This document shows positions 1 through 64,000 of a stretch of DNA of 64,000 nucleotides, piece after piece (positions within the stretch are counted from its first letter, which is position 1; each line of letters opens with the position of its first letter). The notes under the pieces were generated by a model. It saw only the letters and a list, made by a program, of their open reading frames with translations. It had not been told where the DNA came from and did not search any database. Where the stretch lies: assembly GCF_900117415.1 (NCBI RefSeq), contig NZ_FPEI01000006.1, forward strand, positions 1,178,001 through 1,242,000. The letters run 5' to 3'. This DNA is from Hyphomicrobium sp. CS1BSMeth3 (GTDB taxonomy: Bacteria; Pseudomonadota; Alphaproteobacteria; Rhizobiales; Hyphomicrobiaceae). The translations under genes and the position numbers were made by a program.

Positions 1-288
1 GGCGCGCCGCGTGACGCCCGCATTGTTGACCAGCGTATCGATGCGCCCGAAGGCCGCCACGCTCTCGGCGATCATGCGGTCGATCTCCGCGACACTGCCG
101 AGGTCGGCGCGGATCGCGAGCGTGCGCCGGCCCTTGGCCTTCACGGCCGCCGCCGTCTCCTCGAGCGTGCGCTCGTTGATATCGACGACCACGACATCGG
201 CTCCCGCATCTGCGAGCGCCAGCGCCGCAGCCTTGCCAATGCCCTGACCTGCGCCCGTCACGATGACGACCTGATCGCTGAGATCCAT
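1..288 (-). CDS. SDR family oxidoreductase (N-terminal 96 residues, cut by window edge)
   Basis: This is the first 96 residues of a short-chain dehydrogenase/reductase; the rest lies beyond the left end of the window. The Rossmann cofactor motif TGAGQGIG is at residues 11-18 and the NNAG motif at 88-91. An aspartate at the end of the second strand (VVVVDINER, D36) is the residue that usually favours NAD(H) over NADP(H). The start codon is preceded by AGGGAGGGAGAA, a strong ribosome binding site. The catalytic Tyr-x3-Lys is not in the visible part. It is divergent from the PEP-mutase family gene that begins at 511. The substrate cannot be told. Confidence 0.9.
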   Translation of the reverse strand, partial: MDLSDQVVIVTGAGQGIGKAAALALADAGADVVVVDINERTLEETAAAVKAKGRRTLAIRADLGSVAEIDRMIAESVAAFGRIDTLVNNAGVTRRA

Positions 289-510
289 TTCTCCCTCCCT
301 TGATTGCAGTCCGGTGGGCCTGAGGGGCCTCTGCCGCATACTGACATCCTCGCGGCTCGCCGACCATATGCCGGCGTCATCCCGCGGGGCTCATGCCAGC
401 CGCGCAGAGTTCCCCCTTGCCGGTGCGCCGCCCGCGCGGCAACAATCCACGCACCAGCCGCCATCCATCCGCGAGCCCATGTCCGGCTCATCTACCGAAA
501 GCGATCCCAT

Positions 511-1371
511 ATGAACGCACCCGCCCGTATGCGCGCCCTCCTTGCCAAGCCCGACTTCGTGGTCATGCCCGCCGTCTGGGACGGCCTCACGGCCAAGCTC
601 GCCTTCGGGGCGGGCTTCGAGACCGCGTTTCTTTCGGGCTCCTGCGTCGCGGCGAGCCGACTTGGCGGCCCCGATCTCGATCTCATCACGTTCGCGGAGA
701 TGTTCGACTCCTTCAACATGGTGCGCGGCGCCGCGCCCGATCTTCTCGTCCTCGCCGACGGCGATCACGGCTATGGCAATGCCATGAACGTGCAGCGCAC
801 CGTGCGCGCCTATGGCCGTGCCGGTGCAGCCGCGATCCTGATCGAGGACAAGATCACGCCCCGTGCGCTCACTTCCGCCGGCAAGCCCTGCCTGCCGCGC
901 GAGGAGGCGCGCATGAAGGTCCGTGCCGCCGTGCAGGCAGCGAAAGAGTCCGGCATCCTGATCATGGCGCGTACCGACTGCCGGCCGACGGCGGGCATCG
1001 AGGAGGCCGTGGCGCGCATCGAGATGTTCGTCGAGGAAGGCGCGGACATTCTCTTCCTGGACTCGCCAGCCGACGAGGCCGAAATCCGCCGTGCGGTCGC
1101 GGCAGCAGCCGGACGGCCATCGTTCGCCGTGCTCTCACCGGGCGCACCGCGCGAGACGCCCAATCAAAAGCGTGCGGCCGAGCTCGGCTTCAAGATCGGT
1201 ACGTATCCAACGGCAATGCTCTCGCCGGCTGCGGCCGGCATGAAGGCCGGCCTCGCCGCTCTCAAGGAGGGAAAAGCCGAGGCCGCGAGCGCCCTTCCGC
1301 CGCCCGAGCTGCGCGCGACGCTCGGCTATCAGGACTACGAGGCCCATGCCAAGCAGTTCATCGTAGGCTGA
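511..1371 (+). CDS. Isocitrate lyase/PEP mutase family enzyme
   Basis: A 286-residue protein of the phosphoenolpyruvate mutase/isocitrate lyase superfamily, TIM-barrel enzymes that make or break C-C or P-C bonds next to a carboxylate. The metal-binding stretch ADGDHGYGN lies at residues 82-90 and IEDK at 111-114. The KKCGH active-site loop of true (methyl)isocitrate lyases is not present; a cysteine occurs further on (C127). The protein is therefore more likely an oxaloacetate-decarboxylase-like or carboxyphosphonate-mutase-like member than an isocitrate lyase. The reading frame is open further upstream, but only residues from the ATG at 511 resemble the family. It sits between an SDR and a VOC protein, perhaps in a small-acid catabolic unit. 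Confidence 0.85.
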   Translation: MNAPARMRALLAKPDFVVMPAVWDGLTAKLAFGAGFETAFLSGSCVAASRLGGPDLDLITFAEMFDSFNMVRGAAPDLLVLADGDHGYGNAMNVQRTVRAYGRAGAAAILIEDKITPRALTSAGKPCLPREEARMKVRAAVQAAKESGILIMARTDCRPTAGIEEAVARIEMFVEEGADILFLDSPADEAEIRRAVAAAAGRPSFAVLSPGAPRETPNQKRAAELGFKIGTYPTAMLSPAAAGMKAGLAALKEGKAEAASALPPPELRATLGYQDYEAHAKQFIVG

Positions 1372-1449
1372 AGCACGCAGACAACGGGGCACAACAAGCG
1401 GCCCCCGTGCGCCGTACTTGAGGAAGACCAACCAAAGGAGAGTGACCGC

Positions 1450-1827
1450 ATGTTCTCACACGTCATGCTCGGTGCCGATAACGTCGACGCATCCAAGAAG
1501 TTCTACGATGCCGTCCTCGGTGTTCTCGGGGTACCGGAGGGCAAAGCCGACCCCAAGGGGCGCATCTTCTATCGCACCAAGACGGGCGTGTTCGGCCTGA
1601 GCAAACCGATCGACGGCAAGGCGGCGAGCCACGCCAATGGCGGCACTGTCGGTTTCGCCTGCGACAGCCCGGAAAAGGTCAAGGCCTTCCACGATGCGGG
1701 CGTGGCGAATGGCGGCACGAGCATCGAGGACCCGCCCGGCTGGCGCGAAATGGGCCCGGCCAAGCTCTATCTCGCGTACCTGCGCGATCCCTACGGCAAC
1801 AAGATCTGCGCGCTGCATCGCGGCTGA
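1450..1827 (+). CDS. VOC (glyoxalase/bleomycin resistance) family protein
   Basis: A 125-residue single-domain vicinal oxygen chelate protein. It begins with the typical FSHVMLGADNVDASKKFYDAVL strand-helix and ends with LRDPYGNKICALHR, the usual C-terminal strand. A strong AAAGGAG site lies 9 bases before the ATG. Members bind a divalent metal and act on glyoxal adducts, aromatic diols or other small molecules; here the substrate is unknown. It follows the PEP-mutase family gene by 78 bases on the same strand and may be co-transcribed with it. Confidence 0.9.
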   Translation: MFSHVMLGADNVDASKKFYDAVLGVLGVPEGKADPKGRIFYRTKTGVFGLSKPIDGKAASHANGGTVGFACDSPEKVKAFHDAGVANGGTSIEDPPGWREMGPAKLYLAYLRDPYGNKICALHRG

Positions 1828-1911
1828 TCGGCACCGCGCGGAACCGCGTCATGGCGCTCAGGCTTGCCTGGGCGCCTTTTCTTTTGTCGCGGGGTGGGCC
1901 TGATCGCCACG

Positions 1912-3255
1912 CTAGGCGGGATTGTCGAGGTTCAGCTCGTTCGTATTCTCGTCGTAGCCGAACAATTCGGCGTAGCGACCCCAGGAAATGACGGCGCGCA
2001 TGGTCTCCTCGGCGCGCTCCTCGGACATGTGATCCTCGAGCTCCTCCGAGAAGCGTCTGAAGGGCGCCCTGTGGCTCGGCCGCTCGTCCAACACGCGCCG
2101 GATCAGCCCCGCCAGCGGGACGAATGCGAGCAGGTGATCGGCAAAGAGCCGCTTGCGCGCATCGAGAGAGGATTCGACATAACGCCGGCCATAGGGCGTG
2201 AGCTTCACGTCACCCTCGGCCACCTCGGCAAAGCGCAGGAGCTGAAGTGCTTCCGCAATGGGGAAGAGATCGTCGACTTCCATCTGCAGCGTCGCGGCGA
2301 GGTCGGGAAGATCTGCGCTGCCGTCGTAGGGAGGCGACGCCAGGGCTTCCATGAGTCCCGACAGACGGTTGGTGGAGATGCGAGGCAGCGCCATGCCGAT
2401 CCCGCTCCCGAGAACGACGCCGCCGGTCCGCTTCTCCACGCGCTCAGTCGTGGGGCGCTGCGTCATCAATCCGTAGATGTCGTCGACGAGCTTGCGGAAT
2501 ACCGGATCCGTACGCGAGCGCGGATGAGGAATCTCGACCTTCACTTCGGACGCGACGCGTCCCGGATTGGACGAGAAGATGAGGATGCGATCGCACAGCA
2601 GCACCGCCTCCTCGATATTGTGGGTCACCATGAGGATGGATTCGATCGGGAGCCGACCCTCGCTCCAGAGGTCAATGAGGTCCGTTCGCAGCGTCTCGGC
2701 GGTCAGCACATCGAGTGCCGAGAAAGGCTCGTCCATGAGCATGAGCCTCGGGTGCACCACGAGCGCGCGGGCAAAACCCACGCGCTGGCGCATGCCGCCC
2801 GACAGCTCTTTCGGATAGGCGCTCTCGAAGCCGTCGAGGCCGATGAGATCGATGGCTTCGATGGCGCGACGGCGGCACTCGCTTGCCGGAATGCCCAGCG
2901 CCTCGAGGCCGAGCTCGACATTGCCGAGGACCGTGAGCCACGGAAAGAGCGCGAAGCTCTGGAAGACCATCGCGATGCCTTCGCAGGGGCCTGATATCGG
3001 CGTCCCGCGCCACTGGACGCGACCGCTCGTCGGCTGGAGCAGGCCCGCGATAATCCGCAAAAGCGTTGATTTTCCCGAGCCGGAACGGCCGAGCAGGCCG
3101 ACGATCTCGCCTTGCTGAATGGTCAGCGAAACATCATCGAGGACAACGAGATCGGCGTTGTCTCCCTTGTGATAGACCTGTCGTACGCCGGCAATTTCGA
3201 CGAGGGGCGCGCTCGCGACGCGCTCTCCGAGATCGGTGGTTTCCAGCATCGGCAT
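1912..3255 (-). CDS. ABC transporter ATP-binding protein with C-terminal AAA-associated domain
   Basis: A 447-residue cytoplasmic ATPase of the nitrate/sulfonate/taurine importer type. The ABC domain occupies about residues 18-255, with Walker [10 protein letters not shown], signature LSGGMRQR and Walker [13 protein letters not shown]. The remaining 170 or so residues form an extra domain of the kind annotated as AAA-associated C-terminal (PF09821), believed to be regulatory. The start at 3255 has AAAGGGAG upstream. It begins 15 bases after the fused permease gene on the same strand, so the two form one transcript and one transporter. No substrate-binding protein is encoded next to them, so the ligand is unknown. 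Confidence 0.9.
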
Positions 3256-3270
3256 GATGCGCTCCCTTTC

Positions 3271-5007
3271 TCAATCGAGACGCAGCCGGCTGGCAGCAAG
3301 CGCGTAGAGTGGCCGCCAGAGCAGACGGTTCAGCATGACGACGAAAAGCGACATGGCGGCAATGCCGAGAACGATCCGAGGGTAGTCACCCGCCGCAGTG
3401 GCCTCGGCGATGTAGGCTCCGAGACCATGGGCTTGGAGCTTCGTATTCCCCCACGTTGCAACCTCCGCGACGATGGAGGCATTCCAGGATCCACCGCTCG
3501 CAGTGATGGCGCCGGTGACGTAGTAGGGGAAGATGCCGGGCAGAATGACCTTGCGCCACCAGTCCCAGCCTCGAATTCGGAATGTCGCGGCGGCCTCCTT
3601 GAGGTCACTGGGGAAGGCACTCGCGCCCGCAATGACGTTGAAGAGGATGTACCACTGCGTTCCGAGGATGATGAGGAACGAGAGCCAGATATCGGGATTG
3701 AGATCGAACTTCACGATCGCCACGACTGCGAACGGAAAGACGATGTTTGCCGGGAACGCAGCAAGGAACTGAGCCAGCGGCTGGACGCGCTCGGCAAGTT
3801 GCGGCCGGAGCCCGATCCATACGCCGATCGGCACCCAGATCAATGTGGCCAGGGCGATCAGCACGGTCACGCGCAGCAGCGTAAGGCCACCGAGCGCGAA
3901 CACCCGCACCCATTCGCTCCAGGGCAGCCCGGTCATGACGAAGCTCACGATCAGCCACACGGCATAGGCTGCGCCCGCCACTACGAGCGCGAGCCATGCC
4001 CGATCCGCCCAGGCGCTCGACAGTGCCGCTCGAGCCCCACTTGGCAATTCCGCAGGCAATTGCAGTCGCGTCCGGGGAATGCCCTGGAGAAAAGCGGTGA
4101 ACGGGCTGAGACACCATCGAAAGAGTCGCGCCCGGCGAACGGCGTCGAGAAACCAGGATCGAGGCACGGTCGCCGCCGCGGTCTGCTCCACGCGAAACTT
4201 CTCCGCCCAGGCGACTATGGGCCTGAACAAAAGCTGGTCGTAGAGGAGGATCACGACCAGCATCGCGAGCACGGCCCAGCCGACGGCCGCGAGGCTTTGC
4301 TTCTCGATTGCGAGAGCCAGGTAGGAGCCGATGCCAGGCAGTGCGACCGTGGTGTTGCCGACCGAGATGGCCTCAGAAGCCACCACGAAAAACCAGCCCC
4401 CGGACATGGACATCATGGTGTTCCAGACCAGCCCCGGCATTGCGAATGGCACCTCGAGGCGCCAGAAGCGTTGCCAGGTCGAGAGGCGAAAGCTGCGGCT
4501 CGCTTCATCGAGATCGGAGGGGAGCGTCTTCAGCGACTGATAGAAGCTGAAGGTCATGTTCCAGGCCTGGCTCGTGAAAATGGCAAAGATTGCCGCCAGC
4601 TCGACGCCGAGGACCTGGCCGGGAAAGAGCGCCATGAAGGCGACGACCGTGAAGGACAGGAACCCGAGAACCGGAACGGACTGGAGAATGTCGAGGAGAG
4701 GTATGAGGACTATCTCGGCGCGGCGGCTCTTCGCGGCGAGCGCGCCATAGGCCAGCGAGAAGATGATCGAAGCGACGATCGCCGCCAGCATGCGCATGGT
4801 CGAGCGCAGCGCGTACTCGGGCAGCATCGCAGGGTCGAGAGAGACGGGCGATACGTCGAGCGACGTCAGCGGCGCGAGTGTTTCGCGTCCCCCGTGCGCC
4901 AGAAGAATGAGCACGGCAAACAGCAGGCCGAAAGTCAGAACGTCCCAGAGATTGGCGACGTAGGGGCGCCGGGCAATGGTCGCGAAGGCAGGCTGATGCA
5001 AGCGCAT
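3271..5007 (-). CDS. ABC transporter permease, two fused NitT/TauT-type membrane domains
   Basis: An inner-membrane permease of about 578 residues in which two binding-protein-dependent transport domains are joined in one chain. Each half carries a cytoplasmic EAA-like loop: EASRSFRLSTWQRFWRLEVP in the first and KEAAATFRIRGWDWWRKVIL in the second. This loop docks the ATPase made by the next gene. A chain like this can work as a pseudo-dimer with two copies of the ATPase. The start is uncertain: ATG at 5007 (MRLHQPAF) fits the family, while ATG at 5058 is in frame but places a purine-rich GGAGGGGGG inside the gene. There is no adjacent binding protein. Confidence 0.87.
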   Translation of the reverse strand: MRLHQPAFATIARRPYVANLWDVLTFGLLFAVLILLAHGGRETLAPLTSLDVSPVSLDPAMLPEYALRSTMRMLAAIVASIIFSLAYGALAAKSRRAEIVLIPLLDILQSVPVLGFLSFTVVAFMALFPGQVLGVELAAIFAIFTSQAWNMTFSFYQSLKTLPSDLDEASRSFRLSTWQRFWRLEVPFAMPGLVWNTMMSMSGGWFFVVASEAISVGNTTVALPGIGSYLALAIEKQSLAAVGWAVLAMLVVILLYDQLLFRPIVAWAEKFRVEQTAAATVPRSWFLDAVRRARLFRWCLSPFTAFLQGIPRTRLQLPAELPSGARAALSSAWADRAWLALVVAGAAYAVWLIVSFVMTGLPWSEWVRVFALGGLTLLRVTVLIALATLIWVPIGVWIGLRPQLAERVQPLAQFLAAFPANIVFPFAVVAIVKFDLNPDIWLSFLIILGTQWYILFNVIAGASAFPSDLKEAAATFRIRGWDWWRKVILPGIFPYYVTGAITASGGSWNASIVAEVATWGNTKLQAHGLGAYIAEATAAGDYPRIVLGIAAMSLFVVMLNRLLWRPLYALAASRLRLD

Positions 5008-5058
5008 GGGGACGTTCCGAATAGCCGCCCGACGTTCACTCCCCCCTCCTACTCTCAT

Positions 5059-5466
5059 CACATGTCGAACGCATGCATATATGCGCGCGTGCTGAGGAAT
5101 GCAGCGTCGCACGAAAGATCGTCACGAAGAGGTGCTCGGGAGAGGGCGGTTATCAGGTCGCAACGCGGCTCGAGCCGAACCCGGATTAACTAAGAAGCAC
5201 GCGCCCCGAGGGCGCCCGCCAAATTCGGTGTCACAGAGCCTGTCAATAAGCCTAAGGGCGCTTGACGGCGAACAGAGAGCCTGCTGTAGAGGTAGCAAAG
5301 CAATAAACAATATCAGGGTGTTCCAGCACCCTGCGTTCTGGGAGGCCGTTTGCCAATTTCGACGTTGCCACTGAACCAGCATCCCGAGTTTCGGGGTCGC
5401 TCATTATTTCGACGCCCAGGCCGCCGGCGGTGGCTGGCCCTATTCTCCGTCCTGAAAGGCTAGGCA
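5059..5466. other. Intergenic region between divergent ABC operons, with one hairpin
   Basis: About 400 bases without a convincing gene. It must hold the promoters for the minus-strand permease-ATPase pair and the plus-strand branched-chain-type importer. A perfect 7-bp inverted repeat, CAGGGTG-TTCCAG-CACCCTG, lies at 5314-5333. It has no T-tract and no gene ends nearby, so it may be an operator or a transcript-end structure rather than a terminator. No clear -35/-10 pair could be assigned. Confidence 0.4.
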
Positions 5467-6255
5467 ATGGAGCCGTCCGTCGCCATTGAGACCCAAAGCC
5501 TCGTCAAGGACTTCAAGGGCTTCCGCGCCGTCGACAGCGTCAATCTCTCCGTCCGGCGCGGCACCATTCACGCCCTGATCGGCCCCAACGGCGCGGGCAA
5601 GACGACCTGCTTCAATCTCATCACCAAGTTCCTGCAGCCGACGTCGGGGCGCATCTACCTGAACGGCCAGGACATCACCCGGCTTGCTCCCGCGAGCGTC
5701 GCGCGGCTCGGCCTCGTTCGCTCCTTCCAGATCTCGGCGACATTCCCGCACCTCACGCTGCTCGAGAACGTGCGCATCGCATTGCAGCGCCAGCTCGGCA
5801 CCTCGTTCCACTTCTGGCGCTCCGAGGCCTCACTCAACCAGCTCAACGATCGCGCCATTCAGATCCTCGACGATGTCGGGCTCGCGGGCTCCGAGACCCT
5901 GGTCGCCGCAGAGCTCCCCTATGGCCGCAAGCGCGTGCTGGAAATCGCGACGACGCTCGCCCTCGAGCCCGAGGTCATGCTGCTCGACGAGCCCATGGCC
6001 GGGATGGGGCGCGAGGACATCGGCCGCATCTCGCAACTCATTCGGAAGGCGGCCAAGTCCAGGACCGTCCTCATGGTCGAGCACAATCTCTCCGTGGTGG
6101 CGGATCTCTCCGATACCATCACCGTTCTCGCCCGTGGGCGCGTGATCGCGGAAGGACCGTACGCCGCGGTCTCGCAGAACCCTCAAGTGATCGAGGCCTA
6201 CATGGGGACGACGGACGCCGAGGCCACCCCCGCGCTGCGAGGTGCCCATGGCTGA
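5467..6255 (+). CDS. Branched-chain-type ABC transporter ATP-binding protein (LivG-like)
   Basis: A 262-residue cytoplasmic ATPase. Walker A is GPNGAGKTT, Walker B is VMLLDEPMAGM and the H-loop is MVEHNL. The signature motif is LPYGRKR rather than LSGGQ, a variant common in LivG-type subunits. It is the first gene of a five-gene importer (two ATPases, binding protein, two permeases) running to 10124. The family imports branched-chain amino acids, amides, urea or aromatic acids; the real ligand depends on the binding protein at 6983. Its last codons overlap the start of the next ATPase. Confidence 0.93.
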   Translation: MEPSVAIETQSLVKDFKGFRAVDSVNLSVRRGTIHALIGPNGAGKTTCFNLITKFLQPTSGRIYLNGQDITRLAPASVARLGLVRSFQISATFPHLTLLENVRIALQRQLGTSFHFWRSEASLNQLNDRAIQILDDVGLAGSETLVAAELPYGRKRVLEIATTLALEPEVMLLDEPMAGMGREDIGRISQLIRKAAKSRTVLMVEHNLSVVADLSDTITVLARGRVIAEGPYAAVSQNPQVIEAYMGTTDAEATPALRGAHG

Positions 6256-6958
6256 GGCCGCCCCACTTCTCGATGTTCGCGATCTTCATGCCTGGTACGG
6301 CGAAAGCCACGTGCTGCATGGCATGACGTTCTCGGTCCGCAAGGGCGAGGTGGTGACGCTGCTCGGCCGCAATGGCGTCGGCAAGACCACGACCATGCGC
6401 TCGATCATGGGCATCGTTCAGAAGCGCGCGGGATCGGTGCGCTACAATCAGACCGAGACCATAGGTCTGCCCTCGAACCAGATTGCGCGCTTCGGGATCG
6501 GCTACTGCCCCGAGGAACGCGGGATCTTCGCCAGCCTCAATGTGACCGAGAACCTGCTGCTGCCGCCCGCCGTAAAAAGCGGCGGGCTGTCGCTCGACGA
6601 GGTTCATGCGCTGTTTCCGCGACTGAAGGAGCGCGCCCGCAGCCAGGGCACGAAACTGTCCGGCGGCGAGCAGCAGATGCTGGCCATTGCGCGCATCCTG
6701 CGCACGGGCGCCGAGCTCCTCCTCCTCGATGAGCCGACCGAGGGCTTGGCGCCGGTCATCGTGCAGCAGATCGGCGCGGTCATTCGCGACCTGAAAGCGC
6801 GCGGCTTGACGGTGCTGCTGGTGGAGCAGAACCTTCACTTTGCGGCGACAGTTGCAGATCGACATTATCTGGTCGAGCACGGCCATGTGGTCGACGAGAT
6901 CGAGAACAGCCAGCTAGCAAACAGTCGCCAGCGGCTCGAAGCACACCTCGGGGTGTAA
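6248..6958 (+). CDS. Branched-chain-type ABC transporter ATP-binding protein (LivF-like)
   Basis: A 236-residue ATPase, partner of the LivG-like protein encoded just upstream. Walker A is GRNGVGKTT, the signature is LSGGEQQM, Walker B is LLLLDEPTEGLAP and the H-loop is VEQN. I chose the ATG at 6248, which lies inside the end of the previous gene (8-base overlap, implying translational coupling) and follows GAGGTG. A GTG two codons earlier is the alternative. LivF-like subunits energise uptake through the LivH/LivM pair encoded downstream. Confidence 0.93.
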   Translation: MAEAAPLLDVRDLHAWYGESHVLHGMTFSVRKGEVVTLLGRNGVGKTTTMRSIMGIVQKRAGSVRYNQTETIGLPSNQIARFGIGYCPEERGIFASLNVTENLLLPPAVKSGGLSLDEVHALFPRLKERARSQGTKLSGGEQQMLAIARILRTGAELLLLDEPTEGLAPVIVQQIGAVIRDLKARGLTVLLVEQNLHFAATVADRHYLVEHGHVVDEIENSQLANSRQRLEAHLGV

Positions 6959-6982
6959 ACACCGAATACAAGGGAGAAGCGC

Positions 6983-8197
6983 ATGCGTTTGAAGACACTC
7001 GCCCTCGCCGCAGCGGCTGCTGTCGCAGCTACGCCGGCCATGGCCCAGTATTCCAATGACACGATCAAGATCGGCGTCATGAACGACCAGTCCGGCCTTT
7101 ATGCCGACCTCTCCGGCCAAGGCTCGGTCTGGGCAGCACGCCGTGCGGTTGCAGACTTCTGCAAGACCACGAAGTGCCACGACAAGATCGAGATCGTCTT
7201 CGCCGACCACCAGAACAAGCCGGACATCGGCTCGACGACGGTGCGCCAGTGGTTCGACGTCGACAACGTCGACGTCGTCGTCGACGTGCCGACCTCGTCG
7301 GTCGCCCTTGCGGTGAACAACATCACCAAAGAGAAGAACAAGGTCTTCCTCGTCTCCGGCGCCGCGGCCTCGGATCTGACGGGCAAGGCCTGCACGCCCA
7401 ACACCGTACACTGGACGTACGACACCTGGGCGCTCGCCAACGGCACCGGCAACGCTGTCGTGAAGACCGGTGGCGACACGTGGTTCTTCCTCACGGCCGA
7501 CTACGCCTTCGGCCACGCCCTCGAGCGTGACACCGCGGCCGTCGTCGAGAAGAGCGGCGGCAAGGTCGTCGGCCGCGTGCGCCACCCCTTCCCCGGGCAA
7601 GACTTCTCGTCCTTCCTGCTGCAGGCGCAGTCCTCCAAGGCCAAGATCATCGGCCTCGCCAATGCCGGCAGCGATACGACCAACTCCATCAAGCAGGCTG
7701 CCGAGTTCGGCATCGTCCAGGGCGGCCAGAAGCTTGCGGGCCTCCTCGTGTTCATCACCGATGTGCACGCGCTCAGCCTCAAGGTGGCGCAGGGCCTGAT
7801 CCTCACGGAAGCCTGGTACTGGGATCAGACCGATGCCAACCGTGCCTTCTCGGCCGAGTTCGAAAAGGCCAACAAGGGCAACAAGCCGACGATGGTGCAG
7901 GCCGGCGTCTACTCCGCCGTCTATCACTATCTCAAGGCCGTCCACGAGCTGAAGTCGGATGCCGATGGCGCAGCCGTCGTCGCCAAGATGAAGTCGATGC
8001 CGACGGAGGACGCGCTCTTCGGCAAAGGCCAGATCCGCGCCGATGGCCGCAAGATCCACGACATGTACCTCTACGAGGTGAAGTCTCCTGCCGAGAGCAA
8101 GGGGCCGTGGGACTACTACAAGCTTCGCGCGACGATCCCCGCCGCCGAGGCCTTCCGGCCGCTCGACCAGGGCGACTGCCCGCTGGTGAAGAAGTAA
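6983..8197 (+). CDS. Branched-chain-type ABC transporter substrate-binding protein
   Basis: A 404-residue periplasmic binding protein of the Leu/Ile/Val type I fold family. It begins with a Sec signal peptide (MRLKTL, then an alanine-rich core) cleaved probably after AMA in ATPAMAQYS. The mature protein starts IKIGVMNDQSGLYADLSGQGS, the standard first strand and ligand-site loop of the family. A good site, GGGAGAAG, precedes the ATG. It lies between the ATPases and permeases of the same importer. The ligand is not predictable by eye; members related to this one are often annotated for amides, aromatic acids or urea. Confidence 0.93.
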   Translation: MRLKTLALAAAAAVAATPAMAQYSNDTIKIGVMNDQSGLYADLSGQGSVWAARRAVADFCKTTKCHDKIEIVFADHQNKPDIGSTTVRQWFDVDNVDVVVDVPTSSVALAVNNITKEKNKVFLVSGAAASDLTGKACTPNTVHWTYDTWALANGTGNAVVKTGGDTWFFLTADYAFGHALERDTAAVVEKSGGKVVGRVRHPFPGQDFSSFLLQAQSSKAKIIGLANAGSDTTNSIKQAAEFGIVQGGQKLAGLLVFITDVHALSLKVAQGLILTEAWYWDQTDANRAFSAEFEKANKGNKPTMVQAGVYSAVYHYLKAVHELKSDADGAAVVAKMKSMPTEDALFGKGQIRADGRKIHDMYLYEVKSPAESKGPWDYYKLRATIPAAEAFRPLDQGDCPLVKK

Positions 8198-8257
8198 TCC
8201 GAACGGGCGAGGCGGTGCTTGCGCGCCGCCTCCCCTGCCTCGAGGCGGGAAAAGCGC

Positions 8258-9139
8258 ATGTTTGAACTCATTGGCGTGCCGCCCCAGGCACTCTTCGGCC
8301 AGCTTCTGCTCGGCCTGATCAACGGCGCGTTCTACGCACTCCTCAGTCTCGGGCTTGCCGTCATCTTCGGCATGCTCAACGTCATCAATTTCGCGCATGG
8401 CGCCCAGTACATGATGGGCGCGTTCGGCGCGTGGATGCTGCTGCAGTACGTCGGCATTCCCTACTGGGGTGCGCTGCTGGTCGTACCGGTGATCATCGGC
8501 GCGACGGGCATCATCCTCGAGCGGCTGCTGCTCGCCCGCCTCTATCACCTCGATCATCTCTACGGGCTGCTGTTGACGTTCGGCCTCGCGCTGATCTTCG
8601 AAGGTCTCTTCCGCAAGCAGTACGGCTCGTCCGGCCTGCCCTACGCCAATCCCATTCCGGGCGGCACGAACCTCGGGTTCATGTTCCTGCCCTGGTATCG
8701 CGGCTGGGTCGTGCTCATCTCGATCGTCGTCTGCCTGGCGACATGGTTCATGATCGAGAAGACCAAGCTCGGCAGCTATCTGCGCGCCGCGACCGAGAAC
8801 CCGACGCTCGTGCGCGCCTTCGGCATCAATGTCCCGCGCATGATGACGCTCACGTACGGCTTCGGCGTCGGCCTCGCGGCGCTCGCCGGCGTTCTTGCCG
8901 CGCCGATCTACTCGGTGAACCCGATCATGGGCTCGAACCTCATCATCGTCGTGTTCGCGGTCGTCGTGATCGGCGGCATGGGCTCGATCATGGGCTCGAT
9001 CGTGACGGGTTTCGGCCTCGGCGTCATCGAGGGCTTGACCAAGGTCTTCTACCCTGAGGCATCGAACACGGTCATCTTCATCATCATGGCCATCGTGCTG
9101 ATGCTCCGGCCTGCGGGCCTCTTCGGAACGCCACGCTGA
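8258..9139 (+). CDS. Branched-chain-type ABC transporter permease (LivH-like)
   Basis: A 293-residue inner-membrane permease. It contains the LivH hallmark sequence LINGAFYALLSLGLAVIFGMLNVINFAHG near the N terminus and the conserved AGVLAAPIYSVNPIMGSN segment near the C terminus, with multiple hydrophobic helices between. The frame is open upstream, but the ATG at 8258 is where family similarity begins and is preceded by GAGGCGGGAAAAG. It forms the transmembrane channel with the LivM-like protein encoded 10 bases downstream. Confidence 0.93.
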   Translation: MFELIGVPPQALFGQLLLGLINGAFYALLSLGLAVIFGMLNVINFAHGAQYMMGAFGAWMLLQYVGIPYWGALLVVPVIIGATGIILERLLLARLYHLDHLYGLLLTFGLALIFEGLFRKQYGSSGLPYANPIPGGTNLGFMFLPWYRGWVVLISIVVCLATWFMIEKTKLGSYLRAATENPTLVRAFGINVPRMMTLTYGFGVGLAALAGVLAAPIYSVNPIMGSNLIIVVFAVVVIGGMGSIMGSIVTGFGLGVIEGLTKVFYPEASNTVIFIIMAIVLMLRPAGLFGTPR

Positions 9140-9149
9140 GGTGCCTGCG

Positions 9150-10124
9150 ATGAAAAACTACGACATGCCGATTTTTGCGGCGCTCATCGCCCTGCTGATC
9201 GTGGCCCCGCTCGCGATCTACCCCGTCTTCCTGATGAAGGTCCTGTGCTTCGGGCTCTTCGCGCTCGCCTTCAACCTGCTCATCGGCTACGTCGGCCTCT
9301 TGTCCTTCGGGCACGCGATGTTCTTCGGCTTCTCGGCCTATATCTCGGCCTACACGGTCAAGGTATGGGGCTGGCCGACGGAGATCGGCATCCTCGCCGG
9401 AACTGCCGTCGCGGCTATCCTGGGCCTGATCGCGGGCGCGATCGCCATCCGCCGCCAGGGTATTTATTTCGCCATGGTCACGCTGGCGCTCGCCCAGATG
9501 GTCTTCTTCTTCTGTCTGCAGGCGCCGTTCACCGGCGGCGAGGACGGCATTCAGGCCGTTCCGCGCAGGCCGCTGCTCGGCTTCATCGACATCACGCGCG
9601 ACATCAACTTCTACTATGTCGTGCTCGCCATCTTCGCCGCGGGATTCCTGATCATCTACCGCACCATCCATTCGCCCTTCGGCCAGGTGCTCAAAGCCAT
9701 TCGCGAGAACGAGCCGCGCGCCATTTCGCTCGGCTACCACGTCGACCGCTACAAGCTGCTCGCCTTCGTCCTCTCGGCGACGCTGGCCGGCCTAGCCGGC
9801 GGCACCAAGGCCATCGTCTTCCAGCTCGCATCCCTCACCGATGTGACGTGGCAGATGTCCGGCGAGGTCGTCCTGATGACGCTTGTCGGCGGCATGGGCA
9901 CGGTGTTCGGCCCGATGGTCGGCGCGGCGGTGATCATCACCATGCAGAACTATCTCGCAGGCTTCGGCGAGTGGGTCCTCGTCATTCAGGGCTTCATCTT
10001 CGTCGTCACCGTCCTGCTGTTCCGCCGCGGCGTCGTCGGCGAGATCGCAGCCCTTGCGAGCCGCCTCGGGCGCGGGCGCGAGAGCTCGGCCCGCATGGCT
10101 GGAAGTCCCGCAGCAGGACATTGA
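9150..10124 (+). CDS. Branched-chain-type ABC transporter permease (LivM-like)
   Basis: A 324-residue inner-membrane permease with the LivM signature segments AFNLLIGYVGLLSFGHAMFFG near the N terminus and FTGGEDGIQ in the middle. The ATG at 9150 follows GAGGTG and fits the spacing rule; a GTG three codons earlier (9141) is possible. It is the last gene of the importer that starts at 5467. The 192 bases after it separate this operon from the next transporter. Confidence 0.92.
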   Translation: MKNYDMPIFAALIALLIVAPLAIYPVFLMKVLCFGLFALAFNLLIGYVGLLSFGHAMFFGFSAYISAYTVKVWGWPTEIGILAGTAVAAILGLIAGAIAIRRQGIYFAMVTLALAQMVFFFCLQAPFTGGEDGIQAVPRRPLLGFIDITRDINFYYVVLAIFAAGFLIIYRTIHSPFGQVLKAIRENEPRAISLGYHVDRYKLLAFVLSATLAGLAGGTKAIVFQLASLTDVTWQMSGEVVLMTLVGGMGTVFGPMVGAAVIITMQNYLAGFGEWVLVIQGFIFVVTVLLFRRGVVGEIAALASRLGRGRESSARMAGSPAAGH

Positions 10125-10316
10125 GGCGGCCCTGTACCGCGGTCTCGCCCCAGACGCGTGGCGAGACCGCCTCCCCCGTTGCCGAGTGGTGCTCCCAAAG
10201 CCGCAATCCGGATTGACGGGTTGCCGGTCGAAGGTTCAGAAACATCCGTTGCAATGGTCGGCGCGGGCCTCGGAAATGGCGCCCGCCGGACGAGACGGGG
10301 TTCCCGGGGAGGAAGC

Positions 10317-11642
10317 ATGATGCGCGCATTCGTTCAACTCATGGCACTCGCTGCGCTGGCAGCCCTCTCCCCGGCCCAAGCGCAGGCGCCGACGGGCAAA
10401 GTCACCGTGCTGACGTCCTTCTCCAAGGATGTGACCGATCCCTTCAAGAAGGCCTTCGAGGCCGCACATCCGGGAACGACCGTCGAGATCCAGAACCGGA
10501 ACACGAATGCCGGCGTCAAGCTGCTCGAGGAGACGCGCTCGGTCAATCAGGTCGACATCTTCTGGGCCTCGGCGCCGGATGCGTTCGAGGTACTGAAGGG
10601 CAAGAAGCTGCTTCAGCTCTACAAGCCCAAGGCGGCAGGCATTCCCGCGAAGATCGGCGCCTACCCGATCAATGATCCGGACGGCTACTACTCGGGCTTT
10701 GCCGCCTCCGGCTACGGCATCATGTGGAACGAGCGCTATGCCAAGGCCAACAAGCTGCCCGACCCGAAAGAGTGGCAGGACCTCGCCAAGCCCGTTTATT
10801 TCGACCACGTGTCGATCGCGGCGCCCTCGCGCTCGGGGACGACGCACCTGACGATCGAGACGATCCTGCAGGGCGAAGGCTGGGACAAAGGCTGGCGCAC
10901 GATCAAGGAATGGAGCGGCAATCTCCGCAATGTCACCGAGCGCTCCTTCGGCGTGCCTGATGCGGTGAACTCGGGCCAGGTCGGCTACGGCATTGTCATC
11001 GACTTCTTCGCCTTCTCGGCCCAGGGCGCGGGCTTCCCCGTGAAGTTCGTCTATCCGACGGTGACGACGATCGTGCCGGCCAACGTCGGTATTGTCGCCA
11101 ATCCACCGAACAAGGCCACGGCGGAGGCCTTCGTCGAATATCTGCTCTCGCCCGCCGGACAGGAAGTGCTCCTCGACAAGGGCATCCGGCGCCTGCCCGT
11201 TCGCCCCGAGACCTACGCCAAGGCACCGGCCGACTACCCGAACCCCTTCAAGGATCCCTCGCTCGGCGGCAAGGTGACGTTCGACTCCGGCCTATCGAGC
11301 GCGCGCACGGCCGTCGTCGACACGCTCTACGATCAGCTCGTGACCTTCCAGCTCGACGGCCTCAAGGCGGCGACGAAGGCCATCCACGCCGCTGAAGCCG
11401 CGCTCGCAAAGAAGGACAACGCGGCTGGCCGCGCCGCCCTGAAGGAAGCGCGCGATCTCGTCGCCAAGATGCCGGTTACGGCTGAACAAGCAGCCTCTCC
11501 GGAAATCCGGGCGGCCTTCACGGGCGGCAAGGAGAAGTCAGCGCGGCAGGCCGAGCTCGAGCAGCAGTGGGCGGCAAGCGCCAAGGCTGCCTATGCCGCG
11601 GCCGAGGCCAAGGCGAACGAAGCTGCCAAGCTCGCCCGCTAA
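10317..11642 (+). CDS. ABC transporter substrate-binding protein (iron/polyamine type) with helical C-terminal extension
   Basis: A 441-residue periplasmic binding protein of the type II fold, group of Fe3+/spermidine/phosphonate binders. A signal peptide ends near SPAQAQA (residues 1-22). The mature part opens GKVTVLTSFSKDVTDPFKKAFEAAHPGTTVEI. After the usual ~330-residue body there is a tail of roughly 100 residues rich in Ala, Lys and Glu, probably helical, not normal for the family. GGGGAGGAAG precedes the ATG. The gene heads a transporter operon (binding protein, fused permease, ATPase) followed by hyuA-hyuB, so the ligand may be an organic compound processed by HyuAB rather than iron. 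Confidence 0.88.
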   Translation: MMRAFVQLMALAALAALSPAQAQAPTGKVTVLTSFSKDVTDPFKKAFEAAHPGTTVEIQNRNTNAGVKLLEETRSVNQVDIFWASAPDAFEVLKGKKLLQLYKPKAAGIPAKIGAYPINDPDGYYSGFAASGYGIMWNERYAKANKLPDPKEWQDLAKPVYFDHVSIAAPSRSGTTHLTIETILQGEGWDKGWRTIKEWSGNLRNVTERSFGVPDAVNSGQVGYGIVIDFFAFSAQGAGFPVKFVYPTVTTIVPANVGIVANPPNKATAEAFVEYLLSPAGQEVLLDKGIRRLPVRPETYAKAPADYPNPFKDPSLGGKVTFDSGLSSARTAVVDTLYDQLVTFQLDGLKAATKAIHAAEAALAKKDNAAGRAALKEARDLVAKMPVTAEQAASPEIRAAFTGGKEKSARQAELEQQWAASAKAAYAAAEAKANEAAKLAR

Positions 11643-11654
11643 AGGGGGCGCGCC

Positions 11655-13373
11655 TTGGCCACCGCGATCGAAGCTCCGCGCGCCCCGGCACAGCGGTTTG
11701 CCGCCACGCCGGGGCAGATGCTGCTCGCGGCGCTGATCGCACTGTTCCTGGCGCTCTTCCTCGTTATCCCGGTCATCACCGTCATCTACGTTGCCTTCAC
11801 CGAGAAAGGCACGGGCGCCTTCACGCTCATCAACTTCTACGACTTCGCGCGTACAGACCTGTTCATCGCCTCCTTCTGGAACTCGATGTACGTCGCGGCG
11901 ATGACCGTCGTCCTCGCATCGCTGTTCGCGCTGCCACTTGCCTACCTCACGACGCGCTTCGAGTTCCGTGGCGCCGGCATCGTCCAGATGCTCGGCTTCA
12001 TCCCGCTCATCATGCCGCCCTTTGCGGGCGCCGTGGCCATGCAGCTCCTGTTCGGCCGCAATGGCACGATCAACCTTCTGCTGGACGACTGGTTCGGCTT
12101 CAAGATCCCGTTCATGGAAGGCCTCAACGGCGTCGTCTTCGCGCAGGCCGTCCACTACTTCCCCTTCATCCTGATCAATCTCTCCGCGGCGCTCCGCAAT
12201 ATCGATCGCTCCATGGAGGAAGCGGCGCAGAACCTCGGCTCGCACGGCTTCCGCCTTTTCCGACGTGTCGTCTTTCCGCTTGCCATGCCCGGTTACATCG
12301 CCGGTGCCAGCCTCGTGTTCGTGAAGGTCTTCGACGATCTCGCGACGCCGCTGCTGCTGAACGTGAAGGACATGCTGGCCCCGCAGGCCTATCTGCGCAT
12401 CACCTCGATCGGGCTTGCCGATCCCATGGGCTACGTGATCGCGGTCGTGCTGATCGTTGTGTCGGTTGCCGCCATGGGCGCCTCGGCATGGGTGATGAAG
12501 GGCCGCGACTATGCGACGGTCCAGCGGGGCGGCGGCGGTCTCTCGAAACGGCCGATGAATCGGAGCCAGGCCATTGGCGCCTATGCTGTCGTGCTGCTCA
12601 TTCTGTTCCTCGTGCTCGCGCCGCATATCGGGCTCTTCCTGCTCTCGATCGCGACTGTGTGGTCGTTCAGCCCGCTGCCGGACGGCTATACCTTCGCGCA
12701 CTACGCGCGCGTCTTCGCGGAATCGAGCGTCTTCATCAAGAACACGCTGCTGTATGCGACCCTCGCCGGCATCATCGATGTCGTGCTCGGCACAGCCATT
12801 GCCTATCTCGTGCTGCGCACGAAGCTGCCCGGCCGCCACTGGCTCGACTGGACGGCCTCGGCTGCTCTCGCCATTCCAGGGGTCGTGCTCGGTATCGGCT
12901 ATCTCAGGACATTCTTCGACGTGAAGATGCCGGACGGGACATCGTTCGCCTCTTTCTGGATCGTCATCGTGCTGGCGCTCGCCATCCGCCGCCTCCCCTA
13001 TGCACTGCGCGCCTGCTACGCGGCTCTGCAGCAGGTCTCGGCCTCATTGGAAGAAGCCGCGGAGAACCTCGGCGCAACCAAGTCGCGCACTGTGCGGCGC
13101 ATTGTTCTGCCGCTAATGATGGGCGGCATACTGGCGGGCTTCGTCACGAGCTTCGCGACCGCGGCCGTCGAGCTTTCGGCCACCCTCATGCTCGTGCAGA
13201 GCACGTCCGATGCGCCTTTGGCCTACGGTCTCTATGTCTTCATGCAGTCCCCGGCCGGTCGTGGGCCGGGTGCTGCGCTCGGCATCATCGCGGTACTCCT
13301 TGTCGCGGTCTGCACGCTGATCTCGAACTGGATCATCGAGCGCAACCAGCATCTGCGCTCCACACGCACCTGA
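11655..13373 (+). CDS. ABC transporter permease, fused two-domain (FbpB/AfuB-like)
   Basis: A 572-residue inner-membrane permease made of two fused membrane domains. Each half has an EAA loop: EEAAQNLGSHGFRLFRRVVFPLAMPG near residue 190 and EEAAENLGATKSRTVRRIVLPLMMGG near residue 460. This is the architecture of Fe3+ and 2-aminoethylphosphonate importers. The most likely start is TTG at 11655, preceded by AAAGGGGG; no ATG lies nearby. It sits 12 bases after the binding protein and 6 bases before the ATPase, in one operon. Confidence 0.9.
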   Translation: MATAIEAPRAPAQRFAATPGQMLLAALIALFLALFLVIPVITVIYVAFTEKGTGAFTLINFYDFARTDLFIASFWNSMYVAAMTVVLASLFALPLAYLTTRFEFRGAGIVQMLGFIPLIMPPFAGAVAMQLLFGRNGTINLLLDDWFGFKIPFMEGLNGVVFAQAVHYFPFILINLSAALRNIDRSMEEAAQNLGSHGFRLFRRVVFPLAMPGYIAGASLVFVKVFDDLATPLLLNVKDMLAPQAYLRITSIGLADPMGYVIAVVLIVVSVAAMGASAWVMKGRDYATVQRGGGGLSKRPMNRSQAIGAYAVVLLILFLVLAPHIGLFLLSIATVWSFSPLPDGYTFAHYARVFAESSVFIKNTLLYATLAGIIDVVLGTAIAYLVLRTKLPGRHWLDWTASAALAIPGVVLGIGYLRTFFDVKMPDGTSFASFWIVIVLALAIRRLPYALRACYAALQQVSASLEEAAENLGATKSRTVRRIVLPLMMGGILAGFVTSFATAAVELSATLMLVQSTSDAPLAYGLYVFMQSPAGRGPGAALGIIAVLLVAVCTLISNWIIERNQHLRSTRT

Positions 13374-13379
13374 AGGGCC

Positions 13380-14456
13380 ATGACAGCAATGTCGGACAGG
13401 CAAGGCGTCGCCGTCGAAGTCCAGAATGTGGACCTCTCCTATGGCACGAACCACATTCTGAAGGATGTGAGCCTTTCCGTACGCCCTGGCGAATTCTTCG
13501 CCTTCCTCGGGCCTTCGGGCTGCGGAAAGACCACGCTCCTGCGATTGATTGCTGGCTTCAACCAGGCCGATCGCGGCGAGGTGCGTCTCGGCGGCATGGA
13601 CATCTCGCATCTGCCGCCCTGGCGCCGCGACGTCGGCATGGTCTTCCAGAGCTATGCCCTCTGGCCGCACATGACGGTCGCGCGGAACGTCGCCTTCGGG
13701 CTTGAGGAGCGGAAGATGCCCCGTGCCGAAATTGCGTCGAAGGTGAAGTCGGCACTGGCGCTCGTGGGTCTCGAGGCGCTCGCCGACCGCTATCCCTCGC
13801 AGCTCTCGGGCGGCCAGCAGCAGCGCGTCGCGCTCGCACGCACGATCGCCGTCGAGCCCAAGGTCCTGCTGCTCGATGAGCCCCTTTCCAATCTCGATGC
13901 CAAGATGCGCGTGCAGGTGCGGCGCGAATTGCGCGATCTTCAGCAGCGCCTCGGCCTGACGACGATCTTCGTGACGCACGACCAGGAGGAGGCGAACTCC
14001 ATCTGCGATCGCATCGCCGTGCTGAATGACGGCGCGGTTCAGCAGGTCGGCACGCCCATGGAGCTCTATCAACGGCCCGCGAACCTGTTCGTCGCGAGCT
14101 TCCTCGGCACGGCGAACATTCTCCCGGGCCGCATTGCGGGTGATGGCGCCGGACGCATATTCGCGATCAGCGACGGCGCCGAGCTCCCGCTGCCTCCAGG
14201 CCAACTTCCCCCGAAGCAATCGAAGCTCGTGTTCCGCCCGCAGCACGCAGCGCTGAACCCAGCCGGCAGTCCGGGTCTCGCAGGGACAATCGCGCATCGC
14301 GAGTTTCTCGGCGCGGTCGTCCGCTATGGCGTCTCCATTGCCGGCACCGAGATCCTCGTCGAATCCCCGTTCGGATCGGCCGAGGACCTGCGCGACATCG
14401 GCAGCCCGGTCTCCGTGGCCGTGGACGTCGAGCGCGTGCACTTCCTGGATGCCTGA
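13380..14456 (+). CDS. ABC transporter ATP-binding protein (PotA/FbpC-like)
   Basis: A 358-residue ATPase. The ABC domain has Walker A GPSGCGKTT, signature LSGGQQQR, Walker B VLLLDEPLSNLD and H-loop FVTHDQEEA. A C-terminal TOBE-type domain (about residues 270-350, including FRPQHAALN) is typical of iron, sulfate and polyamine importers. It completes the importer formed by the preceding two genes. A 138-base gap separates it from hyuA. Confidence 0.93.
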   Translation: MTAMSDRQGVAVEVQNVDLSYGTNHILKDVSLSVRPGEFFAFLGPSGCGKTTLLRLIAGFNQADRGEVRLGGMDISHLPPWRRDVGMVFQSYALWPHMTVARNVAFGLEERKMPRAEIASKVKSALALVGLEALADRYPSQLSGGQQQRVALARTIAVEPKVLLLDEPLSNLDAKMRVQVRRELRDLQQRLGLTTIFVTHDQEEANSICDRIAVLNDGAVQQVGTPMELYQRPANLFVASFLGTANILPGRIAGDGAGRIFAISDGAELPLPPGQLPPKQSKLVFRPQHAALNPAGSPGLAGTIAHREFLGAVVRYGVSIAGTEILVESPFGSAEDLRDIGSPVSVAVDVERVHFLDA

Positions 14457-14594
14457 GAACAAGGCATCGAGGGGCGCGTTCGAGCGCCCGTCGCCCCTCG
14501 CCCGGCGGGAGCCCCCTGCGCGATTTCCGACAGTTCCCATGCCAGGACAGACGTGCAAGTCTTTGCGCACAACAAGGAATCGAGAGGGATCTGA

Positions 14595-16673
14595 ATGTAC
14601 CGGATTGGCGTCGACATCGGCGGCACCTTTACTGATTTCGCGCTGAGCAGCGCGTCCGGCGGCCGCATGGCGATCCACAAGCGTCTGACTACGCCACACG
14701 ATCCCTCGGAGGCCGTGCTTGCCGGCGTCGCGGCGCTCGTCGCTGAGAGCCGCATTGAGATCGGCTCGGTCACCGATATCGTGCACGGCACGACGCTCGT
14801 GACGAACGCTGTCATCGAGCGCCGTGGAGCCGTGACCGGAATGCTGGTGACCGCCGGTTTCGGCGACATCATGGATATGGGGCCCGAGCGCCGGTACGAC
14901 CTCTTCGACCTTCGCATCAAGTATCCACCGCCGCTCGTGCCGCGTCGCCTCAGGATCGAGGTCGACGAGCGCGTGCGCTACGACGGCAGCATTGAGCAGC
15001 CGCTCGACGAGGCGGGCGTCATTGCCGCGGCGAAAAAGTTCCGCGAGCTCGGCGTCGAAGCCGTGGCCATCTGCTTCCTCCATGCCTATGCGAACCCGGC
15101 GCCGGAGGAGCGTGCCGCTGAAATTCTGCGCGAGGCCGCACCCGAGATCACCGTCTCGACCTCGGCCGACGTCTTTCCCAACATGCGCGAGTTCGAGCGC
15201 TGGACGACGACCACGCTCAATGCCTTCACGCAGCCGATGTTCGACCGCTACGTGAAGCGGCTCGAGGACGGCCTCGCCGGCGCGGGCTTTGGCGGCCGCC
15301 TCTACATCATGGGATCGAGCGGCGGCACGCTCACGACGGACGCCGCGCGCCGCTATCCCGTGCGCGCGCTCGAGTCCGGCCCAGCGGCTGGCGCCCTGAT
15401 GAGCGCCCATCATGGCCGCGCCCTCAAGCTGCCGAACCTGCTCTCCTTCGACATGGGCGGCACGACGGCCAAGGGCGCACTCGTTCGTGGCGGGCAGGCG
15501 ATCAAGAAGTACGCCATGGAAGTGGCGCGCGTGCACGAGTTCCGCCAGGGCAGCGGCCTGCCGATCCGCATTCCCGTGATCGACATGATCGAGATCGGCG
15601 CTGGCGGCGGCTCCATTGCCGAAGTCGATGAGCGCGGCCTGCTGCGCGTCGGCCCGCGCAGTGCGGGCGCGATGCCGGGCCCAGCCTGCTACGGCCGTGG
15701 CGGCACGCGGCCGACGTTGACCGACGCCAATCTCGTGCTCGGCTATCTCGATGCCGACTTCTTCCTCGGCGGCAAGATGAAGCTCGACAAGGCCGCATCG
15801 GAGAAAGCCATCGCGGAAAATGTCGGAAGGCCGCTGAAGCTCGAAACGTTGCGCGCCGCCTGGGGCATTCACGACATCATCTGCGAGGATGTGGCGCGCG
15901 CCTTCCGCATTCATGCAACAGAGCGCGGCTTCGACTACCGCAACAGCAGCATGGTGGCGTTCGGCGGCTCCGGCCCGCTCCACGCGCTGTCCGTCGCGCG
16001 CAAGCTGAAGATCCCACGCGTCGTGCTGCCTGTCGGCGCGGGTGTCATGTCGGCGCTAGGTCTCCTTGTGAGCCCGCTCGCTTTCGAGGTTGCCCGCTCG
16101 CGGCGCATTCATGTCGCGGACATCGACGCAAAAGATTTTGCGACGACCTTCGCGGCGCTGGAGAACGAAGCAGCCGGCTATCTGAAACGCGCCGGCGTTG
16201 CTGAGGCGGACATCAAAATCGTGTGCCATCTCGACATGCGCTATCAGGGTCAGGGCCACGAGATCGAGGTCACGCTACCTTCGACCAACGATGTCGCCGG
16301 CGTCTTTGCCGACCTTGGTGAGTTGTACGGCCGCGCGTACGAGAAGGCCTATGGCCTGCGCCTCGACGAGCCGACCGAGATCGTCAACTGGAAGGTCGAA
16401 GCCGTAGGTCCCACGCCCTCCATCGCCGAGGGCCGTAGCGGCACCGCAGCGGGCGGCGCAGACCGTGCGCTCAAAGGTACGCGGCAAGCCTACGACCCCG
16501 TGCACGGCGGCCTTTCGGCGTGGCCCGTCTACGACCGCTATGCGCTTGCGCCCGGTGCTGTCGTGCAGGGTCCGGCCTTGATCGAGGAGCACGAGAGCAC
16601 GTGCGTCATCGGCGCCGGCAGCTCCGTCACGGTCGATGCCCATTTCAATCTGATCGCAGAACTGAGCGCCTGA
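14595..16673 (+). CDS. hyuA: Hydantoinase/oxoprolinase family protein, subunit A
   Basis: A 692-residue ATP-dependent amidohydrolase subunit of the HyuA/oxoprolinase/acetone carboxylase family. The N-terminal phosphate-binding signature GVDIGGTFTDFAL is at residues 4-16, HGTTLVTNAVIERRG follows near residue 64, and the second ATPase motif LSFDMGGTTAKGALV is near residue 285. The strong site GAGAGGG precedes the ATG. HyuA works with HyuB, encoded 14 bases downstream, opening a lactam or imide ring (N-methylhydantoin, 5-oxoproline, caprolactam) or carboxylating a ketone at the cost of ATP. The preceding ABC importer plausibly brings in the substrate, which is not known. Confidence 0.92.
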   Translation: MYRIGVDIGGTFTDFALSSASGGRMAIHKRLTTPHDPSEAVLAGVAALVAESRIEIGSVTDIVHGTTLVTNAVIERRGAVTGMLVTAGFGDIMDMGPERRYDLFDLRIKYPPPLVPRRLRIEVDERVRYDGSIEQPLDEAGVIAAAKKFRELGVEAVAICFLHAYANPAPEERAAEILREAAPEITVSTSADVFPNMREFERWTTTTLNAFTQPMFDRYVKRLEDGLAGAGFGGRLYIMGSSGGTLTTDAARRYPVRALESGPAAGALMSAHHGRALKLPNLLSFDMGGTTAKGALVRGGQAIKKYAMEVARVHEFRQGSGLPIRIPVIDMIEIGAGGGSIAEVDERGLLRVGPRSAGAMPGPACYGRGGTRPTLTDANLVLGYLDADFFLGGKMKLDKAASEKAIAENVGRPLKLETLRAAWGIHDIICEDVARAFRIHATERGFDYRNSSMVAFGGSGPLHALSVARKLKIPRVVLPVGAGVMSALGLLVSPLAFEVARSRRIHVADIDAKDFATTFAALENEAAGYLKRAGVAEADIKIVCHLDMRYQGQGHEIEVTLPSTNDVAGVFADLGELYGRAYEKAYGLRLDEPTEIVNWKVEAVGPTPSIAEGRSGTAAGGADRALKGTRQAYDPVHGGLSAWPVYDRYALAPGAVVQGPALIEEHESTCVIGAGSSVTVDAHFNLIAELSA

Positions 16674-16687
16674 AGAGAGCCACAACC

Positions 16688-18325
16688 ATGAACAATGCCC
16701 CCTTCGACGCTGTCAGCCTCGGAATCATGTGGGACCGTCTGGTCTCGCTCACGGACGAGATCGTCTCGACGCTCGTCCGCAGCTCGTTCTCCACGATTGT
16801 CTACGAGAGCTACGATCTCTCGTGCGTCGTCCTCGACGCCGATACCAACTCCATCGCGCAAGGCACATTCGGCATTCCGGCCTTCATCGGCAGCGCACCC
16901 GTCACCTTGCGCCACATGCTGAAGAAGTTTCCCGCCGAGACGCTGAAACCCGGCGACATCGTCGTCACGAACGATCCCTGGCTCGGTACCGGCCATCTGT
17001 TCGACATCACGATGATGCGCCCCGTATTCCGCAAAGGCCGCATCGTCGCCTACACGGTCAGCATCACGCATCTGCCGGACATCGGCGGCAACGGCTTCGG
17101 CTCGGCCTCGACGGAGGTCTATCAGGAAGGTTTGCGCCTGCCGATCTGCAAGCTCTATGAGGCCGGGCGCCTCAATGAGCTGATCGTCGAGATCATCCGC
17201 ACGAACGTGCGCGTGCCCGAGCAGGTCATGGGCGACGTCATGGCCAACGTGAGTTGCAACGAGGTTGGCGGGCGCGAGCTCCTCGCCTTCATGGACGAGT
17301 ACGGCCTCGAGGATCTGCGCGCGCTTTCGGCGGCGATCCGCGGCCAATCCGAGCGCGCCATGCGGGCGAAGATCAGCGAGTTCCGCGATGGCACGTACCG
17401 CAATCGCATCAAGGTCGAAGGCTTCGGCGAGCCTGTCGAGTTCGCCGTGCGCGTCGACGTCAAAGGCGACAGCGTCGAGATCGATTTCGACGGCACGTCC
17501 GGGTGCGTGCGGGCGGGCGTCAACGTGCCCATCTGCTATACGAACGCCATGGGCCTGCACGCGATCAAATCGCTGACGCTCCCGTCCATTCCGAACAACG
17601 AAGGCTCGGTCGCGCCAATCAAGGTGAAAGCGCCGCCCGGCTGCATTCTGAATGCGCTGCCGCCCTTCCCGACGGGCGGACGCCATGCCATGGGCCACTT
17701 CGTAACGCCGACGATCTACGGCGCGCTCGCCGAGGCCACGCCCGATCGCGTGCAGGCCGACTCCGGCATGATGAACCTCATCACCTTCCAGGGCCGACGC
17801 CGCGACGACCGCGCGTTCTCGTGCCTCTATTTCGCCGCCGGCGGCTATGGCGCACTCGAAAATCTCGACGGCTGGGCTACGCTACCCCATCCCTCGAACA
17901 TGGCCGTCGTGCCCGTCGAGATCTGGGAAACGCTTACCAACATGACCATCGAGAGCAAGCGCCTGCTCACGGACTCCGGCGGTGCCGGGCGCTGGCGCGG
18001 TGGCCTCGGCCAGGAGGTGGTCCTGCGCAATGACACGGGTCACACACTAACCATGCTCGGTATGGGCAATCGCATGGAGTTCCCGGCTCGCGGCATGTTC
18101 GGTGGTGGCGCCGGGACGCTGCGCGTGCACGCCGTGGATGGCAGTCCCGTGCACGCGAAGGGGCGCATCGACGTTGCGCCAGGTCAGCGCATTACGGTGA
18201 CGGAGGCGGGCGGCGGCGGCTTCGGCGATCCACGCCAGCGCAGTCGCGAGGCCGTGCGCGGTGACGTGCTGGATGGGTTCGTCAGCGCTGAAGCTGCGCG
18301 CGCGATCTACGGCGCGGAGAGTTAG
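16688..18325 (+). CDS. hyuB: Hydantoinase/oxoprolinase family protein, subunit B
   Basis: A 545-residue partner of HyuA. The family landmarks are WDRLVSLTDEIVSTLVRSSFS near the N terminus, DLSCVVLDADTNSIAQG, and NDPWLGTGHLFDITMM near residue 97. The C terminus ends in the glycine-rich EAGGGGFGDPRQR. The frame is open upstream, but similarity begins at the ATG at 16688. It converges on the minus-strand importer that ends at 18338, with only 12 bases between the stop codons. Confidence 0.92.
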   Translation: MNNAPFDAVSLGIMWDRLVSLTDEIVSTLVRSSFSTIVYESYDLSCVVLDADTNSIAQGTFGIPAFIGSAPVTLRHMLKKFPAETLKPGDIVVTNDPWLGTGHLFDITMMRPVFRKGRIVAYTVSITHLPDIGGNGFGSASTEVYQEGLRLPICKLYEAGRLNELIVEIIRTNVRVPEQVMGDVMANVSCNEVGGRELLAFMDEYGLEDLRALSAAIRGQSERAMRAKISEFRDGTYRNRIKVEGFGEPVEFAVRVDVKGDSVEIDFDGTSGCVRAGVNVPICYTNAMGLHAIKSLTLPSIPNNEGSVAPIKVKAPPGCILNALPPFPTGGRHAMGHFVTPTIYGALAEATPDRVQADSGMMNLITFQGRRRDDRAFSCLYFAAGGYGALENLDGWATLPHPSNMAVVPVEIWETLTNMTIESKRLLTDSGGAGRWRGGLGQEVVLRNDTGHTLTMLGMGNRMEFPARGMFGGGAGTLRVHAVDGSPVHAKGRIDVAPGQRITVTEAGGGGFGDPRQRSREAVRGDVLDGFVSAEAARAIYGAES

Positions 18326-18337
18326 GGCCAGGAAAGG

Positions 18338-18991
18338 CTAGGCGCGACTGATATCCTCTGCGGCCCGTGTCATCTCGGGGCCGAGGTAGGCGCGCATGCG
18401 CTCTTCAGCGATCAGCGACTTGAAGTCCGGCACTTGTGTCACCGTGCCGCCCGCGACGAACAGGAAGCGCTCGGCGATCTCGTTGAGGATCTCCAGGTGA
18501 TAGCTCGCCGTCGGGTGCAGGCAGAGAAAGACGAGGCGGCCTTCCGCGCGGAGCTTGCGGAAGAAATCCAGCATGAAGCCGATGTAGCCGTCCTGCGTGT
18601 TGAACTGCGGCTCGTCGAACAGATGCACCACCGGACGGTCCACTGGTGAAGGCGCGAGGAAGGCCGAGGGCACGAGCTTGCGGAAGCGGCGCACCTGGTA
18701 GGACTGATGGTAGTGGATGGCGAGACGATCGCGTTCGGCATACTTCACGCGATGAATATCGCTGCCGGCGACGAGCACGCGGCCGCTGGTCGGTGCATTC
18801 GATCCGGTCATCATCTCGAACAGCGTGGTCTTGCCGGCGCCATTGGGGCCGACGACACCGACAATACCGGGGCCGTCAATTGAGAGGTCCGCTTCGAGCT
18901 TGAAGGTCGGTCGGCGCACGAGAACGCCCCGCGTGTAGACCTTGCGCAGGTTCTGGAGCGAGATCAGCGGCACGGAAGCAGGTGTCGCCAT
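18338..18991 (-). CDS. Degenerate ABC ATP-binding protein lacking the signature motif
   Basis: A 217-residue protein with Walker A GPNGAGKT at residues 48-55, a Q-loop (HYHQSYQ, about 93-99), Walker B VVHLFDEP at 121-128 and an H-loop histidine (LCLHP, H159). Only about 25 residues separate the Q-loop from Walker B, against about 70 in normal ABC proteins. The helical subdomain with LSGGQ is missing. The reading frame is intact, so this looks like a stable form rather than recent decay. It is the last gene of the second branched-chain-type importer, 2 bases after a normal LivF-like gene. It may pair with a full ATPase in a heterodimer or act as a regulator. Confidence 0.75.
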   Translation of the reverse strand: MATPASVPLISLQNLRKVYTRGVLVRRPTFKLEADLSIDGPGIVGVVGPNGAGKTTLFEMMTGSNAPTSGRVLVAGSDIHRVKYAERDRLAIHYHQSYQVRRFRKLVPSAFLAPSPVDRPVVHLFDEPQFNTQDGYIGFMLDFFRKLRAEGRLVFLCLHPTASYHLEILNEIAERFLFVAGGTVTQVPDFKSLIAEERMRAYLGPEMTRAAEDISRA

Positions 18992-18993
18992 GT

Positions 18994-19692
18994 TCAGACT
19001 CCGAGCAGCCGTTGGCGGAGAGCATCGTCGTCCCGCAGCGTCGCAGCGTCGCCGGACCAGGCAACCGTGCCACGATCGAGAACGACGGCCCGATCCGCGA
19101 CCGAAAGCGCGATCTCCGCATTCTGTTCCACGACAACCGATGCGATCCCCTCCTGCTTGAGACGGCGCACGGTCGCAAGGACATCCGAGACGACTTTCGG
19201 CGCGAGACCTTGGCTCGGCTCGTCGAACAGCACGAGGCCGGGCGAGCCGAGCAGTGCGCGCGCAATGGACACCATCTGCATCTCGCCGCCGGAGAGATTC
19301 TCGGCATCGCGGTGCATGAGGTACTCGAGCGGCGAGAAGATCGAGAAGGTCTCGTTGATCGTCCAGGCGCGGAAGGGCGTCTTCTTGATCGCGATCCTGA
19401 GATTCTTCGCGACCGTGAGCGTCGGGCAGAGACGCCGGTCATCGGGCACCCAGCAGATGCCGGCGCGCGCGATCATGTGCGTCGGCGCGCGCGTGATATC
19501 ACCACCATTGAAGCGGATGTTGCCGCGGCGCGGTCGCGTCAGGCCAAGGATCGAGCGGATGGTCGTCGTCTTGCCGGCGCCGTTGGCGCCGAGCAGTGCC
19601 AGAACCTCGCCCTTGCTCACGCCGAGCGACACGCCGTAGAGCGCCTGCGTCTCGCCGTAGAACGTGTCGATGCCTTGGACCTCGAGGATCAT
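18994..19692 (-). CDS. Branched-chain-type ABC transporter ATP-binding protein (LivF-like)
   Basis: A 232-residue ATPase with Walker A GANGAGKTT, signature LSGGEMQM, Walker B LVLFDEPSQGLAP and H-loop VEQNAE. Its start codon overlaps the stop of the LivG-like gene by 4 bases (ATGA), indicating translational coupling. It belongs to the minus-strand importer running from 23854 down to 18338, which thus carries two canonical ATPases plus a degenerate third. Confidence 0.93.
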   Translation of the reverse strand: MILEVQGIDTFYGETQALYGVSLGVSKGEVLALLGANGAGKTTTIRSILGLTRPRRGNIRFNGGDITRAPTHMIARAGICWVPDDRRLCPTLTVAKNLRIAIKKTPFRAWTINETFSIFSPLEYLMHRDAENLSGGEMQMVSIARALLGSPGLVLFDEPSQGLAPKVVSDVLATVRRLKQEGIASVVVEQNAEIALSVADRAVVLDRGTVAWSGDAATLRDDDALRQRLLGV

Positions 19693-20435
19693 CCGAAGCT
19701 CCCGAGGTTCGAGCGCTTCACCCAGGGATTTTCCTGAAGCTCACGCGGCGTGCCGCGCGCGACGACCTGGCCCCAGTGTATGACCGAGATGCGGTCGGCG
19801 AGCGAGAACAGGAAGCGCATGTCGTGCTCGACGGCGACGATCGTGAGCTTGCCCTTGAGAGCGCCGATCAGATCCGCGAGGCGGAGCGTGCCGTCCGTGC
19901 CGAGGCCGGAGGTCGGTTCGTCGAGGCAGAGCACGCGCGGGCGCTGCGCGAGGGCCACTGCAATTTCGAGCGCGCGCCGCTCGCCATAAGACAGAAGCTT
20001 CGCCGAGATCGCGGCCTTCGCACCAAGGCCGACGGAGGCCAGCACCGCGTTGGCCTCATCGGCAAGGGCGGTATCGCCGGCAACGGCGCGGTGCACGTCG
20101 AACCCGCGCGCGCGGAAGGCCGGGAGCGCCACCATGACGTTCTCTTGCGCCGTGAAATCATTGAAGAGCGTCATGATCTGGAAAGAGCGGGCCACACCCT
20201 TGCGTGCAATGGCGTGCGGGTCGAGACCGGCGATGTCCGAGCCATCGAGGCGGATGCGCCCGCGGCTCGGCTTCACGCTTCCCGTCAGCGTGTTGAAGAA
20301 GGTCGTCTTGCCGGCGCCGTTCGGCCCCATGATGCCGTGCAGCTCGCCCTCGTTAACGGACAGATTGATTTCCTCGAGGACGACACGGTCCCCGAAGCGT
20401 ACGTGAATGCCATCAGCCTCGATCAGCGCCATCAT
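19689..20435 (-). CDS. Branched-chain-type ABC transporter ATP-binding protein (LivG-like)
   Basis: A 248-residue ATPase with Walker A GPNGAGKTT, signature LSYGERR, Walker B VLCLDEPTSGLG and H-loop AVEHDM. Both ends overlap neighbours by 4 bases (ATGA): the LivM-like gene before it and the LivF-like gene after it. It energises the same importer as its neighbours. Confidence 0.93.
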   Translation of the reverse strand: MMALIEADGIHVRFGDRVVLEEINLSVNEGELHGIMGPNGAGKTTFFNTLTGSVKPSRGRIRLDGSDIAGLDPHAIARKGVARSFQIMTLFNDFTAQENVMVALPAFRARGFDVHRAVAGDTALADEANAVLASVGLGAKAAISAKLLSYGERRALEIAVALAQRPRVLCLDEPTSGLGTDGTLRLADLIGALKGKLTIVAVEHDMRFLFSLADRISVIHWGQVVARGTPRELQENPWVKRSNLGSFG

Positions 20436-21451
20436 CCGCTCCGAGTTTCAGAGCTGAGGACGGCCGGCGTGGCGCTGCGGCTTCTCCAGCGCTCGGCGAT
20501 CAGTTTGGCCGTGCCAGCGATGCCTTCGGGCCGGAAGAGCACCAGCAGAACGAACATCGTGCCGAAGTAGAGCATCCATGCATTCGTCGCGGCGCCGATG
20601 ACGTCACGGGCAATGAGGAAAACGATCACGCCGATGACCGGCCCCCAGAAGCTCACGAGGCCGCCGCCGACCAGCGTCATCATCACAATGAGGCCGGATT
20701 GCGCGAGGTTCATCACATCCGGGAATGCCGAGCGCTGCGCCATCGCGAAGAGACCACCGGCGAAACCGGAGAAGGCGGCAGAGAGCACGATGACGCTCAG
20801 CTTGTAGAGCCAGACGTTGTAGCCGAGATGCGCGGTGCGGACCTCGCTCTGGCGGATGGCCGAGAGAATGCGGCCGTAGGGCGAATTGACGAGCCGCCAG
20901 AGCAGTACGACGACAACCGCGAACACGGCCAGCACGAAATAGTAGAGGGCGTCGTTGTCGGTGATGTCGAACGAGACGACGCCGAGATTGACGGGGAGAC
21001 GCGCGATGTTCAGAAGGCCGTCCTCGCCGCCGGTGACGCTGTGCCACTTCACGGAGATGGTCCAGAAGATCTGGCCGAAAGCAATCGTCATGAGCGCGAA
21101 GTAGATGCCGCGGCGGTGGGCGATGAAGAGGCCGACGAGGAGGCCTGCAAATGCCCCCGCGAGCAGCGCGCCGGCGAGGCTCACCCAGATGTTCGCGGCG
21201 ATGTTGAACTGCGTGAGGCCGAACGCATAGGCGCCGACGCCGAAGAAGGCGCCGTGGCCGAACGACGGCAGGCCCGATGTGCCGAGAAGTAGATTGAACG
21301 CGAGCGCGTAGATCGACCAGATCACGATCTCGACGCCGATGTACGGATAAAGTCCGACCGCGCTGATCCACAATGGCACCGTGGCCAGCACCAGCCAGGT
21401 GCCGAGCATGGTCGGCGTGATCAGTCGCGCGTCGCTGGATGTACCGGTCAT
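20432..21451 (-). CDS. Branched-chain-type ABC transporter permease (LivM-like)
   Basis: A 339-residue inner-membrane permease with the LivM segments AFNLLLGTSGLPSFGHGAFFGVGAY and VTGGEDGLL, ending after an FRPEGIAG motif. The chosen ATG at 21451 follows AGAGGATC and lies 7 bases after the LivH-like stop codon; the longer frame upstream is arginine- and cysteine-rich and reads through the end of livH, so it is not real. Confidence 0.92.
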   Translation of the reverse strand: MTGTSSDARLITPTMLGTWLVLATVPLWISAVGLYPYIGVEIVIWSIYALAFNLLLGTSGLPSFGHGAFFGVGAYAFGLTQFNIAANIWVSLAGALLAGAFAGLLVGLFIAHRRGIYFALMTIAFGQIFWTISVKWHSVTGGEDGLLNIARLPVNLGVVSFDITDNDALYYFVLAVFAVVVVLLWRLVNSPYGRILSAIRQSEVRTAHLGYNVWLYKLSVIVLSAAFSGFAGGLFAMAQRSAFPDVMNLAQSGLIVMMTLVGGGLVSFWGPVIGVIVFLIARDVIGAATNAWMLYFGTMFVLLVLFRPEGIAGTAKLIAERWRSRSATPAVLSSETRSG

Positions 21452-21458
21452 GATCCTC

Positions 21459-22379
21459 TCAAACCTCCAGCACGCTCTTCTTGCCGAAGAGTCCGCGTGC
21501 GCGGAACGATATGACGGCCACCAGCAGCAGGTACATCGAGAGCAGCGACCACTCCGAGGCATAGGCGCCAGATACACCGACGGCGAGGCCGACGAGCAGG
21601 CTTGCGATCACGGCACCCCAGAAGCTCCCGATGCCGCCGAGCACGATGATCAGGAAGGCCGGCACCACGGCATCGACACCCATGTGCGGCCTGATCCCCC
21701 AGATCGGCGCGACGACGATCCCTGCAAATGCGGCGAGCATGGTGCCGAGCACGAACACGCCGAGGCGCAGCTTTGAGAGATTCACGCCGAGGGCGCGCAC
21801 CATCTCGCTGTCGTGGGCGCCCGCTTTGATCATGGCGCCGTAGGGCGTCTTCTCGATAAGCAGCCAGACGAGGCCGATGGCGATCGCCGCCATGCCGGCT
21901 GCGTAGAAGCGATAGGTGGACCAGATCAGGTCGGCGAAGATAAAGCCGCCACTCATGGATTGTGGGATCGGCAGCACATGATCGCGCGTGCCCCAGGTGA
22001 GGCGGAGTATCTCCTCCAAGACGAGCGCGACACCGAACGTCAGCAGCAGGCCGTAGAGCGGGTCCTTGCCGTACGTGCGGCGCATGCAGAACTCGACGGC
22101 AATGCCGACGATACCGGCGAGGCAGGGCGCAACAATCAGAGCGATCCCGTAGCGCCATCCGATCGGAACCTGCAGCCAAAGCGCCGCGAGGTCCGCCGGA
22201 AGCGGCGGCTTGGGCCCCGTCAGCGCCAATGCGAGATAAGCGCCGAGCGCGAAGAGCGAGCCGTGCGCCAGATTGATCTGCTCCATGAGCCCGACAATGA
22301 GCATGAAACCCAGCGCGATGAGTGCCAGAAGCAGCCCGAGCACGAGGCCATTGAGCAGATGAGGAAGAAGATCGAACAC
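21459..22379 (-). CDS. Branched-chain-type ABC transporter permease (LivH-like)
   Basis: A 306-residue inner-membrane permease with LLNGLVLGLLLALIALGFMLIVGLMEQINLAHG near the N terminus and the conserved AGIVVAPIWGIRPHMG stretch near the C terminus. The best start is GTG at 22379 (VFDLLPHLLNG), preceded by AAAGGCGC. The frame is open much further upstream, but that part overlaps the binding-protein gene and has no membrane-protein character. It follows the binding protein gene by 161 bases. Confidence 0.9.
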   Translation of the reverse strand: MFDLLPHLLNGLVLGLLLALIALGFMLIVGLMEQINLAHGSLFALGAYLALALTGPKPPLPADLAALWLQVPIGWRYGIALIVAPCLAGIVGIAVEFCMRRTYGKDPLYGLLLTFGVALVLEEILRLTWGTRDHVLPIPQSMSGGFIFADLIWSTYRFYAAGMAAIAIGLVWLLIEKTPYGAMIKAGAHDSEMVRALGVNLSKLRLGVFVLGTMLAAFAGIVVAPIWGIRPHMGVDAVVPAFLIIVLGGIGSFWGAVIASLLVGLAVGVSGAYASEWSLLSMYLLLVAVISFRARGLFGKKSVLEV

Positions 22380-22540
22380 GCAGGGCGCCTTTTGCTTGGC
22401 GTTCTGATCAGCACCGCGGCATCGGCTTGATGCCTGTCGGATCACGACGCGCACTGCCCACGATAGGCCCCGCATCGTGCGCGCTGTTGTCATCGGCCGG
22501 CGAGGCGGGGGGAGCAGTCGCCCGCCCCGCCTTCCGAACT

Positions 22541-23854
22541 TTATGCGTCTACCGATGGCACTTTGTCGTAGGGGACGAGCTTGCACTTTGTCGGTGCCGC
22601 GTCGTCCAGAACATCCTTCGGCTCGGCCCAGCTCATGATCTCGAAGTGATCCGTGTTGTCGACGGGTTTCGTGTTCTTGCGGCAGAGATAGATCGTCTGC
22701 TGCACCTGATGCGTTACGGGATCGATGTAGGCATCGAAGTGCTGCATGCGATCCTTGGCCGACATTTTGTGGCCTTCGAGCGCCTTGATGATCGCGATGT
22801 TGTTCGTCGATCCGGCGCGCTCCATGGCACGGAAGAGTTCCTGTGTCGCCATGTAGCCGTTGTACGACACGTTCCCGGGTACGGGGATAGGTCCGTTCTT
22901 GTTGGCGTCCTGCCACTTCTTCACGAACTCGGGGACACCCGGGAGATCGAGCTTGTGGTACCAGGTCGTGCCGAACACGCCGAACAGGCTCTGCGGCGAG
23001 CCCCACACATCCGGCCAATCCTGCTGATTGTTGATCCACGCCGGGCCGCCCGCAGAATCAAGCTTGAGCTGCGTGATCTGCTCGCGGAGCGCCTTGTTGT
23101 CGTCACCGGCAATGGCGGTGCCGACGACCTGCGGTTTGATCTGCTGGATCTTGAGCAGGTAGGACGTGAAGTCGCGCGTGTTCTGCGGCACGAGCAGATT
23201 GTCGATGATCTTGCCGCCATTGGCCTCGACCAGGGCCTTGGTGGCCGCGGCTGTCGAATGCCCCCACACATAGTCGTTGGTGAGCAGAAGCCAGTTCTTG
23301 CCGATCGACTTCACCGCGTTCGCGACGGCGGCCTTGGAGAAGTTCGTACCATTGCCGTCCCAGACGAACTTGATGCGGCTGCAGTTCTCACCGGCCTCGC
23401 TCGGGGCGGAAGAGTTCGTGTTGAGGAAGATGGTGCCGTACTTGTTGGCGACCTGCGTGATCGCGTTCGCGACGCCCGAGTGAAGGGCGCCGATCAGGAT
23501 CGGGCAATCCTCGCGCGTGATGAAGCGTTCCGCGACGCGCGTGCCTGCGGCCGGGCTCGACTCCGTGTCGGCCGTGACCCATTCGATCTTGCGGCCGAGC
23601 ACGCCGCCTCTGGCGTTCCATTCGTCAATGACCATGCGGATGGCGCGATGCTCATCCTGGCCGCTGTTGCCGAACTGTCCGCCCGCATCGTTGGTGAGGC
23701 CGAGCTTGATCGGCTTCTTGCTCTGCGCATAGGCGCGATTGTGATGCCAGGGGCCGTAAAAAGCGCCGACGCCTGCAAGAGACGCCGTCATCAGGCTGCC
23801 CTTCAAAACCGAACGCCGGGACGGGCCACGCCCGGCTTTGCCGTTCTTCGTCAT
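22541..23854 (-). CDS. Branched-chain-type ABC transporter substrate-binding protein, Tat-exported
   Basis: A 437-residue periplasmic binding protein of the Leu/Ile/Val family. The N terminus has a twin-arginine signal (SRRSVLKGS at residues 12-20, then a hydrophobic stretch ending near RAYAQ), so export is probably by Tat in a folded state. The mature part opens PIKLGLTNDAGGQFGNSGQDEHRA. It heads the minus-strand importer and is divergent from the RpiR regulator. The ligand is unknown; the nearby LDH2-type dehydrogenase hints at a hydroxy-acid or related compound, which is only inference. Confidence 0.92.
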   Translation of the reverse strand: MTKNGKAGRGPSRRSVLKGSLMTASLAGVGAFYGPWHHNRAYAQSKKPIKLGLTNDAGGQFGNSGQDEHRAIRMVIDEWNARGGVLGRKIEWVTADTESSPAAGTRVAERFITREDCPILIGALHSGVANAITQVANKYGTIFLNTNSSAPSEAGENCSRIKFVWDGNGTNFSKAAVANAVKSIGKNWLLLTNDYVWGHSTAAATKALVEANGGKIIDNLLVPQNTRDFTSYLLKIQQIKPQVVGTAIAGDDNKALREQITQLKLDSAGGPAWINNQQDWPDVWGSPQSLFGVFGTTWYHKLDLPGVPEFVKKWQDANKNGPIPVPGNVSYNGYMATQELFRAMERAGSTNNIAIIKALEGHKMSAKDRMQHFDAYIDPVTHQVQQTIYLCRKNTKPVDNTDHFEIMSWAEPKDVLDDAAPTKCKLVPYDKVPSVDA

Positions 23855-23915
23855 CGCTTCCTCCTGTCAACCACGGCTGCTCGCTCGTTTGACGGCAGCT
23901 CTTCCTTGAGGCATA

Positions 23916-23928
23916 GAATAATCATTCC
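23916..23928. promoter_or_regulatory. Candidate operator between divergent importer and RpiR gene
   Basis: The sequence GAATAATCATTCC contains the inverted repeat GAAT-N4-ATTC and is unusually AT-rich for this genome. It lies between the divergent start codons of the binding protein (23854) and the RpiR-family regulator (24009). RpiR regulators often control a neighbouring divergent operon from such palindromes, so this is a plausible binding site. No protein-binding evidence is available. Confidence 0.4.
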
Positions 23929-24008
23929 ATCTGCCTTGTGAAGTGAAATATCCGTATCTTCCGCCGGAATCTGGAGCCCACGTGAGAAAGCATCCCAAAC
24001 GTTCGGGA

Positions 24009-24890
24009 ATGCAGACGAAATCAGCGCAGCTCAGCGCCTACGACTCGTTGCGTGAAGGCATTGCGCAGCGCTATCCGCTCCTCTCCGACCGTCTGCGCGT
24101 GATCGCCGAGTTCGCGCTCGAACACCCGACGGACATGGCTCTCGGCACGGTTGCCGAAGTTGCCGCGCGGGCCAAGGTGCAGCCATCGGCGATCGTTCGC
24201 TTTGCACACGCGCTCGGCTTTGGCGGCTTCACGGAGCTGCAGCAAGTCTTTCGCTCGCGCCTCGTTGCCGGCGCCGTGCCGAGCTATCGCGAGCGCATTG
24301 ACGGGCTGCGCCGCGACGGAAGCTTTCAAGACAGCAGCAACCCGCACGAGCTGCTCGCGCGCTTCGCGTCCGAGGGAACCGTATCGCTGGAGAACCTGCA
24401 GGAAAGTGTTCGAGACGCGGATCTGAAGCGTGCCATCGGCCTGATGGGACAAGCGCACGCCATCTACGTGCTTGGCCTCGGCGGCTCGTTTCCGGTCGCC
24501 GCCCATCTGACGTACGTCCTGCGCCGGCTCGGGCGGCGAGCGATCCTGCTCGACGGACTGGGTAATGTGCTTGTCGATCACGTCCTGACGGCAACCCGTC
24601 GGGATGTCGTCATCGCCGTCAGCTTCCGCCCCTACAATCCTGAGACCGTTCAGCTCGTTCCGGAGTTCCACGCGCGCGGCGTGCCGATCATCGCCGTGAC
24701 CGACAGCCTGCTCAGCCCGATCGTGCACGGGGCGGATGTCGTGTTCGAGATTCCCGATATGCCCGAGGCCGTGCTGCGCACCATGGTCGCCCCCATGTGC
24801 CTCGTCCAAAGCCTCGCCGTCGGCCTGACGATCAAGGCGAACGAGCCTTTGACTTCGGGCGCGACGCGGCTGGCCTCATCCCCTCGGTGA
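24009..24890 (+). CDS. MurR/RpiR family transcriptional regulator
   Basis: A 293-residue repressor/activator. An N-terminal RpiR-type helix-turn-helix domain covers about residues 12-90 (LSDRLRVIAEFALEHP, then VAEVAARAKVQPSAIVRFAHALGFGGF). A SIS sugar-phosphate-type sensor domain covers about residues 125-270 (AIYVLGLGGSFPVAAHL ... DVVIAVSFRPYNPETVQ ... PIIAVTD). GTG at 23943 would give 22 more residues, but ATG at 24009 matches family length. It is divergent from the branched-chain-type importer and upstream of the LDH2-type gene, so it probably controls one or both. Confidence 0.9.
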   Translation: MQTKSAQLSAYDSLREGIAQRYPLLSDRLRVIAEFALEHPTDMALGTVAEVAARAKVQPSAIVRFAHALGFGGFTELQQVFRSRLVAGAVPSYRERIDGLRRDGSFQDSSNPHELLARFASEGTVSLENLQESVRDADLKRAIGLMGQAHAIYVLGLGGSFPVAAHLTYVLRRLGRRAILLDGLGNVLVDHVLTATRRDVVIAVSFRPYNPETVQLVPEFHARGVPIIAVTDSLLSPIVHGADVVFEIPDMPEAVLRTMVAPMCLVQSLAVGLTIKANEPLTSGATRLASSPR

Positions 24891-24995
24891 TTGAACCGCG
24901 CGATGCGCGCAGTCCTCTCCTTCCATTGCCGCCCCTTGTCACGCACGCGCGGATCGTCGAGGTTGGCGCCACAAAACAAGCCCAAAGGAACAGCG

Positions 24996-26060
24996 ATGCC
25001 CGCCACGTACGCCAATCACCGCGCGCAGTTGAAAGCCATTTTGGTCGCCTGGGGTATGCCCGACGACAACGCCGAGATCACCGCCGACGTCCTGGCGTGG
25101 TCGGATCTGCACGGCGTCGACAGCCACGGCATTTCGATGATCCCGAGCTACGACACGCTGCGCCGGAATGGCCGCGCGCGCATGGACGCCCGGCCGCGGA
25201 TCATCTCCGAGACGCCCGTGTCGGCGGTGGTGGACGGCGGTGGCGGGCTCGGTCACGTGCCCTCGCATTTCGCCATGTCGACGGCGATCGCCAAAGCCAA
25301 GACCGTCGGCATGGCCGCAAGCGTGGTGCGCAGCTCCGCGCATTTCGGCGCCGCGGGATACTTCACCCTGATGGCTGCGAACGCCGGCCTCGTCGGCATG
25401 GCCTGCACGTCGGCCTCGGGCATTCAGGTTGCGCCGACCTTCGGCAAGCAGGCGCGTCTTGGCACGGATCCCTGGTCGTTCGCCGCCCCCAGCGCCGACG
25501 GCGTACCGTTCCTGCTCGACATGGCGACGACCACGGTCGCAGCGGGGCGCATTCGCAACAAGGCGAACGAAGGCCTCCCGACGCCCGACGGCTGGGTGCT
25601 GGATCGCGAGGGCCGCCCCTCCAATGATCCGCTGGTCGCCAAGGAGAAAGGCGGGTTCATGACCTCGCTCGGCGGCTCGCCGGAGAATTCGAGCTACAAG
25701 GGCTACGGCCTTGCGGTGATGGTGAACATCCTCGCGTCCTGCCTGTCGGGCGCGACGCTCATCACCGATCCCGAGCACACGAAGAAGCCTGTCGGCCAGG
25801 ACATCGGGCACTTCTTCATGGCCATCGATCCCGCCATCTTCCGGGGCGCCGGCGATTTCGAAAGCGACGTTGCGAGCTTCCTCGGCGTGCTCAGAGCCAC
25901 GACGCCGGTCGATCCGGCCCAGCCCGTCATGGTGGCCGGCGATCCGCAGTGGAAAACGGCCGAGACGCGCCTGCGCGACGGCATCCCGGTTGGCGCCGGA
26001 TTGCTCGCGCAGATCCGGCAGATCGCACAGGCTGCTGCGGCCCCTTGGCTGCTCGACTGA
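24996..26060 (+). CDS. Ldh family oxidoreductase (malate/L-lactate/ureidoglycolate dehydrogenase-like)
   Basis: A 354-residue NAD(P)-dependent dehydrogenase of the LDH2/MDH2 family, distinct from classical lactate and malate dehydrogenases. The diagnostic segment DLHGVDSHGISM is near residue 38 and SSAHFGAAGYF, with the conserved histidine, near residue 115. The STD-like DPWSFAAPSADGVPFLLDMATT follows. AAAGGAACAG precedes the ATG at 24996, 105 bases after the regulator gene. Family members oxidise 2-hydroxy acids such as malate, lactate, sulfolactate or ureidoglycolate; which one is not determinable. Confidence 0.92.
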   Translation: MPATYANHRAQLKAILVAWGMPDDNAEITADVLAWSDLHGVDSHGISMIPSYDTLRRNGRARMDARPRIISETPVSAVVDGGGGLGHVPSHFAMSTAIAKAKTVGMAASVVRSSAHFGAAGYFTLMAANAGLVGMACTSASGIQVAPTFGKQARLGTDPWSFAAPSADGVPFLLDMATTTVAAGRIRNKANEGLPTPDGWVLDREGRPSNDPLVAKEKGGFMTSLGGSPENSSYKGYGLAVMVNILASCLSGATLITDPEHTKKPVGQDIGHFFMAIDPAIFRGAGDFESDVASFLGVLRATTPVDPAQPVMVAGDPQWKTAETRLRDGIPVGAGLLAQIRQIAQAAAAPWLLD

Positions 26061-26237
26061 CAATCGCACGATAGAAGTCGGCGCTGCCGATCGCGCCTGC
26101 GCGGCCATCATCTTCAGCCCGAAGGGCTGTGGATGATTGGCCGCTCTAAACCGATCGGTGGATGCGACACGTCGGACACACCCATAGTTTCGCGCGCTTG
26201 GGCCGAGGGCTCACGATCGCGGGACGAGGGATAGGGT

Positions 26238-26339
26238 ATGCGAGAGCACTACAAGCTACGGACGATTGAGATTCTTGCACACGCGGCAGCAGCGGTCCGC
26301 CACAAATCGGCGGGCGCGATGATCAATTTCATCGTCTGA
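26238..26339 (+). CDS. Candidate 33-residue peptide gene (hypothetical)
   Basis: A short frame beginning MREHYKLRTIEILAHAAAAV and ending in the hydrophobic GAMINFIV. The ATG is preceded by GAGGGATAGGGT, a purine-rich stretch suitable as a ribosome binding site. It lies alone in the 514-base gap between the LDH2-type gene and the PqqD-like gene. As PqqD proteins usually bind a leader peptide of a modified peptide, this could be the substrate, but it matches no family I know. It could also be a chance frame. Confidence 0.35.
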   Translation: MREHYKLRTIEILAHAAAAVRHKSAGAMINFIV

Positions 26340-26461
26340 CCTGAGGCAATCACACCCCGCGCAAAGGCTCGAGACACAGAGCTTCGCGGGATCGATGAGC
26401 CCGGCCGGCTGCATCAGCGGTAAGCCTGAAATCGTCTACCAGTGAGCTGCGGTTGATCCCG

Positions 26462-26578
26462 ATGCACGACGAAGTTGCGCAAAAGCCACAAGCGTCGACT
26501 GGACAGCTCGGCGATCTTGCCCTAGTGATCCCGGCCGCTGTCACGAGATTGTCGTCTTCCGGAGGGGGCCGCCAATGA
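26462..26578 (+). CDS. Candidate 38-residue peptide gene overlapping the PqqD-like gene (hypothetical)
   Basis: A short frame starting MHDEVAQKPQASTGQLGDL and ending in a Ser/Gly-rich LSSSGGGRQ. Its stop codon overlaps the PqqD-like start codon in an ATGA, the same coupling seen between later genes of this operon. No clear ribosome binding site precedes its ATG, which weakens the case. It could be a peptide substrate for the modifying enzymes downstream or a translational coupling leader. It has no recognisable motif. Confidence 0.3.
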   Translation: MHDEVAQKPQASTGQLGDLALVIPAAVTRLSSSGGGRQ

Positions 26579-27024
26579 CGGAATGCCACGGAAGTGCATC
26601 AGCATATTCATTAGCCAGCCCGGATATCGTCTCAGAGGAATTCGAAGGCGAGTTTGTCATCCTCGATCTGAGCTGCGGAAAATATTACAGCATGGATCCG
26701 GCAGCGAGCGTGCTCTGGCGCGCCATCGTGGCCGGCGTGCACCTGCAGGACCTCGCCGCGGCCGTCGACGGTGCTCCTGCCGTCACGGCTCAGTCCATTC
26801 ACGAGTTTGCAGAGAAGCTTGTGAGCTACGGCTGCCTCGTGCGCTCCGGCGCACAAGCATCCGCTCCGATCGACCCCGCCACGATCGACACGCTGAGGGC
26901 GAGCACCAACCCTCCCACTGTCGAGATGTTCGACGATTTGGCCGATCTCATCCTTGCAGATCCGATCCATGACGTCGAGGAGACGGCGGGATGGCCCATT
27001 CGCAAGCCGACCGCGGCGAATTGA
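26575..27024 (+). CDS. PqqD family peptide chaperone (RiPP recognition element-like)
   Basis: A 149-residue protein. Residues about 15-90 follow the PqqD pattern: FVILDLSCGKYYSMDPAASVLWRAI, then a helix, then FAEKLVSYGCLV. PqqD proteins and domains bind leader peptides and present them to modifying enzymes. The last 55 residues are an unassigned extension (PTVEMFDDLADLILADPIHDVEE) resembling a short acidic peptide segment. GGAGGGGG precedes the start. It overlaps the HprK-like gene by 34 bases and leads an operon with two glycosyltransferases and a nucleotidyltransferase. Confidence 0.8.
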   Translation: MTECHGSASAYSLASPDIVSEEFEGEFVILDLSCGKYYSMDPAASVLWRAIVAGVHLQDLAAAVDGAPAVTAQSIHEFAEKLVSYGCLVRSGAQASAPIDPATIDTLRASTNPPTVEMFDDLADLILADPIHDVEETAGWPIRKPTAAN

Positions 27025-28082
27025 ATGGCGATGCGGCGACGGAGATGTCGCGTGATCTTCTCGCTTTTGCCAGCGAGCTGCTGAGCTTTGCCGAGCGAGA
27101 GCACGGACGGCTTCCGCATCAGCGCACCTTCATCCTTCCCGGTGTGTCTCTGGGCACTGGCTATTCCGCGCCTCAGTTCGCCGAGCTTTGCGACCGGGCC
27201 TATCTGTCCGCGTCCGCTCCCGAGGATGCTCATTCGGTAGCGCTCGCCGTGCTGGATTACGAAGCGCTCCCGCACATGCCGCGATGGCGCGGACCTGCGC
27301 CCGGTTTTCACGACGTGACATCCGGGCTCGCGGCGCACGGCCTGCGCGCGGCATACGACGCGGGATATGCGACCTGGGATATCTACGACCCCGCGCGCGG
27401 ACTGGGTGTTCGCGCAATGGAGGCGACGGCGCTGCGGCCGCCATGGGAGCCATCCTTTCCGCTGCGCCTGCTGCTGCACTGGGCAGCCCGAGATCCGCGC
27501 CGCGGCATGATCCACGCGGGCACCCTCGGGCATCGAGGCTACGGGGTATTTCTGGTCGGCGCGGGAGGTTCCGGAAAATCCGGCACCACGCTCTCCGGCA
27601 TCCTGCATGGACTGACCAGCGTCGGCGACGACTACGTGGCGGTCAGCTCGCGCGACGCCATCGTCGAAGCGCTGCCGGTACTGCGGCGCATGAAGCAGGA
27701 TGTGGCGGGGCTGCGCCGGCTTGGTCTCGAAGCTGGGAAAGGCCCTCTCGACGGGCCGCCCAACTGGCAAGGCAAGATCGAGTTCGACTTCGAGGCCCTG
27801 GCTGCCGGCGCGCGCGCCGAGCGCCTGACCATGACCGCGATCCTCATGCCGCACATAGCAAGGGCGCCGTCCTCATCGTTCCGACCAGCCACCGCCAAGG
27901 AGGCCATGATCGCCATGGCGCCGAGCAGTCTTTTTCAGCTTCACGGGAGCTGGCGCGAGGATTTCGGATTGATCGCGTCGGTCGCGCGCACCTTGCCGGC
28001 ATTCCATCTCGATCTCAGCGAGGATCCGGGAGAGATCGCCGCTGCAATCCGGTCCTTTCTCGAGAGCAGGTCGGCGCGATGA
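26991..28082 (+). CDS. HprK-related kinase
   Basis: A 363-residue protein related to HPr serine kinase. The P-loop VGAGGSGKSGTT is at about residues 189-200, the upstream histidine segment IHAGTLG at 175-180, and GDDYVAV at 212-218, as in HprK-type kinases. The N-terminal 160 residues are not the HprK N-domain. Relatives occur with PqqD proteins and nucleotidyltransferases and in phosphorylated lasso peptide clusters. The probable role is phosphorylation of a peptide or sugar carrier, which is inference. The start lies inside the PqqD-like gene; ATG at 27045 is an alternative. It ends in an ATGA overlap with the first glycosyltransferase. Confidence 0.8.
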   Translation: MAHSQADRGELNGDAATEMSRDLLAFASELLSFAEREHGRLPHQRTFILPGVSLGTGYSAPQFAELCDRAYLSASAPEDAHSVALAVLDYEALPHMPRWRGPAPGFHDVTSGLAAHGLRAAYDAGYATWDIYDPARGLGVRAMEATALRPPWEPSFPLRLLLHWAARDPRRGMIHAGTLGHRGYGVFLVGAGGSGKSGTTLSGILHGLTSVGDDYVAVSSRDAIVEALPVLRRMKQDVAGLRRLGLEAGKGPLDGPPNWQGKIEFDFEALAAGARAERLTMTAILMPHIARAPSSSFRPATAKEAMIAMAPSSLFQLHGSWREDFGLIASVARTLPAFHLDLSEDPGEIAAAIRSFLESRSAR

Positions 28083-28837
28083 AAATCTCCATCCACATGC
28101 CCGCCTACAATGCCGAGAGCACGATCGGCTCGGCTCTCAAATCGCTTCTCCGCCAGCGCGACGCAGGCGAGCTCGACATCATCGTCGTGGATGATGGCTC
28201 GACCGACAGCACGCGCGATGCCATCGGCGCCCTCGCCGCCACGGCACCGGAGATCAGGCTGCTCTGCGTGCCTCACGGCGGCATTTCGAAAGCCCGGAAC
28301 ACGGCACTGCGGGCGACGCGGCCGGACACGGATCTCATCACCTTTCTGGACGCCGACGATCTGTCGCCCGCGGGCAGATTGGCACGCGATGCCGCTCTCC
28401 TGAAAGCGGATCCGGGTCTCCAGTTCGTATACTCCAAAATTCGTTTCTTCGATCTCGAGGACGCCGAGCATCTGGCACCGAGCGCAACGTCGCATGCCGT
28501 CGATGGCTGGATCGGCCAACTCGGTCAGGCGCTGTTCCGGCGCGAAGTCCTCGAAGCGGCTGGGCCATTCGACGAGACGCTGCAGCAGTCCGAGGATCTC
28601 GATCTCTGGTTTCGCATCTTCGCCGAGCAGCCCAAATACGCGGTCACCGAAGAGATCGGCGTGTACTACCGGAAGAACCACGGCAGCATCACCGAAAATC
28701 GCCGTCAGTTCCGGCAGGAGCTGATGAGGACCTTGTTCAGACATCGCAAGCGGCAACCCAAACTCGGCGAGCTCGGTCTGCCGCAAGGCTTCATCTCGGC
28801 CGACCACATGGCGGAGCTTCGGACATGGGTAAAATGA
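28079..28837 (+). CDS. Glycosyltransferase family 2 protein
   Basis: A 252-residue GT-A fold glycosyltransferase. It starts ISIHMPAYNAESTIGSALKSLL, carries IIVVDDGSTDSTRD with the nucleotide-sugar-binding aspartates near residue 38, and has FLDADDL (DxD metal site) near residue 93. The acceptor-base region SEDLDLWFRI is near residue 175. There are no membrane segments, so it acts in the cytoplasm. It overlaps neighbours on both sides by ATGA, so all these proteins are made together. Confidence 0.92.
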   Translation: MKISIHMPAYNAESTIGSALKSLLRQRDAGELDIIVVDDGSTDSTRDAIGALAATAPEIRLLCVPHGGISKARNTALRATRPDTDLITFLDADDLSPAGRLARDAALLKADPGLQFVYSKIRFFDLEDAEHLAPSATSHAVDGWIGQLGQALFRREVLEAAGPFDETLQQSEDLDLWFRIFAEQPKYAVTEEIGVYYRKNHGSITENRRQFRQELMRTLFRHRKRQPKLGELGLPQGFISADHMAELRTWVK

Positions 28838-29496
28838 TCGCCTATAGCGCCGTCATTCCAGCCTTCAATACGCAAGCCTACATCGCCGACGCGATCCTCT
28901 CGATCCGCGCTCAAACAGTGCCGCCGCAGGAGATCATCGTCGTCGACGACGGCTCGACCGACCGAACGGTGGAGGTCGTGAGAAGTCTCGGCGCCGATAT
29001 CCGGATCATTCGCCAGGAAAATCGCGGCGCCGGTCCGGCCACCACAGCCGCGATCGAAGCGGTAACGACCGGCCTGATCGCCGGCCTCGATTCCGATGAT
29101 ATCTGGCTGCCGCACAAGATGGAGCGGCAGTTGCAGGCATTGCAGGAAATGCCCGAGATCGCGGGCTGCTTTGCGAGAATGCGGCAGTTCCAACACGGCG
29201 CCGACATGGATGCGGATGGCCCCGTCGCCGACTCGTGGCTCCGGTCGTCCATGGTCATGCGCACCGAGGTTGCGCTCGGCGCCGGGCCGATCGTCGGGCG
29301 GATCGGAGAGCTCGTGGACTGGCTGGCGCGCATTCGCGAGCGGGGCCATCGCCTGCATCTTCTCCCCGAGGTCCTGGCATTGCGCCGCGCGCGCCCAGGG
29401 AGTCTCACCTACGACCGTGACGCCGCATGTAGCAGCGCCTATTTGCTCGCCGCCCGCAAAGCAATCCTGCGGCGGCGCGAGACGCCCGCAAGATAG
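28834..29496 (+). CDS. Glycosyltransferase family 2 protein, short
   Basis: A 220-residue GT-A glycosyltransferase, paralogous to the one just upstream. AVIPAFNTQAYIADAILSIRAQT opens the protein, IIVVDDGSTDRTVEVV is near residue 37 and GLDSDDIWLP (DxD) near residue 87. It lacks the ED-W motif in the form seen in its neighbour; the region near residue 150 reads GELVDWLARIRERG. The ATG at 28834 overlaps the preceding stop by 4 bases. A second start three codons earlier is possible. The sugar and acceptor are unknown. Confidence 0.88.
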   Translation: MIAYSAVIPAFNTQAYIADAILSIRAQTVPPQEIIVVDDGSTDRTVEVVRSLGADIRIIRQENRGAGPATTAAIEAVTTGLIAGLDSDDIWLPHKMERQLQALQEMPEIAGCFARMRQFQHGADMDADGPVADSWLRSSMVMRTEVALGAGPIVGRIGELVDWLARIRERGHRLHLLPEVLALRRARPGSLTYDRDAACSSAYLLAARKAILRRRETPAR

Positions 29497-29507
29497 AGGG
29501 CCCCAAC

Positions 29508-30965
29508 ATGCTCCTTATGCCGCGACATTTCTCGGCCTCACGACGCTTTCCCCAGCTCTCATGGGCCTGGCCGAACGGCAGCCGTCAGCTTCTTGTCATG
29601 GCGGCGGGCCACGCCGACGAGACGCGTGCCGCTGAGGCGCTCATCGAGTGGCTGTCGACGACGGACATCGATAGCTGTCACTTTCCCGAGCAGCGGCTTC
29701 TGGTGCGGATTGCCAGCCGCTTTCCCGAGACGCGCCTCAAAGTGGCCGAGCGTGCGCGCCTCAATGGCATCGTGCGGTTGCTCTGGACGAGATCGCGCCT
29801 CACTCTCGACAATGCCGCGCCGGCTCTCAAGGCCCTGCGCGAGGCCGGCGTAGAGCTGCTCGTCCTCAAGGGCATGGCGCTCACCGCGCTCAACATGCAG
29901 AACCTCAAGGGACGCATCGCGCACGATGTCGATATCCTCGTGCGCCCTTCCCACGTAGCGACTGCGCTCTCGACCATGGACCGCAGCGGCTGGCGCTCTG
30001 CGCGCGGCGAGTCGGGGCTGTTTCTCATGAAGCGCGGCGCGGCATTCCGCAGCCTCAACTTCCTGAAGGCGCCATTCGGCGACATAGACCTGCACACGCG
30101 GGCGTATCACACTGCGAAGCCCGACAGTGCACCCGAGACGGGCCTTTGGACGAGGAGCGCGCGGGCCGAGCTGCTGGGCATCGACGTGCTCGTGCCGAGC
30201 GCGACCGACCGGCTCGTGATCGCCATCGCGCACGGTGCTCTCGATGCCCATCGCCACAGCGACTGGCTCATCGACTGCGCGCAGATCGCCGGCGAGGGCG
30301 AAGTCGACTGGCCGCTGGTCGTGAGCCTTGCGACAGAGCTTGGCATCCCGGCGGAGGTGACGCTCGCCCTGACGTATGTGCGCGAGGTCCTGGGCTACCC
30401 AATTCCGGAGAGCATCCTTGCGCAGCTCTGGAGTGCCGCAAGGAGCATGCCAGCCGACTACTACAAGGCGCTCATGCTCGGCTATCCGAGGGCCCGGCAC
30501 TCGATGGTCAGCAGCGTCGGGCGGCGCATCTTCAAGGCCCGGCATCAGGCGCAGGTCAAGGCCGCCAACGGCAGTGTCGGCTCCGCCGCCGATCCCCGCA
30601 TCGAGATGCGCAGGATCGGTCGTCCGGCGGAGTTACCGGACAGCCCGCCGGCGCTGCGCCACCGCGTCAGCATCGCGCCTGGAGCACAACGGTGCGCGAT
30701 CGTGATTGCCATGGAAGGCGCCGGCCCGGCCCGGCGCTATGTATTCGAAGTCAACACGCACGACCGCCACCTCGCACAGATCACGTACAGGGATCTGTTC
30801 GGCCGCGGAGAGCTCTTCCTCGGTGCGGAGATTGGACTGCCTGGTGACGTCGCCGTCGACCACATCTGGATCGAAGCGCGTCAGTCCGGAATTCTCGTGC
30901 CCGGACATTCGGCCGACGAGCAGGCGAAGTTCGGCCCGCGGCCCTTCCGCCTTCTCGCGAGTTGA
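29508..30965 (+). CDS. Nucleotidyltransferase family protein (NTP_transf_5-like)
   Basis: A 485-residue protein. The nucleotidyltransferase core spans about residues 75-290: VELLVLKGMALTALNM near residue 115 and HDVDILVRP near residue 140, the DxD that coordinates metal. The family (PF14907) occurs in lasso peptide and polysaccharide gene clusters. The C-terminal 120 residues form an extra, probably beta-rich domain (RRYVFEVNTHDRHLAQITYRDL) that I do not recognise. It is the last gene of the PqqD/HprK/GT operon, 11 bases after the second glycosyltransferase. Confidence 0.82.
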   Translation: MLLMPRHFSASRRFPQLSWAWPNGSRQLLVMAAGHADETRAAEALIEWLSTTDIDSCHFPEQRLLVRIASRFPETRLKVAERARLNGIVRLLWTRSRLTLDNAAPALKALREAGVELLVLKGMALTALNMQNLKGRIAHDVDILVRPSHVATALSTMDRSGWRSARGESGLFLMKRGAAFRSLNFLKAPFGDIDLHTRAYHTAKPDSAPETGLWTRSARAELLGIDVLVPSATDRLVIAIAHGALDAHRHSDWLIDCAQIAGEGEVDWPLVVSLATELGIPAEVTLALTYVREVLGYPIPESILAQLWSAARSMPADYYKALMLGYPRARHSMVSSVGRRIFKARHQAQVKAANGSVGSAADPRIEMRRIGRPAELPDSPPALRHRVSIAPGAQRCAIVIAMEGAGPARRYVFEVNTHDRHLAQITYRDLFGRGELFLGAEIGLPGDVAVDHIWIEARQSGILVPGHSADEQAKFGPRPFRLLAS

Positions 30966-30975
30966 GTCTCGGCTT

Positions 30976-31314
30976 CTAGTCCTGCGTCGGATCCTCGTCG
31001 CCGGACATATGGCGGACGATCGCCTGCCGCACGGCGTCCGGTTGCTCGGAGAGCGCGTTCGTGAGCGCGCGCAGGTGGCGCCGCGTATCATGAAGCTGGT
31101 CGATCAACGAGAGAATGACCGGCAGGCTCGCGTGGTCCAGTCCCATGCGGTAGTGCAGGTCGCAGGCGAGCGCCACACGGGTCTCATCGATACGATCGAA
31201 GAGATAGCCTTCGGCATCGCTGTGCGGCGCAATCACGCCTTCTTCGATCCAGGTCATGAGCACCCGGTGCTCGAGGACAGTGAACTGCGCAATGAGCTCG
31301 CTTTCACGGATCAT
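30976..31314 (-). CDS. cbpM: Chaperone modulator CbpM
   Basis: A 112-residue protein with the MerR-like CbpM fold: an N-terminal ELIAQFTVLEHRVLMTWIEEGVIAP and a helical C-terminal half. CbpM binds the J domain of CbpA and inhibits its co-chaperone activity. It starts one base after the cbpA stop codon, the usual cbpA-cbpM order. The frame can be extended upstream, but that part overlaps cbpA and has no family resemblance. Confidence 0.88.
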   Translation of the reverse strand: MIRESELIAQFTVLEHRVLMTWIEEGVIAPHSDAEGYLFDRIDETRVALACDLHYRMGLDHASLPVILSLIDQLHDTRRHLRALTNALSEQPDAVRQAIVRHMSGDEDPTQD

Positions 31315-31315
31315 G

Positions 31316-32242
31316 TCAGGTTGCTCCCTTTCTGCGCGGTTGCTGCGGATGGCTCTTCTCCCACTCGGCCATGAACTGCGCGAGCGCCTCGTCCGCGCCT
31401 TCCGGTGGCACAATGTGGATCTCGACGAGTTGATCGCCGCGTTCACCGGACTTGCCGCGTAGCGCGCCCTTGCCGCGCAGTCGCAGCTTCGTGCCCTCTT
31501 TGGCGCCTTTCGGCACTTTGACGTCGACCTGTCCGTCCACCGTCTCGATGCGCACGCTGGCGCCGTTCAGCGCCTCGCCGAGCGAGACCGGCAGCTCGCT
31601 CACGATATCCGCCCCCTCGCGCCTGAAGCCCGGATGAGGCCGAACGGAGATCTGAACATATGCGTCGCCGGACTGGCCGTCGGAGCCCGGCAACCCCTGC
31701 CCCTTGAGGCGAAGCACCTGACCGTCGTCAACACCGGCCGGGATTGCAATATCGAGCGTCTTGCCGTCCGGCATGGACACCACCTTGCGCGCGCCGTTCA
31801 CAGCATCGAGAAAATCGATCTCGAGAGCATAGCGCACGTCCCGCGGCGGCATGCGGAAGCCGCCGTGCTCACCGCGCCCGCGGAAAAGGTCGGCGAAGAC
31901 ATCGAAGTCCAAATCGGCCTCGCCGCCGCTCTGCGCCCCGGCCGTCCCGCGGCGGCTGTAGCGCATGTTCGGATCGGCTTCGGCGTACTCGCGGTAGAAG
32001 TGCCGCTCGGGCTGGCGCTCGGCACCGGTCTCGTCGATCTCGCCGGCGTCGTAGCGCTTACGCTTGTCCGCATCTCCGATGATGTCGTAAGCGGCATTGA
32101 TCTCCTTGAAGCGGCTCTCGGCCTCGGGCTTACCCGGATTGAGATCAGGATGCGTTTCCTTGGCGGCCTTGCGGTAGGCCTTGCGGATGTCGTCCTGGGT
32201 GGCGCTGGGCGCGACGCCCAGGATCTCATAGGGATTGGCCAT
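31316..32242 (-). CDS. cbpA: DnaJ-like co-chaperone CbpA
   Basis: A 308-residue class B J-protein. The J domain (residues 3-70) has the essential HPD tripeptide in KETHPDLNPGKPEAESRFKEINAAYDII. A charged linker follows, then two beta-barrel client-binding domains (about 115-300; GQVLRLKGQGLPGSDGQSGDAYVQI). There is no zinc-binding CxxC region, which separates it from DnaJ. It stimulates DnaK ATPase and is modulated by the CbpM encoded next. Confidence 0.93.
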   Translation of the reverse strand: MANPYEILGVAPSATQDDIRKAYRKAAKETHPDLNPGKPEAESRFKEINAAYDIIGDADKRKRYDAGEIDETGAERQPERHFYREYAEADPNMRYSRRGTAGAQSGGEADLDFDVFADLFRGRGEHGGFRMPPRDVRYALEIDFLDAVNGARKVVSMPDGKTLDIAIPAGVDDGQVLRLKGQGLPGSDGQSGDAYVQISVRPHPGFRREGADIVSELPVSLGEALNGASVRIETVDGQVDVKVPKGAKEGTKLRLRGKGALRGKSGERGDQLVEIHIVPPEGADEALAQFMAEWEKSHPQQPRRKGAT

Positions 32243-32433
32243 GCTGTCTCACGTCAGGATCCAGATGTGGCGCGATCGCGCAGAGAGCACCCGAGCAGAC
32301 TACGCCAGCCCATGCAGCGCCATCAACGGCAGAGCGACGCGTGCCGAGGCCGCAAACCGACATCGGCAACCAACTACTAAACGTGCTTCAGGCCAAAATG
32401 TTGCCGCCTGTCGGCAATCGCGGTTGGTGAAGC

Positions 32434-32474
32434 ATAAAATTAGATCCAGCGGACGCAGCATAGTCGCCCGCTGG
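32434..32474 (-). terminator. Probable intrinsic terminator of the L,D-transpeptidase gene
   Basis: On the minus strand, CCAGCGG and CCGCTGG form a 7-bp stem around a 15-base loop (32446-32474), followed by ATCTAATTTTA. It lies about 30 bases past the stop codon of the gene ending at 32504. The T-tract is imperfect. The remaining bases between 32243 and 32434 show nothing recognisable. Confidence 0.55.
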
Positions 32475-32503
32475 ATGATTTGCGCCGCCGGCAGGCTCGC
32501 GCG

Positions 32504-33151
32504 TTACCAGGGCCGCCAGTCGGACTGGCCGATGCGATCATCATAGACCGCCCGCGCATTGAAACGCTTCCAGGTTGCGGTCACCTTCGCGCCGACGGGA
32601 ATGCGCTCGTAGAGCTCGATCACGTGCGCGTTGTGCATCCTCACGCAACCCCGTGACACGTTCTGCCCGATGGTCGAAGGCGCGTCCGTGCCGTGAATGC
32701 GATAGAGCGTGCTGCCCAGATACAGGGCGCGCGCGCCCATGGGGTTCTTCGGATCGCCGCCGGGCACGGTTGGCGGGATGCTCGGATTTTCACGTCGCAT
32801 TTCCGCGGTCGGCGTCCAAGGCGGATCGACGCGCTTCTGGGTAACGCGTTGCACGCCCTCCCAGCGACTTTCGGCCCGTGGCACGCTGATCGGATAGCTC
32901 ACAGCGCGGCCGCGGCTGGTCACGTGATAGAGCCGCCGGTCGCCGAAGCTCACGATGACCTCACCTGGTTCAACCGCCGGATCGAAATGAACGACGCGCC
33001 GGTCCGAAACCGTATTTTTTCCTGTGTCCTCGCCGGACAGCCAGTCAAACAGGCCCTGGGCCTGCGCTGCTTGCGGAGGCACGAAGAGCAGTGCAGCGAG
33101 TGCGGCCACAGCGCCGGTGGCGGCACTGCGAAGCCGAGAAGTTCCATTCAT
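32504..33151 (-). CDS. L,D-transpeptidase (YkuD domain)
   Basis: A 215-residue exported enzyme that forms 3-3 cross-links in peptidoglycan or attaches proteins to it. A signal peptide ends near PPQAAQAQG (residues 1-32). The YkuD catalytic motif is IHGTDAPSTIGQNVSRGCVRMHN, with His153 and the nucleophile Cys169. The frame is open further upstream, but the ATG at 33151 gives a proper signal peptide. It belongs to a multi-copy family in alphaproteobacteria. Confidence 0.93.
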   Translation of the reverse strand: MNGTSRLRSAATGAVAALAALLFVPPQAAQAQGLFDWLSGEDTGKNTVSDRRVVHFDPAVEPGEVIVSFGDRRLYHVTSRGRAVSYPISVPRAESRWEGVQRVTQKRVDPPWTPTAEMRRENPSIPPTVPGGDPKNPMGARALYLGSTLYRIHGTDAPSTIGQNVSRGCVRMHNAHVIELYERIPVGAKVTATWKRFNARAVYDDRIGQSDWRPW

Positions 33152-33227
33152 GATGTGCGTATCCTGACCCGCGCCCGTGATGGCGCATAGCTTCTGAAGT
33201 GGTGGGGTGGAAGCTCGGAGAGGATCT

Positions 33228-33626
33228 TTAAATGTGCATGCGCCGTGTCGCGGCGTACACCGCATCATAACTGAGATGAAGGTGCGGCCCCGAGCTCCAG
33301 GAGCTCGCCCCGGCGATGCCGAGTTGCTTATCCGGCAGCGGAATGCTCGCTGACGCACCTGGCTCGCCGCATTTGCGCTTCGCGACCGGATCGAGCATCG
33401 ACGCGGCTGCACGCGGCGCAAGTTTGCACCGATGCTTCTTCGGAAGCTGATGATGGCAGAGCGAACCTGAAAGGTGCTGGCTGCTCAGATGCGCGCGGGA
33501 CATTTCCGGCGCCGGATCATCCACGCGTGCAGCGTCCGCGCTCGTGCCGAGCGCCATCAGCACGACAAAAATCGCCAGAAGCCCTATGGCCAGGCCTTTG
33601 AGGATGTCTGTCAGTGACCTCGACAT
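33228..33626 (-). CDS. Hypothetical exported or membrane-anchored protein
   Basis: A 132-residue protein with a hydrophobic segment at residues 9-28 (LKGLAIGLLAIFVVLMALG) followed by ADAARV, either a signal peptide or an anchor. The rest has a basic, Cys-containing middle (HHQLPKKHRCKLAP and RKCGEPG). I do not recognise the family. It lies 76 bases upstream of the L,D-transpeptidase gene on the same strand and may share its promoter. Codon use is less regular than in its neighbours, so it may not be real. Confidence 0.5.
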   Translation of the reverse strand: MSRSLTDILKGLAIGLLAIFVVLMALGTSADAARVDDPAPEMSRAHLSSQHLSGSLCHHQLPKKHRCKLAPRAAASMLDPVAKRKCGEPGASASIPLPDKQLGIAGASSWSSGPHLHLSYDAVYAATRRMHI

Positions 33627-33898
33627 GCCGACACGCGTGTCCTTGATCCGCAAAGATCGAAATGATCTCGCGAAGCACAACGTAGTGGTGTTCGCCTGGT
33701 TTTGGGAGCTGCGCGAGGCGGACTTCTGAAGTCCCGTGGCGTCGCTGCCACAATTTCTCGGCGCGCCCCCTTGATGCGCCAGAAGGATGCAGGCTGCGAC
33801 GTCAGCGCGCACGGCGACATATCAGTCGTGCCGGCCGTGCCCGAGCCGTCCGCTCCGACTTACCTCTTGTCAGGCCGCGCCTGTTCTGGCACGTTCAT

Positions 33899-33916
33899 TA
33901 TATCCATACGGATATA
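33899..33916. promoter_or_regulatory. Perfect 18-bp palindrome upstream of the DUF2325 gene
   Basis: TATATCC-ATAC-GGATATA is a perfect inverted repeat 16 bases before the probable TTG start of the DUF2325 gene. A near copy lies upstream of moeA at 35282-35299. The position suits an operator. It does not match the consensus of ModE or FNR as I know them. The preceding stretch from 33627 to 33898 shows no gene or other structure. Confidence 0.55.
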
Positions 33917-33932
33917 GCGTGAGAAGTACCCC

Positions 33933-35243
33933 TTGAAGCGCGCCGCCATCCCAGCGCCGGTCCTGAACCTTGGCAGACGCGCCATGACGGCGCCGCTGTC
34001 ACTCAAATCGGCGCCCCTCGTGCTGGTTGAACGGCCGCAGGACGGTCCGCTCCCGATCGCACGCCGCGCAAAAATCTGGGAGCTCTCGCGCTATCTGCAC
34101 TGCTCGATCATCGGCACCTGCCTCTCGACGGCCGAGCTCCGCCACATCCTGGCCAAATCGGGCTTCCTCACGGACGGTGCCTGCGACCACGAACTGCACG
34201 GCAGAGGCGTGACGGTCGCGGGCCAGTCGGACGTTGCCGGCAAGCTTCTGCACAAGGCGCTCGACAAGCGTCACCGCCAAGCCATCAACCAGTTTGCCAA
34301 GGCCAAGAGCGCCGCAGAGCTGACCGCGCTATGGCGCGAGGCGCTGGCACGCGGCGAGGTCCCTGGTGCCTACTGGGCGGCTCTGACACACCCGGAGGCA
34401 TCCGACGATCTCGTCCGGCAGATGTTCGGCGAAGTGCACATGCTTTCGCACCTCGTCGGCGCGGCCAATCGCGCGGACATCCGGCGGCTGACCGACCTCG
34501 AAGCGGAGAATGCCCAACTGCGGGAGAAGCTGCGGCGCCAGGAGGCCCATCTTCGCGAAGGTCTCTCGACGCGCGACGCGACAATCCGCGATTTGAACCA
34601 ACTTCTCGCCCGTCGGATTGCAGAGCAGGTCAGCGGTACAAGCGCGTCCTCGACGTCATCCGAGCACGCGACGCTTACCGCGGTCGTGAGCGATCTCGAG
34701 CGCCGCGTCGGTGCTGAAAGCCGGCGGCGCGCCGCACTCGAAGCGCGCCTGGAGCGTCTTGCGGAGGAGGCTCGCCGTGATCGGGAAGCCCGATCGGCAG
34801 CAGAAGCGCGCGAGCAGACGCTCAGGGATGAGCTGGAGACACTCGAAGCGCGCCTGGCCTTCCCGGTCGAGGTCGCGTCCACGCCGGAGCTGACCGACCG
34901 CTTCGAGGGACTTGCCGTTCTCTATGTCGGCGGGCGCCAGCAACAGCAGAGCCATCTCAAGTCCCTGGCAACGCCCATGGGGATCGAGTTGCTGTTCCAC
35001 GATGGTGGTATCGACGACCGCCACGGCCTCCTCGCCGGCATGGTCAGCCGCGCTGATGTCGTCATGTTCCCGGTCGATTGCGTGAGCCACGAAGCCGTGT
35101 CGGCCGTGAAGCGCTTGTGCCGCAACGCCGGCAAGCCGTTCGTCCCGCTCCGCACTGGCGGGCTCAGCTCGTTTCTTGCCGCGCTCGAGCGCATGGCCCC
35201 CTCGCAGGTGAGCCGCGAAAGCGCTGCATCGGCTTCGGCCTGA
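33933..35243 (+). CDS. DUF2325 domain-containing protein with long coiled coil
   Basis: A protein of 436 residues (TTG start) or 419 (ATG at 33984). The N-terminal ~170 residues are a helical domain (WELSRYLHCSIIGTCLSTAELRHIL). Residues ~185-315 are rich in Glu, Arg and Leu heptads, a coiled coil. The C-terminal ~100 residues are DUF2325: VLYVGGRQQQQSHLKSLATPMGIELLFHDGG, then ADVVMFPVDCVSHEAV. Function is unknown. The TTG has GAGAAG upstream and lies just after the palindrome. It is followed by moeA, which carries a similar palindrome, suggesting shared control linked to molybdenum enzymes. Confidence 0.82.
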   Translation: MKRAAIPAPVLNLGRRAMTAPLSLKSAPLVLVERPQDGPLPIARRAKIWELSRYLHCSIIGTCLSTAELRHILAKSGFLTDGACDHELHGRGVTVAGQSDVAGKLLHKALDKRHRQAINQFAKAKSAAELTALWREALARGEVPGAYWAALTHPEASDDLVRQMFGEVHMLSHLVGAANRADIRRLTDLEAENAQLREKLRRQEAHLREGLSTRDATIRDLNQLLARRIAEQVSGTSASSTSSEHATLTAVVSDLERRVGAESRRRAALEARLERLAEEARRDREARSAAEAREQTLRDELETLEARLAFPVEVASTPELTDRFEGLAVLYVGGRQQQQSHLKSLATPMGIELLFHDGGIDDRHGLLAGMVSRADVVMFPVDCVSHEAVSAVKRLCRNAGKPFVPLRTGGLSSFLAALERMAPSQVSRESAASASA

Positions 35244-35281
35244 CATCGGCTTCCGTTTCCGGCTTGCAACCCGCCGGCCGA

Positions 35282-35299
35282 TGTATCCGCCGGGATATA
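35282..35299. promoter_or_regulatory. Palindrome upstream of moeA, near copy of the DUF2325 site
   Basis: TGTATCC-GCCG-GGATATA matches the 33899-33916 palindrome in both arms except for one base. The central four bases differ, as expected for a dimeric repressor or activator site. It lies 36 bases before the moeA ATG, in the 91-base gap after the DUF2325 gene. Confidence 0.5.
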
Positions 35300-35334
35300 G
35301 GTTGATCAACGATCCAGGAGGAGGTCGCTTAGAC

Positions 35335-36588
35335 ATGGCACGAGCTGCTCCAGACGACCGATCGGCGGACCGGCCTGTGCGGCTTGCAGAAGCGCTCGAG
35401 CTCGTTCGCCGTCAGCTCCCATTGGTTCGGGAGCAGGAGCAGGTCGGCCTTCTCGAGGCACGCGGGCGCATTCTGGCAGCCCCACTCGCAGCGCCAGTCG
35501 ATCTGCCGCTTTACGACAGCTCCGCGATGGACGGATTTGCCGTTCGCTCCGAGGATCTGCTGCCGGGCGCAGTTCCCTCGCTGAAGATCGTCGGGGAGGC
35601 CGCCGCGGGCCATCCATTCGGCGACATCCTCTCGGAAGGCGAAGCCGTTCGCATTCTCACAGGCGGCCGCCTGCCGGACGGTGCCGACCGAATCATCGAG
35701 CAAGAGTTGTGTCTCACCGCCGGAGACCGCGTGTATGTGCGCGGTGAAATCTCCGCCAAAGACAACTGGCGACGGCGCGGAGAGGACGTGCGCGCCGGCA
35801 CTCAACTCTTTCCCGCCGGCCACCGGCCTCGCGCCCAAGATGTGACGCTCGCGGGGGCGCTCGGCGTGCAGCACGTCACGGTATTTCGTCGGCTACGCGT
35901 CGGCCTGTTCTCGACGGGCGATGAGTTGCGCGAACCCGGACACGCGCTCCGAGGTGGACAGATCTGGGATGCCAATCGGCTGCTGCTGCCGGGCCTCCTG
36001 GAGCCGCTCGCGTGCGACGTCCGCGACTATGGGATCCTCCAGGATGCCCCTCGAGAGATCGAGAGTGCGTTGCTCGCGGCGGCGCGCGATTGCGACCTGC
36101 TCATTACAACGGGAGGCATGTCGGTCGGGACCGAAGATCACATGCGCGCCGTCATCGGCCGTCGCGGCTCGCTGGAGGTATGGCCCCTCGCCATCAAGCC
36201 CGGACGGCCCGTCGGCCTCGGAGATATCGACGACTGTCCTATTCTCGCGCTGCCCGGCAATCCGACAGCGGCCGCCATTGCCTTCATCGCGTTCGGCCAC
36301 CCCATCGTGAGCATGATGGCTGGCGTTCAAAATGATCAACCGCTGTTGCTCACCCTGCCTGCCGGCTTCACATTCGAGAAGAAGCACGGTGTTCGGCAGT
36401 TCCTGCTTGCTGACCTTGCTCGCGGTGCGGAAGGGATAAGCGTGGCCATTCCGCTGGCGCAGCAAAGTCCGGCCATGCTGTCACCGCTGGCGCAAGCACG
36501 CGGGCTCATTGTGCTGCCGGAGGCGTGCACGATAGTGGCCCCCGGCGATCCCGTCATGTTCGTTCCACTCGACGCCTTCCTGCGGTGA
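35335..36588 (+). CDS. moeA: Molybdopterin molybdenumtransferase MoeA
   Basis: A 417-residue cytoplasmic enzyme that inserts molybdate into adenylylated molybdopterin, the last step of Moco synthesis. Visible family features are PLYDSSAMDGFAVRSEDL near residue 60, the GGMSVGTEDHM loop of the MPT-binding domain near residue 262, and ALPGNPTAAAIAF near residue 304. AGGAGGAGG lies 10 bases before the ATG. The cofactor is needed by enzymes such as the aldehyde oxidoreductase encoded at 45333-49158. It may be controlled by the palindrome at 35282. Confidence 0.92.
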   Translation: MARAAPDDRSADRPVRLAEALELVRRQLPLVREQEQVGLLEARGRILAAPLAAPVDLPLYDSSAMDGFAVRSEDLLPGAVPSLKIVGEAAAGHPFGDILSEGEAVRILTGGRLPDGADRIIEQELCLTAGDRVYVRGEISAKDNWRRRGEDVRAGTQLFPAGHRPRAQDVTLAGALGVQHVTVFRRLRVGLFSTGDELREPGHALRGGQIWDANRLLLPGLLEPLACDVRDYGILQDAPREIESALLAAARDCDLLITTGGMSVGTEDHMRAVIGRRGSLEVWPLAIKPGRPVGLGDIDDCPILALPGNPTAAAIAFIAFGHPIVSMMAGVQNDQPLLLTLPAGFTFEKKHGVRQFLLADLARGAEGISVAIPLAQQSPAMLSPLAQARGLIVLPEACTIVAPGDPVMFVPLDAFLR

Positions 36589-36727
36589 GCCCCCCGTATG
36601 GCGCGGCCTCCGCACGTGGGTCTGTTGTAGAAAAGCTGTGGGCGTGATGTGCATCCGCCAAACGCTCGACACGACCTCTTGCGGCTCAAATGAGAATCAC
36701 CAACTAGATATAGATGTCGTGGTCCTG

Positions 36728-36901
36728 AAGCCGCCGTGGCTTCGGGCTAAGAGTGAAGCCGGTGAGCCTTTTCGGAGGTGATTCCGGCGCTGCCCCCGCA
36801 ACTGTGAGCGGCGAGCGCTTGTCCGATCCGTGTCACTGAGGTCGCAAGACCTTGGGAAGGCCAGGACAAGTGCAGCGACCCGCGAGCCAGGAGACCTACC
36901 C
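36728..36901 (+). ncRNA. Cobalamin (B12) riboswitch upstream of nrdAB
   Basis: The B12-box segment GCTGCCCCCGCAACTGTGAG is at 36789-36808 and the second conserved core, GAGCCAGGAGACCTACC, at 36884-36900. They lie within a paired region starting near the GCCGG/CCGGC arm at 36758. The element ends 130 bases before the nrdA start. Cobalamin binding normally turns the downstream genes off. This fits a B12-independent ribonucleotide reductase. Both ends of the element are approximate. The bases from 36589 to 36727 show no further feature. Confidence 0.93.
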
Positions 36902-37030
36902 CGACGCCAAAACAACGTCCTCGGGCGGGGTGTCCCGGTGGTCGCTGGCAGGTCTGTCTTGCGCGATTTTTCGCGCTGTTCCCGCTCGCGCCCGCTCGGC
37001 CCATGCCCCCAATGAAATGGGGTCAAGCCG

Positions 37031-39910
37031 GTGTCCTATACTCTCGAAGCCAAATCAGCCGATATCGCTGAAGGCCGCAGCGCTCGGTCAACTTCAGCGG
37101 CGGCCAAATCCGCGCCGGCGTACCAGGTCATTCGTCGCAACGGCACCGTCACGCCGTTCGACGCAAGCAAAATCACGATCGCCCTGACCAAGGCTTTCCT
37201 CGCCGTCGAAGGCGGGCGCGCGGCCGCCTCGCGCCGCGTGCACGAGGTCGTCGAGGAGCTGACACAGCAGATCGCGACCGCACTTATGCGCCGGAGCGAT
37301 GTCGGCCGCACATTCCACATCGAAGAGATCCAGGACCAGGTCGAGCTCGCGCTCATGCGGGGCGGGCATCACAAGGTCGCGCGCGCCTACGTGCTCTATC
37401 GCGAGGCACGGGCGAAGGAGCGCGCCGCCGAAAAGGCCGCCCCGCCTGCGCCGAGCATTCAGCTCAATGTCACCAACGCCGACGGGTCGAAGTCGCCGCT
37501 CGACGAGCGGCGTCTGATCGGCGTCATCGAGGAAGCCTGCGCCGGTCTTGCGGATGTCTCGCCTGCGCCCATCCTGGCCGAGACGCGACGCAATCTCTAC
37601 GACGGCATCACGCTGGACGAGCTGGCTCTCGCGCCGATCATGGCGGCGCGCACGCTGATCGAGCAGGAGCCGAACTACGCCTATGTCAGCGCGCGCCTGC
37701 TGCTCGACAAGCTGCGCCGCGAGGCGCTTTCGTATGCACATGGGCGCTCTGAGCAGGCCACGCAGGCCGAGATGACGGCAGGCTACGCCGAGTACTTCCC
37801 GGCCTATATCGCGACGGGCATCAAGGCAGGCCTGCTCGATCCCGAGCTCGGCCGCTTCGATCTCGAGCGCATGGCCGCCGCGCTGAAGCCCGATCGTGAT
37901 CTGCAGTTCCAGTTCCTCGGCCTCCAGACGCTGTACGACCGCTACTTCCTGCACGTGCACGGCACGCGCTTCGAGCTGCCGCAGGCATTCTTCATGCGCG
38001 TCGCCATGGGCCTCGCCATCCGCGAGATCGACCGCGAGGCGCGCGCCATCGCGTTCTACGACCTGATCTCCTCCTTCGACTTCATGTGCTCGACGCCGAC
38101 GCTCTTCAATGCCGGCACGACGCATCCGCAGCTCTCGTCGTGCTTCCTTACGACCGTGTCGGACGATCTCGACGGCATCTTCAAGTCCATCAAGGACAAT
38201 GCGCTGCTAGCCAAGTACTCGGGCGGTCTCGGCAATGACTGGAGCCGCGTCCGCGGGCTCGGTGCGCACATCAAAGGCACCAATGGCCAGAGCCAGGGCG
38301 TGGTGCCCTTCCTGAAGGTCGCGAACGACACCGCGATCGCCGTCAATCAGGGCGGCAAGCGTAAGGGCGCCGTGTGCGCGTATCTGGAGACGTGGCACGT
38401 CGACATCGAGGAGTTCCTGGATCTCAGGAAGAACACCGGCGACGACCGCCGCCGCACGCACGACATGAACACGGCTAACTGGGTGCCGGATCTGTTCATG
38501 CAGCGCGTGGCCGAGGACGGGCAGTGGACCCTCTTCTCTCCGGACGAGACGCCGGACCTGCACGATCTGTATGGCGCGGCCTTCGCCGAGCGTTACGCGC
38601 ACTACGAGCAGAAGGCCGAGCGCATGGAGATGCGCGTCGCCAAGCGCGTGCGCGCGGTGGACCTGTGGCGGCGGATGCTCACCATGCTGTTCGAGACGGG
38701 GCATCCCTGGATCACGTTCAAGGACCCGTGCAACATCCGTTCGCCTCAGCAGCACTGCGGCGTCATCCATTCCTCGAACCTGTGCACGGAGATCACGCTC
38801 AACACGTCCGACAGCGAGGTCGCCGTCTGCAATCTCGGTTCGATCAACCTCGCCGCGCACGTCACCGAGAAGGGTCTCGATCAGGAGCGTCTGGCGCGCA
38901 CGGTCAACACGGCCATGCGGATGCTGGACAACGTCATCGACATCAACTTCTACACGATCCCCGAGGCGCGTCGCTCGAACCTTCGGCATCGCCCGGTCGG
39001 GCTCGGCCTGATGGGGCATCAGGATGCCTTGCACGCGCTCCGCATCCCGATCGGCTCCGACGAGGCCGTGAAGTTCGCCGACGAGAGCATGGAGGCGATC
39101 AGCTACTGCGCGATCTCGGCCTCGGTCGATCTTGCGGAGGAACGTGGCCGCTATGCCTCGTTTGATGGCTCGCTCTGGAGCCGCGGCATCCTGCCGATCG
39201 ACTCCATGCAGCTCCTCGCGGATGCGCGCGGCGAATATATGCGGGCGGACACCTCGACGACGCTCGACTGGGACAGCCTGCGCCAGCGCGTGATGACGTC
39301 GGGGATGCGCAATTCCAACGTGATGGCGATCGCCCCGACGGCCACGATCTCCAACATCGTCGGTGTCGCACAGTCGATCGAGCCGGCCTTCCGCAATCTC
39401 TACGTCAAGGCCAACATGTCCGGCGACTTCACGGTCGTGAACCCGTACCTCGTTCGCGACCTCAAAGCCCGCGGCCTCTGGGACGAGGTGATGATCTCCG
39501 ACCTCAAGTACTTCGACGGCTCGCTCGGTCCTATCGACCGCGTGCCGGAAGATTTAAAGGCCCTATACGCAACGGCCTTCGAGATCGATGCGCATTGGCT
39601 CGTGGATGCTGCAGCGCGCCGCCAGAAATGGATCGACCAGGCGCAGTCGTTGAATCTCTATCTGGCCGCACCGAACGGCCGCAAGCTCGACGCGCTCTAT
39701 CGCTTGGCCTGGGAGCGCGGACTAAAGACGACCTATTACCTGCGCACGCAGTCTGCGACGCACGTCGAGAAATCGACACTGAAGGGCACCGACGGCAAGC
39801 TCAATGCAGTGTCGGCCGGTGGCGGGATGCTCTCGGCGCCTGAGGAAACCGCGTCGCCACCCATCATGGCCTGCTCGATCGACGATCCGACCTGCGAAGC
39901 CTGCCAGTAA
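37031..39910 (+). CDS. nrdA: Ribonucleoside-diphosphate reductase alpha subunit (class I)
   Basis: A 959-residue catalytic subunit that reduces ribonucleoside diphosphates to deoxyribonucleotides. Two ATP-cone-type allosteric domains are visible (about residues 30-125, starting [18 protein letters not shown], and about 145-235). The barrel domain follows, with [10 protein letters not shown]...QLSSCFL, the active-site CNLGSIN and the SIAPTATIS-like loop [13 protein letters not shown]. The C terminus ends in DDPTCEACQ, the shuttle CxxC. The start is GTG at 37031. It is preceded by a cobalamin riboswitch and followed by nrdB. Two ATP cones match the chlamydial-type class Ic enzyme suggested by NrdB. 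Confidence 0.95.
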
Positions 39911-39947
39911 GCCAACAACAAGCATTCAAGAACCGGAGATGCCGACA

Positions 39948-41084
39948 ATGCTCGACTGGTCCGAACCAGCAGCCCCCGTGACGACACCCGCAGCGCGCAA
40001 GCCGATTCCGAAAGCGCCGGCACTTCCCGCAGACAGCACGGGCCTCGGAGAGATCGAGCGCGGCGGCGCGCGCGTCTCGGTGGACGACAAGCGCATGATC
40101 AACTGCCGCGCCGATGTGAACCAGCTCCTGCCGCTCAAGTACAAGTGGGCCTGGGAGAAGTACCTCGCCGCCTGCAACAACCACTGGATGCCAACCGAGG
40201 TGTCCATGCAGGCGGACATCGCGCTTTGGAAATCACGCGACGGCCTCACGGAGGACGAGCGGCGCGCCATCAAGCGCAATCTCGGCTTCTTCGCGGCGTC
40301 GGAGTCGCTCGTCGCCAACAACATCGTGCTGGCCATCTACCGCCACCTCACGAACCCCGAGTGCCGGCAGTACCTGCTGCGCCAGGCCTTCGAGGAGGCC
40401 GTGCACACGCACACTTTCCAGTACATCGTTGAAAGCCTCGGCCTCGACGAGGGCGAGCTCTTCAACATGTACCGCGAGGTGCCCTCGATCACCGACAAGG
40501 CGGCGTGGGCCCTGAAGCACACCAAGAACCTCGACGATGCCGACTTCAAGACCGGCACGCCCGAGGCCGATCAGGACTTCATGCGCGATCTCGTCGCCTT
40601 CTACGTCGTATTCGAAGGCATGTGGTTCTACACCGGCTTCGCGCAGATCCTCTCGCTCGGCCGGCGCAACAAGATGGTCGGCATTGCCGAGCAGTACCAG
40701 TACATCCTGCGCGACGAGAGCATCCATCTGAACTTCGGCATCGACGTGATCAATCAGATCAAGGTCGAGAACCCGCATCTCTGGACGAAGGCCTTCCAGG
40801 ACGAAGTGCGGGGAATGCTGCGTGAAGCGGCGGAGCTCGAGGCATCCTATGGCCGCGATACCATGCCGCGCGGTTTCCTCGGCCTCAATGCGGCGCTCTG
40901 CGAGCAATACATGCACTTCATCGCCAATCGCCGCTGCGCGCAGCTCGGCCTCGCGCCCGTGTTCAAGGAAACCGAGAACCCGTTCCCCTGGATGTCCGAG
41001 GCCATGGACCTCAAGAAGGAGAAGAATTTCTTCGAGACCCGCGTCATCGAATACCAGAACGGCGGCGCGCTCAGTTGGGAGTGA
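39948..41084 (+). CDS. nrdB: Ribonucleoside-diphosphate reductase beta subunit, class Ic (Mn/Fe-type)
   Basis: A 378-residue radical-generating subunit. The metal-ligand segment reads [15 protein letters not shown]: Glu150, His153, and Phe157 where class Ia enzymes have the radical Tyr. A glutamate ([11 protein letters not shown]119) stands where class Ia has Asp84. Both changes are hallmarks of class Ic enzymes such as that of Chlamydia trachomatis, which use a Mn(IV)/Fe(III) cofactor instead of a tyrosyl radical. The later ligands are in GMWFYTGF and [11 protein letters not shown] placed the start at 39948, 8 to 9 bases after CCGGAG; an ATG at 39939 is too close to it. It acts with NrdA, encoded just upstream. 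Confidence 0.93.
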
Positions 41085-41089
41085 CAGAG

Positions 41090-41127
41090 CTGACGGCAGG
41101 CGCCTAGTATGCCTGCCGTCAGTATTT
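41090..41127 (+). terminator. Intrinsic terminator of nrdAB
   Basis: A perfect 12-bp inverted repeat, CTGACGGCAGGC and GCCTGCCGTCAG, with a 9-base loop, followed by TATTT. It begins 5 bases after the nrdB stop codon. The T-tract is short but the stem is very stable. It covers the first in-frame ATG of the next gene (41109), which supports the later start at 41163. Confidence 0.75.
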
Positions 41128-41162
41128 GCGCCCCGTGGCGCCGCTCGTACGGGAATGCCTCA

Positions 41163-42122
41163 ATGAGCCCTTTCATTGCCGCGGTTGTCCAAACCGCATC
41201 CGTTGCTTTCGATCCCGCCCGCACTGTCGAGAAGCTCGGCGATTATGCCGTCAAGGCCGCGGCTCAAGGTGCCAAGCTGGTCGTATTTCCGGAGGCGTTC
41301 GTCGGCGGCTATCCCAAGGGGCTCGACTTCGGCGCGCGCGTTGGTTCGCGCTCGGCGGCCGGTCGCGATGCATTCCGAGTCTACTACGACGGCGCGATCG
41401 AGGTGCCGGGACCGCACGCCGCGCGAATGGGCGAGATCGCGGCCGCCAACAGCATCTATCTCGTGACCGGCATCATCGAACGCGACCAAGGCACGCTCTA
41501 CTGCACCGTGCTGCACTATGCGCCGGACGGCACGCTGATCGGCAAGCATCGCAAGCTGATGCCGACCGCGGCCGAACGCCTCGTCTGGGGTTTCGGCGAT
41601 GGCTCGACGCTCCCGGTCTTCGACACGCCGCACGGCAAGCTCGGCTCGGTCATCTGCTGGGAGAACTACATGCCCATGCTGCGCATGGCCATGTACAGCA
41701 AGGGCGTCTCCCTCTACTGCGCGCCGACCGCGGACGATCGGGAGACATGGCTCTCGACCATGCGCCACATCGCACTCGAGGGACGTTGCTTCGTGTTTTC
41801 ATCCTGCCAGTTCACGCGCCGCAGCGACTATCCGGCGGATTACCCCATCGATGGCAATCCGGCGCCGGATAGCATTCTCATGCGCGGGGGAAGCTGCATC
41901 ATCGGCCCGCTCGGCCAGATGCTCACGGAGCGGGTCTTCGATCAGGATGCCATCCTCACGGCAGAGATCGATCCGGGCGAGGTCGCGCGCGGGAAGTACG
42001 ATTTCGACGTGGCCGGACACTATGCCCGTCCCGACGTCTTCCGCCTCATGGTCAATGAGACCCCGCAGTCCGCAGTGCAGACGAATGCCCCGGCCGTCTT
42101 CGGCGTCCGCGGCGATTTTTGA
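41163..42122 (+). CDS. Nitrilase/carbon-nitrogen hydrolase family protein
   Basis: A 319-residue hydrolase with the complete Glu-Lys-Cys triad of the nitrilase superfamily: Glu in VFPEAFVGGYPKG (about residue 45), Lys in GKHRKLMPT (about 129) and Cys in ICWENYMPM (about 164). The GGYPKG context and the CWENYMP nucleophile loop are those of true nitrilases (nitrile to carboxylic acid) rather than amidases. Relatives act on aromatic and aliphatic nitriles and on cyanide. It stands alone between nrdAB and the second riboswitch. Confidence 0.92.
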   Translation: MSPFIAAVVQTASVAFDPARTVEKLGDYAVKAAAQGAKLVVFPEAFVGGYPKGLDFGARVGSRSAAGRDAFRVYYDGAIEVPGPHAARMGEIAAANSIYLVTGIIERDQGTLYCTVLHYAPDGTLIGKHRKLMPTAAERLVWGFGDGSTLPVFDTPHGKLGSVICWENYMPMLRMAMYSKGVSLYCAPTADDRETWLSTMRHIALEGRCFVFSSCQFTRRSDYPADYPIDGNPAPDSILMRGGSCIIGPLGQMLTERVFDQDAILTAEIDPGEVARGKYDFDVAGHYARPDVFRLMVNETPQSAVQTNAPAVFGVRGDF

Positions 42123-42176
42123 GCCGTCTCAGCACGCGCTCGACACCGGTCCGCGCCTTTGATACAGAGAAAGCGC

Positions 42177-42342
42177 CGACGGTCCCCGCAAGGGGATAAC
42201 AGGGAATTCGGTGCGCGGGCTCTGCCCGCTAGTCCGAAGCTGCCCCCGCAACTGTAAGCGGTGAAGGGTGCTCATCAACGCCACTGGGGTCACGATCCCG
42301 GGAAGGCGAGCGCCTCAAGCCCGCGAGCCAGGAGACCTACCG
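42177..42342 (+). ncRNA. Cobalamin (B12) riboswitch upstream of metE
   Basis: The B12-box GCTGCCCCCGCAACTGTAAG is at 42239-42258 and the core GAGCCAGGAGACCTACC at 42325-42341. A 5' stem-loop region with GGGGATAACAGGGAATTCGGTG precedes them. The element ends 50 bases before the first ORF and about 550 before metE. Cobalamin is expected to turn the transcript off, so the B12-independent methionine synthase is made only when B12 is low. It is a separate copy from that at 36728, with a different peripheral sequence. Confidence 0.95.
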
Positions 42343-42394
42343 CCGGATTGAGCCCCATTGAAGCCGGTCGGGGTGCATCGGCGGAGGTAGAGAA

Positions 42395-42481
42395 ATGACC
42401 GCACCGGTTAAAGCTCCGCCGCGCGCCTATTGCGCGGGATTTCCGCTTATCACGCACGCAGCGCGCTTCCTCCGAGGCTGA
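42395..42481 (+). CDS. Candidate 28-residue leader peptide after the B12 riboswitch
   Basis: A short frame starting MTAPVKAPPRAYCAGFPLIT and ending ARFLRG, with an excellent ribosome binding site (GGCGGAGGTAGAGAA) directly after the riboswitch. The next gene starts 3 bases after its stop codon and also begins MTAP. It may be a real small peptide, the translated control point of the riboswitch, or a duplicated start region. There is no known homolog I can name. Confidence 0.5.
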   Translation: MTAPVKAPPRAYCAGFPLITHAARFLRG

Positions 42482-42484
42482 GCC

Positions 42485-42889
42485 ATGACCGCGCCGCGAC
42501 TGCTGTCGCGGCTCGAACGTGCGGCACTCGGCCGGACGCGCTCCCGTGCGGCGCACGAGCTTGCGGACTATCCCGATGCTCGTGACTTCTTCCGTGCGAG
42601 GCAGCGCAGTAACCAGCCGCACGATCCGGGCCGCCTGATCGAAACCGCCTTCCTCGGCGCCGTGCCGGAGGATGATGCCGAAGCCTTGCTCATCGCGTGG
42701 CTGACCGTCCTGCCCGAAGGCGTGGATGCGCCCGCGGCCGCAGCTCATCTCGCGCGCCATCTCAATCAGCTTCTCCAGCGTCCGCCGTCGCGCGCCCAGC
42801 GTCGGTTGCTCGATCTTCTTGCCTACGTCGCCGCGCACAAGCGAACGACCGGCACCCCGCTCACATCTGATCTCAAGCGAAAGGCCTAG
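42485..42889 (+). CDS. Hypothetical protein of the metE riboswitch transcript
   Basis: A 134-residue protein, basic at the N terminus (MTAPRLLSRLERAALGRTRSR) and mostly helical by composition. It has no signal peptide, membrane segment, Cys pair or motif I recognise. It is translated in tandem between the 28-codon ORF and metE, with 2 bases to the metE start, so it is co-expressed under B12 control. This suggests a role in folate, methionine or methyl-group metabolism, but no specific function can be claimed. Confidence 0.65.
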   Translation: MTAPRLLSRLERAALGRTRSRAAHELADYPDARDFFRARQRSNQPHDPGRLIETAFLGAVPEDDAEALLIAWLTVLPEGVDAPAAAAHLARHLNQLLQRPPSRAQRRLLDLLAYVAAHKRTTGTPLTSDLKRKA

Positions 42890-42891
42890 CC

Positions 42892-45228
42892 ATGACCAAA
42901 GCTGCGAACCTCGGCTTCCCGCGCATCGGCGCCAAGCGTGAGCTGAAACAGGCAACCGAAGCCTACTGGAAAGGCGCGATCGACGCGCCGGCGCTGCTCG
43001 CGGCCGGCGCGGCACTCCGCGCGCGACACTGGCAGCTACAGAAGGAGGCCGGGATCGACGTGATCCCGTCGAACGACTTCTCCTTCTACGATCAGATGCT
43101 CGATATGACGGCGACGGTCGGCGCCATTCCGCCGCGATTTCTGGCCGATGCGGACGCAAAACCCACCCACCCGAACGGCAGCGCGCGCGGAGCCATGGAG
43201 GCCGCTGCGAACGGCCAGGGCAATCCCGCGCTCGACCTCTACTTTGCCATGGCGCGCGGCTCGAAAGCTGCGCCGGCAATGGAGATGACCAAGTGGTTCG
43301 ACACGAACTACCACTACATCGTGCCGGAGTTCTACAAGGGACAGGCCTTCAAACTATCGTCGCGGAAGGCGATCGACGAGTTCAAGGAGGCGAAAGCTCT
43401 CGGCATCCACACGCGCCCCGTTTTGATCGGGCCCGTGACGTACCTCGTGCTCAGCAAGGCCAAGAGCGAAGGCCTTGATCCGCTGTCCCTGCTGGATACG
43501 CTGCTCCCCGTCTATGCCGAGCTTCTGGCGGAGCTCAAGACGGCGGGCGCCGACTGGGTGCAGATGGACGAGCCCATTCTGGCGCTCGATCTCACGCAGC
43601 CACAGCGTCGTGCCCTGAGGCTCGCCTACAAGCATCTGGCGCCACACGCGCCGAAGATCATGGTCGCGAGCTATTTCGGGACTTACGGCGACAACCTTTC
43701 GGTCGCGGCGGATCTGCCTGTCCAGGGCCACCATGTGGATGCGGTGCGCGGATGGGCGGAAGTCGACAAGGTACTGAGCGCCCTGCCGGCGGAGCGAACG
43801 CTCTCGCTCGGCGTGGTGGATGGCCGCAATGTCTGGCGCACGAACCTGTGGGGCGCCTTCGAGATCATCGAGCGAGCCATGAAAGCGCGCGGCGGCGACA
43901 ATCTTCAGATCGCGCCGTCGTGCTCGCTCATTCACGCGCCTGTCGACCTCGACAATGAGACGAAGCTCGATCCCGAGCTGAAGAGCTGGATGGCCTTCGC
44001 CAAGCAGAAGCTTCATGAGGTCGCCGCGCTCGCCGTAGCCGCCTCGAAGGGGCAGGCGGCAGTGGGAACCGCCTTCGAGGCGAGCGATAAGGCCGCGCGC
44101 GCCAGAGAGGCGTCCCCGCGCATCCACAATCCAGAAGTTGCAGCGCGTATCGAGCACGTGACCGAGCAGGACCTCACGCGACGCAGCTCATTTCAGGCGC
44201 GTCGTGCAAAGCAGCGGGCCGCCTTCGGCCTTCCGGCTTTCCCGACGACGACGATCGGATCGTTCCCGCAGACAGAGGCCGTGCGCAAGGCACGTGCTGC
44301 GCACAAGCGCGGAGAAATGAGCGATGCCGCCTATGGCGAGTTCCTGCGCGAGGAGACGGAGAAAGCCGTCCGCATTCAGGAAGAGCTGGATATCGATGTG
44401 CTCGTCCACGGCGAGTTCGAGCGCAACGACATGGTCGAATATTTCGGCGAGCAGCTCTCCGGCTTCGCGTTCACGCAGAACGGGTGGGTGCAGTCGTACG
44501 GCTCGCGCTACGTGAAGCCGCCGGTGATCTTCGGCGACGTCTCGCGCCCGAAGCCGATGACCGTCGAATGGTCCTCCTATGCGCAGTCGCTGACCAAGCG
44601 GCCCATGAAGGGCATGCTGACGGGCCCCGTCACCATTCTGCAGTGGTCCTTCGTGCGGGACGATCAGCCTCGCTCGGTCACCTGCCAGCAGATCGCTCTC
44701 GCGATCAGGGATGAAGTGCTCGATCTCGAGAAGGCCGGTATCCGCCTCATTCAGATCGACGAGCCCGCATTGCGCGAAGGACTGCCGCTGCGCGCTGCCG
44801 AGCACGAAGCATACCTGAAATGGGCGGTCGACTGCTTCCGACTGGCGGCTGCGGGCGTTGCCGACGCGACGCAGATCCACACGCACATGTGCTACTGCGA
44901 ATTCAACGACATCATGCCGTCGATCGCAGCGCTCGATGCCGACGTGATCTCCATCGAGACGTCGCGCTCCGACATGGAGCTGCTCGAGAGCTTCTCCGAT
45001 TTCAAGTATCCGAACGAGATCGGACCGGGCGTCTACGACATCCATTCGCCGCGATGCCCCGGTGCGCAGGACATGACCGCGCTGCTGAAGAAGGCCAAGG
45101 AGCGTCTCGCGCCAGATCAGATCTGGGTCAATCCCGACTGTGGCCTCAAGACGCGTCGCTGGGAGGAAGTGAAGCCGGCGCTCGAGAACATGGTCGCGGC
45201 AGCAAAGGCCATGCGGGGACGCGCCTGA
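42892..45228 (+). CDS. metE: Cobalamin-independent methionine synthase
   Basis: A 778-residue 5-methyltetrahydropteroyltriglutamate-homocysteine methyltransferase. It starts LGFPRIGAKRELKQATEAYWKG, the standard MetE N terminus. The C-terminal catalytic half begins TTTIGSFPQT and has the zinc-binding HMCYCEFND (His, Cys) and the last Cys in NPDCGLKTR. It transfers a methyl group directly from methyl-folate to homocysteine without B12. A cobalamin riboswitch controls the transcript. It converges on paoC. Confidence 0.96.
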   Translation: MTKAANLGFPRIGAKRELKQATEAYWKGAIDAPALLAAGAALRARHWQLQKEAGIDVIPSNDFSFYDQMLDMTATVGAIPPRFLADADAKPTHPNGSARGAMEAAANGQGNPALDLYFAMARGSKAAPAMEMTKWFDTNYHYIVPEFYKGQAFKLSSRKAIDEFKEAKALGIHTRPVLIGPVTYLVLSKAKSEGLDPLSLLDTLLPVYAELLAELKTAGADWVQMDEPILALDLTQPQRRALRLAYKHLAPHAPKIMVASYFGTYGDNLSVAADLPVQGHHVDAVRGWAEVDKVLSALPAERTLSLGVVDGRNVWRTNLWGAFEIIERAMKARGGDNLQIAPSCSLIHAPVDLDNETKLDPELKSWMAFAKQKLHEVAALAVAASKGQAAVGTAFEASDKAARAREASPRIHNPEVAARIEHVTEQDLTRRSSFQARRAKQRAAFGLPAFPTTTIGSFPQTEAVRKARAAHKRGEMSDAAYGEFLREETEKAVRIQEELDIDVLVHGEFERNDMVEYFGEQLSGFAFTQNGWVQSYGSRYVKPPVIFGDVSRPKPMTVEWSSYAQSLTKRPMKGMLTGPVTILQWSFVRDDQPRSVTCQQIALAIRDEVLDLEKAGIRLIQIDEPALREGLPLRAAEHEAYLKWAVDCFRLAAAGVADATQIHTHMCYCEFNDIMPSIAALDADVISIETSRSDMELLESFSDFKYPNEIGPGVYDIHSPRCPGAQDMTALLKKAKERLAPDQIWVNPDCGLKTRRWEEVKPALENMVAAAKAMRGRA

Positions 45229-45266
45229 GGCAACACTGCCCGCGCGATTGACGCGCAGCCTCAAGA

Positions 45267-45325
45267 GGCGGACGTACTCCGCGGCAATCCCGATCGTGCC
45301 GATCACAAGCCGCAGTACGTCCGCC
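45267..45325. terminator. Long inverted repeat between convergent metE and paoC
   Basis: GGCGGACGTACT at 45267-45278 is perfectly complementary to AGTACGTCCGCC at 45314-45325. After a two-base bulge the stem continues with GCGGC/GCCGC. The whole gives about 17 base pairs. Its place between converging stop codons suggests a bidirectional transcription terminator or transcript-end stabiliser, though no strong T-tract follows on either strand. Confidence 0.55.
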
Positions 45326-45332
45326 GGATAGC

Positions 45333-47555
45333 CTAAACGCCGAGCAGGTGCTCGATGCGGATCGGCAATTCGTGGATGCGCCGTCCGGTTGCATGGAAGA
45401 CGGCATTTGCTATAGCCGGCGCCATGCCGACGAGCGAGACCTCGCCGAGCCCCTTCACGCCAAGGGGATTGACGTGCGGATCGACCTCGTCGACGAACAG
45501 CACATCCAAGTCCGGAATGTCGAGGTTCACCGGGAGCAAGTACTCTGCCATGTGCGCGTTGACGGGGCGCCCATCGCGTGCGTCGAGTGACGTGTGCTCC
45601 ATCAAGGCCATGCCGATGCCGCCGATCATGCCGCCCAGACACTGACTTCGCGCGAGCCTCGGATTGACGATGCGTCCTGCACCGTACGCCCCGAGCGCCC
45701 GTCTCACGCGCGCGATGCCGACATCGGGATCGACGGAAACCTCCACGAACACCGCGCCGAAAGCGTGCATGGAGTACTTGTTGTCGATCTCGGGATCTCG
45801 CGCGACGCTCACGGTCGCCTCAACCGGCACGCCGCCGGCAGCACCAACGATCTCGGCGTAGGACTGGCCGCTTGCCGCGCCTCCTTTCCGGCGCAGATGG
45901 CCATCGACCCATTCCAATGCCTCCTTGCCCATGTTGTGCGCCGGCGAGCGCGGGTTCGCGGCCGCGCGCTCGACAAGCAGATCCTGGACGGCGAGGCAGG
46001 CCGCCCGAATGGCCGAGCCGACAGCCGCCATGGTTTGCGATCCACCATGCGGCGGTGCTGGTGGAAAATCCGAGTTCCCGAGGCTGAAGCGAACGCGCCC
46101 GACAGGAATGCCGAGCGTATCCGCCGCGACCTGGGTCATGGATGTGTACGTGCCAGGCCCCATATCGCTGGCCGCGCTCTCGATTTCCGCCGTGCCATCG
46201 GCGAGAAGGCGCGCCCGCGCACTGGCCGGGAATTGCATCGCAGGATATGTCGCGGTCGCCGTGCCCATGCCGATCAACAGTCGCCCATCGCGCATGGACT
46301 GCGGCTCGGGCGTTCGCTTGGCCCAGCCGAAGCGCTCCGCGCCAATGTCATAGCACGCCATGAGCGAGCGGCTCGAGAACGGCCTGTTCGTGCTCTCGTC
46401 GATCCGAGGCTCGTTGCGCCGGCGAAGCTCGATCGGATCGATCCCGAGCTTGTAGGCGAGCTCATCGAGCGCTGTCTCGAGTGCGTACATGCCGCTCGCC
46501 TCGCCGGGCCCGCGCATGTATGTGGGCGTGCCCGTGTCGAGCGGCACCAGACGGTAGCGGGTCCTCACATTCGGGCACGAATACATGAAGTCCGTACCGG
46601 ACGTGAGCGACTCGATGAACTGCTCGTAGCGGCTCGTCTCGCCTGTGCCCTCATGAATGATGCTGGTCAGTCGGCCGTCGCGCGTAGCGCCAAGCGCCAT
46701 GCGTTGCAGTGTCCGTGGCCGATGCCCGGTGGTGAATGACATCTGTCGGCGCGTGAGCGCGAGCTTGACCGGCCGCCCCACTTGCCGCGCGGCCAATGCG
46801 GCGAGAGTGACGTGCGGCCACGTGCGCAGGCTCGTTCCGAATGCGCCGCCGACGAAGGGGCAGATCACCTGCACATTTTCTGGTGCCATGCCGAAGACCG
46901 CCGCGATCTCTTCCTGCTCGTTGGCGACGAACTGGCTCTTGCTCCAGAGCGTCAGGCGATCGCCATCCCATGCCGCAATAGTTGCATGGGGCTCCATTGG
47001 ATGATGGTTCTGCCGCGCGATGTCCGACGTGATATCGACCGCCACGGCCGCCGACGCGAGGGCGGCCTCAGGATCTCCGCGAACGTTGTCGGCTTCCAGT
47101 CGGCCGTCCGCTTCAGGCGCGATCGGCTTTGCCTGCTTGTCGCGCGGGCCGACGATCGGATGCTGCGCATCATACGTAATGCGCAACGCCGCGGCCGCGC
47201 GCTCCGCACGCACCAGAGTGTCGGCGACGACGAGCGCCACAGGCTGGCCATAGAAGCGCACCTGATCATCCTGCAGCACGTGCAGGCGCTCGCCATAGGA
47301 AGGATCGATACCGCCCTTGTGTGGATTGTACGGAAGGCGGGGCGCATTGAGATGGCTGATGATGGCCAGAACGCCAGGCAGGTGCTCGGCCGCCGGATCG
47401 ATCCCCGTGATGCGCCCGAGGCCGATCGTGCTCGAGACGATCACTGCATAGGCCTGATTGGGCTGATTGAACTCGGCTGCGTAGCGTGCCGCGCCAGTAA
47501 CCTTTGCGCGCCCGTCGATACGGGTGAGCGGCTTTCCAATGGCTTGCGGGTTCAT
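45333..47555 (-). CDS. paoC: Aldehyde oxidoreductase molybdenum-binding subunit PaoC
   Basis: A 740-residue xanthine oxidase family large subunit. Moco-binding segments are visible: GGAFGTSLRTWPH near residue 240 and GGSQTMAAVGSAI near residue 500, with the catalytic Glu in GVKGLGEVSLVGM near the C terminus. It pairs with an FAD subunit and a 2Fe-2S subunit encoded upstream in the order of E. coli paoABC (yagTSR). That enzyme is periplasmic and oxidises aromatic aldehydes to acids. The start at 47555 overlaps the preceding stop by ATGA. Moco would be supplied in part by MoeA. Confidence 0.9.
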   Translation of the reverse strand: MNPQAIGKPLTRIDGRAKVTGAARYAAEFNQPNQAYAVIVSSTIGLGRITGIDPAAEHLPGVLAIISHLNAPRLPYNPHKGGIDPSYGERLHVLQDDQVRFYGQPVALVVADTLVRAERAAAALRITYDAQHPIVGPRDKQAKPIAPEADGRLEADNVRGDPEAALASAAVAVDITSDIARQNHHPMEPHATIAAWDGDRLTLWSKSQFVANEQEEIAAVFGMAPENVQVICPFVGGAFGTSLRTWPHVTLAALAARQVGRPVKLALTRRQMSFTTGHRPRTLQRMALGATRDGRLTSIIHEGTGETSRYEQFIESLTSGTDFMYSCPNVRTRYRLVPLDTGTPTYMRGPGEASGMYALETALDELAYKLGIDPIELRRRNEPRIDESTNRPFSSRSLMACYDIGAERFGWAKRTPEPQSMRDGRLLIGMGTATATYPAMQFPASARARLLADGTAEIESAASDMGPGTYTSMTQVAADTLGIPVGRVRFSLGNSDFPPAPPHGGSQTMAAVGSAIRAACLAVQDLLVERAAANPRSPAHNMGKEALEWVDGHLRRKGGAASGQSYAEIVGAAGGVPVEATVSVARDPEIDNKYSMHAFGAVFVEVSVDPDVGIARVRRALGAYGAGRIVNPRLARSQCLGGMIGGIGMALMEHTSLDARDGRPVNAHMAEYLLPVNLDIPDLDVLFVDEVDPHVNPLGVKGLGEVSLVGMAPAIANAVFHATGRRIHELPIRIEHLLGV

Positions 47556-48529
47556 GGCACATCTCTCGCCAGTTCGAGGGCCCGGACGATGGTTGCGGGC
47601 ATGAGCTCCATCTTGAACTTGTTGCCCGATCTGGCCTGCGCTCCGGCGAGAGACAGGCGCGCCGCCAGCTCGAACGAGGAGCGGTCCGCCGGCCGACCGG
47701 CCAGCGCCTGCTCGCAGGCACGCATGCGCCAGGGCTTGGTTCCAACGCCACCGCACGCGATACGCGCCTCGCGGATGACACCGTTCTCCAGATCGAGCAG
47801 AGCAGCGGCCGAGACGACCGCGAACTCATAGGATGAGCGATCGCGGACCTTGAGATATCGGGCTCTCGGCGCGTACCGACCACCCGGCACGCGGATAGCC
47901 GTGATGAGCTCGCCAGGCTGCAATGTGTGCTCGAGATGCGGCGTCGTACCGGGAAGGCGGAACAGATCCTCGACCGGAAAGGTGCGCTCTCCGTTCGGCC
48001 CCAGGACCTGCATGGTGGCATCGAGCGCAACCAGGGCCACGGCAACATCGGAGGCATGTGTCGCGAGACAATGACTGCTCGTGCCGAGCACGGCGTGATT
48101 GCCGTTGTAGCCGTCCATCGCAGAGCATCCAGAGTCTGGCGTACGTTTGTTGCAGCCGGCATCGAGCATCCGAAAATACGGACAGCGCGTGCGCTGGAGC
48201 AGATTGCCGCCCATCGTTGCGAGATTGCGCAACTGCGGTGAGGCACCCTCGAGCAGCGCTTCGGAAATGACCGGCTGCAGGCGCTTCACGTCCGGATGCG
48301 CCGCGCACGCCGACATCGTCACGAGAGCACCTATGACGAGATCGTCTCCGTCGGCCTGGAGGCGCTTCAACGGCAGCGCATTGATGTCGACCAGGCGATC
48401 GGGCTGTTCGACCTCCTCGCGCATCAGATCGACGAGCGTCGTGCCGCCCGCGATGTAGCGCGCCCCGGCCCTCGCAGCGGCAATCGCATCACCGACGCTC
48501 GACGCTTTCTGCAAGCTGAAAGGGATCAT
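47552..48529 (-). CDS. paoB: Aldehyde oxidoreductase FAD-binding subunit PaoB, with extra 4Fe-4S site
   Basis: A 325-residue FAD subunit. The FAD-binding loops are ARYIAGGTTLVDLM (residues ~22-36) and ASPQLRNLATMGGNLLQRT (~100-118). The insert CPYFRMLDAGCNKRTPDSGC and later C in SSHCLATH supply four cysteines for the extra [4Fe-4S] cluster characteristic of the PaoB/YagS type. The ATG at 48529 overlaps the 2Fe-2S subunit stop by ATGA. The three genes are fully coupled. Confidence 0.9.
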   Translation of the reverse strand: MIPFSLQKASSVGDAIAAARAGARYIAGGTTLVDLMREEVEQPDRLVDINALPLKRLQADGDDLVIGALVTMSACAAHPDVKRLQPVISEALLEGASPQLRNLATMGGNLLQRTRCPYFRMLDAGCNKRTPDSGCSAMDGYNGNHAVLGTSSHCLATHASDVAVALVALDATMQVLGPNGERTFPVEDLFRLPGTTPHLEHTLQPGELITAIRVPGGRYAPRARYLKVRDRSSYEFAVVSAAALLDLENGVIREARIACGGVGTKPWRMRACEQALAGRPADRSSFELAARLSLAGAQARSGNKFKMELMPATIVRALELARDVP

Positions 48530-49158
48530 AGCTTGCCCCCTTTCGCGACGTCGGAGATGGCTTCGACAATGCCGGCATAGGCACCGCATCGGCAGATGTT
48601 GCCGCTCATCCAGGCTTTGATTTCCTGCACCGATCCCGCATGGCCTTCGGATATGCAGGCGACACCGGACATGATCTGGCCGGGCGTGCAGTAGCCGCAC
48701 TGAAGGCCGTCCCGCTCGATGAATGCCTGCTGCAGGGGATGCAGATCGTCGCCCTTGGCGAGCCCTTCGATCGTCGTGATCTCGGCACCATCGTGCATCG
48801 CCGCCAATGCGAGGCAGGAATTGATCCGCTGGCCATTCAGAAGGACGGTGCACGCGCCGCACGCACCTGCATTGCAGCCCTTCTTGGTCCCCGTGAGGTC
48901 TAGCGTCTCGCGCAGGATATCGAGGATCGACTGGCGCGGATCGACAGAGAGCGTGCGCGGCTGGCCATTGACGATGAGGCGAATGGTGCTGCCCTCTGCC
49001 GCTGCAGAGGTCGTTGGTCCAGTCTGCTGGGCGTTCGACGCTGGCGCCGTGGCGAAGGCCACTGCACTTGCTGCCGTCTGCAATGCGGCGCGCCGCGTTA
49101 CGCGCGCAGGAGGGTCGCTGCGCCCCTGGCTTCCAGTGTGCTCTGCGTCTGTGGACAT
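48526..49158 (-). CDS. paoA: Aldehyde oxidoreductase 2Fe-2S subunit PaoA, Tat-exported
   Basis: A 210-residue iron-sulfur subunit. A twin-arginine signal (RVTRRAALQTAASAVAFA) directs the complex to the periplasm. The plant-type cluster is CNAGACGACTVLLNGQRINSC and the second cluster is CGYCTPGQ ... NICRCGAY. It leads the paoABC operon. The ATG at 49158 gives a suitable signal length; an earlier in-frame ATG at 49209 would place extra residues before the Tat motif. About 200 bases separate it from the end of fabI. Confidence 0.9.
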   Translation of the reverse strand: MSTDAEHTGSQGRSDPPARVTRRAALQTAASAVAFATAPASNAQQTGPTTSAAAEGSTIRLIVNGQPRTLSVDPRQSILDILRETLDLTGTKKGCNAGACGACTVLLNGQRINSCLALAAMHDGAEITTIEGLAKGDDLHPLQQAFIERDGLQCGYCTPGQIMSGVACISEGHAGSVQEIKAWMSGNICRCGAYAGIVEAISDVAKGGKL

Positions 49159-49360
49159 GGCTATGATCACTCCATTTTCATGGTTTCTCTCTCTTCCACT
49201 TCCATGCAATCCCCCCTAGGCCGATCGGGTCGACCTCACCTGACACCCTCGAACTGCGATTTCGTGCAGAGCGACCAACGGGGCTCGGCCGAAGCGGCAG
49301 CTTTGCAAGGACGAGCTGGCCCTATGCGCCAGTACGTGCGGGGCTTCGGCCTCTCAGCCC

Positions 49361-50143
49361 TCAATCGATGATGTGGTAGCCGCCATCAATGTACAGCGTA
49401 TCGCCCGTGATCAGCTTCGCCGCATCCGTAGCCAGGAAGGCGACCGCGACACCGACATCGTCGATCGAAACGAGGCTTCGCGTCGGAGCCTTGGATTCCG
49501 CCTTGCTCAGCAGGGCATCGAAATCGGAAATACCGGATGCCGCGCGCGTCTTGAGCGGACCCGGCGAAATGGCATGCACTCTGATCTTCTTCGGCCCCAG
49601 CTCGGCGGCCATATAGCGCGTTGCCGACTCCAGTGCTGCCTTCACAGGCCCCATCATGTTGTAGTGCTCGACGACCATCTGCGAGCCGTAATAGGTCATC
49701 GTGAATGCAACGCCGCCGTTCTTCATGAGCGGCTCCGCGAGCTTGGTCATGCGGATGAAAGACCAGCACGAGAGCTCCATCGCGAGAAGAAATCCCGCCT
49801 TGGAGCAATCGACGACCCGGCCTTGCAGATCATCCTTGGGTGCAAAGGCAATGGAGTGCAGGAGGATATCGAGCCGGCCCCACTTCTTCTCGATGTTCTC
49901 GAATACGGCTTCGAGCTGATTGCCCTGGCCCAAGTCCAGCGGCAGAAATATGGATGCGCCAAGCTCCTGCGCCAAGGGCTCCACGTAGGTGCGTGTCTTG
50001 TCGTTCAGATAGGTAATCGCTAGATCCGCTCCGAAGGTTTGGAAGGCCTTGGCACAGCCCCAGGCAATCGACTTGTCATTGGCGATGCCGGTGACGAGTG
50101 CCTTTTTCCCCTTCAGAAGCGTGAGAGACGAAAGGTCGATCAT
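49361..50143 (-). CDS. fabI: Enoyl-[acyl-carrier-protein] reductase FabI
   Basis: A 260-residue NADH-dependent reductase of the last fatty-acid elongation step. It has the FabI-type nucleotide site VTGIANDKSIAWGCA and the catalytic Tyr-x6-Lys arrangement in YYGSQMVVEHYNMMGPVKAALE. The C terminus reads ITGDTLYIDGGYHIID. Its start overlaps the ackA stop by ATGA, so it is the last gene of the pta-ackA-fabI transcript. As genomes of this kind often hold several fabI genes, this copy may serve a special acyl pool. Confidence 0.93.
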   Translation of the reverse strand: MIDLSSLTLLKGKKALVTGIANDKSIAWGCAKAFQTFGADLAITYLNDKTRTYVEPLAQELGASIFLPLDLGQGNQLEAVFENIEKKWGRLDILLHSIAFAPKDDLQGRVVDCSKAGFLLAMELSCWSFIRMTKLAEPLMKNGGVAFTMTYYGSQMVVEHYNMMGPVKAALESATRYMAAELGPKKIRVHAISPGPLKTRAASGISDFDALLSKAESKAPTRSLVSIDDVGVAVAFLATDAAKLITGDTLYIDGGYHIID

Positions 50144-51354
50144 GCTCGCAACTCCCAAACGCTCTTCTCGACATTTTGCGTCACGACGCGCCATGTATGG
50201 CGCGCGATCATCAACTCCTCATCGGTTGGAATGACGTAACAACCGACCTTGGAGTCACGCGTAGATATGCGCAGCGCGCTCTGCTCGTTCGCATCGGGAT
50301 CGAGCTCCACGCCGAGCCAATCCATCTGGCGGATGACCGCCTCGCGAATGCTCGGCGCGTGCTCGCCGATACCTGCCGTGAAGACGAAGCCGTCCAGGCC
50401 GCGCATTGCGGCAGCCAGCATCCCAGCGAAGAGAGAGATCCTGTAGGTGAAGTAGTCGAGCGCCATCTTCGCGCGAGGTTCTGTGCTGGCCAGCAGCTCA
50501 CGCACGTCATTGCTCATGCCCGACAGCCCCAAGAGACCGCATTTCTTGTAGAGGAGGTCGACAAGCGCGCCGGACCCGAGATGCTTCTGATCGACGAGGT
50601 AGAGGATCACGCCCGCATCCAACTGTCCCGGCCGCGTGCCCATGGGCAGACCATCGAGCGCCGTAAAGCCCATGGTGCTTTCGACGCTGCGGCCGCCCAT
50701 CATCGCGCACATGGAGGCCCCGCTGCCGAGATGTGCGACGATAACTCTCTTGCCCACGAGCTCCGGAGCGAGGCTCTCGAAGCTCTGGGCGATGTATTCG
50801 TAGGAAAGCCCGTGGAAGCCATAGCGCCGGATCCCTTCGACATAGAGATCCTCCGGTATGGCGTAGCGATCTGCGATTTCCGCGTGTCCCCGGTGGAAGG
50901 CCGTGTCGAAGCAGGCGACCTGCGGCAGATGCGGCTGCCTCTCGAGCAGCAGTCGAATTGGAGCGAGGTTGTTCGGTTGATGCAGGGGAGCCAGCGGAAC
51001 GAGCCTCTCGAGCTGGCGCAGCACCGCCTCGTTCACGATGGTCGGTGCGCTGTAGTCTGGCCCGCCGTGTACGACGCGGTGACCGACGGCAATCGGCAGA
51101 TCGCCGCTGCTGTACGCCCTCACAAACTTGACGACTTCGTCCAACGCATCTGAAACACCGTCGATCTCATCGGCTTCCCAAGTCTGGTCGATGAGCGTCT
51201 GATCGCCATCGGCGGCGAAAAGATGCGGCAGCGAGCCAATGCCGTCGAAGCCCCCCTTCATCAGCCGGCGGCACTCACCATCCCCGTCGACCGAGAAGAG
51301 CTGGAACTTGATGCTCGAGCTTCCAGCATTCACCACGAAGATCGCGTTGCTCAT
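50140..51354 (-). CDS. ackA: Acetate kinase
   Basis: A 404-residue acetate/propionate kinase that interconverts acetyl phosphate plus ADP with acetate plus ATP. It starts VVNAGSSSIKFQLFS and contains GHRVVHGG near residue 92, CFDTAFHRG near 150 and FTAGIGEHAP near 330, all family signatures. It lies between pta and fabI, with 3 bases to pta and an ATGA overlap with fabI. Confidence 0.95.
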   Translation of the reverse strand: MSNAIFVVNAGSSSIKFQLFSVDGDGECRRLMKGGFDGIGSLPHLFAADGDQTLIDQTWEADEIDGVSDALDEVVKFVRAYSSGDLPIAVGHRVVHGGPDYSAPTIVNEAVLRQLERLVPLAPLHQPNNLAPIRLLLERQPHLPQVACFDTAFHRGHAEIADRYAIPEDLYVEGIRRYGFHGLSYEYIAQSFESLAPELVGKRVIVAHLGSGASMCAMMGGRSVESTMGFTALDGLPMGTRPGQLDAGVILYLVDQKHLGSGALVDLLYKKCGLLGLSGMSNDVRELLASTEPRAKMALDYFTYRISLFAGMLAAAMRGLDGFVFTAGIGEHAPSIREAVIRQMDWLGVELDPDANEQSALRISTRDSKVGCYVIPTDEELMIARHTWRVVTQNVEKSVWELRA

Positions 51355-51357
51355 GGC

Positions 51358-52335
51358 TCAGCTCTGTATGGGCCGACCGGTTCTCTGGCTGTAAGCGAGA
51401 AGAGACGCCACTGCACAGGACGCGAGGCGCGTTCGAAGATTGTCGGCGCGTGACGTCAGAATGACCGGCACGCGTGCGCCGAGCACGATACCTGCAGCAT
51501 CGGCATTGGAGAGGAAGGACAGATTCTTCGCGAGCATGTTGCCGGCTTCCAGATCCGGCACGACGAGGATCTGCGCCTTTCCGGCAACCGAGGACTTGAT
51601 GCCCTTGATCCGCGCGGCTTCCTCGCTGATGGCATTGTCGAACGCGAGGGGACCATCCAGGTCGCCGCCCGTGATCTGCCCGCGATCCGCCATTTTGCAC
51701 AGCGCCGCCGCTTCGATGGTCGAGGGGATAGCCACGCTCACAGTTTCAACGGCGGACAGTATGGCGACCTTGGGCGTGCCAAGGCCGAGCCCCACGAACA
51801 AGTCGATCGCGTTCTGCACGATGTCGCGCTTGGCCATCAGATCCGGCGCGATATTCACGGCCGCATCCGTGATGAACAGGGTCTGACTATGCGTGGGAAC
51901 GTCCATGATGAAGACATGGCTCACGCGCCGCCCCGTCCGAAGACCATCCCGCTTCGTGACCTCGCCGAGGATCTCATCCGAATGGAGACTGCCCTTCATC
52001 AGCAGCTCGGCCTTGCCCTCGCGCACGAGCGCAACGGCCCTCTCCGCCGAAGCCTGGCTGTGCGACGCATCGACAATCTCGATGCCGCTGATGTCGAGAT
52101 TGAGCTTCTCGGAGATGCCGCGGATCCTGCCGGCCGGGCCGACCAGGATCGGCATGATCAAGCCGGCCTGAAAAGCCTCGATGGTGCCGCTGAGAGAGCT
52201 TTCGTCGCACGGGTGCGCCACAGCCGTCCACAATGGCGGCTTGGTCTTGGCCACATCGATGAGGCGCTCGTACTTGGCGTGCTGGCGAGCATGAAGCTGC
52301 GTCGGTGACTTGAGTTGAGCTGTTGCCTTGGCCAT
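51358..52335 (-). CDS. pta: Phosphate acetyltransferase (or phosphate butyryltransferase-like)
   Basis: A 325-residue protein of the phosphate acetyl/butaryl transferase family, converting acyl-CoA and phosphate to acyl phosphate. Typical segments are MKGSLHSDEILGEVTKRDGLRTGRRVSHVFIMD and the C-terminal ANMLAKNL-like AGNMLAKNLSFLSNADAAGIVLGARVPVILTSRAD. Relatives in the same gene context carry an extra N-terminal hydratase domain; it is absent here. It precedes ackA, so the pair makes ATP from acyl-CoA or the reverse. Confidence 0.92.
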   Translation of the reverse strand: MAKATAQLKSPTQLHARQHAKYERLIDVAKTKPPLWTAVAHPCDESSLSGTIEAFQAGLIMPILVGPAGRIRGISEKLNLDISGIEIVDASHSQASAERAVALVREGKAELLMKGSLHSDEILGEVTKRDGLRTGRRVSHVFIMDVPTHSQTLFITDAAVNIAPDLMAKRDIVQNAIDLFVGLGLGTPKVAILSAVETVSVAIPSTIEAAALCKMADRGQITGGDLDGPLAFDNAISEEAARIKGIKSSVAGKAQILVVPDLEAGNMLAKNLSFLSNADAAGIVLGARVPVILTSRADNLRTRLASCAVASLLAYSQRTGRPIQS

Positions 52336-52374
52336 CCTGATGTACTCACACGCTGGCCGCCATGAACGGTCCCT

Positions 52375-52803
52375 TCACCACTTGAGATTCATGGCGATGG
52401 TTCCTGGCACACCTCCCTCGAAGCTGATCACTTCCGCGGTCAGCTTGAACCCCAGGGGCTTGAGCTCCCTGGCGTAGAATTCGTATGCCTTCTTCGCGAA
52501 GCCTTCGAGGGAGTCGGGCCAGTCAGCATCGCTGTTGTTGATCCGCCGGCCGCGGTCATTGCAGTACTGGCATGGGAAAGTCAGAACCTCGATCTGATGC
52601 TGGCCCTGCCTCGCAGCGATGCTGATGGCATCGTTGATACGCTTGACGACATTGGGATGCAGCTCTCGCGACAAGAAGGCCTCGTGCAGCTCCTTCTTCA
52701 TCTTCTCCTGCTTGAGCTTGTATTGCCGCTCCTCGTCCATCTTGGCGGATTCAGCTTCGGAGGTCATCTCCTTCAGATCGCGTGGGTTGAGGAAACCAGG
52801 CAT
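52375..52803 (-). CDS. Hypothetical protein with charged helix and CxxC
   Basis: A 142-residue cytoplasmic protein. Residues ~14-48 are very rich in Lys and Glu (DEERQYKLKQEKMKKELHEAF), a predicted long helix. A CxxC pair follows in FPCQYCNDRG, and the C-terminal half is mixed alpha/beta (AKKAYEFYARELKPLGFKLTAEVISFEGG). I do not recognise the family. It is encoded between the DUF3141 gene and pta in one minus-strand operon, so it may belong to acyl-CoA/polyhydroxyalkanoate metabolism. An ATG five codons earlier (52818) is possible. Confidence 0.75.
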   Translation of the reverse strand: MPGFLNPRDLKEMTSEAESAKMDEERQYKLKQEKMKKELHEAFLSRELHPNVVKRINDAISIAARQGQHQIEVLTFPCQYCNDRGRRINNSDADWPDSLEGFAKKAYEFYARELKPLGFKLTAEVISFEGGVPGTIAMNLKW

Positions 52804-52851
52804 GATACGCGTCCTCATTTGTGGTTGCTCGAAAGAGCACCGAACATCACA

Positions 52852-55110
52852 CTAGTTCCTGTGGCCCGGCTCTTGCGGTCTCGACGTCATCGAGGATCTG
52901 CCGTGAGGCGGCTCGTCACCATTGTGTCGGGCTGGGCGCCGCCTGTCGTCGAGCCGTAGCAGCGGCTCGATCCCTGCCAATCTCTCTCGCGTGGTCGATT
53001 GCCCGACGACATTGACGATGCGACGTAGCCGACCGATCAGATCGGCGGCGAGCTCGGGGTCTTCCGCCAGCATCTCCGGTATCGTATCCAGGCACGTCCG
53101 CTCGTCGAGCTGAAGCATGAAGTACTGCTCGCGCACGAGCTTCTTGAAGTCGCTGAGCGACATGCCGCGCCCCGCTTCCTCGCGCACTTGCCGCAGAAGA
53201 TTGAAGCCGCGCTCGTCCGCCACACCTTCAGGCATGCGCACGTAGAGGAGGGCCCGCGTGACCGCCTCGCGCGGGCCGCCGTCCGGAATGGCGCGCTTCA
53301 GCTCTTCGATACGCCGCGCAACGAGGGCACGGCGCGCGCCGTCCTCGCCCGCTTGCTCGCGGACCTGGCGATCGGACGCTTTGAGCCCGACAAGCGCCTG
53401 GAGCAGCGGCGCGCCATATATCGCGTAGAAGGTCGCCTCACACATGGCGTCGCGCCAGTCGCGATAGGCATCGAGGCCTTTTTCTATCTGCTCGGACATT
53501 TGCTCCTGCGCACGCCACATCGGATTGTCGGCGGGCACGACCCGGCGATAGTCCTCTGCCATATCCACGAGCGCCCCCATGGGCGGCAGGAGGGGGTTCT
53601 TGGCGGAGAACATCTCGTACTGCAGTCGCAAGGGATGGAGATTGCGTATCCAGCTTGCCACGCCGTCATTGGCGATGCTGCGAACCCAGGGCCGCATGAA
53701 TGTTCGATAGAGGCCGAGATTGATGTCGGATACGCGCGCCGCCGCGGCAAAGCAGCGCTCGTCCTCCTCGCTGTTGCCCCCGAGCGCGCGGATGTCCTCC
53801 AAAGTTCGGCTTACGAAGCGGACCAGGTAGTCTCCCGCCACGAGGTCCGACGTGGGGTCGACATCGCTCTTGGGCGTCAGCACGGCTTCGTAGAGGCCAG
53901 GCGGCAGCACATCGATCAGATCGATATTGCTGGCGAACTCGTCGTGCTCCTTTTTCGCAACGGAGGCGGAGACGAAAATGCCGAGATGGCCGATGGTATC
54001 GTGCAGGGCGTAGACAATGGTTTGCCCGTCGGCACGGATCTCATCGACGCTCTTGTAGAGGTCGAGTATCCAGTCCAAGGCCTGCTGAGGTGGCGTGATG
54101 TTGTCCGCCTTGGAGCAGAAGATGACGATCGGCGATCTGATGTTGTGCAGATCGATGCGCGTTCCGTCGGAGGCCGCGATGCCACTGGATGAGAGCTTGT
54201 TGCCAACGAACAGCTCGTCGGCAATGAACTGCATCTCCTCCGCATTGAGCATGACGTGCCCGCCCCACCACTCCTCGAACTCGAGGTAGCGGGGACCCTC
54301 GGTATCGATCTTCGAATAGAGATTGTAGGTCTTCGTCCAGTATGTGTTCGACGGGTTCAGGTTCTCGAAGTTCGTCACCAGCCAGGCGCCGTCGAACTTG
54401 CCGTTGCCGAGATCGCCCATCAGCGCTGTGAGCCATGTGCCGCCGAGAAGGCCGCCCGTATAGCGCATGGGGTTCTTGCCATGAACGCCTGCCCAATAGG
54501 AGAGCGGCGAGCCCGCGATGATGATCGGGCCGAACAATTCCGGGCGCATGGCGGCCAGCATCATCACGGCCCACCCTGCCTGGCAGTTTCCGATCACTGC
54601 CGGCTTACCTTCAGCCTCGGGGTGGCGGGCGATCACATGCTCCAGGAATGTCGCTTCCGCGCGCGCAATATCCTCGATTGTCTGGCCTGCCACAGGATCG
54701 GGAAGGAAGCCGATGAAATAGCAGGGATGACCGGCCTTGATCGCGACGCCGATCTCGCTGTCGGCCTTGAACCCGCCAATACCAGGGCCGTGGCCGGCCC
54801 GCGGATCGACGATGACGAAGGGCCGCTTTCTCTGATCGAGGTAGAAGTCGCGAGGTGGCACAACGCGCGCCAGGACATAGTTCACCGGGCGTGCGAGTTG
54901 GCGCCCGTCCATGACGAGCTCGACCTCGAATTTCAAGACGTGCGGGGCGGCCTTTGCCGCATGAGTCGCGTAGCGCTCACCACGCTCCGCCATCACATTG
55001 AGAAAGAGAGCCGTGCGCTGAAAGGCGTCCGTCCAATAGTCCGTTACCGTGTCGAAGAACGGCCACGGGCGTGCGTGCTCTCGAAAATCGGCTGATGTGC
55101 GCTGGTTCAT
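52852..55110 (-). CDS. DUF3141 domain protein (PHA-synthase-like alpha/beta hydrolase)
   Basis: A 752-residue protein. Its N-terminal half has an alpha/beta-hydrolase fold with the nucleophile elbow GNCQAGWAVM (Cys in the nucleophile place, as in PHA synthases) near residue 175. The lid and later catalytic residues lie in SKADNITPPQQALDWILDLY and LHDTIGHLGIFVS. The C-terminal half is the less understood helical part of DUF3141. It probably handles hydroxyacyl-CoA or polyester, by family resemblance. It leads the operon with pta, ackA and fabI. Confidence 0.85.
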   Translation of the reverse strand: MNQRTSADFREHARPWPFFDTVTDYWTDAFQRTALFLNVMAERGERYATHAAKAAPHVLKFEVELVMDGRQLARPVNYVLARVVPPRDFYLDQRKRPFVIVDPRAGHGPGIGGFKADSEIGVAIKAGHPCYFIGFLPDPVAGQTIEDIARAEATFLEHVIARHPEAEGKPAVIGNCQAGWAVMMLAAMRPELFGPIIIAGSPLSYWAGVHGKNPMRYTGGLLGGTWLTALMGDLGNGKFDGAWLVTNFENLNPSNTYWTKTYNLYSKIDTEGPRYLEFEEWWGGHVMLNAEEMQFIADELFVGNKLSSSGIAASDGTRIDLHNIRSPIVIFCSKADNITPPQQALDWILDLYKSVDEIRADGQTIVYALHDTIGHLGIFVSASVAKKEHDEFASNIDLIDVLPPGLYEAVLTPKSDVDPTSDLVAGDYLVRFVSRTLEDIRALGGNSEEDERCFAAAARVSDINLGLYRTFMRPWVRSIANDGVASWIRNLHPLRLQYEMFSAKNPLLPPMGALVDMAEDYRRVVPADNPMWRAQEQMSEQIEKGLDAYRDWRDAMCEATFYAIYGAPLLQALVGLKASDRQVREQAGEDGARRALVARRIEELKRAIPDGGPREAVTRALLYVRMPEGVADERGFNLLRQVREEAGRGMSLSDFKKLVREQYFMLQLDERTCLDTIPEMLAEDPELAADLIGRLRRIVNVVGQSTTRERLAGIEPLLRLDDRRRPARHNGDEPPHGRSSMTSRPQEPGHRN

Positions 55111-55593
55111 GGAGTGACACCGTTGCGCCTTCATTCGCCCAAGCAGTGCTCTAAGACATCAATCACAGTGCAGAGGGCAGGCTGTGAGGGATCCGACAGG
55201 CTCGCATTGTCTGAGTTAACGCTAACTACCGCGCTCCGCCGTTGCCATCCGGGTTTCTCCCGGTCTTCCCTTGGTGGGGTACTGACGTGAGCGGGCACGA
55301 CAGCACCACGCGATCAACGCGCCGTCGGATGCGAGAGCTCTGACGATCAGCCGTCGTTATTGACGGCTGTGCTGTTGATGTCATCCCGACAGCACCAAGC
55401 GCCGAGCTGCCAGTTCCGCGAGGCCGCAGGGGCCTGGCGGACGCCCGCCGGCCTCTCCTCAATTGGCCTAGGCTAAAGTTTTTTGGACCTGTTCCCCCAG
55501 GAACAGCGGCGGCCTCTCCCCGATGACATATTGGCTCCATCGAAGGCGAGCTTCGAGACGCCAACAGGCGGCCACGTCACGGGAGACACTGCC
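55111..55593. promoter_or_regulatory. Intergenic region before the peptide island, with a perfect hairpin
   Basis: This 483-base gap lies between two divergent operons, DUF3141 and the first leader peptide, so it should contain both promoters. A perfect 8-bp inverted repeat, CAGCCGTC-GTTATT-GACGGCTG, is at 55348-55369. It has no T-tract and no gene ends there, so an operator role is more likely than termination. I found no convincing ORF or -35/-10 pair. Confidence 0.4.
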
Positions 55594-55803
55594 ATGACCC
55601 ACAGCAGCAAGAATCCTGAGCTTCGGTCTTTGACCCACGAAGAAATTGACGCCGTCGCCGGCGCGCGCGTGAGGGCCGTCATCGTCTTCGGCGACTGCAC
55701 GACCAACCCGCGCGATTTCACCGACTTCGGTGTGCCTGTGATCATCTTCAATCCCTGGATCACGCCCGGCACGCCCGAGCGCGCAGGCCAGGTCCCCCTC
55801 TAG
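55594..55803 (+). CDS. Double-glycine-type leader peptide precursor, NPW-motif core (peptide 1)
   Basis: A 69-residue precursor. The leader ends LTHEEIDAVAGA, matching the LSxxEIxxVSG-G/A pattern cut by C39 peptidases; the predicted core is 45 residues from RVRAVIVFGDC onward. It contains one Cys and ends FNPWITPGTPERAGQVPL. A closely similar NPW-P-PER tail occurs in the precursor at 61487. GGGAGACA precedes the ATG. It heads the plus-strand unit that continues with peptide 2, the ferredoxin fusion protein and the exporter. Cleavage after Gly-Ala rather than Gly-Gly is acceptable in known systems but unproven here. Confidence 0.8.
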   Translation: MTHSSKNPELRSLTHEEIDAVAGARVRAVIVFGDCTTNPRDFTDFGVPVIIFNPWITPGTPERAGQVPL

Positions 55804-55869
55804 TCCCGTTTCCACCAACTACCGCAGCACCTCACCACCACCTCAACCCACCCACCAAGGAGAACTACG

Positions 55870-56046
55870 ATGCTTAAGGATCTCAACAAGGCCCCCCAGA
55901 CTGCCGAGCTTCGCGAGCTGAGCCTCGATGAAATCGAAGCCACATCCGGCGCCGGCCTCATTTCATGGCTGAAGAGCATCTTCGGCGGCAACGATCCGAA
56001 GCCCGCCCGGGGCCCTCACAATCGTCCCGACGATCACCTCAAGTGA
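55870..56046 (+). CDS. Double-glycine-type leader peptide precursor, amphipathic core (peptide 2)
   Basis: A 58-residue precursor. The leader ends RELSLDEIEATSGA; the core of 30 residues begins GLISWLKSIFGG, an amphipathic helix pattern like that of many antimicrobial peptides, and continues into a polar Pro/Asn/Asp-rich tail. AAGGAGAACTAC is a strong ribosome binding site. It lies 66 bases after peptide 1 and 150 before the ferredoxin fusion gene. It probably shares the exporter encoded downstream. Confidence 0.82.
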   Translation: MLKDLNKAPQTAELRELSLDEIEATSGAGLISWLKSIFGGNDPKPARGPHNRPDDHLK

Positions 56047-56059
56047 GAAGCCCCTGGCA

Positions 56060-56094
56060 GGCGGCGCGCGACCACTCCAAGGGTCCGCGCCGCC
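56060..56094 (+). terminator. Hairpin after peptide 2 (possible attenuator)
   Basis: GGCGGCGCG and CGCGCCGCC form a 9-bp GC stem with a 17-base loop, 13 bases after the peptide 2 stop. No T-tract follows. In peptide-exporter operons such a hairpin often limits read-through, so peptides are made in excess over the exporter. That reading is inference. Confidence 0.4.
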
Positions 56095-56196
56095 GGCCCC
56101 CTACCCTCTAAAGCAGCAGAATCGCAGTGGTACATACCCAGAACCGTTGACGCTGCGGCCTATGTTGTAGGAGCCTGGAGGCGGGGGACCGGGGCA

Positions 56197-57717
56197 ATGC
56201 ACGTATACTTGCGAGGCAGCTTTGAGCAGAAACTCCGGCTCGTATCCGGGCTGGTCCTGTTTGCCTTTGCCGCAACCCACTTCCTCAATCACGCGCTCGG
56301 ACTGGTGAGCCTCGAACTCATGCACGACGCTCAGCATCTCCGCACGGCCATAACGAGATCGGCCGTTGGCACCTTGATCCTGGGCGCCGCGCTTGTCACC
56401 CACATCACGCTCGCCCTGCTGAAGACGGCGCGGCGGAAGACATGGCGTATGCCCCGTTGGGAGGCCGTGCAGATCCTGCTCGGGCTCGCCATCCCGTTCT
56501 TCCTGTTCCCGCACATCGTGAACACGCGCATTGCGCATCAGTTCTTCAGGGTCGAGGACAGCTACCTTTATGAGCTCGTACGCCTGTGGCCCGACAGTGC
56601 CGAATTTCAAGCGCTTCTGATGCTGACGGTCTGGGGGCACGGATGTCTCGGCCTGCACTACTGGCTGCGCCTGTCGGACCCCTATCGCCGGGTCGCGCCG
56701 GCACTTCTGGTCTTGGCCATCGCAATTCCCATCCTCGCCTTGGCGGGATTTGCCGTTGCCGGCCGCACGGCCGGTGACATCATGAGCGATCCCGAGGCTC
56801 TCGCGGCGCTCAAAACCCGATCGAACTGGCCCAATGCCGAGGACAGTGCCGTCCTCGCCTGGCTGCGCGTCACCGTGCGCATGATCTTCTATGCGATCGT
56901 GGCCGGAGTCATCGGGCTCGCCATATCACGTCAGCTCTCGCGCAAGATCTTGAGCAAGCCCGTTCGCGTCAGCTTCATCGATGGCCCGACCATCGAGGCC
57001 GCGCCGGGCAAGACCCTGCTCGAGCTCAGCCGTGCTGCGGGCATCCCGCATGCCTCGGTCTGCGGCGGCCGCGGGCGCTGCTCCACGTGCCGCGTGCGCA
57101 TCGAGAAGGGCCAGGATCGCCTGCCACCACCGACCGGCGCGGAAGCTGTCACGCTCGCCTCCATCAGCGCGCCGAGCAACATCAGATTGGCCTGTCAGAT
57201 TCGACCCTCAGCGGATCTGTCGGTCGCCATTGTCAGCCGCCCGGCAGTCCCAGGGCCGCCCCAGGAAAGCTTCTTCGACTTCAAGGAAGTTGTCGCCGCG
57301 CACGTGCGCGGCGTCACCGGTGAGCATCTCGTCGATATGTCGTCGCATGATCCAGTCGCCATTGAGAAGTGGTTGAAGGACAGCGGACAAGAGGCCGGCC
57401 CGGTGCAGGATCTTTCGGCTGCAGGATTTTCTCTCGAAGGCGCGCGCGTCGAGTACCTCGCCGATCAGCCGAAGGCAGCGATCATCTTCCGGCGAAGCGG
57501 GCGCCCCGTCACGCTCTTCCAATCCGCGCTCGATGACGCGTCGCCGCTCGCCATGCGCGGTCAGCACAATGGCTACCACGTGCGCACATTGAGCGTTGGT
57601 CGCGTCTCCTACGTGCTGGTCTCCGATCTGGCTGCAAGGGAGCTCGATCTCATGGAGGAAGCCTTGCAGCCTGAAGAACCCGAGCTGAAAGCAGACGCGC
57701 GAGCGGCGATACAATGA
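56197..57717 (+). CDS. Membrane protein with 2Fe-2S ferredoxin domain and RsiW-like anti-sigma domain
   Basis: A 506-residue inner-membrane protein. Residues ~10-245 hold about six hydrophobic helices with many His (THFLNHALG, VTHITLAL, FPHIVNTRIAHQF, WGHGCLGLHYW), possible heme ligands; this N terminus resembles that of 2Fe-2S adenylate cyclases. A ferredoxin domain follows: CGGRGRCSTC (C289, C295, C298) and C333, the adrenodoxin-like C-x5-C-x2-C spacing. No cyclase domain follows. Residues ~366-490 (HDPVAIEKWLKDSG ... GFSLEGARVEYLADQPKAAIIF ... VSYVLVSDLAARELD) resemble the sensor part of RsiW-type anti-sigma factors. It lies between peptide genes and the exporter and could sense redox state. 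Confidence 0.8.
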   Translation: MHVYLRGSFEQKLRLVSGLVLFAFAATHFLNHALGLVSLELMHDAQHLRTAITRSAVGTLILGAALVTHITLALLKTARRKTWRMPRWEAVQILLGLAIPFFLFPHIVNTRIAHQFFRVEDSYLYELVRLWPDSAEFQALLMLTVWGHGCLGLHYWLRLSDPYRRVAPALLVLAIAIPILALAGFAVAGRTAGDIMSDPEALAALKTRSNWPNAEDSAVLAWLRVTVRMIFYAIVAGVIGLAISRQLSRKILSKPVRVSFIDGPTIEAAPGKTLLELSRAAGIPHASVCGGRGRCSTCRVRIEKGQDRLPPPTGAEAVTLASISAPSNIRLACQIRPSADLSVAIVSRPAVPGPPQESFFDFKEVVAAHVRGVTGEHLVDMSSHDPVAIEKWLKDSGQEAGPVQDLSAAGFSLEGARVEYLADQPKAAIIFRRSGRPVTLFQSALDDASPLAMRGQHNGYHVRTLSVGRVSYVLVSDLAARELDLMEEALQPEEPELKADARAAIQ

Positions 57718-57766
57718 ATTTCTCACGCACATCATACTCAGACCTGCTGACCTGCATGAGGTCCAC

Positions 57767-59011
57767 ATGAGCGAGCTATTCCGAAGAGAAGCTGTCGCGC
57801 ACGCAACGCGGCGCCTGGACGGGCAGGTCGTTCTGGCGACGCCACTGTCGGTGCGCACGCTGGGCCTGCTGCTCACGGCAATCGTTTTCGCTGCAGCAAC
57901 ATTCGCCGCCCTCGGCACGTATTCGCGGAAGGCGACGGTTGCCGGCTATCTCATCCCTGATCAAGGCATGATCCGCGCGGCAGCTCCCGCGTCGGCCACG
58001 CTCCAGAGCCTCATTGTCAAGGAAGGCGACGTCGTCTCGGCCGGGGATCGCATTGCAGTCCTCAGCATGTCGACCGAGACGGCCGCAGGCAATGTCGGCG
58101 ACGTGATCTCGCAGGGACTGACCTCGGAGACGCTCGCCGCGCGTACAAAAGCCGAGTCGCGCCTCGCTCAGCTCGAAGTGGAGCGCGAGCAGGCGAACAT
58201 CCGCCTGTCCAAGAGCGAAGCCGAGCACAAGCAGATCACGATCCAGGTCGGACTTCAGGAGCAGCGTCTCGAGATTGCGCGCGGCGAATACGCGCGCGGC
58301 GTAGAGATCGCCAACAAGGGCTTTCTCGCGCGCCGCGAGGTCGATGCCCGGCGTCTCGCCGTTCTCTCGGCGGAGCAGGAGCTCGCGTCACACCATCGCC
58401 AGCTCGCCAGCATCGAAAGCGCGATCGCGGAGATCAAGGGACGCCTCGCCTCGATCCCGCTCGAGATCAATGCCGCGCGCTCGGAGGCATCGAGCGCTCA
58501 GGCGAGCCTTCAGCAGCGCCGCGCCGAAGCCGAGGCGCGACGCCTCCAGTTTGTCACCGCGCCGGTGAGCGGCCGCGTTGCCGCGCTGCCGGTGACAACG
58601 GGTCAGCCCATTGCTGCCGGCGGAACGATCGCGGTGGTCGTTCCCGTCGGCGGCAAGCTCGAAGCCGAGCTGCTGGCGCCATCCCGCGCCATCGGCTTCA
58701 TTCAGCCCGGGCAGGATGTCGAGATCAGCCTCCAGGCCTTTCCCTATCAGCGCTTCGGTACCATTCGCGGCACCATACGCACGGTCTCGAGCACCGTGAT
58801 CAGTCCTGCGGAGATCGGCTTTCAAGGCTTGCGTGTCGATGAGCCCGTCTTCCGCATTCGCGTGTCGCTCATGCGTGAGAGCATGATGGCTTACGGGCAG
58901 GCCATTCCTTTGCAGCCGGGAATGCTTGCCTCGGCGGAGATTGTGTTCGATCGGCGCAGTCTGCTGCGCTGGCTGTTTGATCCGATTTATGCCGTGGGGC
59001 TGAGGTCATGA
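57767..59011 (+). CDS. HlyD family secretion adaptor (CvaA-like)
   Basis: A 414-residue periplasmic adaptor of a type I secretion system. One N-terminal membrane helix (LLLTAIVFAAATFAALG, residues ~30-48) is followed by a lipoyl half-motif (IRAAAPASATLQSLIVKEGDVVSAGDRIAVL), long coiled-coil hairpin (~120-265), the second lipoyl half (TAPVSGRVAALPVTTGQPIAAGG) and a beta-barrel part. It has the size and order of adaptors that serve bacteriocin exporters. The ATGA overlap couples it to the C39 ABC transporter. No outer-membrane TolC is encoded nearby, so a general one would be used. Confidence 0.92.
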   Translation: MSELFRREAVAHATRRLDGQVVLATPLSVRTLGLLLTAIVFAAATFAALGTYSRKATVAGYLIPDQGMIRAAAPASATLQSLIVKEGDVVSAGDRIAVLSMSTETAAGNVGDVISQGLTSETLAARTKAESRLAQLEVEREQANIRLSKSEAEHKQITIQVGLQEQRLEIARGEYARGVEIANKGFLARREVDARRLAVLSAEQELASHHRQLASIESAIAEIKGRLASIPLEINAARSEASSAQASLQQRRAEAEARRLQFVTAPVSGRVAALPVTTGQPIAAGGTIAVVVPVGGKLEAELLAPSRAIGFIQPGQDVEISLQAFPYQRFGTIRGTIRTVSSTVISPAEIGFQGLRVDEPVFRIRVSLMRESMMAYGQAIPLQPGMLASAEIVFDRRSLLRWLFDPIYAVGLRS

Positions 59012-61152
59012 GCATTCTGGACGAACTGCACTTCGGCGGTCGTCGCCTGCCGGTTATCACGGCCTCCGAAGCTGCCGAGTGTGGCCTTGCGTGCATCGCC
59101 ATGATCTCCCGCTACCACGGCCACGATGTGGACCTGAACGGCCTGCGCCAACGCTATGCCCTCTCGCTCGCCGGCGCGTCGCTCAAGAGCCTGATGGAGA
59201 TCACGGACAAGCTCGGCTTCTCGACGCGCGCGCTTCGCGTCGAGCTCGGCGCGCTCGACAAAGTCCGCCTTCCAGCCATCGTGCATTGGGACCTCAACCA
59301 CTTCGTCGTTCTGAAGAGCGTCGGCCGCCGCAAGCTCGTCGTGCACGATCCGGCGCTCGGCGTGCGCGTGTTCAGCCCTGAGGAGTTCTCGAAGCACTTC
59401 ACGGGCGTCGTGCTGGAGCTCGCACGGGCCGAGACATTCGAGCCGGTCTCGGCGCGGATGCCGATGAAGCTCTCCATGCTGTGGTCGAGAATGACGGGTT
59501 GGTGGCCCGCCCTCGCCCAGGTCCTCGTCCTGTCGGTCGCGTTGCAGATCGTCACGTTCGTCGCGCCCCTGCAGATGCAGCTTGTCGTCGATGAGGCGCT
59601 CGCCAGTGTGGACCGCGACCTTCTTACGGTGATTGCGCTCGGCTTTGGTGCGCTCGTCATCATTCAGGCGGCTATCGAAGCGCTCCGCTCGTGGGCGCTC
59701 AGGGTCTTCGGCCATCTCCTGAGCTTCCAGATCTCCGGCAATCTCGTGCGCCATCTGCTGCGTCTGCCGAGCGACTATTTCGAGAAACGACATGCCGGCG
59801 ACATCATCTCGCGCCTCGGCTCGACCAAACCCATCCAGGATGCCATTACGCAGGGTGTTGTCGGCACCGTCATCGACGGCATCATGGCCTGCGTCGCCGC
59901 GGTCATCCTGTTCTTCTATTCGACGACGCTGGCAATGATCGTCATCGCCGCCGTGCTGATCAACATGGCGCTGAACCTCGCCCTATTCCCGCGCATGAAG
60001 CAGCGCATGGAGGAAGAGATTCTCGCCGAAGCGAAGGAACAGACGCACCTCATGGAGAGCGTGCGGGCTGCGACGACACTCAAGCTTCTCGGGCGGGAGG
60101 CCGTACGCGAGAGCGGATGGCGCAACCTGCACGCCGACTCCACGAATGCCAGCATTGCCGTCGGCAAGCTCACCATCTCACAGTCCCTCATTCAGAGCAT
60201 CGTGACGGGCCTGCAGACGGTCATCGTCATCTATGTCGCCGGCCGCCTCATCCTCGACGGTCAGGGCTTCTCGGTCGGAATGCTGTTCTCGTTCCTCTCG
60301 TACCGGCAGACGTTCACGGACCGCGCCAATGCGCTCGTCAATCAGCTCATGCAGTTTCGCTTTCTGCGTCTGCATCTCGACCGCCTCGCCGATATCGTGA
60401 CGACGCCGACGGAACTCTCTGGCGCCTCGTCCGAGCCTGCGGAGGTGAGAGGACACGTGCGCCTCAAAGACGTGTCCTTCCGCTATGGCGCAACGGATCC
60501 GCTGGTGCTCGAGGACATCAACCTCGAGATCTCGCCTGGTGACTATGTCGCCATTCACGGCGCATCCGGCGGCGGCAAGAGCACGCTTCTGAAACTCCTT
60601 CTCGGTCTCAACCAGCCCTCCGATGGGATGATCGAGCTCGACGGGCAGCGCGCGACGGCGGAGCGGTGGCGCGCCTGGCGCGAGAAGGTGGGCGTCGTCG
60701 CCCAGGACGATCGGCTTCTGTCCGGCACGCTCGCAGACAACATCGGCGGGTTCGATCCCGATCTCGACATGCAGCGGGTCGTCGCTGCTGCCGTGGCCGC
60801 GCAAGTGCACAATGATATTGTTCGCATGCCCATGCAGTATCTGACGCTCGTCGGCGATATGGGCTCGACGCTCTCCGGCGGCCAGCGCCAGCGTGTCCTG
60901 CTCGCGCGCGCGCTCTATCGCCAGCCGAAGATCCTCATTCTCGACGAGGGCACCGCCAATCTCGACGAGCAGAATGAGGAGCTGATCGCGGATCTCATCG
61001 ACCAGATGCCGATCACGCGCATTGTCGTGGCGCACCGGCCTGCACTTCTGCGACGGGCGAAGCGCGTTTACGAGGTCGGCGGGCGTCGGCTCAAGGAAGT
61101 CCAGTATGGATCAGGACATAGCCCGCTCGCGGCAGCCGTCGCGGCCCCGTAG
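59008..61152 (+). CDS. Peptidase-containing ABC transporter (C39, bacteriocin exporter type)
   Basis: A 714-residue inner-membrane exporter that cuts double-glycine leaders and moves the cores out. The N-terminal C39 domain has an intact catalytic triad: Cys25 in EAAECGLAC, His98 in HWDLNHFVV and Asp114 in VVHDPALG. A six-helix membrane domain follows (~160-440; LPSDYFEKRHAGDIISR). The nucleotide domain has Walker A GASGGGKST (~518), signature LSGGQRQR (~622) and Walker B ILILDEGTAN. It is encoded next to an HlyD adaptor and six leader-bearing peptides, which it is likely to process. Confidence 0.95.
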   Translation: MSILDELHFGGRRLPVITASEAAECGLACIAMISRYHGHDVDLNGLRQRYALSLAGASLKSLMEITDKLGFSTRALRVELGALDKVRLPAIVHWDLNHFVVLKSVGRRKLVVHDPALGVRVFSPEEFSKHFTGVVLELARAETFEPVSARMPMKLSMLWSRMTGWWPALAQVLVLSVALQIVTFVAPLQMQLVVDEALASVDRDLLTVIALGFGALVIIQAAIEALRSWALRVFGHLLSFQISGNLVRHLLRLPSDYFEKRHAGDIISRLGSTKPIQDAITQGVVGTVIDGIMACVAAVILFFYSTTLAMIVIAAVLINMALNLALFPRMKQRMEEEILAEAKEQTHLMESVRAATTLKLLGREAVRESGWRNLHADSTNASIAVGKLTISQSLIQSIVTGLQTVIVIYVAGRLILDGQGFSVGMLFSFLSYRQTFTDRANALVNQLMQFRFLRLHLDRLADIVTTPTELSGASSEPAEVRGHVRLKDVSFRYGATDPLVLEDINLEISPGDYVAIHGASGGGKSTLLKLLLGLNQPSDGMIELDGQRATAERWRAWREKVGVVAQDDRLLSGTLADNIGGFDPDLDMQRVVAAAVAAQVHNDIVRMPMQYLTLVGDMGSTLSGGQRQRVLLARALYRQPKILILDEGTANLDEQNEELIADLIDQMPITRIVVAHRPALLRRAKRVYEVGGRRLKEVQYGSGHSPLAAAVAAP

Positions 61153-61172
61153 CTCCTTCACTCTCATCGGAC

Positions 61173-61220
61173 ACCGAGGCAATAAGCAGCGAGCAACAAC
61201 GACTGCGCCTCGGTATTTTT
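61173..61220 (+). terminator. Intrinsic terminator of the exporter operon
   Basis: ACCGAGGC at 61173-61180 pairs with GCCTCGGT at 61207-61214, with a smaller inner GCAG/CTGC stem, and is followed by ATTTTT. It lies 20 bases after the transporter stop codon. Between here and 61430 I see no gene, although the region has a GC-rich GCGCGC run. Confidence 0.7.
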
Positions 61221-61430
61221 GCGAAGCTCGTACTCGGCAGCCGGCCCGCAAACGACTTCGCTTGATGTAGCTCGTGGCAAGGGCGCTCATGCGCGCGCGC
61301 AATCCAAGGGCCTACAGCGCGCGCGCCCTAAACCGACCTGCCTCGTCGCGCCTACCGCCACACTCGGCACGAACGCGGTCGGGACCAAGTGGGAGATGAT
61401 CGCAAGTGTTCTTGCGGAGGCCGTCTCCAT

Positions 61431-61463
61431 AAAAAAAGGGGCGGACCAGCAATGGCCCGCCCC
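61431..61463 (-). terminator. Intrinsic terminator of the minus-strand peptide genes
   Basis: On the minus strand, GGGGCGGGCC and its partner GGTCCGCCCC form a GC-rich stem, followed by seven T residues (61431-61437). It begins about 24 bases past the stop of the peptide gene at 61487. It is the best-formed terminator in the window. Confidence 0.88.
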
Positions 61464-61486
61464 TCGCAACTGAGCTCGGAATGATC

Positions 61487-61687
61487 TCAGATCATCCGGC
61501 GCTCTGGACTAGAAGGATCGAGCCACGGGTTGTAGACAGGCCCTGGCCCGCGGATGATCCTGATGCAGCCTTCGTTGGTGAAGGGATTGAGTGCCACGCC
61601 GCCCGTCACCGTATCAAGCTCGGAGGCGGAGAGTGATCGAACACCATCCTTGGCTGTTCGGCGGCTGTTGTTCGTGAGATTGCTCAT
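61487..61687 (-). CDS. Double-glycine leader peptide precursor, NPW-motif core (peptide 3)
   Basis: A 66-residue precursor. The leader ends SLSASELDTVTGG, a canonical C39 site; the core of 36 residues begins VALNPFTNEGC, contains one Cys and ends VYNPWLDPSSPERRMI. The NPW-x2-P-x2-PER tail is shared with peptide 1 at 55594, whose core also has a single Cys. The gene follows peptide 4 on the minus strand and is closed by a strong terminator. Confidence 0.85.
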   Translation of the reverse strand: MSNLTNNSRRTAKDGVRSLSASELDTVTGGVALNPFTNEGCIRIIRGPGPVYNPWLDPSSPERRMI

Positions 61688-61725
61688 CTGTGTTCTCCCA
61701 AATGTGTTGAAGTTTCGAAGAGCGA

Positions 61726-62016
61726 TCAGGTCCGCGGGCGTCCCTGAGCCGTATCCAAGATCTGCTGCCAGGTGATGCCGCTACCACCTCCCCTGCTCGG
61801 AGCGGTAGCCACGGCAGCAACGACACCAAGCACCGTCCCAATACCCATCGCGATCAGAAGAGGGCCGAGCGCTCCCGAGACCTCTTCCACTTCCGCTGCG
61901 CCAAGTGAGCGAATATCTGCGCCGAAGCTGTCATTGCCCGACGCGTCGGCAATCCCGTCTTCATTGCGAAGGCGGATATGCTCGCCCATGGCCGTCTGCT
62001 CGTTCGTATTGGTCAT
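61726..62016 (-). CDS. Double-glycine-type leader peptide precursor, hydrophobic core (peptide 4)
   Basis: A 96-residue precursor. A long leader ends RSLGAAEVEEVSGA. The core begins LGPLLIAMGIGTVLGVVAAVA, a hydrophobic helix with GxxxG-like glycine spacing, as in pore-forming class II bacteriocins and colicin V. A Gly/Ser-rich link and the tail ITWQQILDTAQGRPRT follow. CTGGAGATTGAG precedes the ATG at 62016. It is transcribed with peptide 3 and divergent from peptide 5. Confidence 0.8.
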   Translation of the reverse strand: MTNTNEQTAMGEHIRLRNEDGIADASGNDSFGADIRSLGAAEVEEVSGALGPLLIAMGIGTVLGVVAAVATAPSRGGGSGITWQQILDTAQGRPRT

Positions 62017-62329
62017 CTCAATCTCCAGAGTTGTGTTCTGTGCCCTTTGCACGATCGGAGCATCTCGCAACAACGTCCGGCGCGCTGTCGCCTAGGGCAC
62101 GAGGCGAGAGAATCTTGCGGCTGCTTGTTGGAGGCGGTCGGACGGCAGCCAAAGCCCATGCCCGCACGTGCGATGGAGCTCCGCGCAGATGCTGCTTCCG
62201 CCTGGGAACGTCCACTTCAACTTCGCGGCGTGCCCTGAGGGACAGCGCACACGAAGCGCAAACGACATTGTGGACGCGTGGCCGATTGGTCGGACACGCA
62301 CTGAAACTCACACCCGAAAGGAAATGACT

Positions 62330-62473
62330 ATGAACACGAAGGACACGATTGGTACGCAGTCGCAGCCCCAGGAGCTCTCCGCGTCGGAGATCCAGCAGGT
62401 TTCCGGCGGCATTGCCTGGTTCCCGATCATCATGGCGGTCGCGCGCTTCGCCTTCTCGCAAGCCAAGCATTAG
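62330..62473 (+). CDS. Double-glycine leader peptide precursor, short core (peptide 5)
   Basis: A 47-residue precursor. The leader ends ELSASEIQQVSGG; the core is the 20-residue IAWFPIIMAVARFAFSQAKH, hydrophobic with a basic end. AAAGGA lies 7 bases before the ATG at 62330; an ATG two codons earlier is too close. It is divergent from peptide 4 and followed by a hairpin and peptide 6. The 313-base gap before it (62017-62329) holds both divergent promoters; no other gene is evident there. Confidence 0.85.
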   Translation: MNTKDTIGTQSQPQELSASEIQQVSGGIAWFPIIMAVARFAFSQAKH

Positions 62474-62477
62474 TTCA

Positions 62478-62505
62478 TCGAGCAGGCCAGTCATGGCCTG
62501 CTCGA
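62478..62505 (+). terminator. Perfect hairpin between peptides 5 and 6
   Basis: TCGAGCAGGCC-AGTCAT-GGCCTGCTCGA is an 11-bp perfect stem with a 6-base loop, beginning 4 bases after the peptide 5 stop, followed by ATACCTTTC. It looks like a weak terminator or attenuator that would make peptide 5 more abundant than peptide 6. Confidence 0.6.
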
Positions 62506-62595
62506 ATACCTTTCAGACAATGAGTTCGAGATCGCCCAAGCCGGCGATGGATGGGCGAAGAGAAAGATCAACCAGAATTCAGTTGGAGAACTTGC

Positions 62596-62751
62596 ATGCA
62601 GACGAACGATCAATCGCGACGCCAGAAGGCCGAGGCGTGTCGCACGCTCTCCGCGATGGAGGTCGCCAGCGTTAGCGGTGGGGTGGTGATGATACCGACG
62701 GCTCTTCTCTATCCGATCTACATCGCCGGCAGCCGCAGGACGCAGAAATAG
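62596..62751 (+). CDS. Double-glycine leader peptide precursor, short core (peptide 6)
   Basis: A 51-residue precursor. The leader ends RTLSAMEVASVSGG; the core is about 22 residues, VVMIPTALLYPIYIAGSR plus a basic end. Size and hydrophobic-then-basic layout resemble peptide 5, suggesting a two-peptide pair. TTGGAGAACTTGC precedes the ATG at 62596. The frame is open upstream but without a leader-like sequence. It converges on the AraC gene. Confidence 0.83.
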   Translation: MQTNDQSRRQKAEACRTLSAMEVASVSGGVVMIPTALLYPIYIAGSRRTQK

Positions 62752-62781
62752 CGCGCCCGCCAGTCCAGGAGGCAATCCATC

Positions 62782-62816
62782 AAGCGGCGGGGCGGCATCA
62801 GGCTGCGCCGCCGCTT
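62782..62816. terminator. Hairpin between peptide 6 and the convergent AraC gene
   Basis: AAGCGGCGG and CCGCCGCTT form a 9-bp stem around a 17-base GC-rich loop, between two converging stop codons. The stem ends give an A-tract-like AA and a TT on both strands but no long T-run. It is probably a bidirectional transcript end. Confidence 0.5.
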
Positions 62817-62828
62817 CGTCTGTTGCCC

Positions 62829-63776
62829 TCAGAGAGAGGAGATTTGATTGCCCAGCCGCCACTGGCTTGGAGACATCGCAAAACGGGCCCGAAATGCCTT
62901 ATTGAAGTGAGACAGATCGTTGAAGCCCCAACGGTAGGCGATCGTCGAGATGCTATCGCCCTGCTTGAATGGGTCCTTCAAATCCTTGCCGCACGCTTCC
63001 AGACGGCACTCCAGAAGCCAGCGACCGAAGCTCTTCCCACTCTGCTGAAAGCGTAGCTGAAGCGTGCGCACGGAAATGCCGAGATGCGAGGCCACGAGCG
63101 ACGGGGAAAGCTCGGGATTATGCAAATGCTGCCGGCAGAAAGTGAGAATTGACTGCATCATCAGTTCCGGAGCGAGGCTGTTCGGCCTGACTTCCCGCGC
63201 ACTCGCCAGAGTCAAAAGATTGCAGAGGTTCTCGACCATCAGGACGGCTTCGCTCGTGCTGAGATCGTCATCGCCTCCCGTGAGATGAAGCAAGTGCCGC
63301 CGCGCGAGATCGCTGTAAGGCCCCGAGAGCGTGAGCTTGCGGCAAGATCGGGCGTCCTTCATCCAGGGCGCGCGCTGGCTGAGCATTTCGCGCGGAACTA
63401 TCGCCAGGATGCGATGGACCGAGTCGGGAAAGCCCACACGGAACGGCCGTTCGCTGTCGACAATGGCGATCTCCCCGGGTTCAAGGCAGAAGCTCTCCTC
63501 TCCCTGAGTGATATTGCTGCGACCCCGGATCTGGAGGCTGACCAGGTAGCTGGCTTCAGGCGCTGCCGCGACGTGGCAATTGTTGCGTACGATCCCGTGA
63601 GAGGTGGACTCGAATGAAGCCAACCGCAAGTTGCCGAAAGTTCTGCTGGCAATGCTCGCCGAGAAGCCGTTCGCCGGATGCTCGGTCGACACGCTGAGCA
63701 CTGTCTGACACACCACCTCTCGCCAGTACGAGAAACGCTCCCGCGACTGCACAGTAGCCGTCGACCAAGTGGCCAT
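62829..63776 (-). CDS. AraC family transcriptional regulator
   Basis: A 315-residue regulator. The N-terminal ~180 residues resemble the AraC-binding-like sensor domain (FSYWREVVCQTVLSV ... CLEPGEIAIVDSERPFRV). The C-terminal HTH_18 domain (residues ~208-310) has both helix-turn-helix units, SPSLVASHLGISVRTLQLRFQQSGKSF and ISTIAYRWGFNDLSHFNKAFRARFAMSPSQWR. It closes the peptide island and faces it, so it may control the peptide genes, perhaps in response to a small molecule. No binding site could be assigned. Confidence 0.92.
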   Translation of the reverse strand: MATWSTATVQSRERFSYWREVVCQTVLSVSTEHPANGFSASIASRTFGNLRLASFESTSHGIVRNNCHVAAAPEASYLVSLQIRGRSNITQGEESFCLEPGEIAIVDSERPFRVGFPDSVHRILAIVPREMLSQRAPWMKDARSCRKLTLSGPYSDLARRHLLHLTGGDDDLSTSEAVLMVENLCNLLTLASAREVRPNSLAPELMMQSILTFCRQHLHNPELSPSLVASHLGISVRTLQLRFQQSGKSFGRWLLECRLEACGKDLKDPFKQGDSISTIAYRWGFNDLSHFNKAFRARFAMSPSQWRLGNQISSL

Positions 63777-64000
63777 GCCGCTCTCTCGGGCTCGTTTGCC
63801 CGCTCCCGATCATCAATTGCGCTCTTGACCAATTCGGCTTGCGCTCCTGGCCAAGACAATATTGTTGCGCCCTTGTTATGCGGGCGCCTCGCAGTGGCTG
63901 GATGCTCCGTAGGGAACGCTCCTCGCAAGAATGAGCGGCCGTATCGGGCAAATTCGAACGGGAATCAACTCCGCAATACAGGTTTGATGCCTGTTTGCAT
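63777..64000. other. Unassigned 3' end of the window
   Basis: Nothing that I can support as a gene is seen in these 224 bases upstream of the AraC gene. It should include that gene's promoter. A somewhat lower GC content is seen in the last 60 bases. Confidence 0.4.

Follow-up and report, generated by a model that had tools for sequence, protein, structure and literature searches.

A C39 exporter with six double-glycine peptide genes in Hyphomicrobium: candidate hub of a CRP-family-controlled peptide secretion system

What do six small double-glycine precursors around a C39 exporter serve, and what controls them? The question arises from an island (Table 1) in a 64 kb stretch of Hyphomicrobium sp. 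CS1BSMeth3 (the window: all 64,000 nucleotides analysed, contig NZ_FPEI01000006.1). A preliminary description of this DNA had proposed a class II microcin/bacteriocin system. The leaders, C39 exporter and HlyD adaptor of such a system are indeed present; the label itself could not be established, and no immunity gene was recognised. We consider it rather probable, at roughly 60%, that the island is the export hub and local substrate stock of a CRP-family-controlled secreted-peptide system. The ORFs, leaders, operators, domains and relatives that carry this reading are visible in the sequence.

Table 1. Coordinates of the island features in the window.
Feature	Position	Strand	Description	Basis
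Clr-type operator TGTTCCCCCAGGAACA	55490..55505		104 bp before p1	no other 12/12 match to HGTYHCNNNNGRWACA within the 64 kb
p1	55594..55803	+	GA-leader precursor; core with one Cys, NPWITPGTPER motif	ORF and Shine-Dalgarno (SD) site; leader HMM (training member)
p2	55870..56046	+	GA-leader precursor; core start GLISWLKSIFGG; Pro-rich tail	ORF and SD; leader HMM (training member)
CyaC-like sensor	56197..57717	+	6 putative TM helices with conserved His, Fer2, zf-HC2-anti-sigma-like C-terminal domain	Pfam Fer2; orthologue alignment A3
HlyD-family membrane fusion protein	57767..59011	+		Pfam HlyD_3; NCBIfam TIGR01843 below its cut-off
C39 peptidase-ABC exporter	59008..61152	+		Pfam PF03412, PF00664, PF00005; active-site columns
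p3	61487..61687	-	GG-leader precursor; core with one Cys, NPWLDPSSPER motif	ORF and SD, leader
p4	61726..62016	-	GA-leader precursor; GxxxG-like hydrophobic core	ORF and SD, leader; start ATG 62016
Clr core site before p4	62087..62100		GTGCCCTAGGCGAC on - strand	-84 from p4 ATG
Clr core site GTGCCCTGAGGGAC	62230..62243		before p5	-100 from p5 ATG
p5	62330..62473	+	GG-leader precursor; hydrophobic core, 20 residues	ORF and SD, leader
p6	62596..62751	+	GG-leader precursor; hydrophobic core, 22 residues	ORF and SD, leader
AraC-family regulator	62829..63776	-	adjoins island; at most a putative member of the system	Pfam

All six small ORFs lie where they had been described, the limits of the fourth being refined (Table 1). 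Each is preceded by a Shine-Dalgarno-like site and each leader ends in GG or GA. Before this motif the island precursors carry Leu-12, Glu-8, Ile/Leu/Val-7 and Val/Thr-4; a C39 protease-leader structure is reported to have contacts at -4, -7 and -12 (PMC6363468). A strict leader pattern combined with an ATG and an SD site returned exactly the six island ORFs from the 64 kb, with none in positions 1-55,000 and none in 357 kb of other loci. The strict pattern occurred once in total in 10 Markov resamples of the window. A looser pattern added three frames in the window, which were judged chance matches. As described before, the cores differ widely; no precursor matched Pfam or NCBIfam models above cut-off. 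The NCBIfam models CTB (NF038167) and lactobin/cerein class IIb (TIGR03949) gave weak sub-cut-off matches to the leader region, but the cores had no match. Within the island, p1 and p3 share an NPWxxPxxPER stretch (pairwise core E 3e-6, single comparison).

Pfam also agreed with the HlyD protein and the C39-ABC exporter that the small genes had been said to flank. The C39 domain contains Cys25, His98 and Asp114; Gln(C-6), the residue proposed for the oxyanion, is replaced by Ala, so that the earlier term "intact triad" was right, whereas "intact active site" would go slightly too far. The exporter is a member of a rare clade with 75-79% identity, which retains Cys-His-Asp and has Ala in the oxyanion column, apart from one clade neighbour with Ser. 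In an alignment of 39 loci, a subset of the relatives, 33/33 others have Gln in this column. The Ala could mean slow or no cleavage. A plasmid origin was considered and rejected: none of the 71 plasmid records matching at E <= 1e-150 reaches 60% identity. Eleven OEP domain (TolC-type) matches were found in the genome, none inside the window, and these are candidates for the outer channel of the exporter.

Three things had gone unnoticed in the preliminary description: CRP-type operators, a regulator, and what kind of protein 56197-57717 encodes. The operators were first spotted by eye in the same sequences that were then counted; the Clr consensus is a published one (PMC10127613), and genome G424 was held out. 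In the window genome (G000) and a Hyphomicrobium relative (G100), the Clr operator core GTNNCNNNNGNNAC was found within 200 bp before the first peptide gene of 9/9 peptide units (8/8 initially, the ninth being found later). For comparison, 11/184 control frames had such a core, and shuffling gave 0.062 per gene. At Nitrobacter-type peptide starts a perfect GTGA-N6-TCAC was present before 19 of 29, compared to 6/240 control frames, shuffling giving 0.07 of 29; three of the starts used (L082 7532, L087 4867, L092 4615) are approximate positions that are not start codons, and three of the 19 perfect sites lie before them. Control frames comprised open frames of at least 150 aa, whether genes or not, each counted from its first ATG. 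In held-out G424 one or other operator type precedes 10/10 peptides: GTGA-N6-TCAC matched 8/8 in four and 7/8 in four, and the Clr core alone was seen in two. All of these operators lie at -87 to -99, one of them (L258, -92) measured from a GTG start, and the Clr core is found at 9/10. Peptide units thus generally start with a CRP-family operator near -90. The Nitrobacter-type exporter operons have 7/8 GTGA-N6-TCAC sites at -91, -91 and -94; no Clr core was found in the 200 bp before the exporter operon of the window genome or the Hyphomicrobium relative. A lone Clr core or a lone 7/8 site is weak evidence, since ∼6% of shuffled stretches contain one.

A candidate binder is encoded 1.2 kb beyond the window (L014:1200-1985), with AraC and LuxR genes between it and the island. 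Its best PDB match is Clr (7pza, E 1.9e-47; next 1.2e-27), the Clr DNA-contact residues Q, S, R, K and N are all retained, and a cNMP_binding domain is present; its binding would depend on cAMP or cGMP. The L014 protein is one candidate among several CRP-family proteins: the window genome has 12 HTH_Crp_2 matches, one of which is another Clr-like copy that 2/4 congeners have as well, G101 has 9 and G103 has 7. The nearest homologues in G101 and G103, the genomes covered by the contact-helix comparison, have an ARESxNR helix nearer to the CAP motif, and the operator there is CAP-like; G102 has 8 CRP-family matches. The Clr regulon of Sinorhizobium meliloti shares with this system the operator core, the regulator's DNA-contact residues and small target proteins, 8/20 confirmed Clr-activated genes encoding proteins of < 100 aa (PMC10127613). 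It differs in that the products of ten Clr-activated genes bear N-terminal signal peptides, and the available excerpt of that paper mentions neither double-glycine leaders nor a link to an exporter (PMC10127613).

The 56197-57717 protein is 37% identical to the CyaC-type cyclase L137 (G103) over residues 5-349 and 41-43% identical to similar G149 and G182 proteins from residue 5 through about residue 352. Its C-terminus matched the C-terminal part of the anti-sigma protein L140 (33% over 121 aa, E 8e-21, single comparison). Pfam gave no Guanylate_cyc match, that is, no class III cyclase domain, and the protein should therefore not make cAMP itself. It resembles CyaC of S. meliloti in joining a heme-b membrane anchor, here with predicted heme binding, and [2Fe-2S] in one protein, but has the anti-sigma-like C-terminus instead of a cyclase domain. 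The CyaC-like gene adjoins the exporter in 5/6 close loci (window, L015-L018).

Are the small genes kept where the exporter is kept? In the Hyphomicrobium relative two other double-glycine peptides lie beside the exporter, and one precursor (L015:6567-6806) precedes the same CyaC-like gene as p2 does. Homology of its core to that of p2 was rejected, as was homology between the core of p3 and that of a Nitrobacter-type peptide: with the leaders left off, BLASTP gave nothing at E <= 100, so that for both pairs only position and leader similarity were retained. At full length, p2 matched the Hyphomicrobium peptide by tblastn at E 4e-4 in a small database. None of the three Nitrobacter-type exporter loci has a peptide gene beside the exporter; these genomes contain 8 to 13 double-glycine peptides each with the same leader, scattered singly or in pairs. 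Non-conservation beside the transporter, which the preliminary description had set beforehand as refuting its reading, was thus found for the Nitrobacter-type half only. In 397 genomes of the order, a leader model matched 16/20 genomes with the C39 exporter (E <= 1e-150) compared to 10/377 without it; both surveys apparently used the same genome draw, and 3 of the 16 genomes had supplied training leaders. Seven of the ten exporter-less genomes matched only in frames of 813-871 aa and were taken as artefacts. Among all 26 matching genomes, the G024 match lies in an 85 aa frame, and in G203 no ATG, GTG or TTG start codon precedes the leader or falls within it. Leader and core are under purifying selection in 8 Nitrobacter-type orthologue pairs (8 of 9 computed); no orthologues of the window's own peptides were found, and the result therefore covers the Nitrobacter types only.

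One exporter apparently serves scattered solo or paired peptide genes, which are recognisable by leader and operator. Double-glycine peptides are usually searched for next to an exporter, and locus-based bacteriocin mining would miss many that are scattered in this way.

From these features we infer a course of regulator binding, cleavage, export, redox sensing and activity. A Clr-like cyclic-nucleotide-type regulator would bind GTNNC-N4-GNNAC ∼84-104 bp before the p1-p2, p4-p3 and p5-p6 units and switch them on. The C39 domain would recognise the LSxxEIxxVSG(G/A) leaders and cut after GG/GA, and the ABC exporter would release cores of 20-47 residues with the help of HlyD and a TolC-like channel encoded elsewhere in the genome. 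For the CyaC-like heme/[2Fe-2S] protein, encoded in the exporter operon, the most likely role is to sense the redox state of respiration and to adjust the making or the export of the peptides; the regulon is possibly redox-tuned. Once outside, the short cores, hydrophobic and amphipathic, most probably target the membranes of neighbouring cells in a bacteriocin-like manner, which is a guess; the constraint on cores and the placement of genes as solo units are equally compatible with a role other than killing.

A plain class II bacteriocin or microcin cluster is a tentative alternative. Each core or pair would kill close relatives, immunity would come from an unrecognised small protein, a receptor difference or the exporter itself, and the operators would be an extra regulatory input. 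The GG/GA leaders, C39 ABC exporter and HlyD-type adaptor are those of the MccV/CvaAB type, and both the hydrophobic and amphipathic cores and a pair in G102 (L086 4057-4290), a Gly-rich hydrophobic peptide followed by one that looks amphipathic by eye, agree with it. Differences from that type are the oxyanion Ala in place of Gln, the CRP-type operators and the scattered solo peptide genes in relatives. Immunity is less clear. Class II microcin systems are described as having five parts, including an immunity gene that typically adjoins the precursor (PMC10233263), but, as already noted in the preliminary description, no such gene was recognised among the island ORFs, nor among gene-like frames near 15 scattered loci. 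According to the same source, conserved sequence features do not allow immunity proteins to be located, and Bacteroides double-glycine bacteriocins without an immunity protein are on record (PMC10233263). Further points against killing are that the Nitrobacter-type cores are constrained, not diversifying, and that, judged by eye in alignment A4, many relatives' cores resemble small beta-strand peptides.

The lack of a recognised immunity gene, the constraint and the beta-like cores would suit a surface-growth or matrix peptide system like EbfG1-4/PteB of Synechococcus elongatus, with redundant double-glycine peptides, one C39 exporter, no immunity and physiology-tied expression; we regard this reading by analogy as rather unlikely. 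The precedent consists of four small proteins, whose motif is GG or, in one of them, GA, and a C39 transporter, PteB, whose Cys is required for biofilm (PMC4997328). The likeness is one of description; the word immunity is absent from that paper (PMC4997328). Some of the hosts here are MAGs, probably of reactor origin. However, p4, p5 and p6 are hydrophobic peptides, the hosts are unrelated, and a CRP operator or CyaC-like sensor is not mentioned in the available excerpt on the Synechococcus system (PMC4997328). It is improbable that the exported cores are intercellular pheromones read by a receptor elsewhere. Signalling by double-glycine peptides is well established in streptococci. It is treated in PMC7595303, and p5 weakly matched BlpC (E 0.0028, 17.4 bits). 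This score is far below the cut-off of 70 and the match spans leader and core; moreover, no histidine kinase or peptide receptor was seen in the island, and each genome has many different cores.

The controlled secretion system preferred here may be part of a respiration-to-peptide circuit, a proposal that we regard as doubtful. A CyaC-type quinone/redox sensor would have lost its cyclase and gained an anti-sigma domain, and one exporter would serve many peptides, scattered in some lineages and co-switched by CRP-family operators. Operator and regulator would have changed together across lineages, SRxKVNR of the Clr type going with GTNNC-N4-GNNAC and the CAP-like ARESxNR going with GTGA-N6-TCAC; the G424 sites that fit both operator forms would be intermediates. 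Titles and abstract openings from literature searches contained no description of such a system. Respiratory redox sensing, cyclic-nucleotide-type regulation and peptide secretion would be connected by it, in a way that can be tested, in Hyphomicrobium and Nitrobacter relatives.

Two genomes break the pattern. In G149 (exporter 76%) neither operator type was found at the peptide pair, and its exporter locus L120 has no CyaC-like gene beside the exporter, so that the trio is not universal. G424 has peptides and operators and no exporter at E <= 1e-150. The congener G004, too, has no exporter (E <= 1e-100). A clean empty site was not seen there: right of 55068, in the window up to 64000 and in another 18 kb from L014, nothing matched G004:C11 1-55500, and synteny ends. 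Up to that point, from 49361 to 55068, the window and G004 share 81% DNA identity.

Besides an HlyD adaptor, a C39-ABC exporter and a membrane protein with a Fer2 domain, the island contains six short ORFs, p1 to p6. SD-like sites are present at all six ORFs, which form the head-to-tail pairs p1-p2, p4-p3 and p5-p6 and share the leader form L(S/T/G)xxE(I/L/V)xx(V/T)xG(G/A). In an excerpted report of a C39 protease-leader structure, residues -4, -7 and -12 sit in hydrophobic pockets (PMC6363468); the leaders of p1 to p6 each carry Leu at -12, Ile, Leu or Val at -7, and Val/Thr at -4. A strict leader pattern combined with ATG and SD selected just these six ORFs in 64 kb and had no match across 357 kb of other loci; the pattern matched once in ten Markov resamples. 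This confirms the preliminary description of six double-glycine-type precursors around an HlyD adaptor and a C39 exporter. Two further precursors lie distant from the island in the same genome (L076, L077).

Coordinates of the island, its surroundings and other peptide loci
Location	Feature	Remark
26575-30965	Gene row	PqqD-like ORF (by eye), HPr-kinase-like protein (below cut-off), two family 2 glycosyltransferases, NTP_transf_5 protein
55068	End of DNA synteny with congener G004	
55490	Operator site	Sole 12/12 Clr-consensus match in the window
55490-62751	Island	
56197-57717	CyaC-like membrane protein	Fer2 at residues 264-337
57767-59011	HlyD adaptor	
59008-61152	C39-ABC exporter	
62829-63776 and L014:22-1985	Row of regulators past the island	AraC, LuxR/PAS, Clr-like CRP
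L014:1200-1985	Clr-like CRP-family protein	1.2 kb past the window
L024:5428-8642	Vibrio penaeicida peptide locus	Related C39 exporter (41%)

Among the matches listed, the exporter is the sole copy in its genome that aligns across the C39 domain. It keeps Cys25, His98 and Asp114, and the triad had rightly been called intact. The residue six before the Cys is Ala in the window, in L015-L018 and in L120, Ser in L034 (55%) and Gln in the 33 other aligned loci; among these, L032 is interrupted by a stop at the Cys position. In the excerpted text this Gln is proposed as oxyanion stabiliser, though it is 4.3 A distant in one structure (PMC6363468). At E <= 1e-100 an exporter was found in three of 100 genomes, own included (the others being G059, 79%, and G045, 43%). 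A wider scan used short patterns on contigs of one genome per species (84,980 species), by which divergent copies can be missed; it returned close exporters (75-79%) in four MAGs: one of Hyphomicrobium, two of Nitrobacter and one of Hyphomicrobiales. The G149 exporter (76%) is an additional close relative.

In the three Nitrobacter-type genomes (G101, G102 and G103, from which exporter loci L016, L017 and L018 come) the exporter is flanked by what we take to be priA and ATP-synthase genes, and no leader peptide was found beside it. Reading of the fetched stretches, weaker leader matches included, gave 8, 8 and 13 precursors, respectively, often paired, among presumed housekeeping genes (by eye, pyrBC-plsY-dprA, surE/serS, glyA and recA). 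These relatives that retain the transporter have small ORFs with the same leader only away from it, which partly corresponds to the refuting outcome named in the preliminary description. A model built from eight leaders and run on six genomes matched, at E <= 0.01, seven places in the window genome (six being training leaders), four in Hyphomicrobium G100 (two training), 4, 7 and 8 in G101, G102 and G103, and none in a Brevundimonas genome. Amino-acid changes were fewer than silent changes in eight orthologue pairs, with hand-summed pN/pS values near 0.26 (leaders) and 0.25 (cores).

Leader peptides and exporter mostly occur in the same genomes. Over 100 genomes the leader model matched three: the window genome, G059 and G020, the last by a 25-residue frame that contains a stop. 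A 27-leader model matched 26 of 397 genomes of the order: 16 of the 20 with an exporter at E <= 1e-150 versus 10 of the 377 others (the exporter and leader draws appear identical), and seven of these ten matches lie in frames >800 aa. Held-out G424, with ten leader matches all read as precursors and no exporter at E <= 1e-150, is a genuine exception. Its ten double-glycine peptides with operators (L254-L262) may be an orphan set, belong to a divergent exporter or reflect an assembly gap.

The palindrome GTGA-N6-TCAC was first noticed upstream of Nitrobacter-type peptides and counted afterwards. Perfect sites (8/8 letters) occur within 200 bp before 19 of 29 starts, 15 of the 19 lying between -88 and -102; shuffling predicts 0.07 of 29, and 6/240 control frames have one. 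Of the ten remaining starts, eight belong to the second gene of a pair and the other two have a 7/8 site. The exporter operons of L016-L018 have 7/8 sites at -91, -91 and -94. Operators in the window genome and Hyphomicrobium are of the type published, in the excerpted text, for Clr, a CRP-family regulator of S. meliloti (consensus HGTYHCNNNNGRWACA, core GTNNCNNNNGNNAC; PMC10127613). The core precedes all eight first genes at -78 to -137 (11/184 control frames; 0.062 per gene by shuffle) and a ninth unit, L264, at -86; none was found before the second genes p2, p3, p6 and that of L078. G424 played no part in finding the motif. Here, the palindrome stands before four of ten peptides with 8/8 and before four with 7/8, and two have the Clr core alone; all sites lie at -87 to -99, and the Clr core precedes nine of ten (chance per stretch: 8/8, 0.002; 7/8, 0.06; Clr core, 0.06). 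The G149 peptide pair has neither motif. Five double-glycine peptides beside other C39 exporters (43% identity) lack the palindrome (best 5 or 6 of 8); a Clr core precedes one of them, at -198.

The CRP-family protein past the island has S. meliloti Clr (7pza, E 1.9e-47) as its best PDB match, the next being 1.2e-27. It carries SRSKVNR, with a Gln ten positions upstream of the Ser; the DNA-reading residues given for Clr in the excerpted text are Q184, S194, R195, K197 and N199 (PMC10127613). When all CRP-family genes of G101 (9/9) and G103 (7/7) were compared, the nearest homologues (33-35% identity) had ARES(I/V)NR. This is nearer the CAP motif RE(T/M)VGR (same excerpt) and would fit GTGA-N6-TCAC as candidate operator. 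Congeners G003 and G004 each have a single Clr-like copy, to which a second copy in the window genome is 91-93% identical; none was found in G001 or G002 at E <= 1e-20. The island-side copy is therefore an extra one. Of the three regulators in the row, only for the Clr-like one is a link to the island likely.

Read by eye with the positive-inside rule, the orthologue alignment of the Fer2 protein gives six putative TM helices that bear conserved His, with the Fer2 domain on the cytosolic side. About its first 350 residues are 37-43% identical to proteins of G103, G149 and G182. The one of these tested, L137 of G103, has a Guanylate_cyc domain, an architecture as in CyaC; the window protein resembles its N-terminal part. 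The excerpted text depicts CyaC with two b-hemes plus a [2Fe-2S] cluster and describes it as quinone-responsive (PMC10463352). The last 150 residues resemble the C-terminal region found in zf-HC2 anti-sigma factors (33% over 121 aa; the partner itself matches zf-HC2 and anti-sigma families), and no catalytic domain was found in the protein, which may act as a redox sensor.

Judged from sequence, C39 cleavage followed by export is a well-supported prediction, as is joint control of CRP type. For the locus as a CRP-controlled secreted-peptide system we estimate a probability of about 0.6. Within this reading, killing of neighbours and a role in surface growth are nearly equal; the class II microcin/bacteriocin activity first proposed is one candidate role. 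None of p1 to p6 has an above-cut-off match in Pfam or NCBIfam. In favour of killing are the short cores, hydrophobic or amphipathic, and in L086 a Gly-rich pair; against it, the Nitrobacter-type cores are constrained, many cores of relatives look beta-like by eye, and no immunity gene was recognised. Surface growth draws on analogy with EbfG/PteB, a system that, in the excerpt available, shows biofilm to be a possible use of this kind of layout (PMC4997328). Another excerpt describes exporters of bacteriocin type in rhizobia, whose putative substrates are large (PMC2275737). Among the open-licence papers listed on double-glycine peptides, class II microcins, bacteriocins and C39 exporters in Nitrobacter, Bradyrhizobium, Hyphomicrobium and Alphaproteobacteria, no title or opening of an abstract described such a system.

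Other possible peptide loci were also seen. The gene row at 26575-30965, in which no precursor was recognised, resembles a cassette known from some RiPP clusters. APSDDDEG-type repeats form the cores of double-glycine precursors at the Vibrio penaeicida locus, which also encodes two pre-ATP-grasp proteins of MvdD type and looks like a graspetide locus with tandem cores; L035 and L037 hold similar precursors. In the other loci of L020-L025 (Rhodopila, other Acetobacteraceae or Rhodospirillales) double-glycine peptides lie upstream of related exporters; several of them have a core rich in glycine, and some are present as tandem copies. A distinct family with SxELGAVSGxxxQVGGLVxGxVGGLLGAxGG cores, without the GTGA-N6-TCAC operator, adjoins C39 exporters of 43% identity in L265-L268 (G307, G178, G436 and G202).
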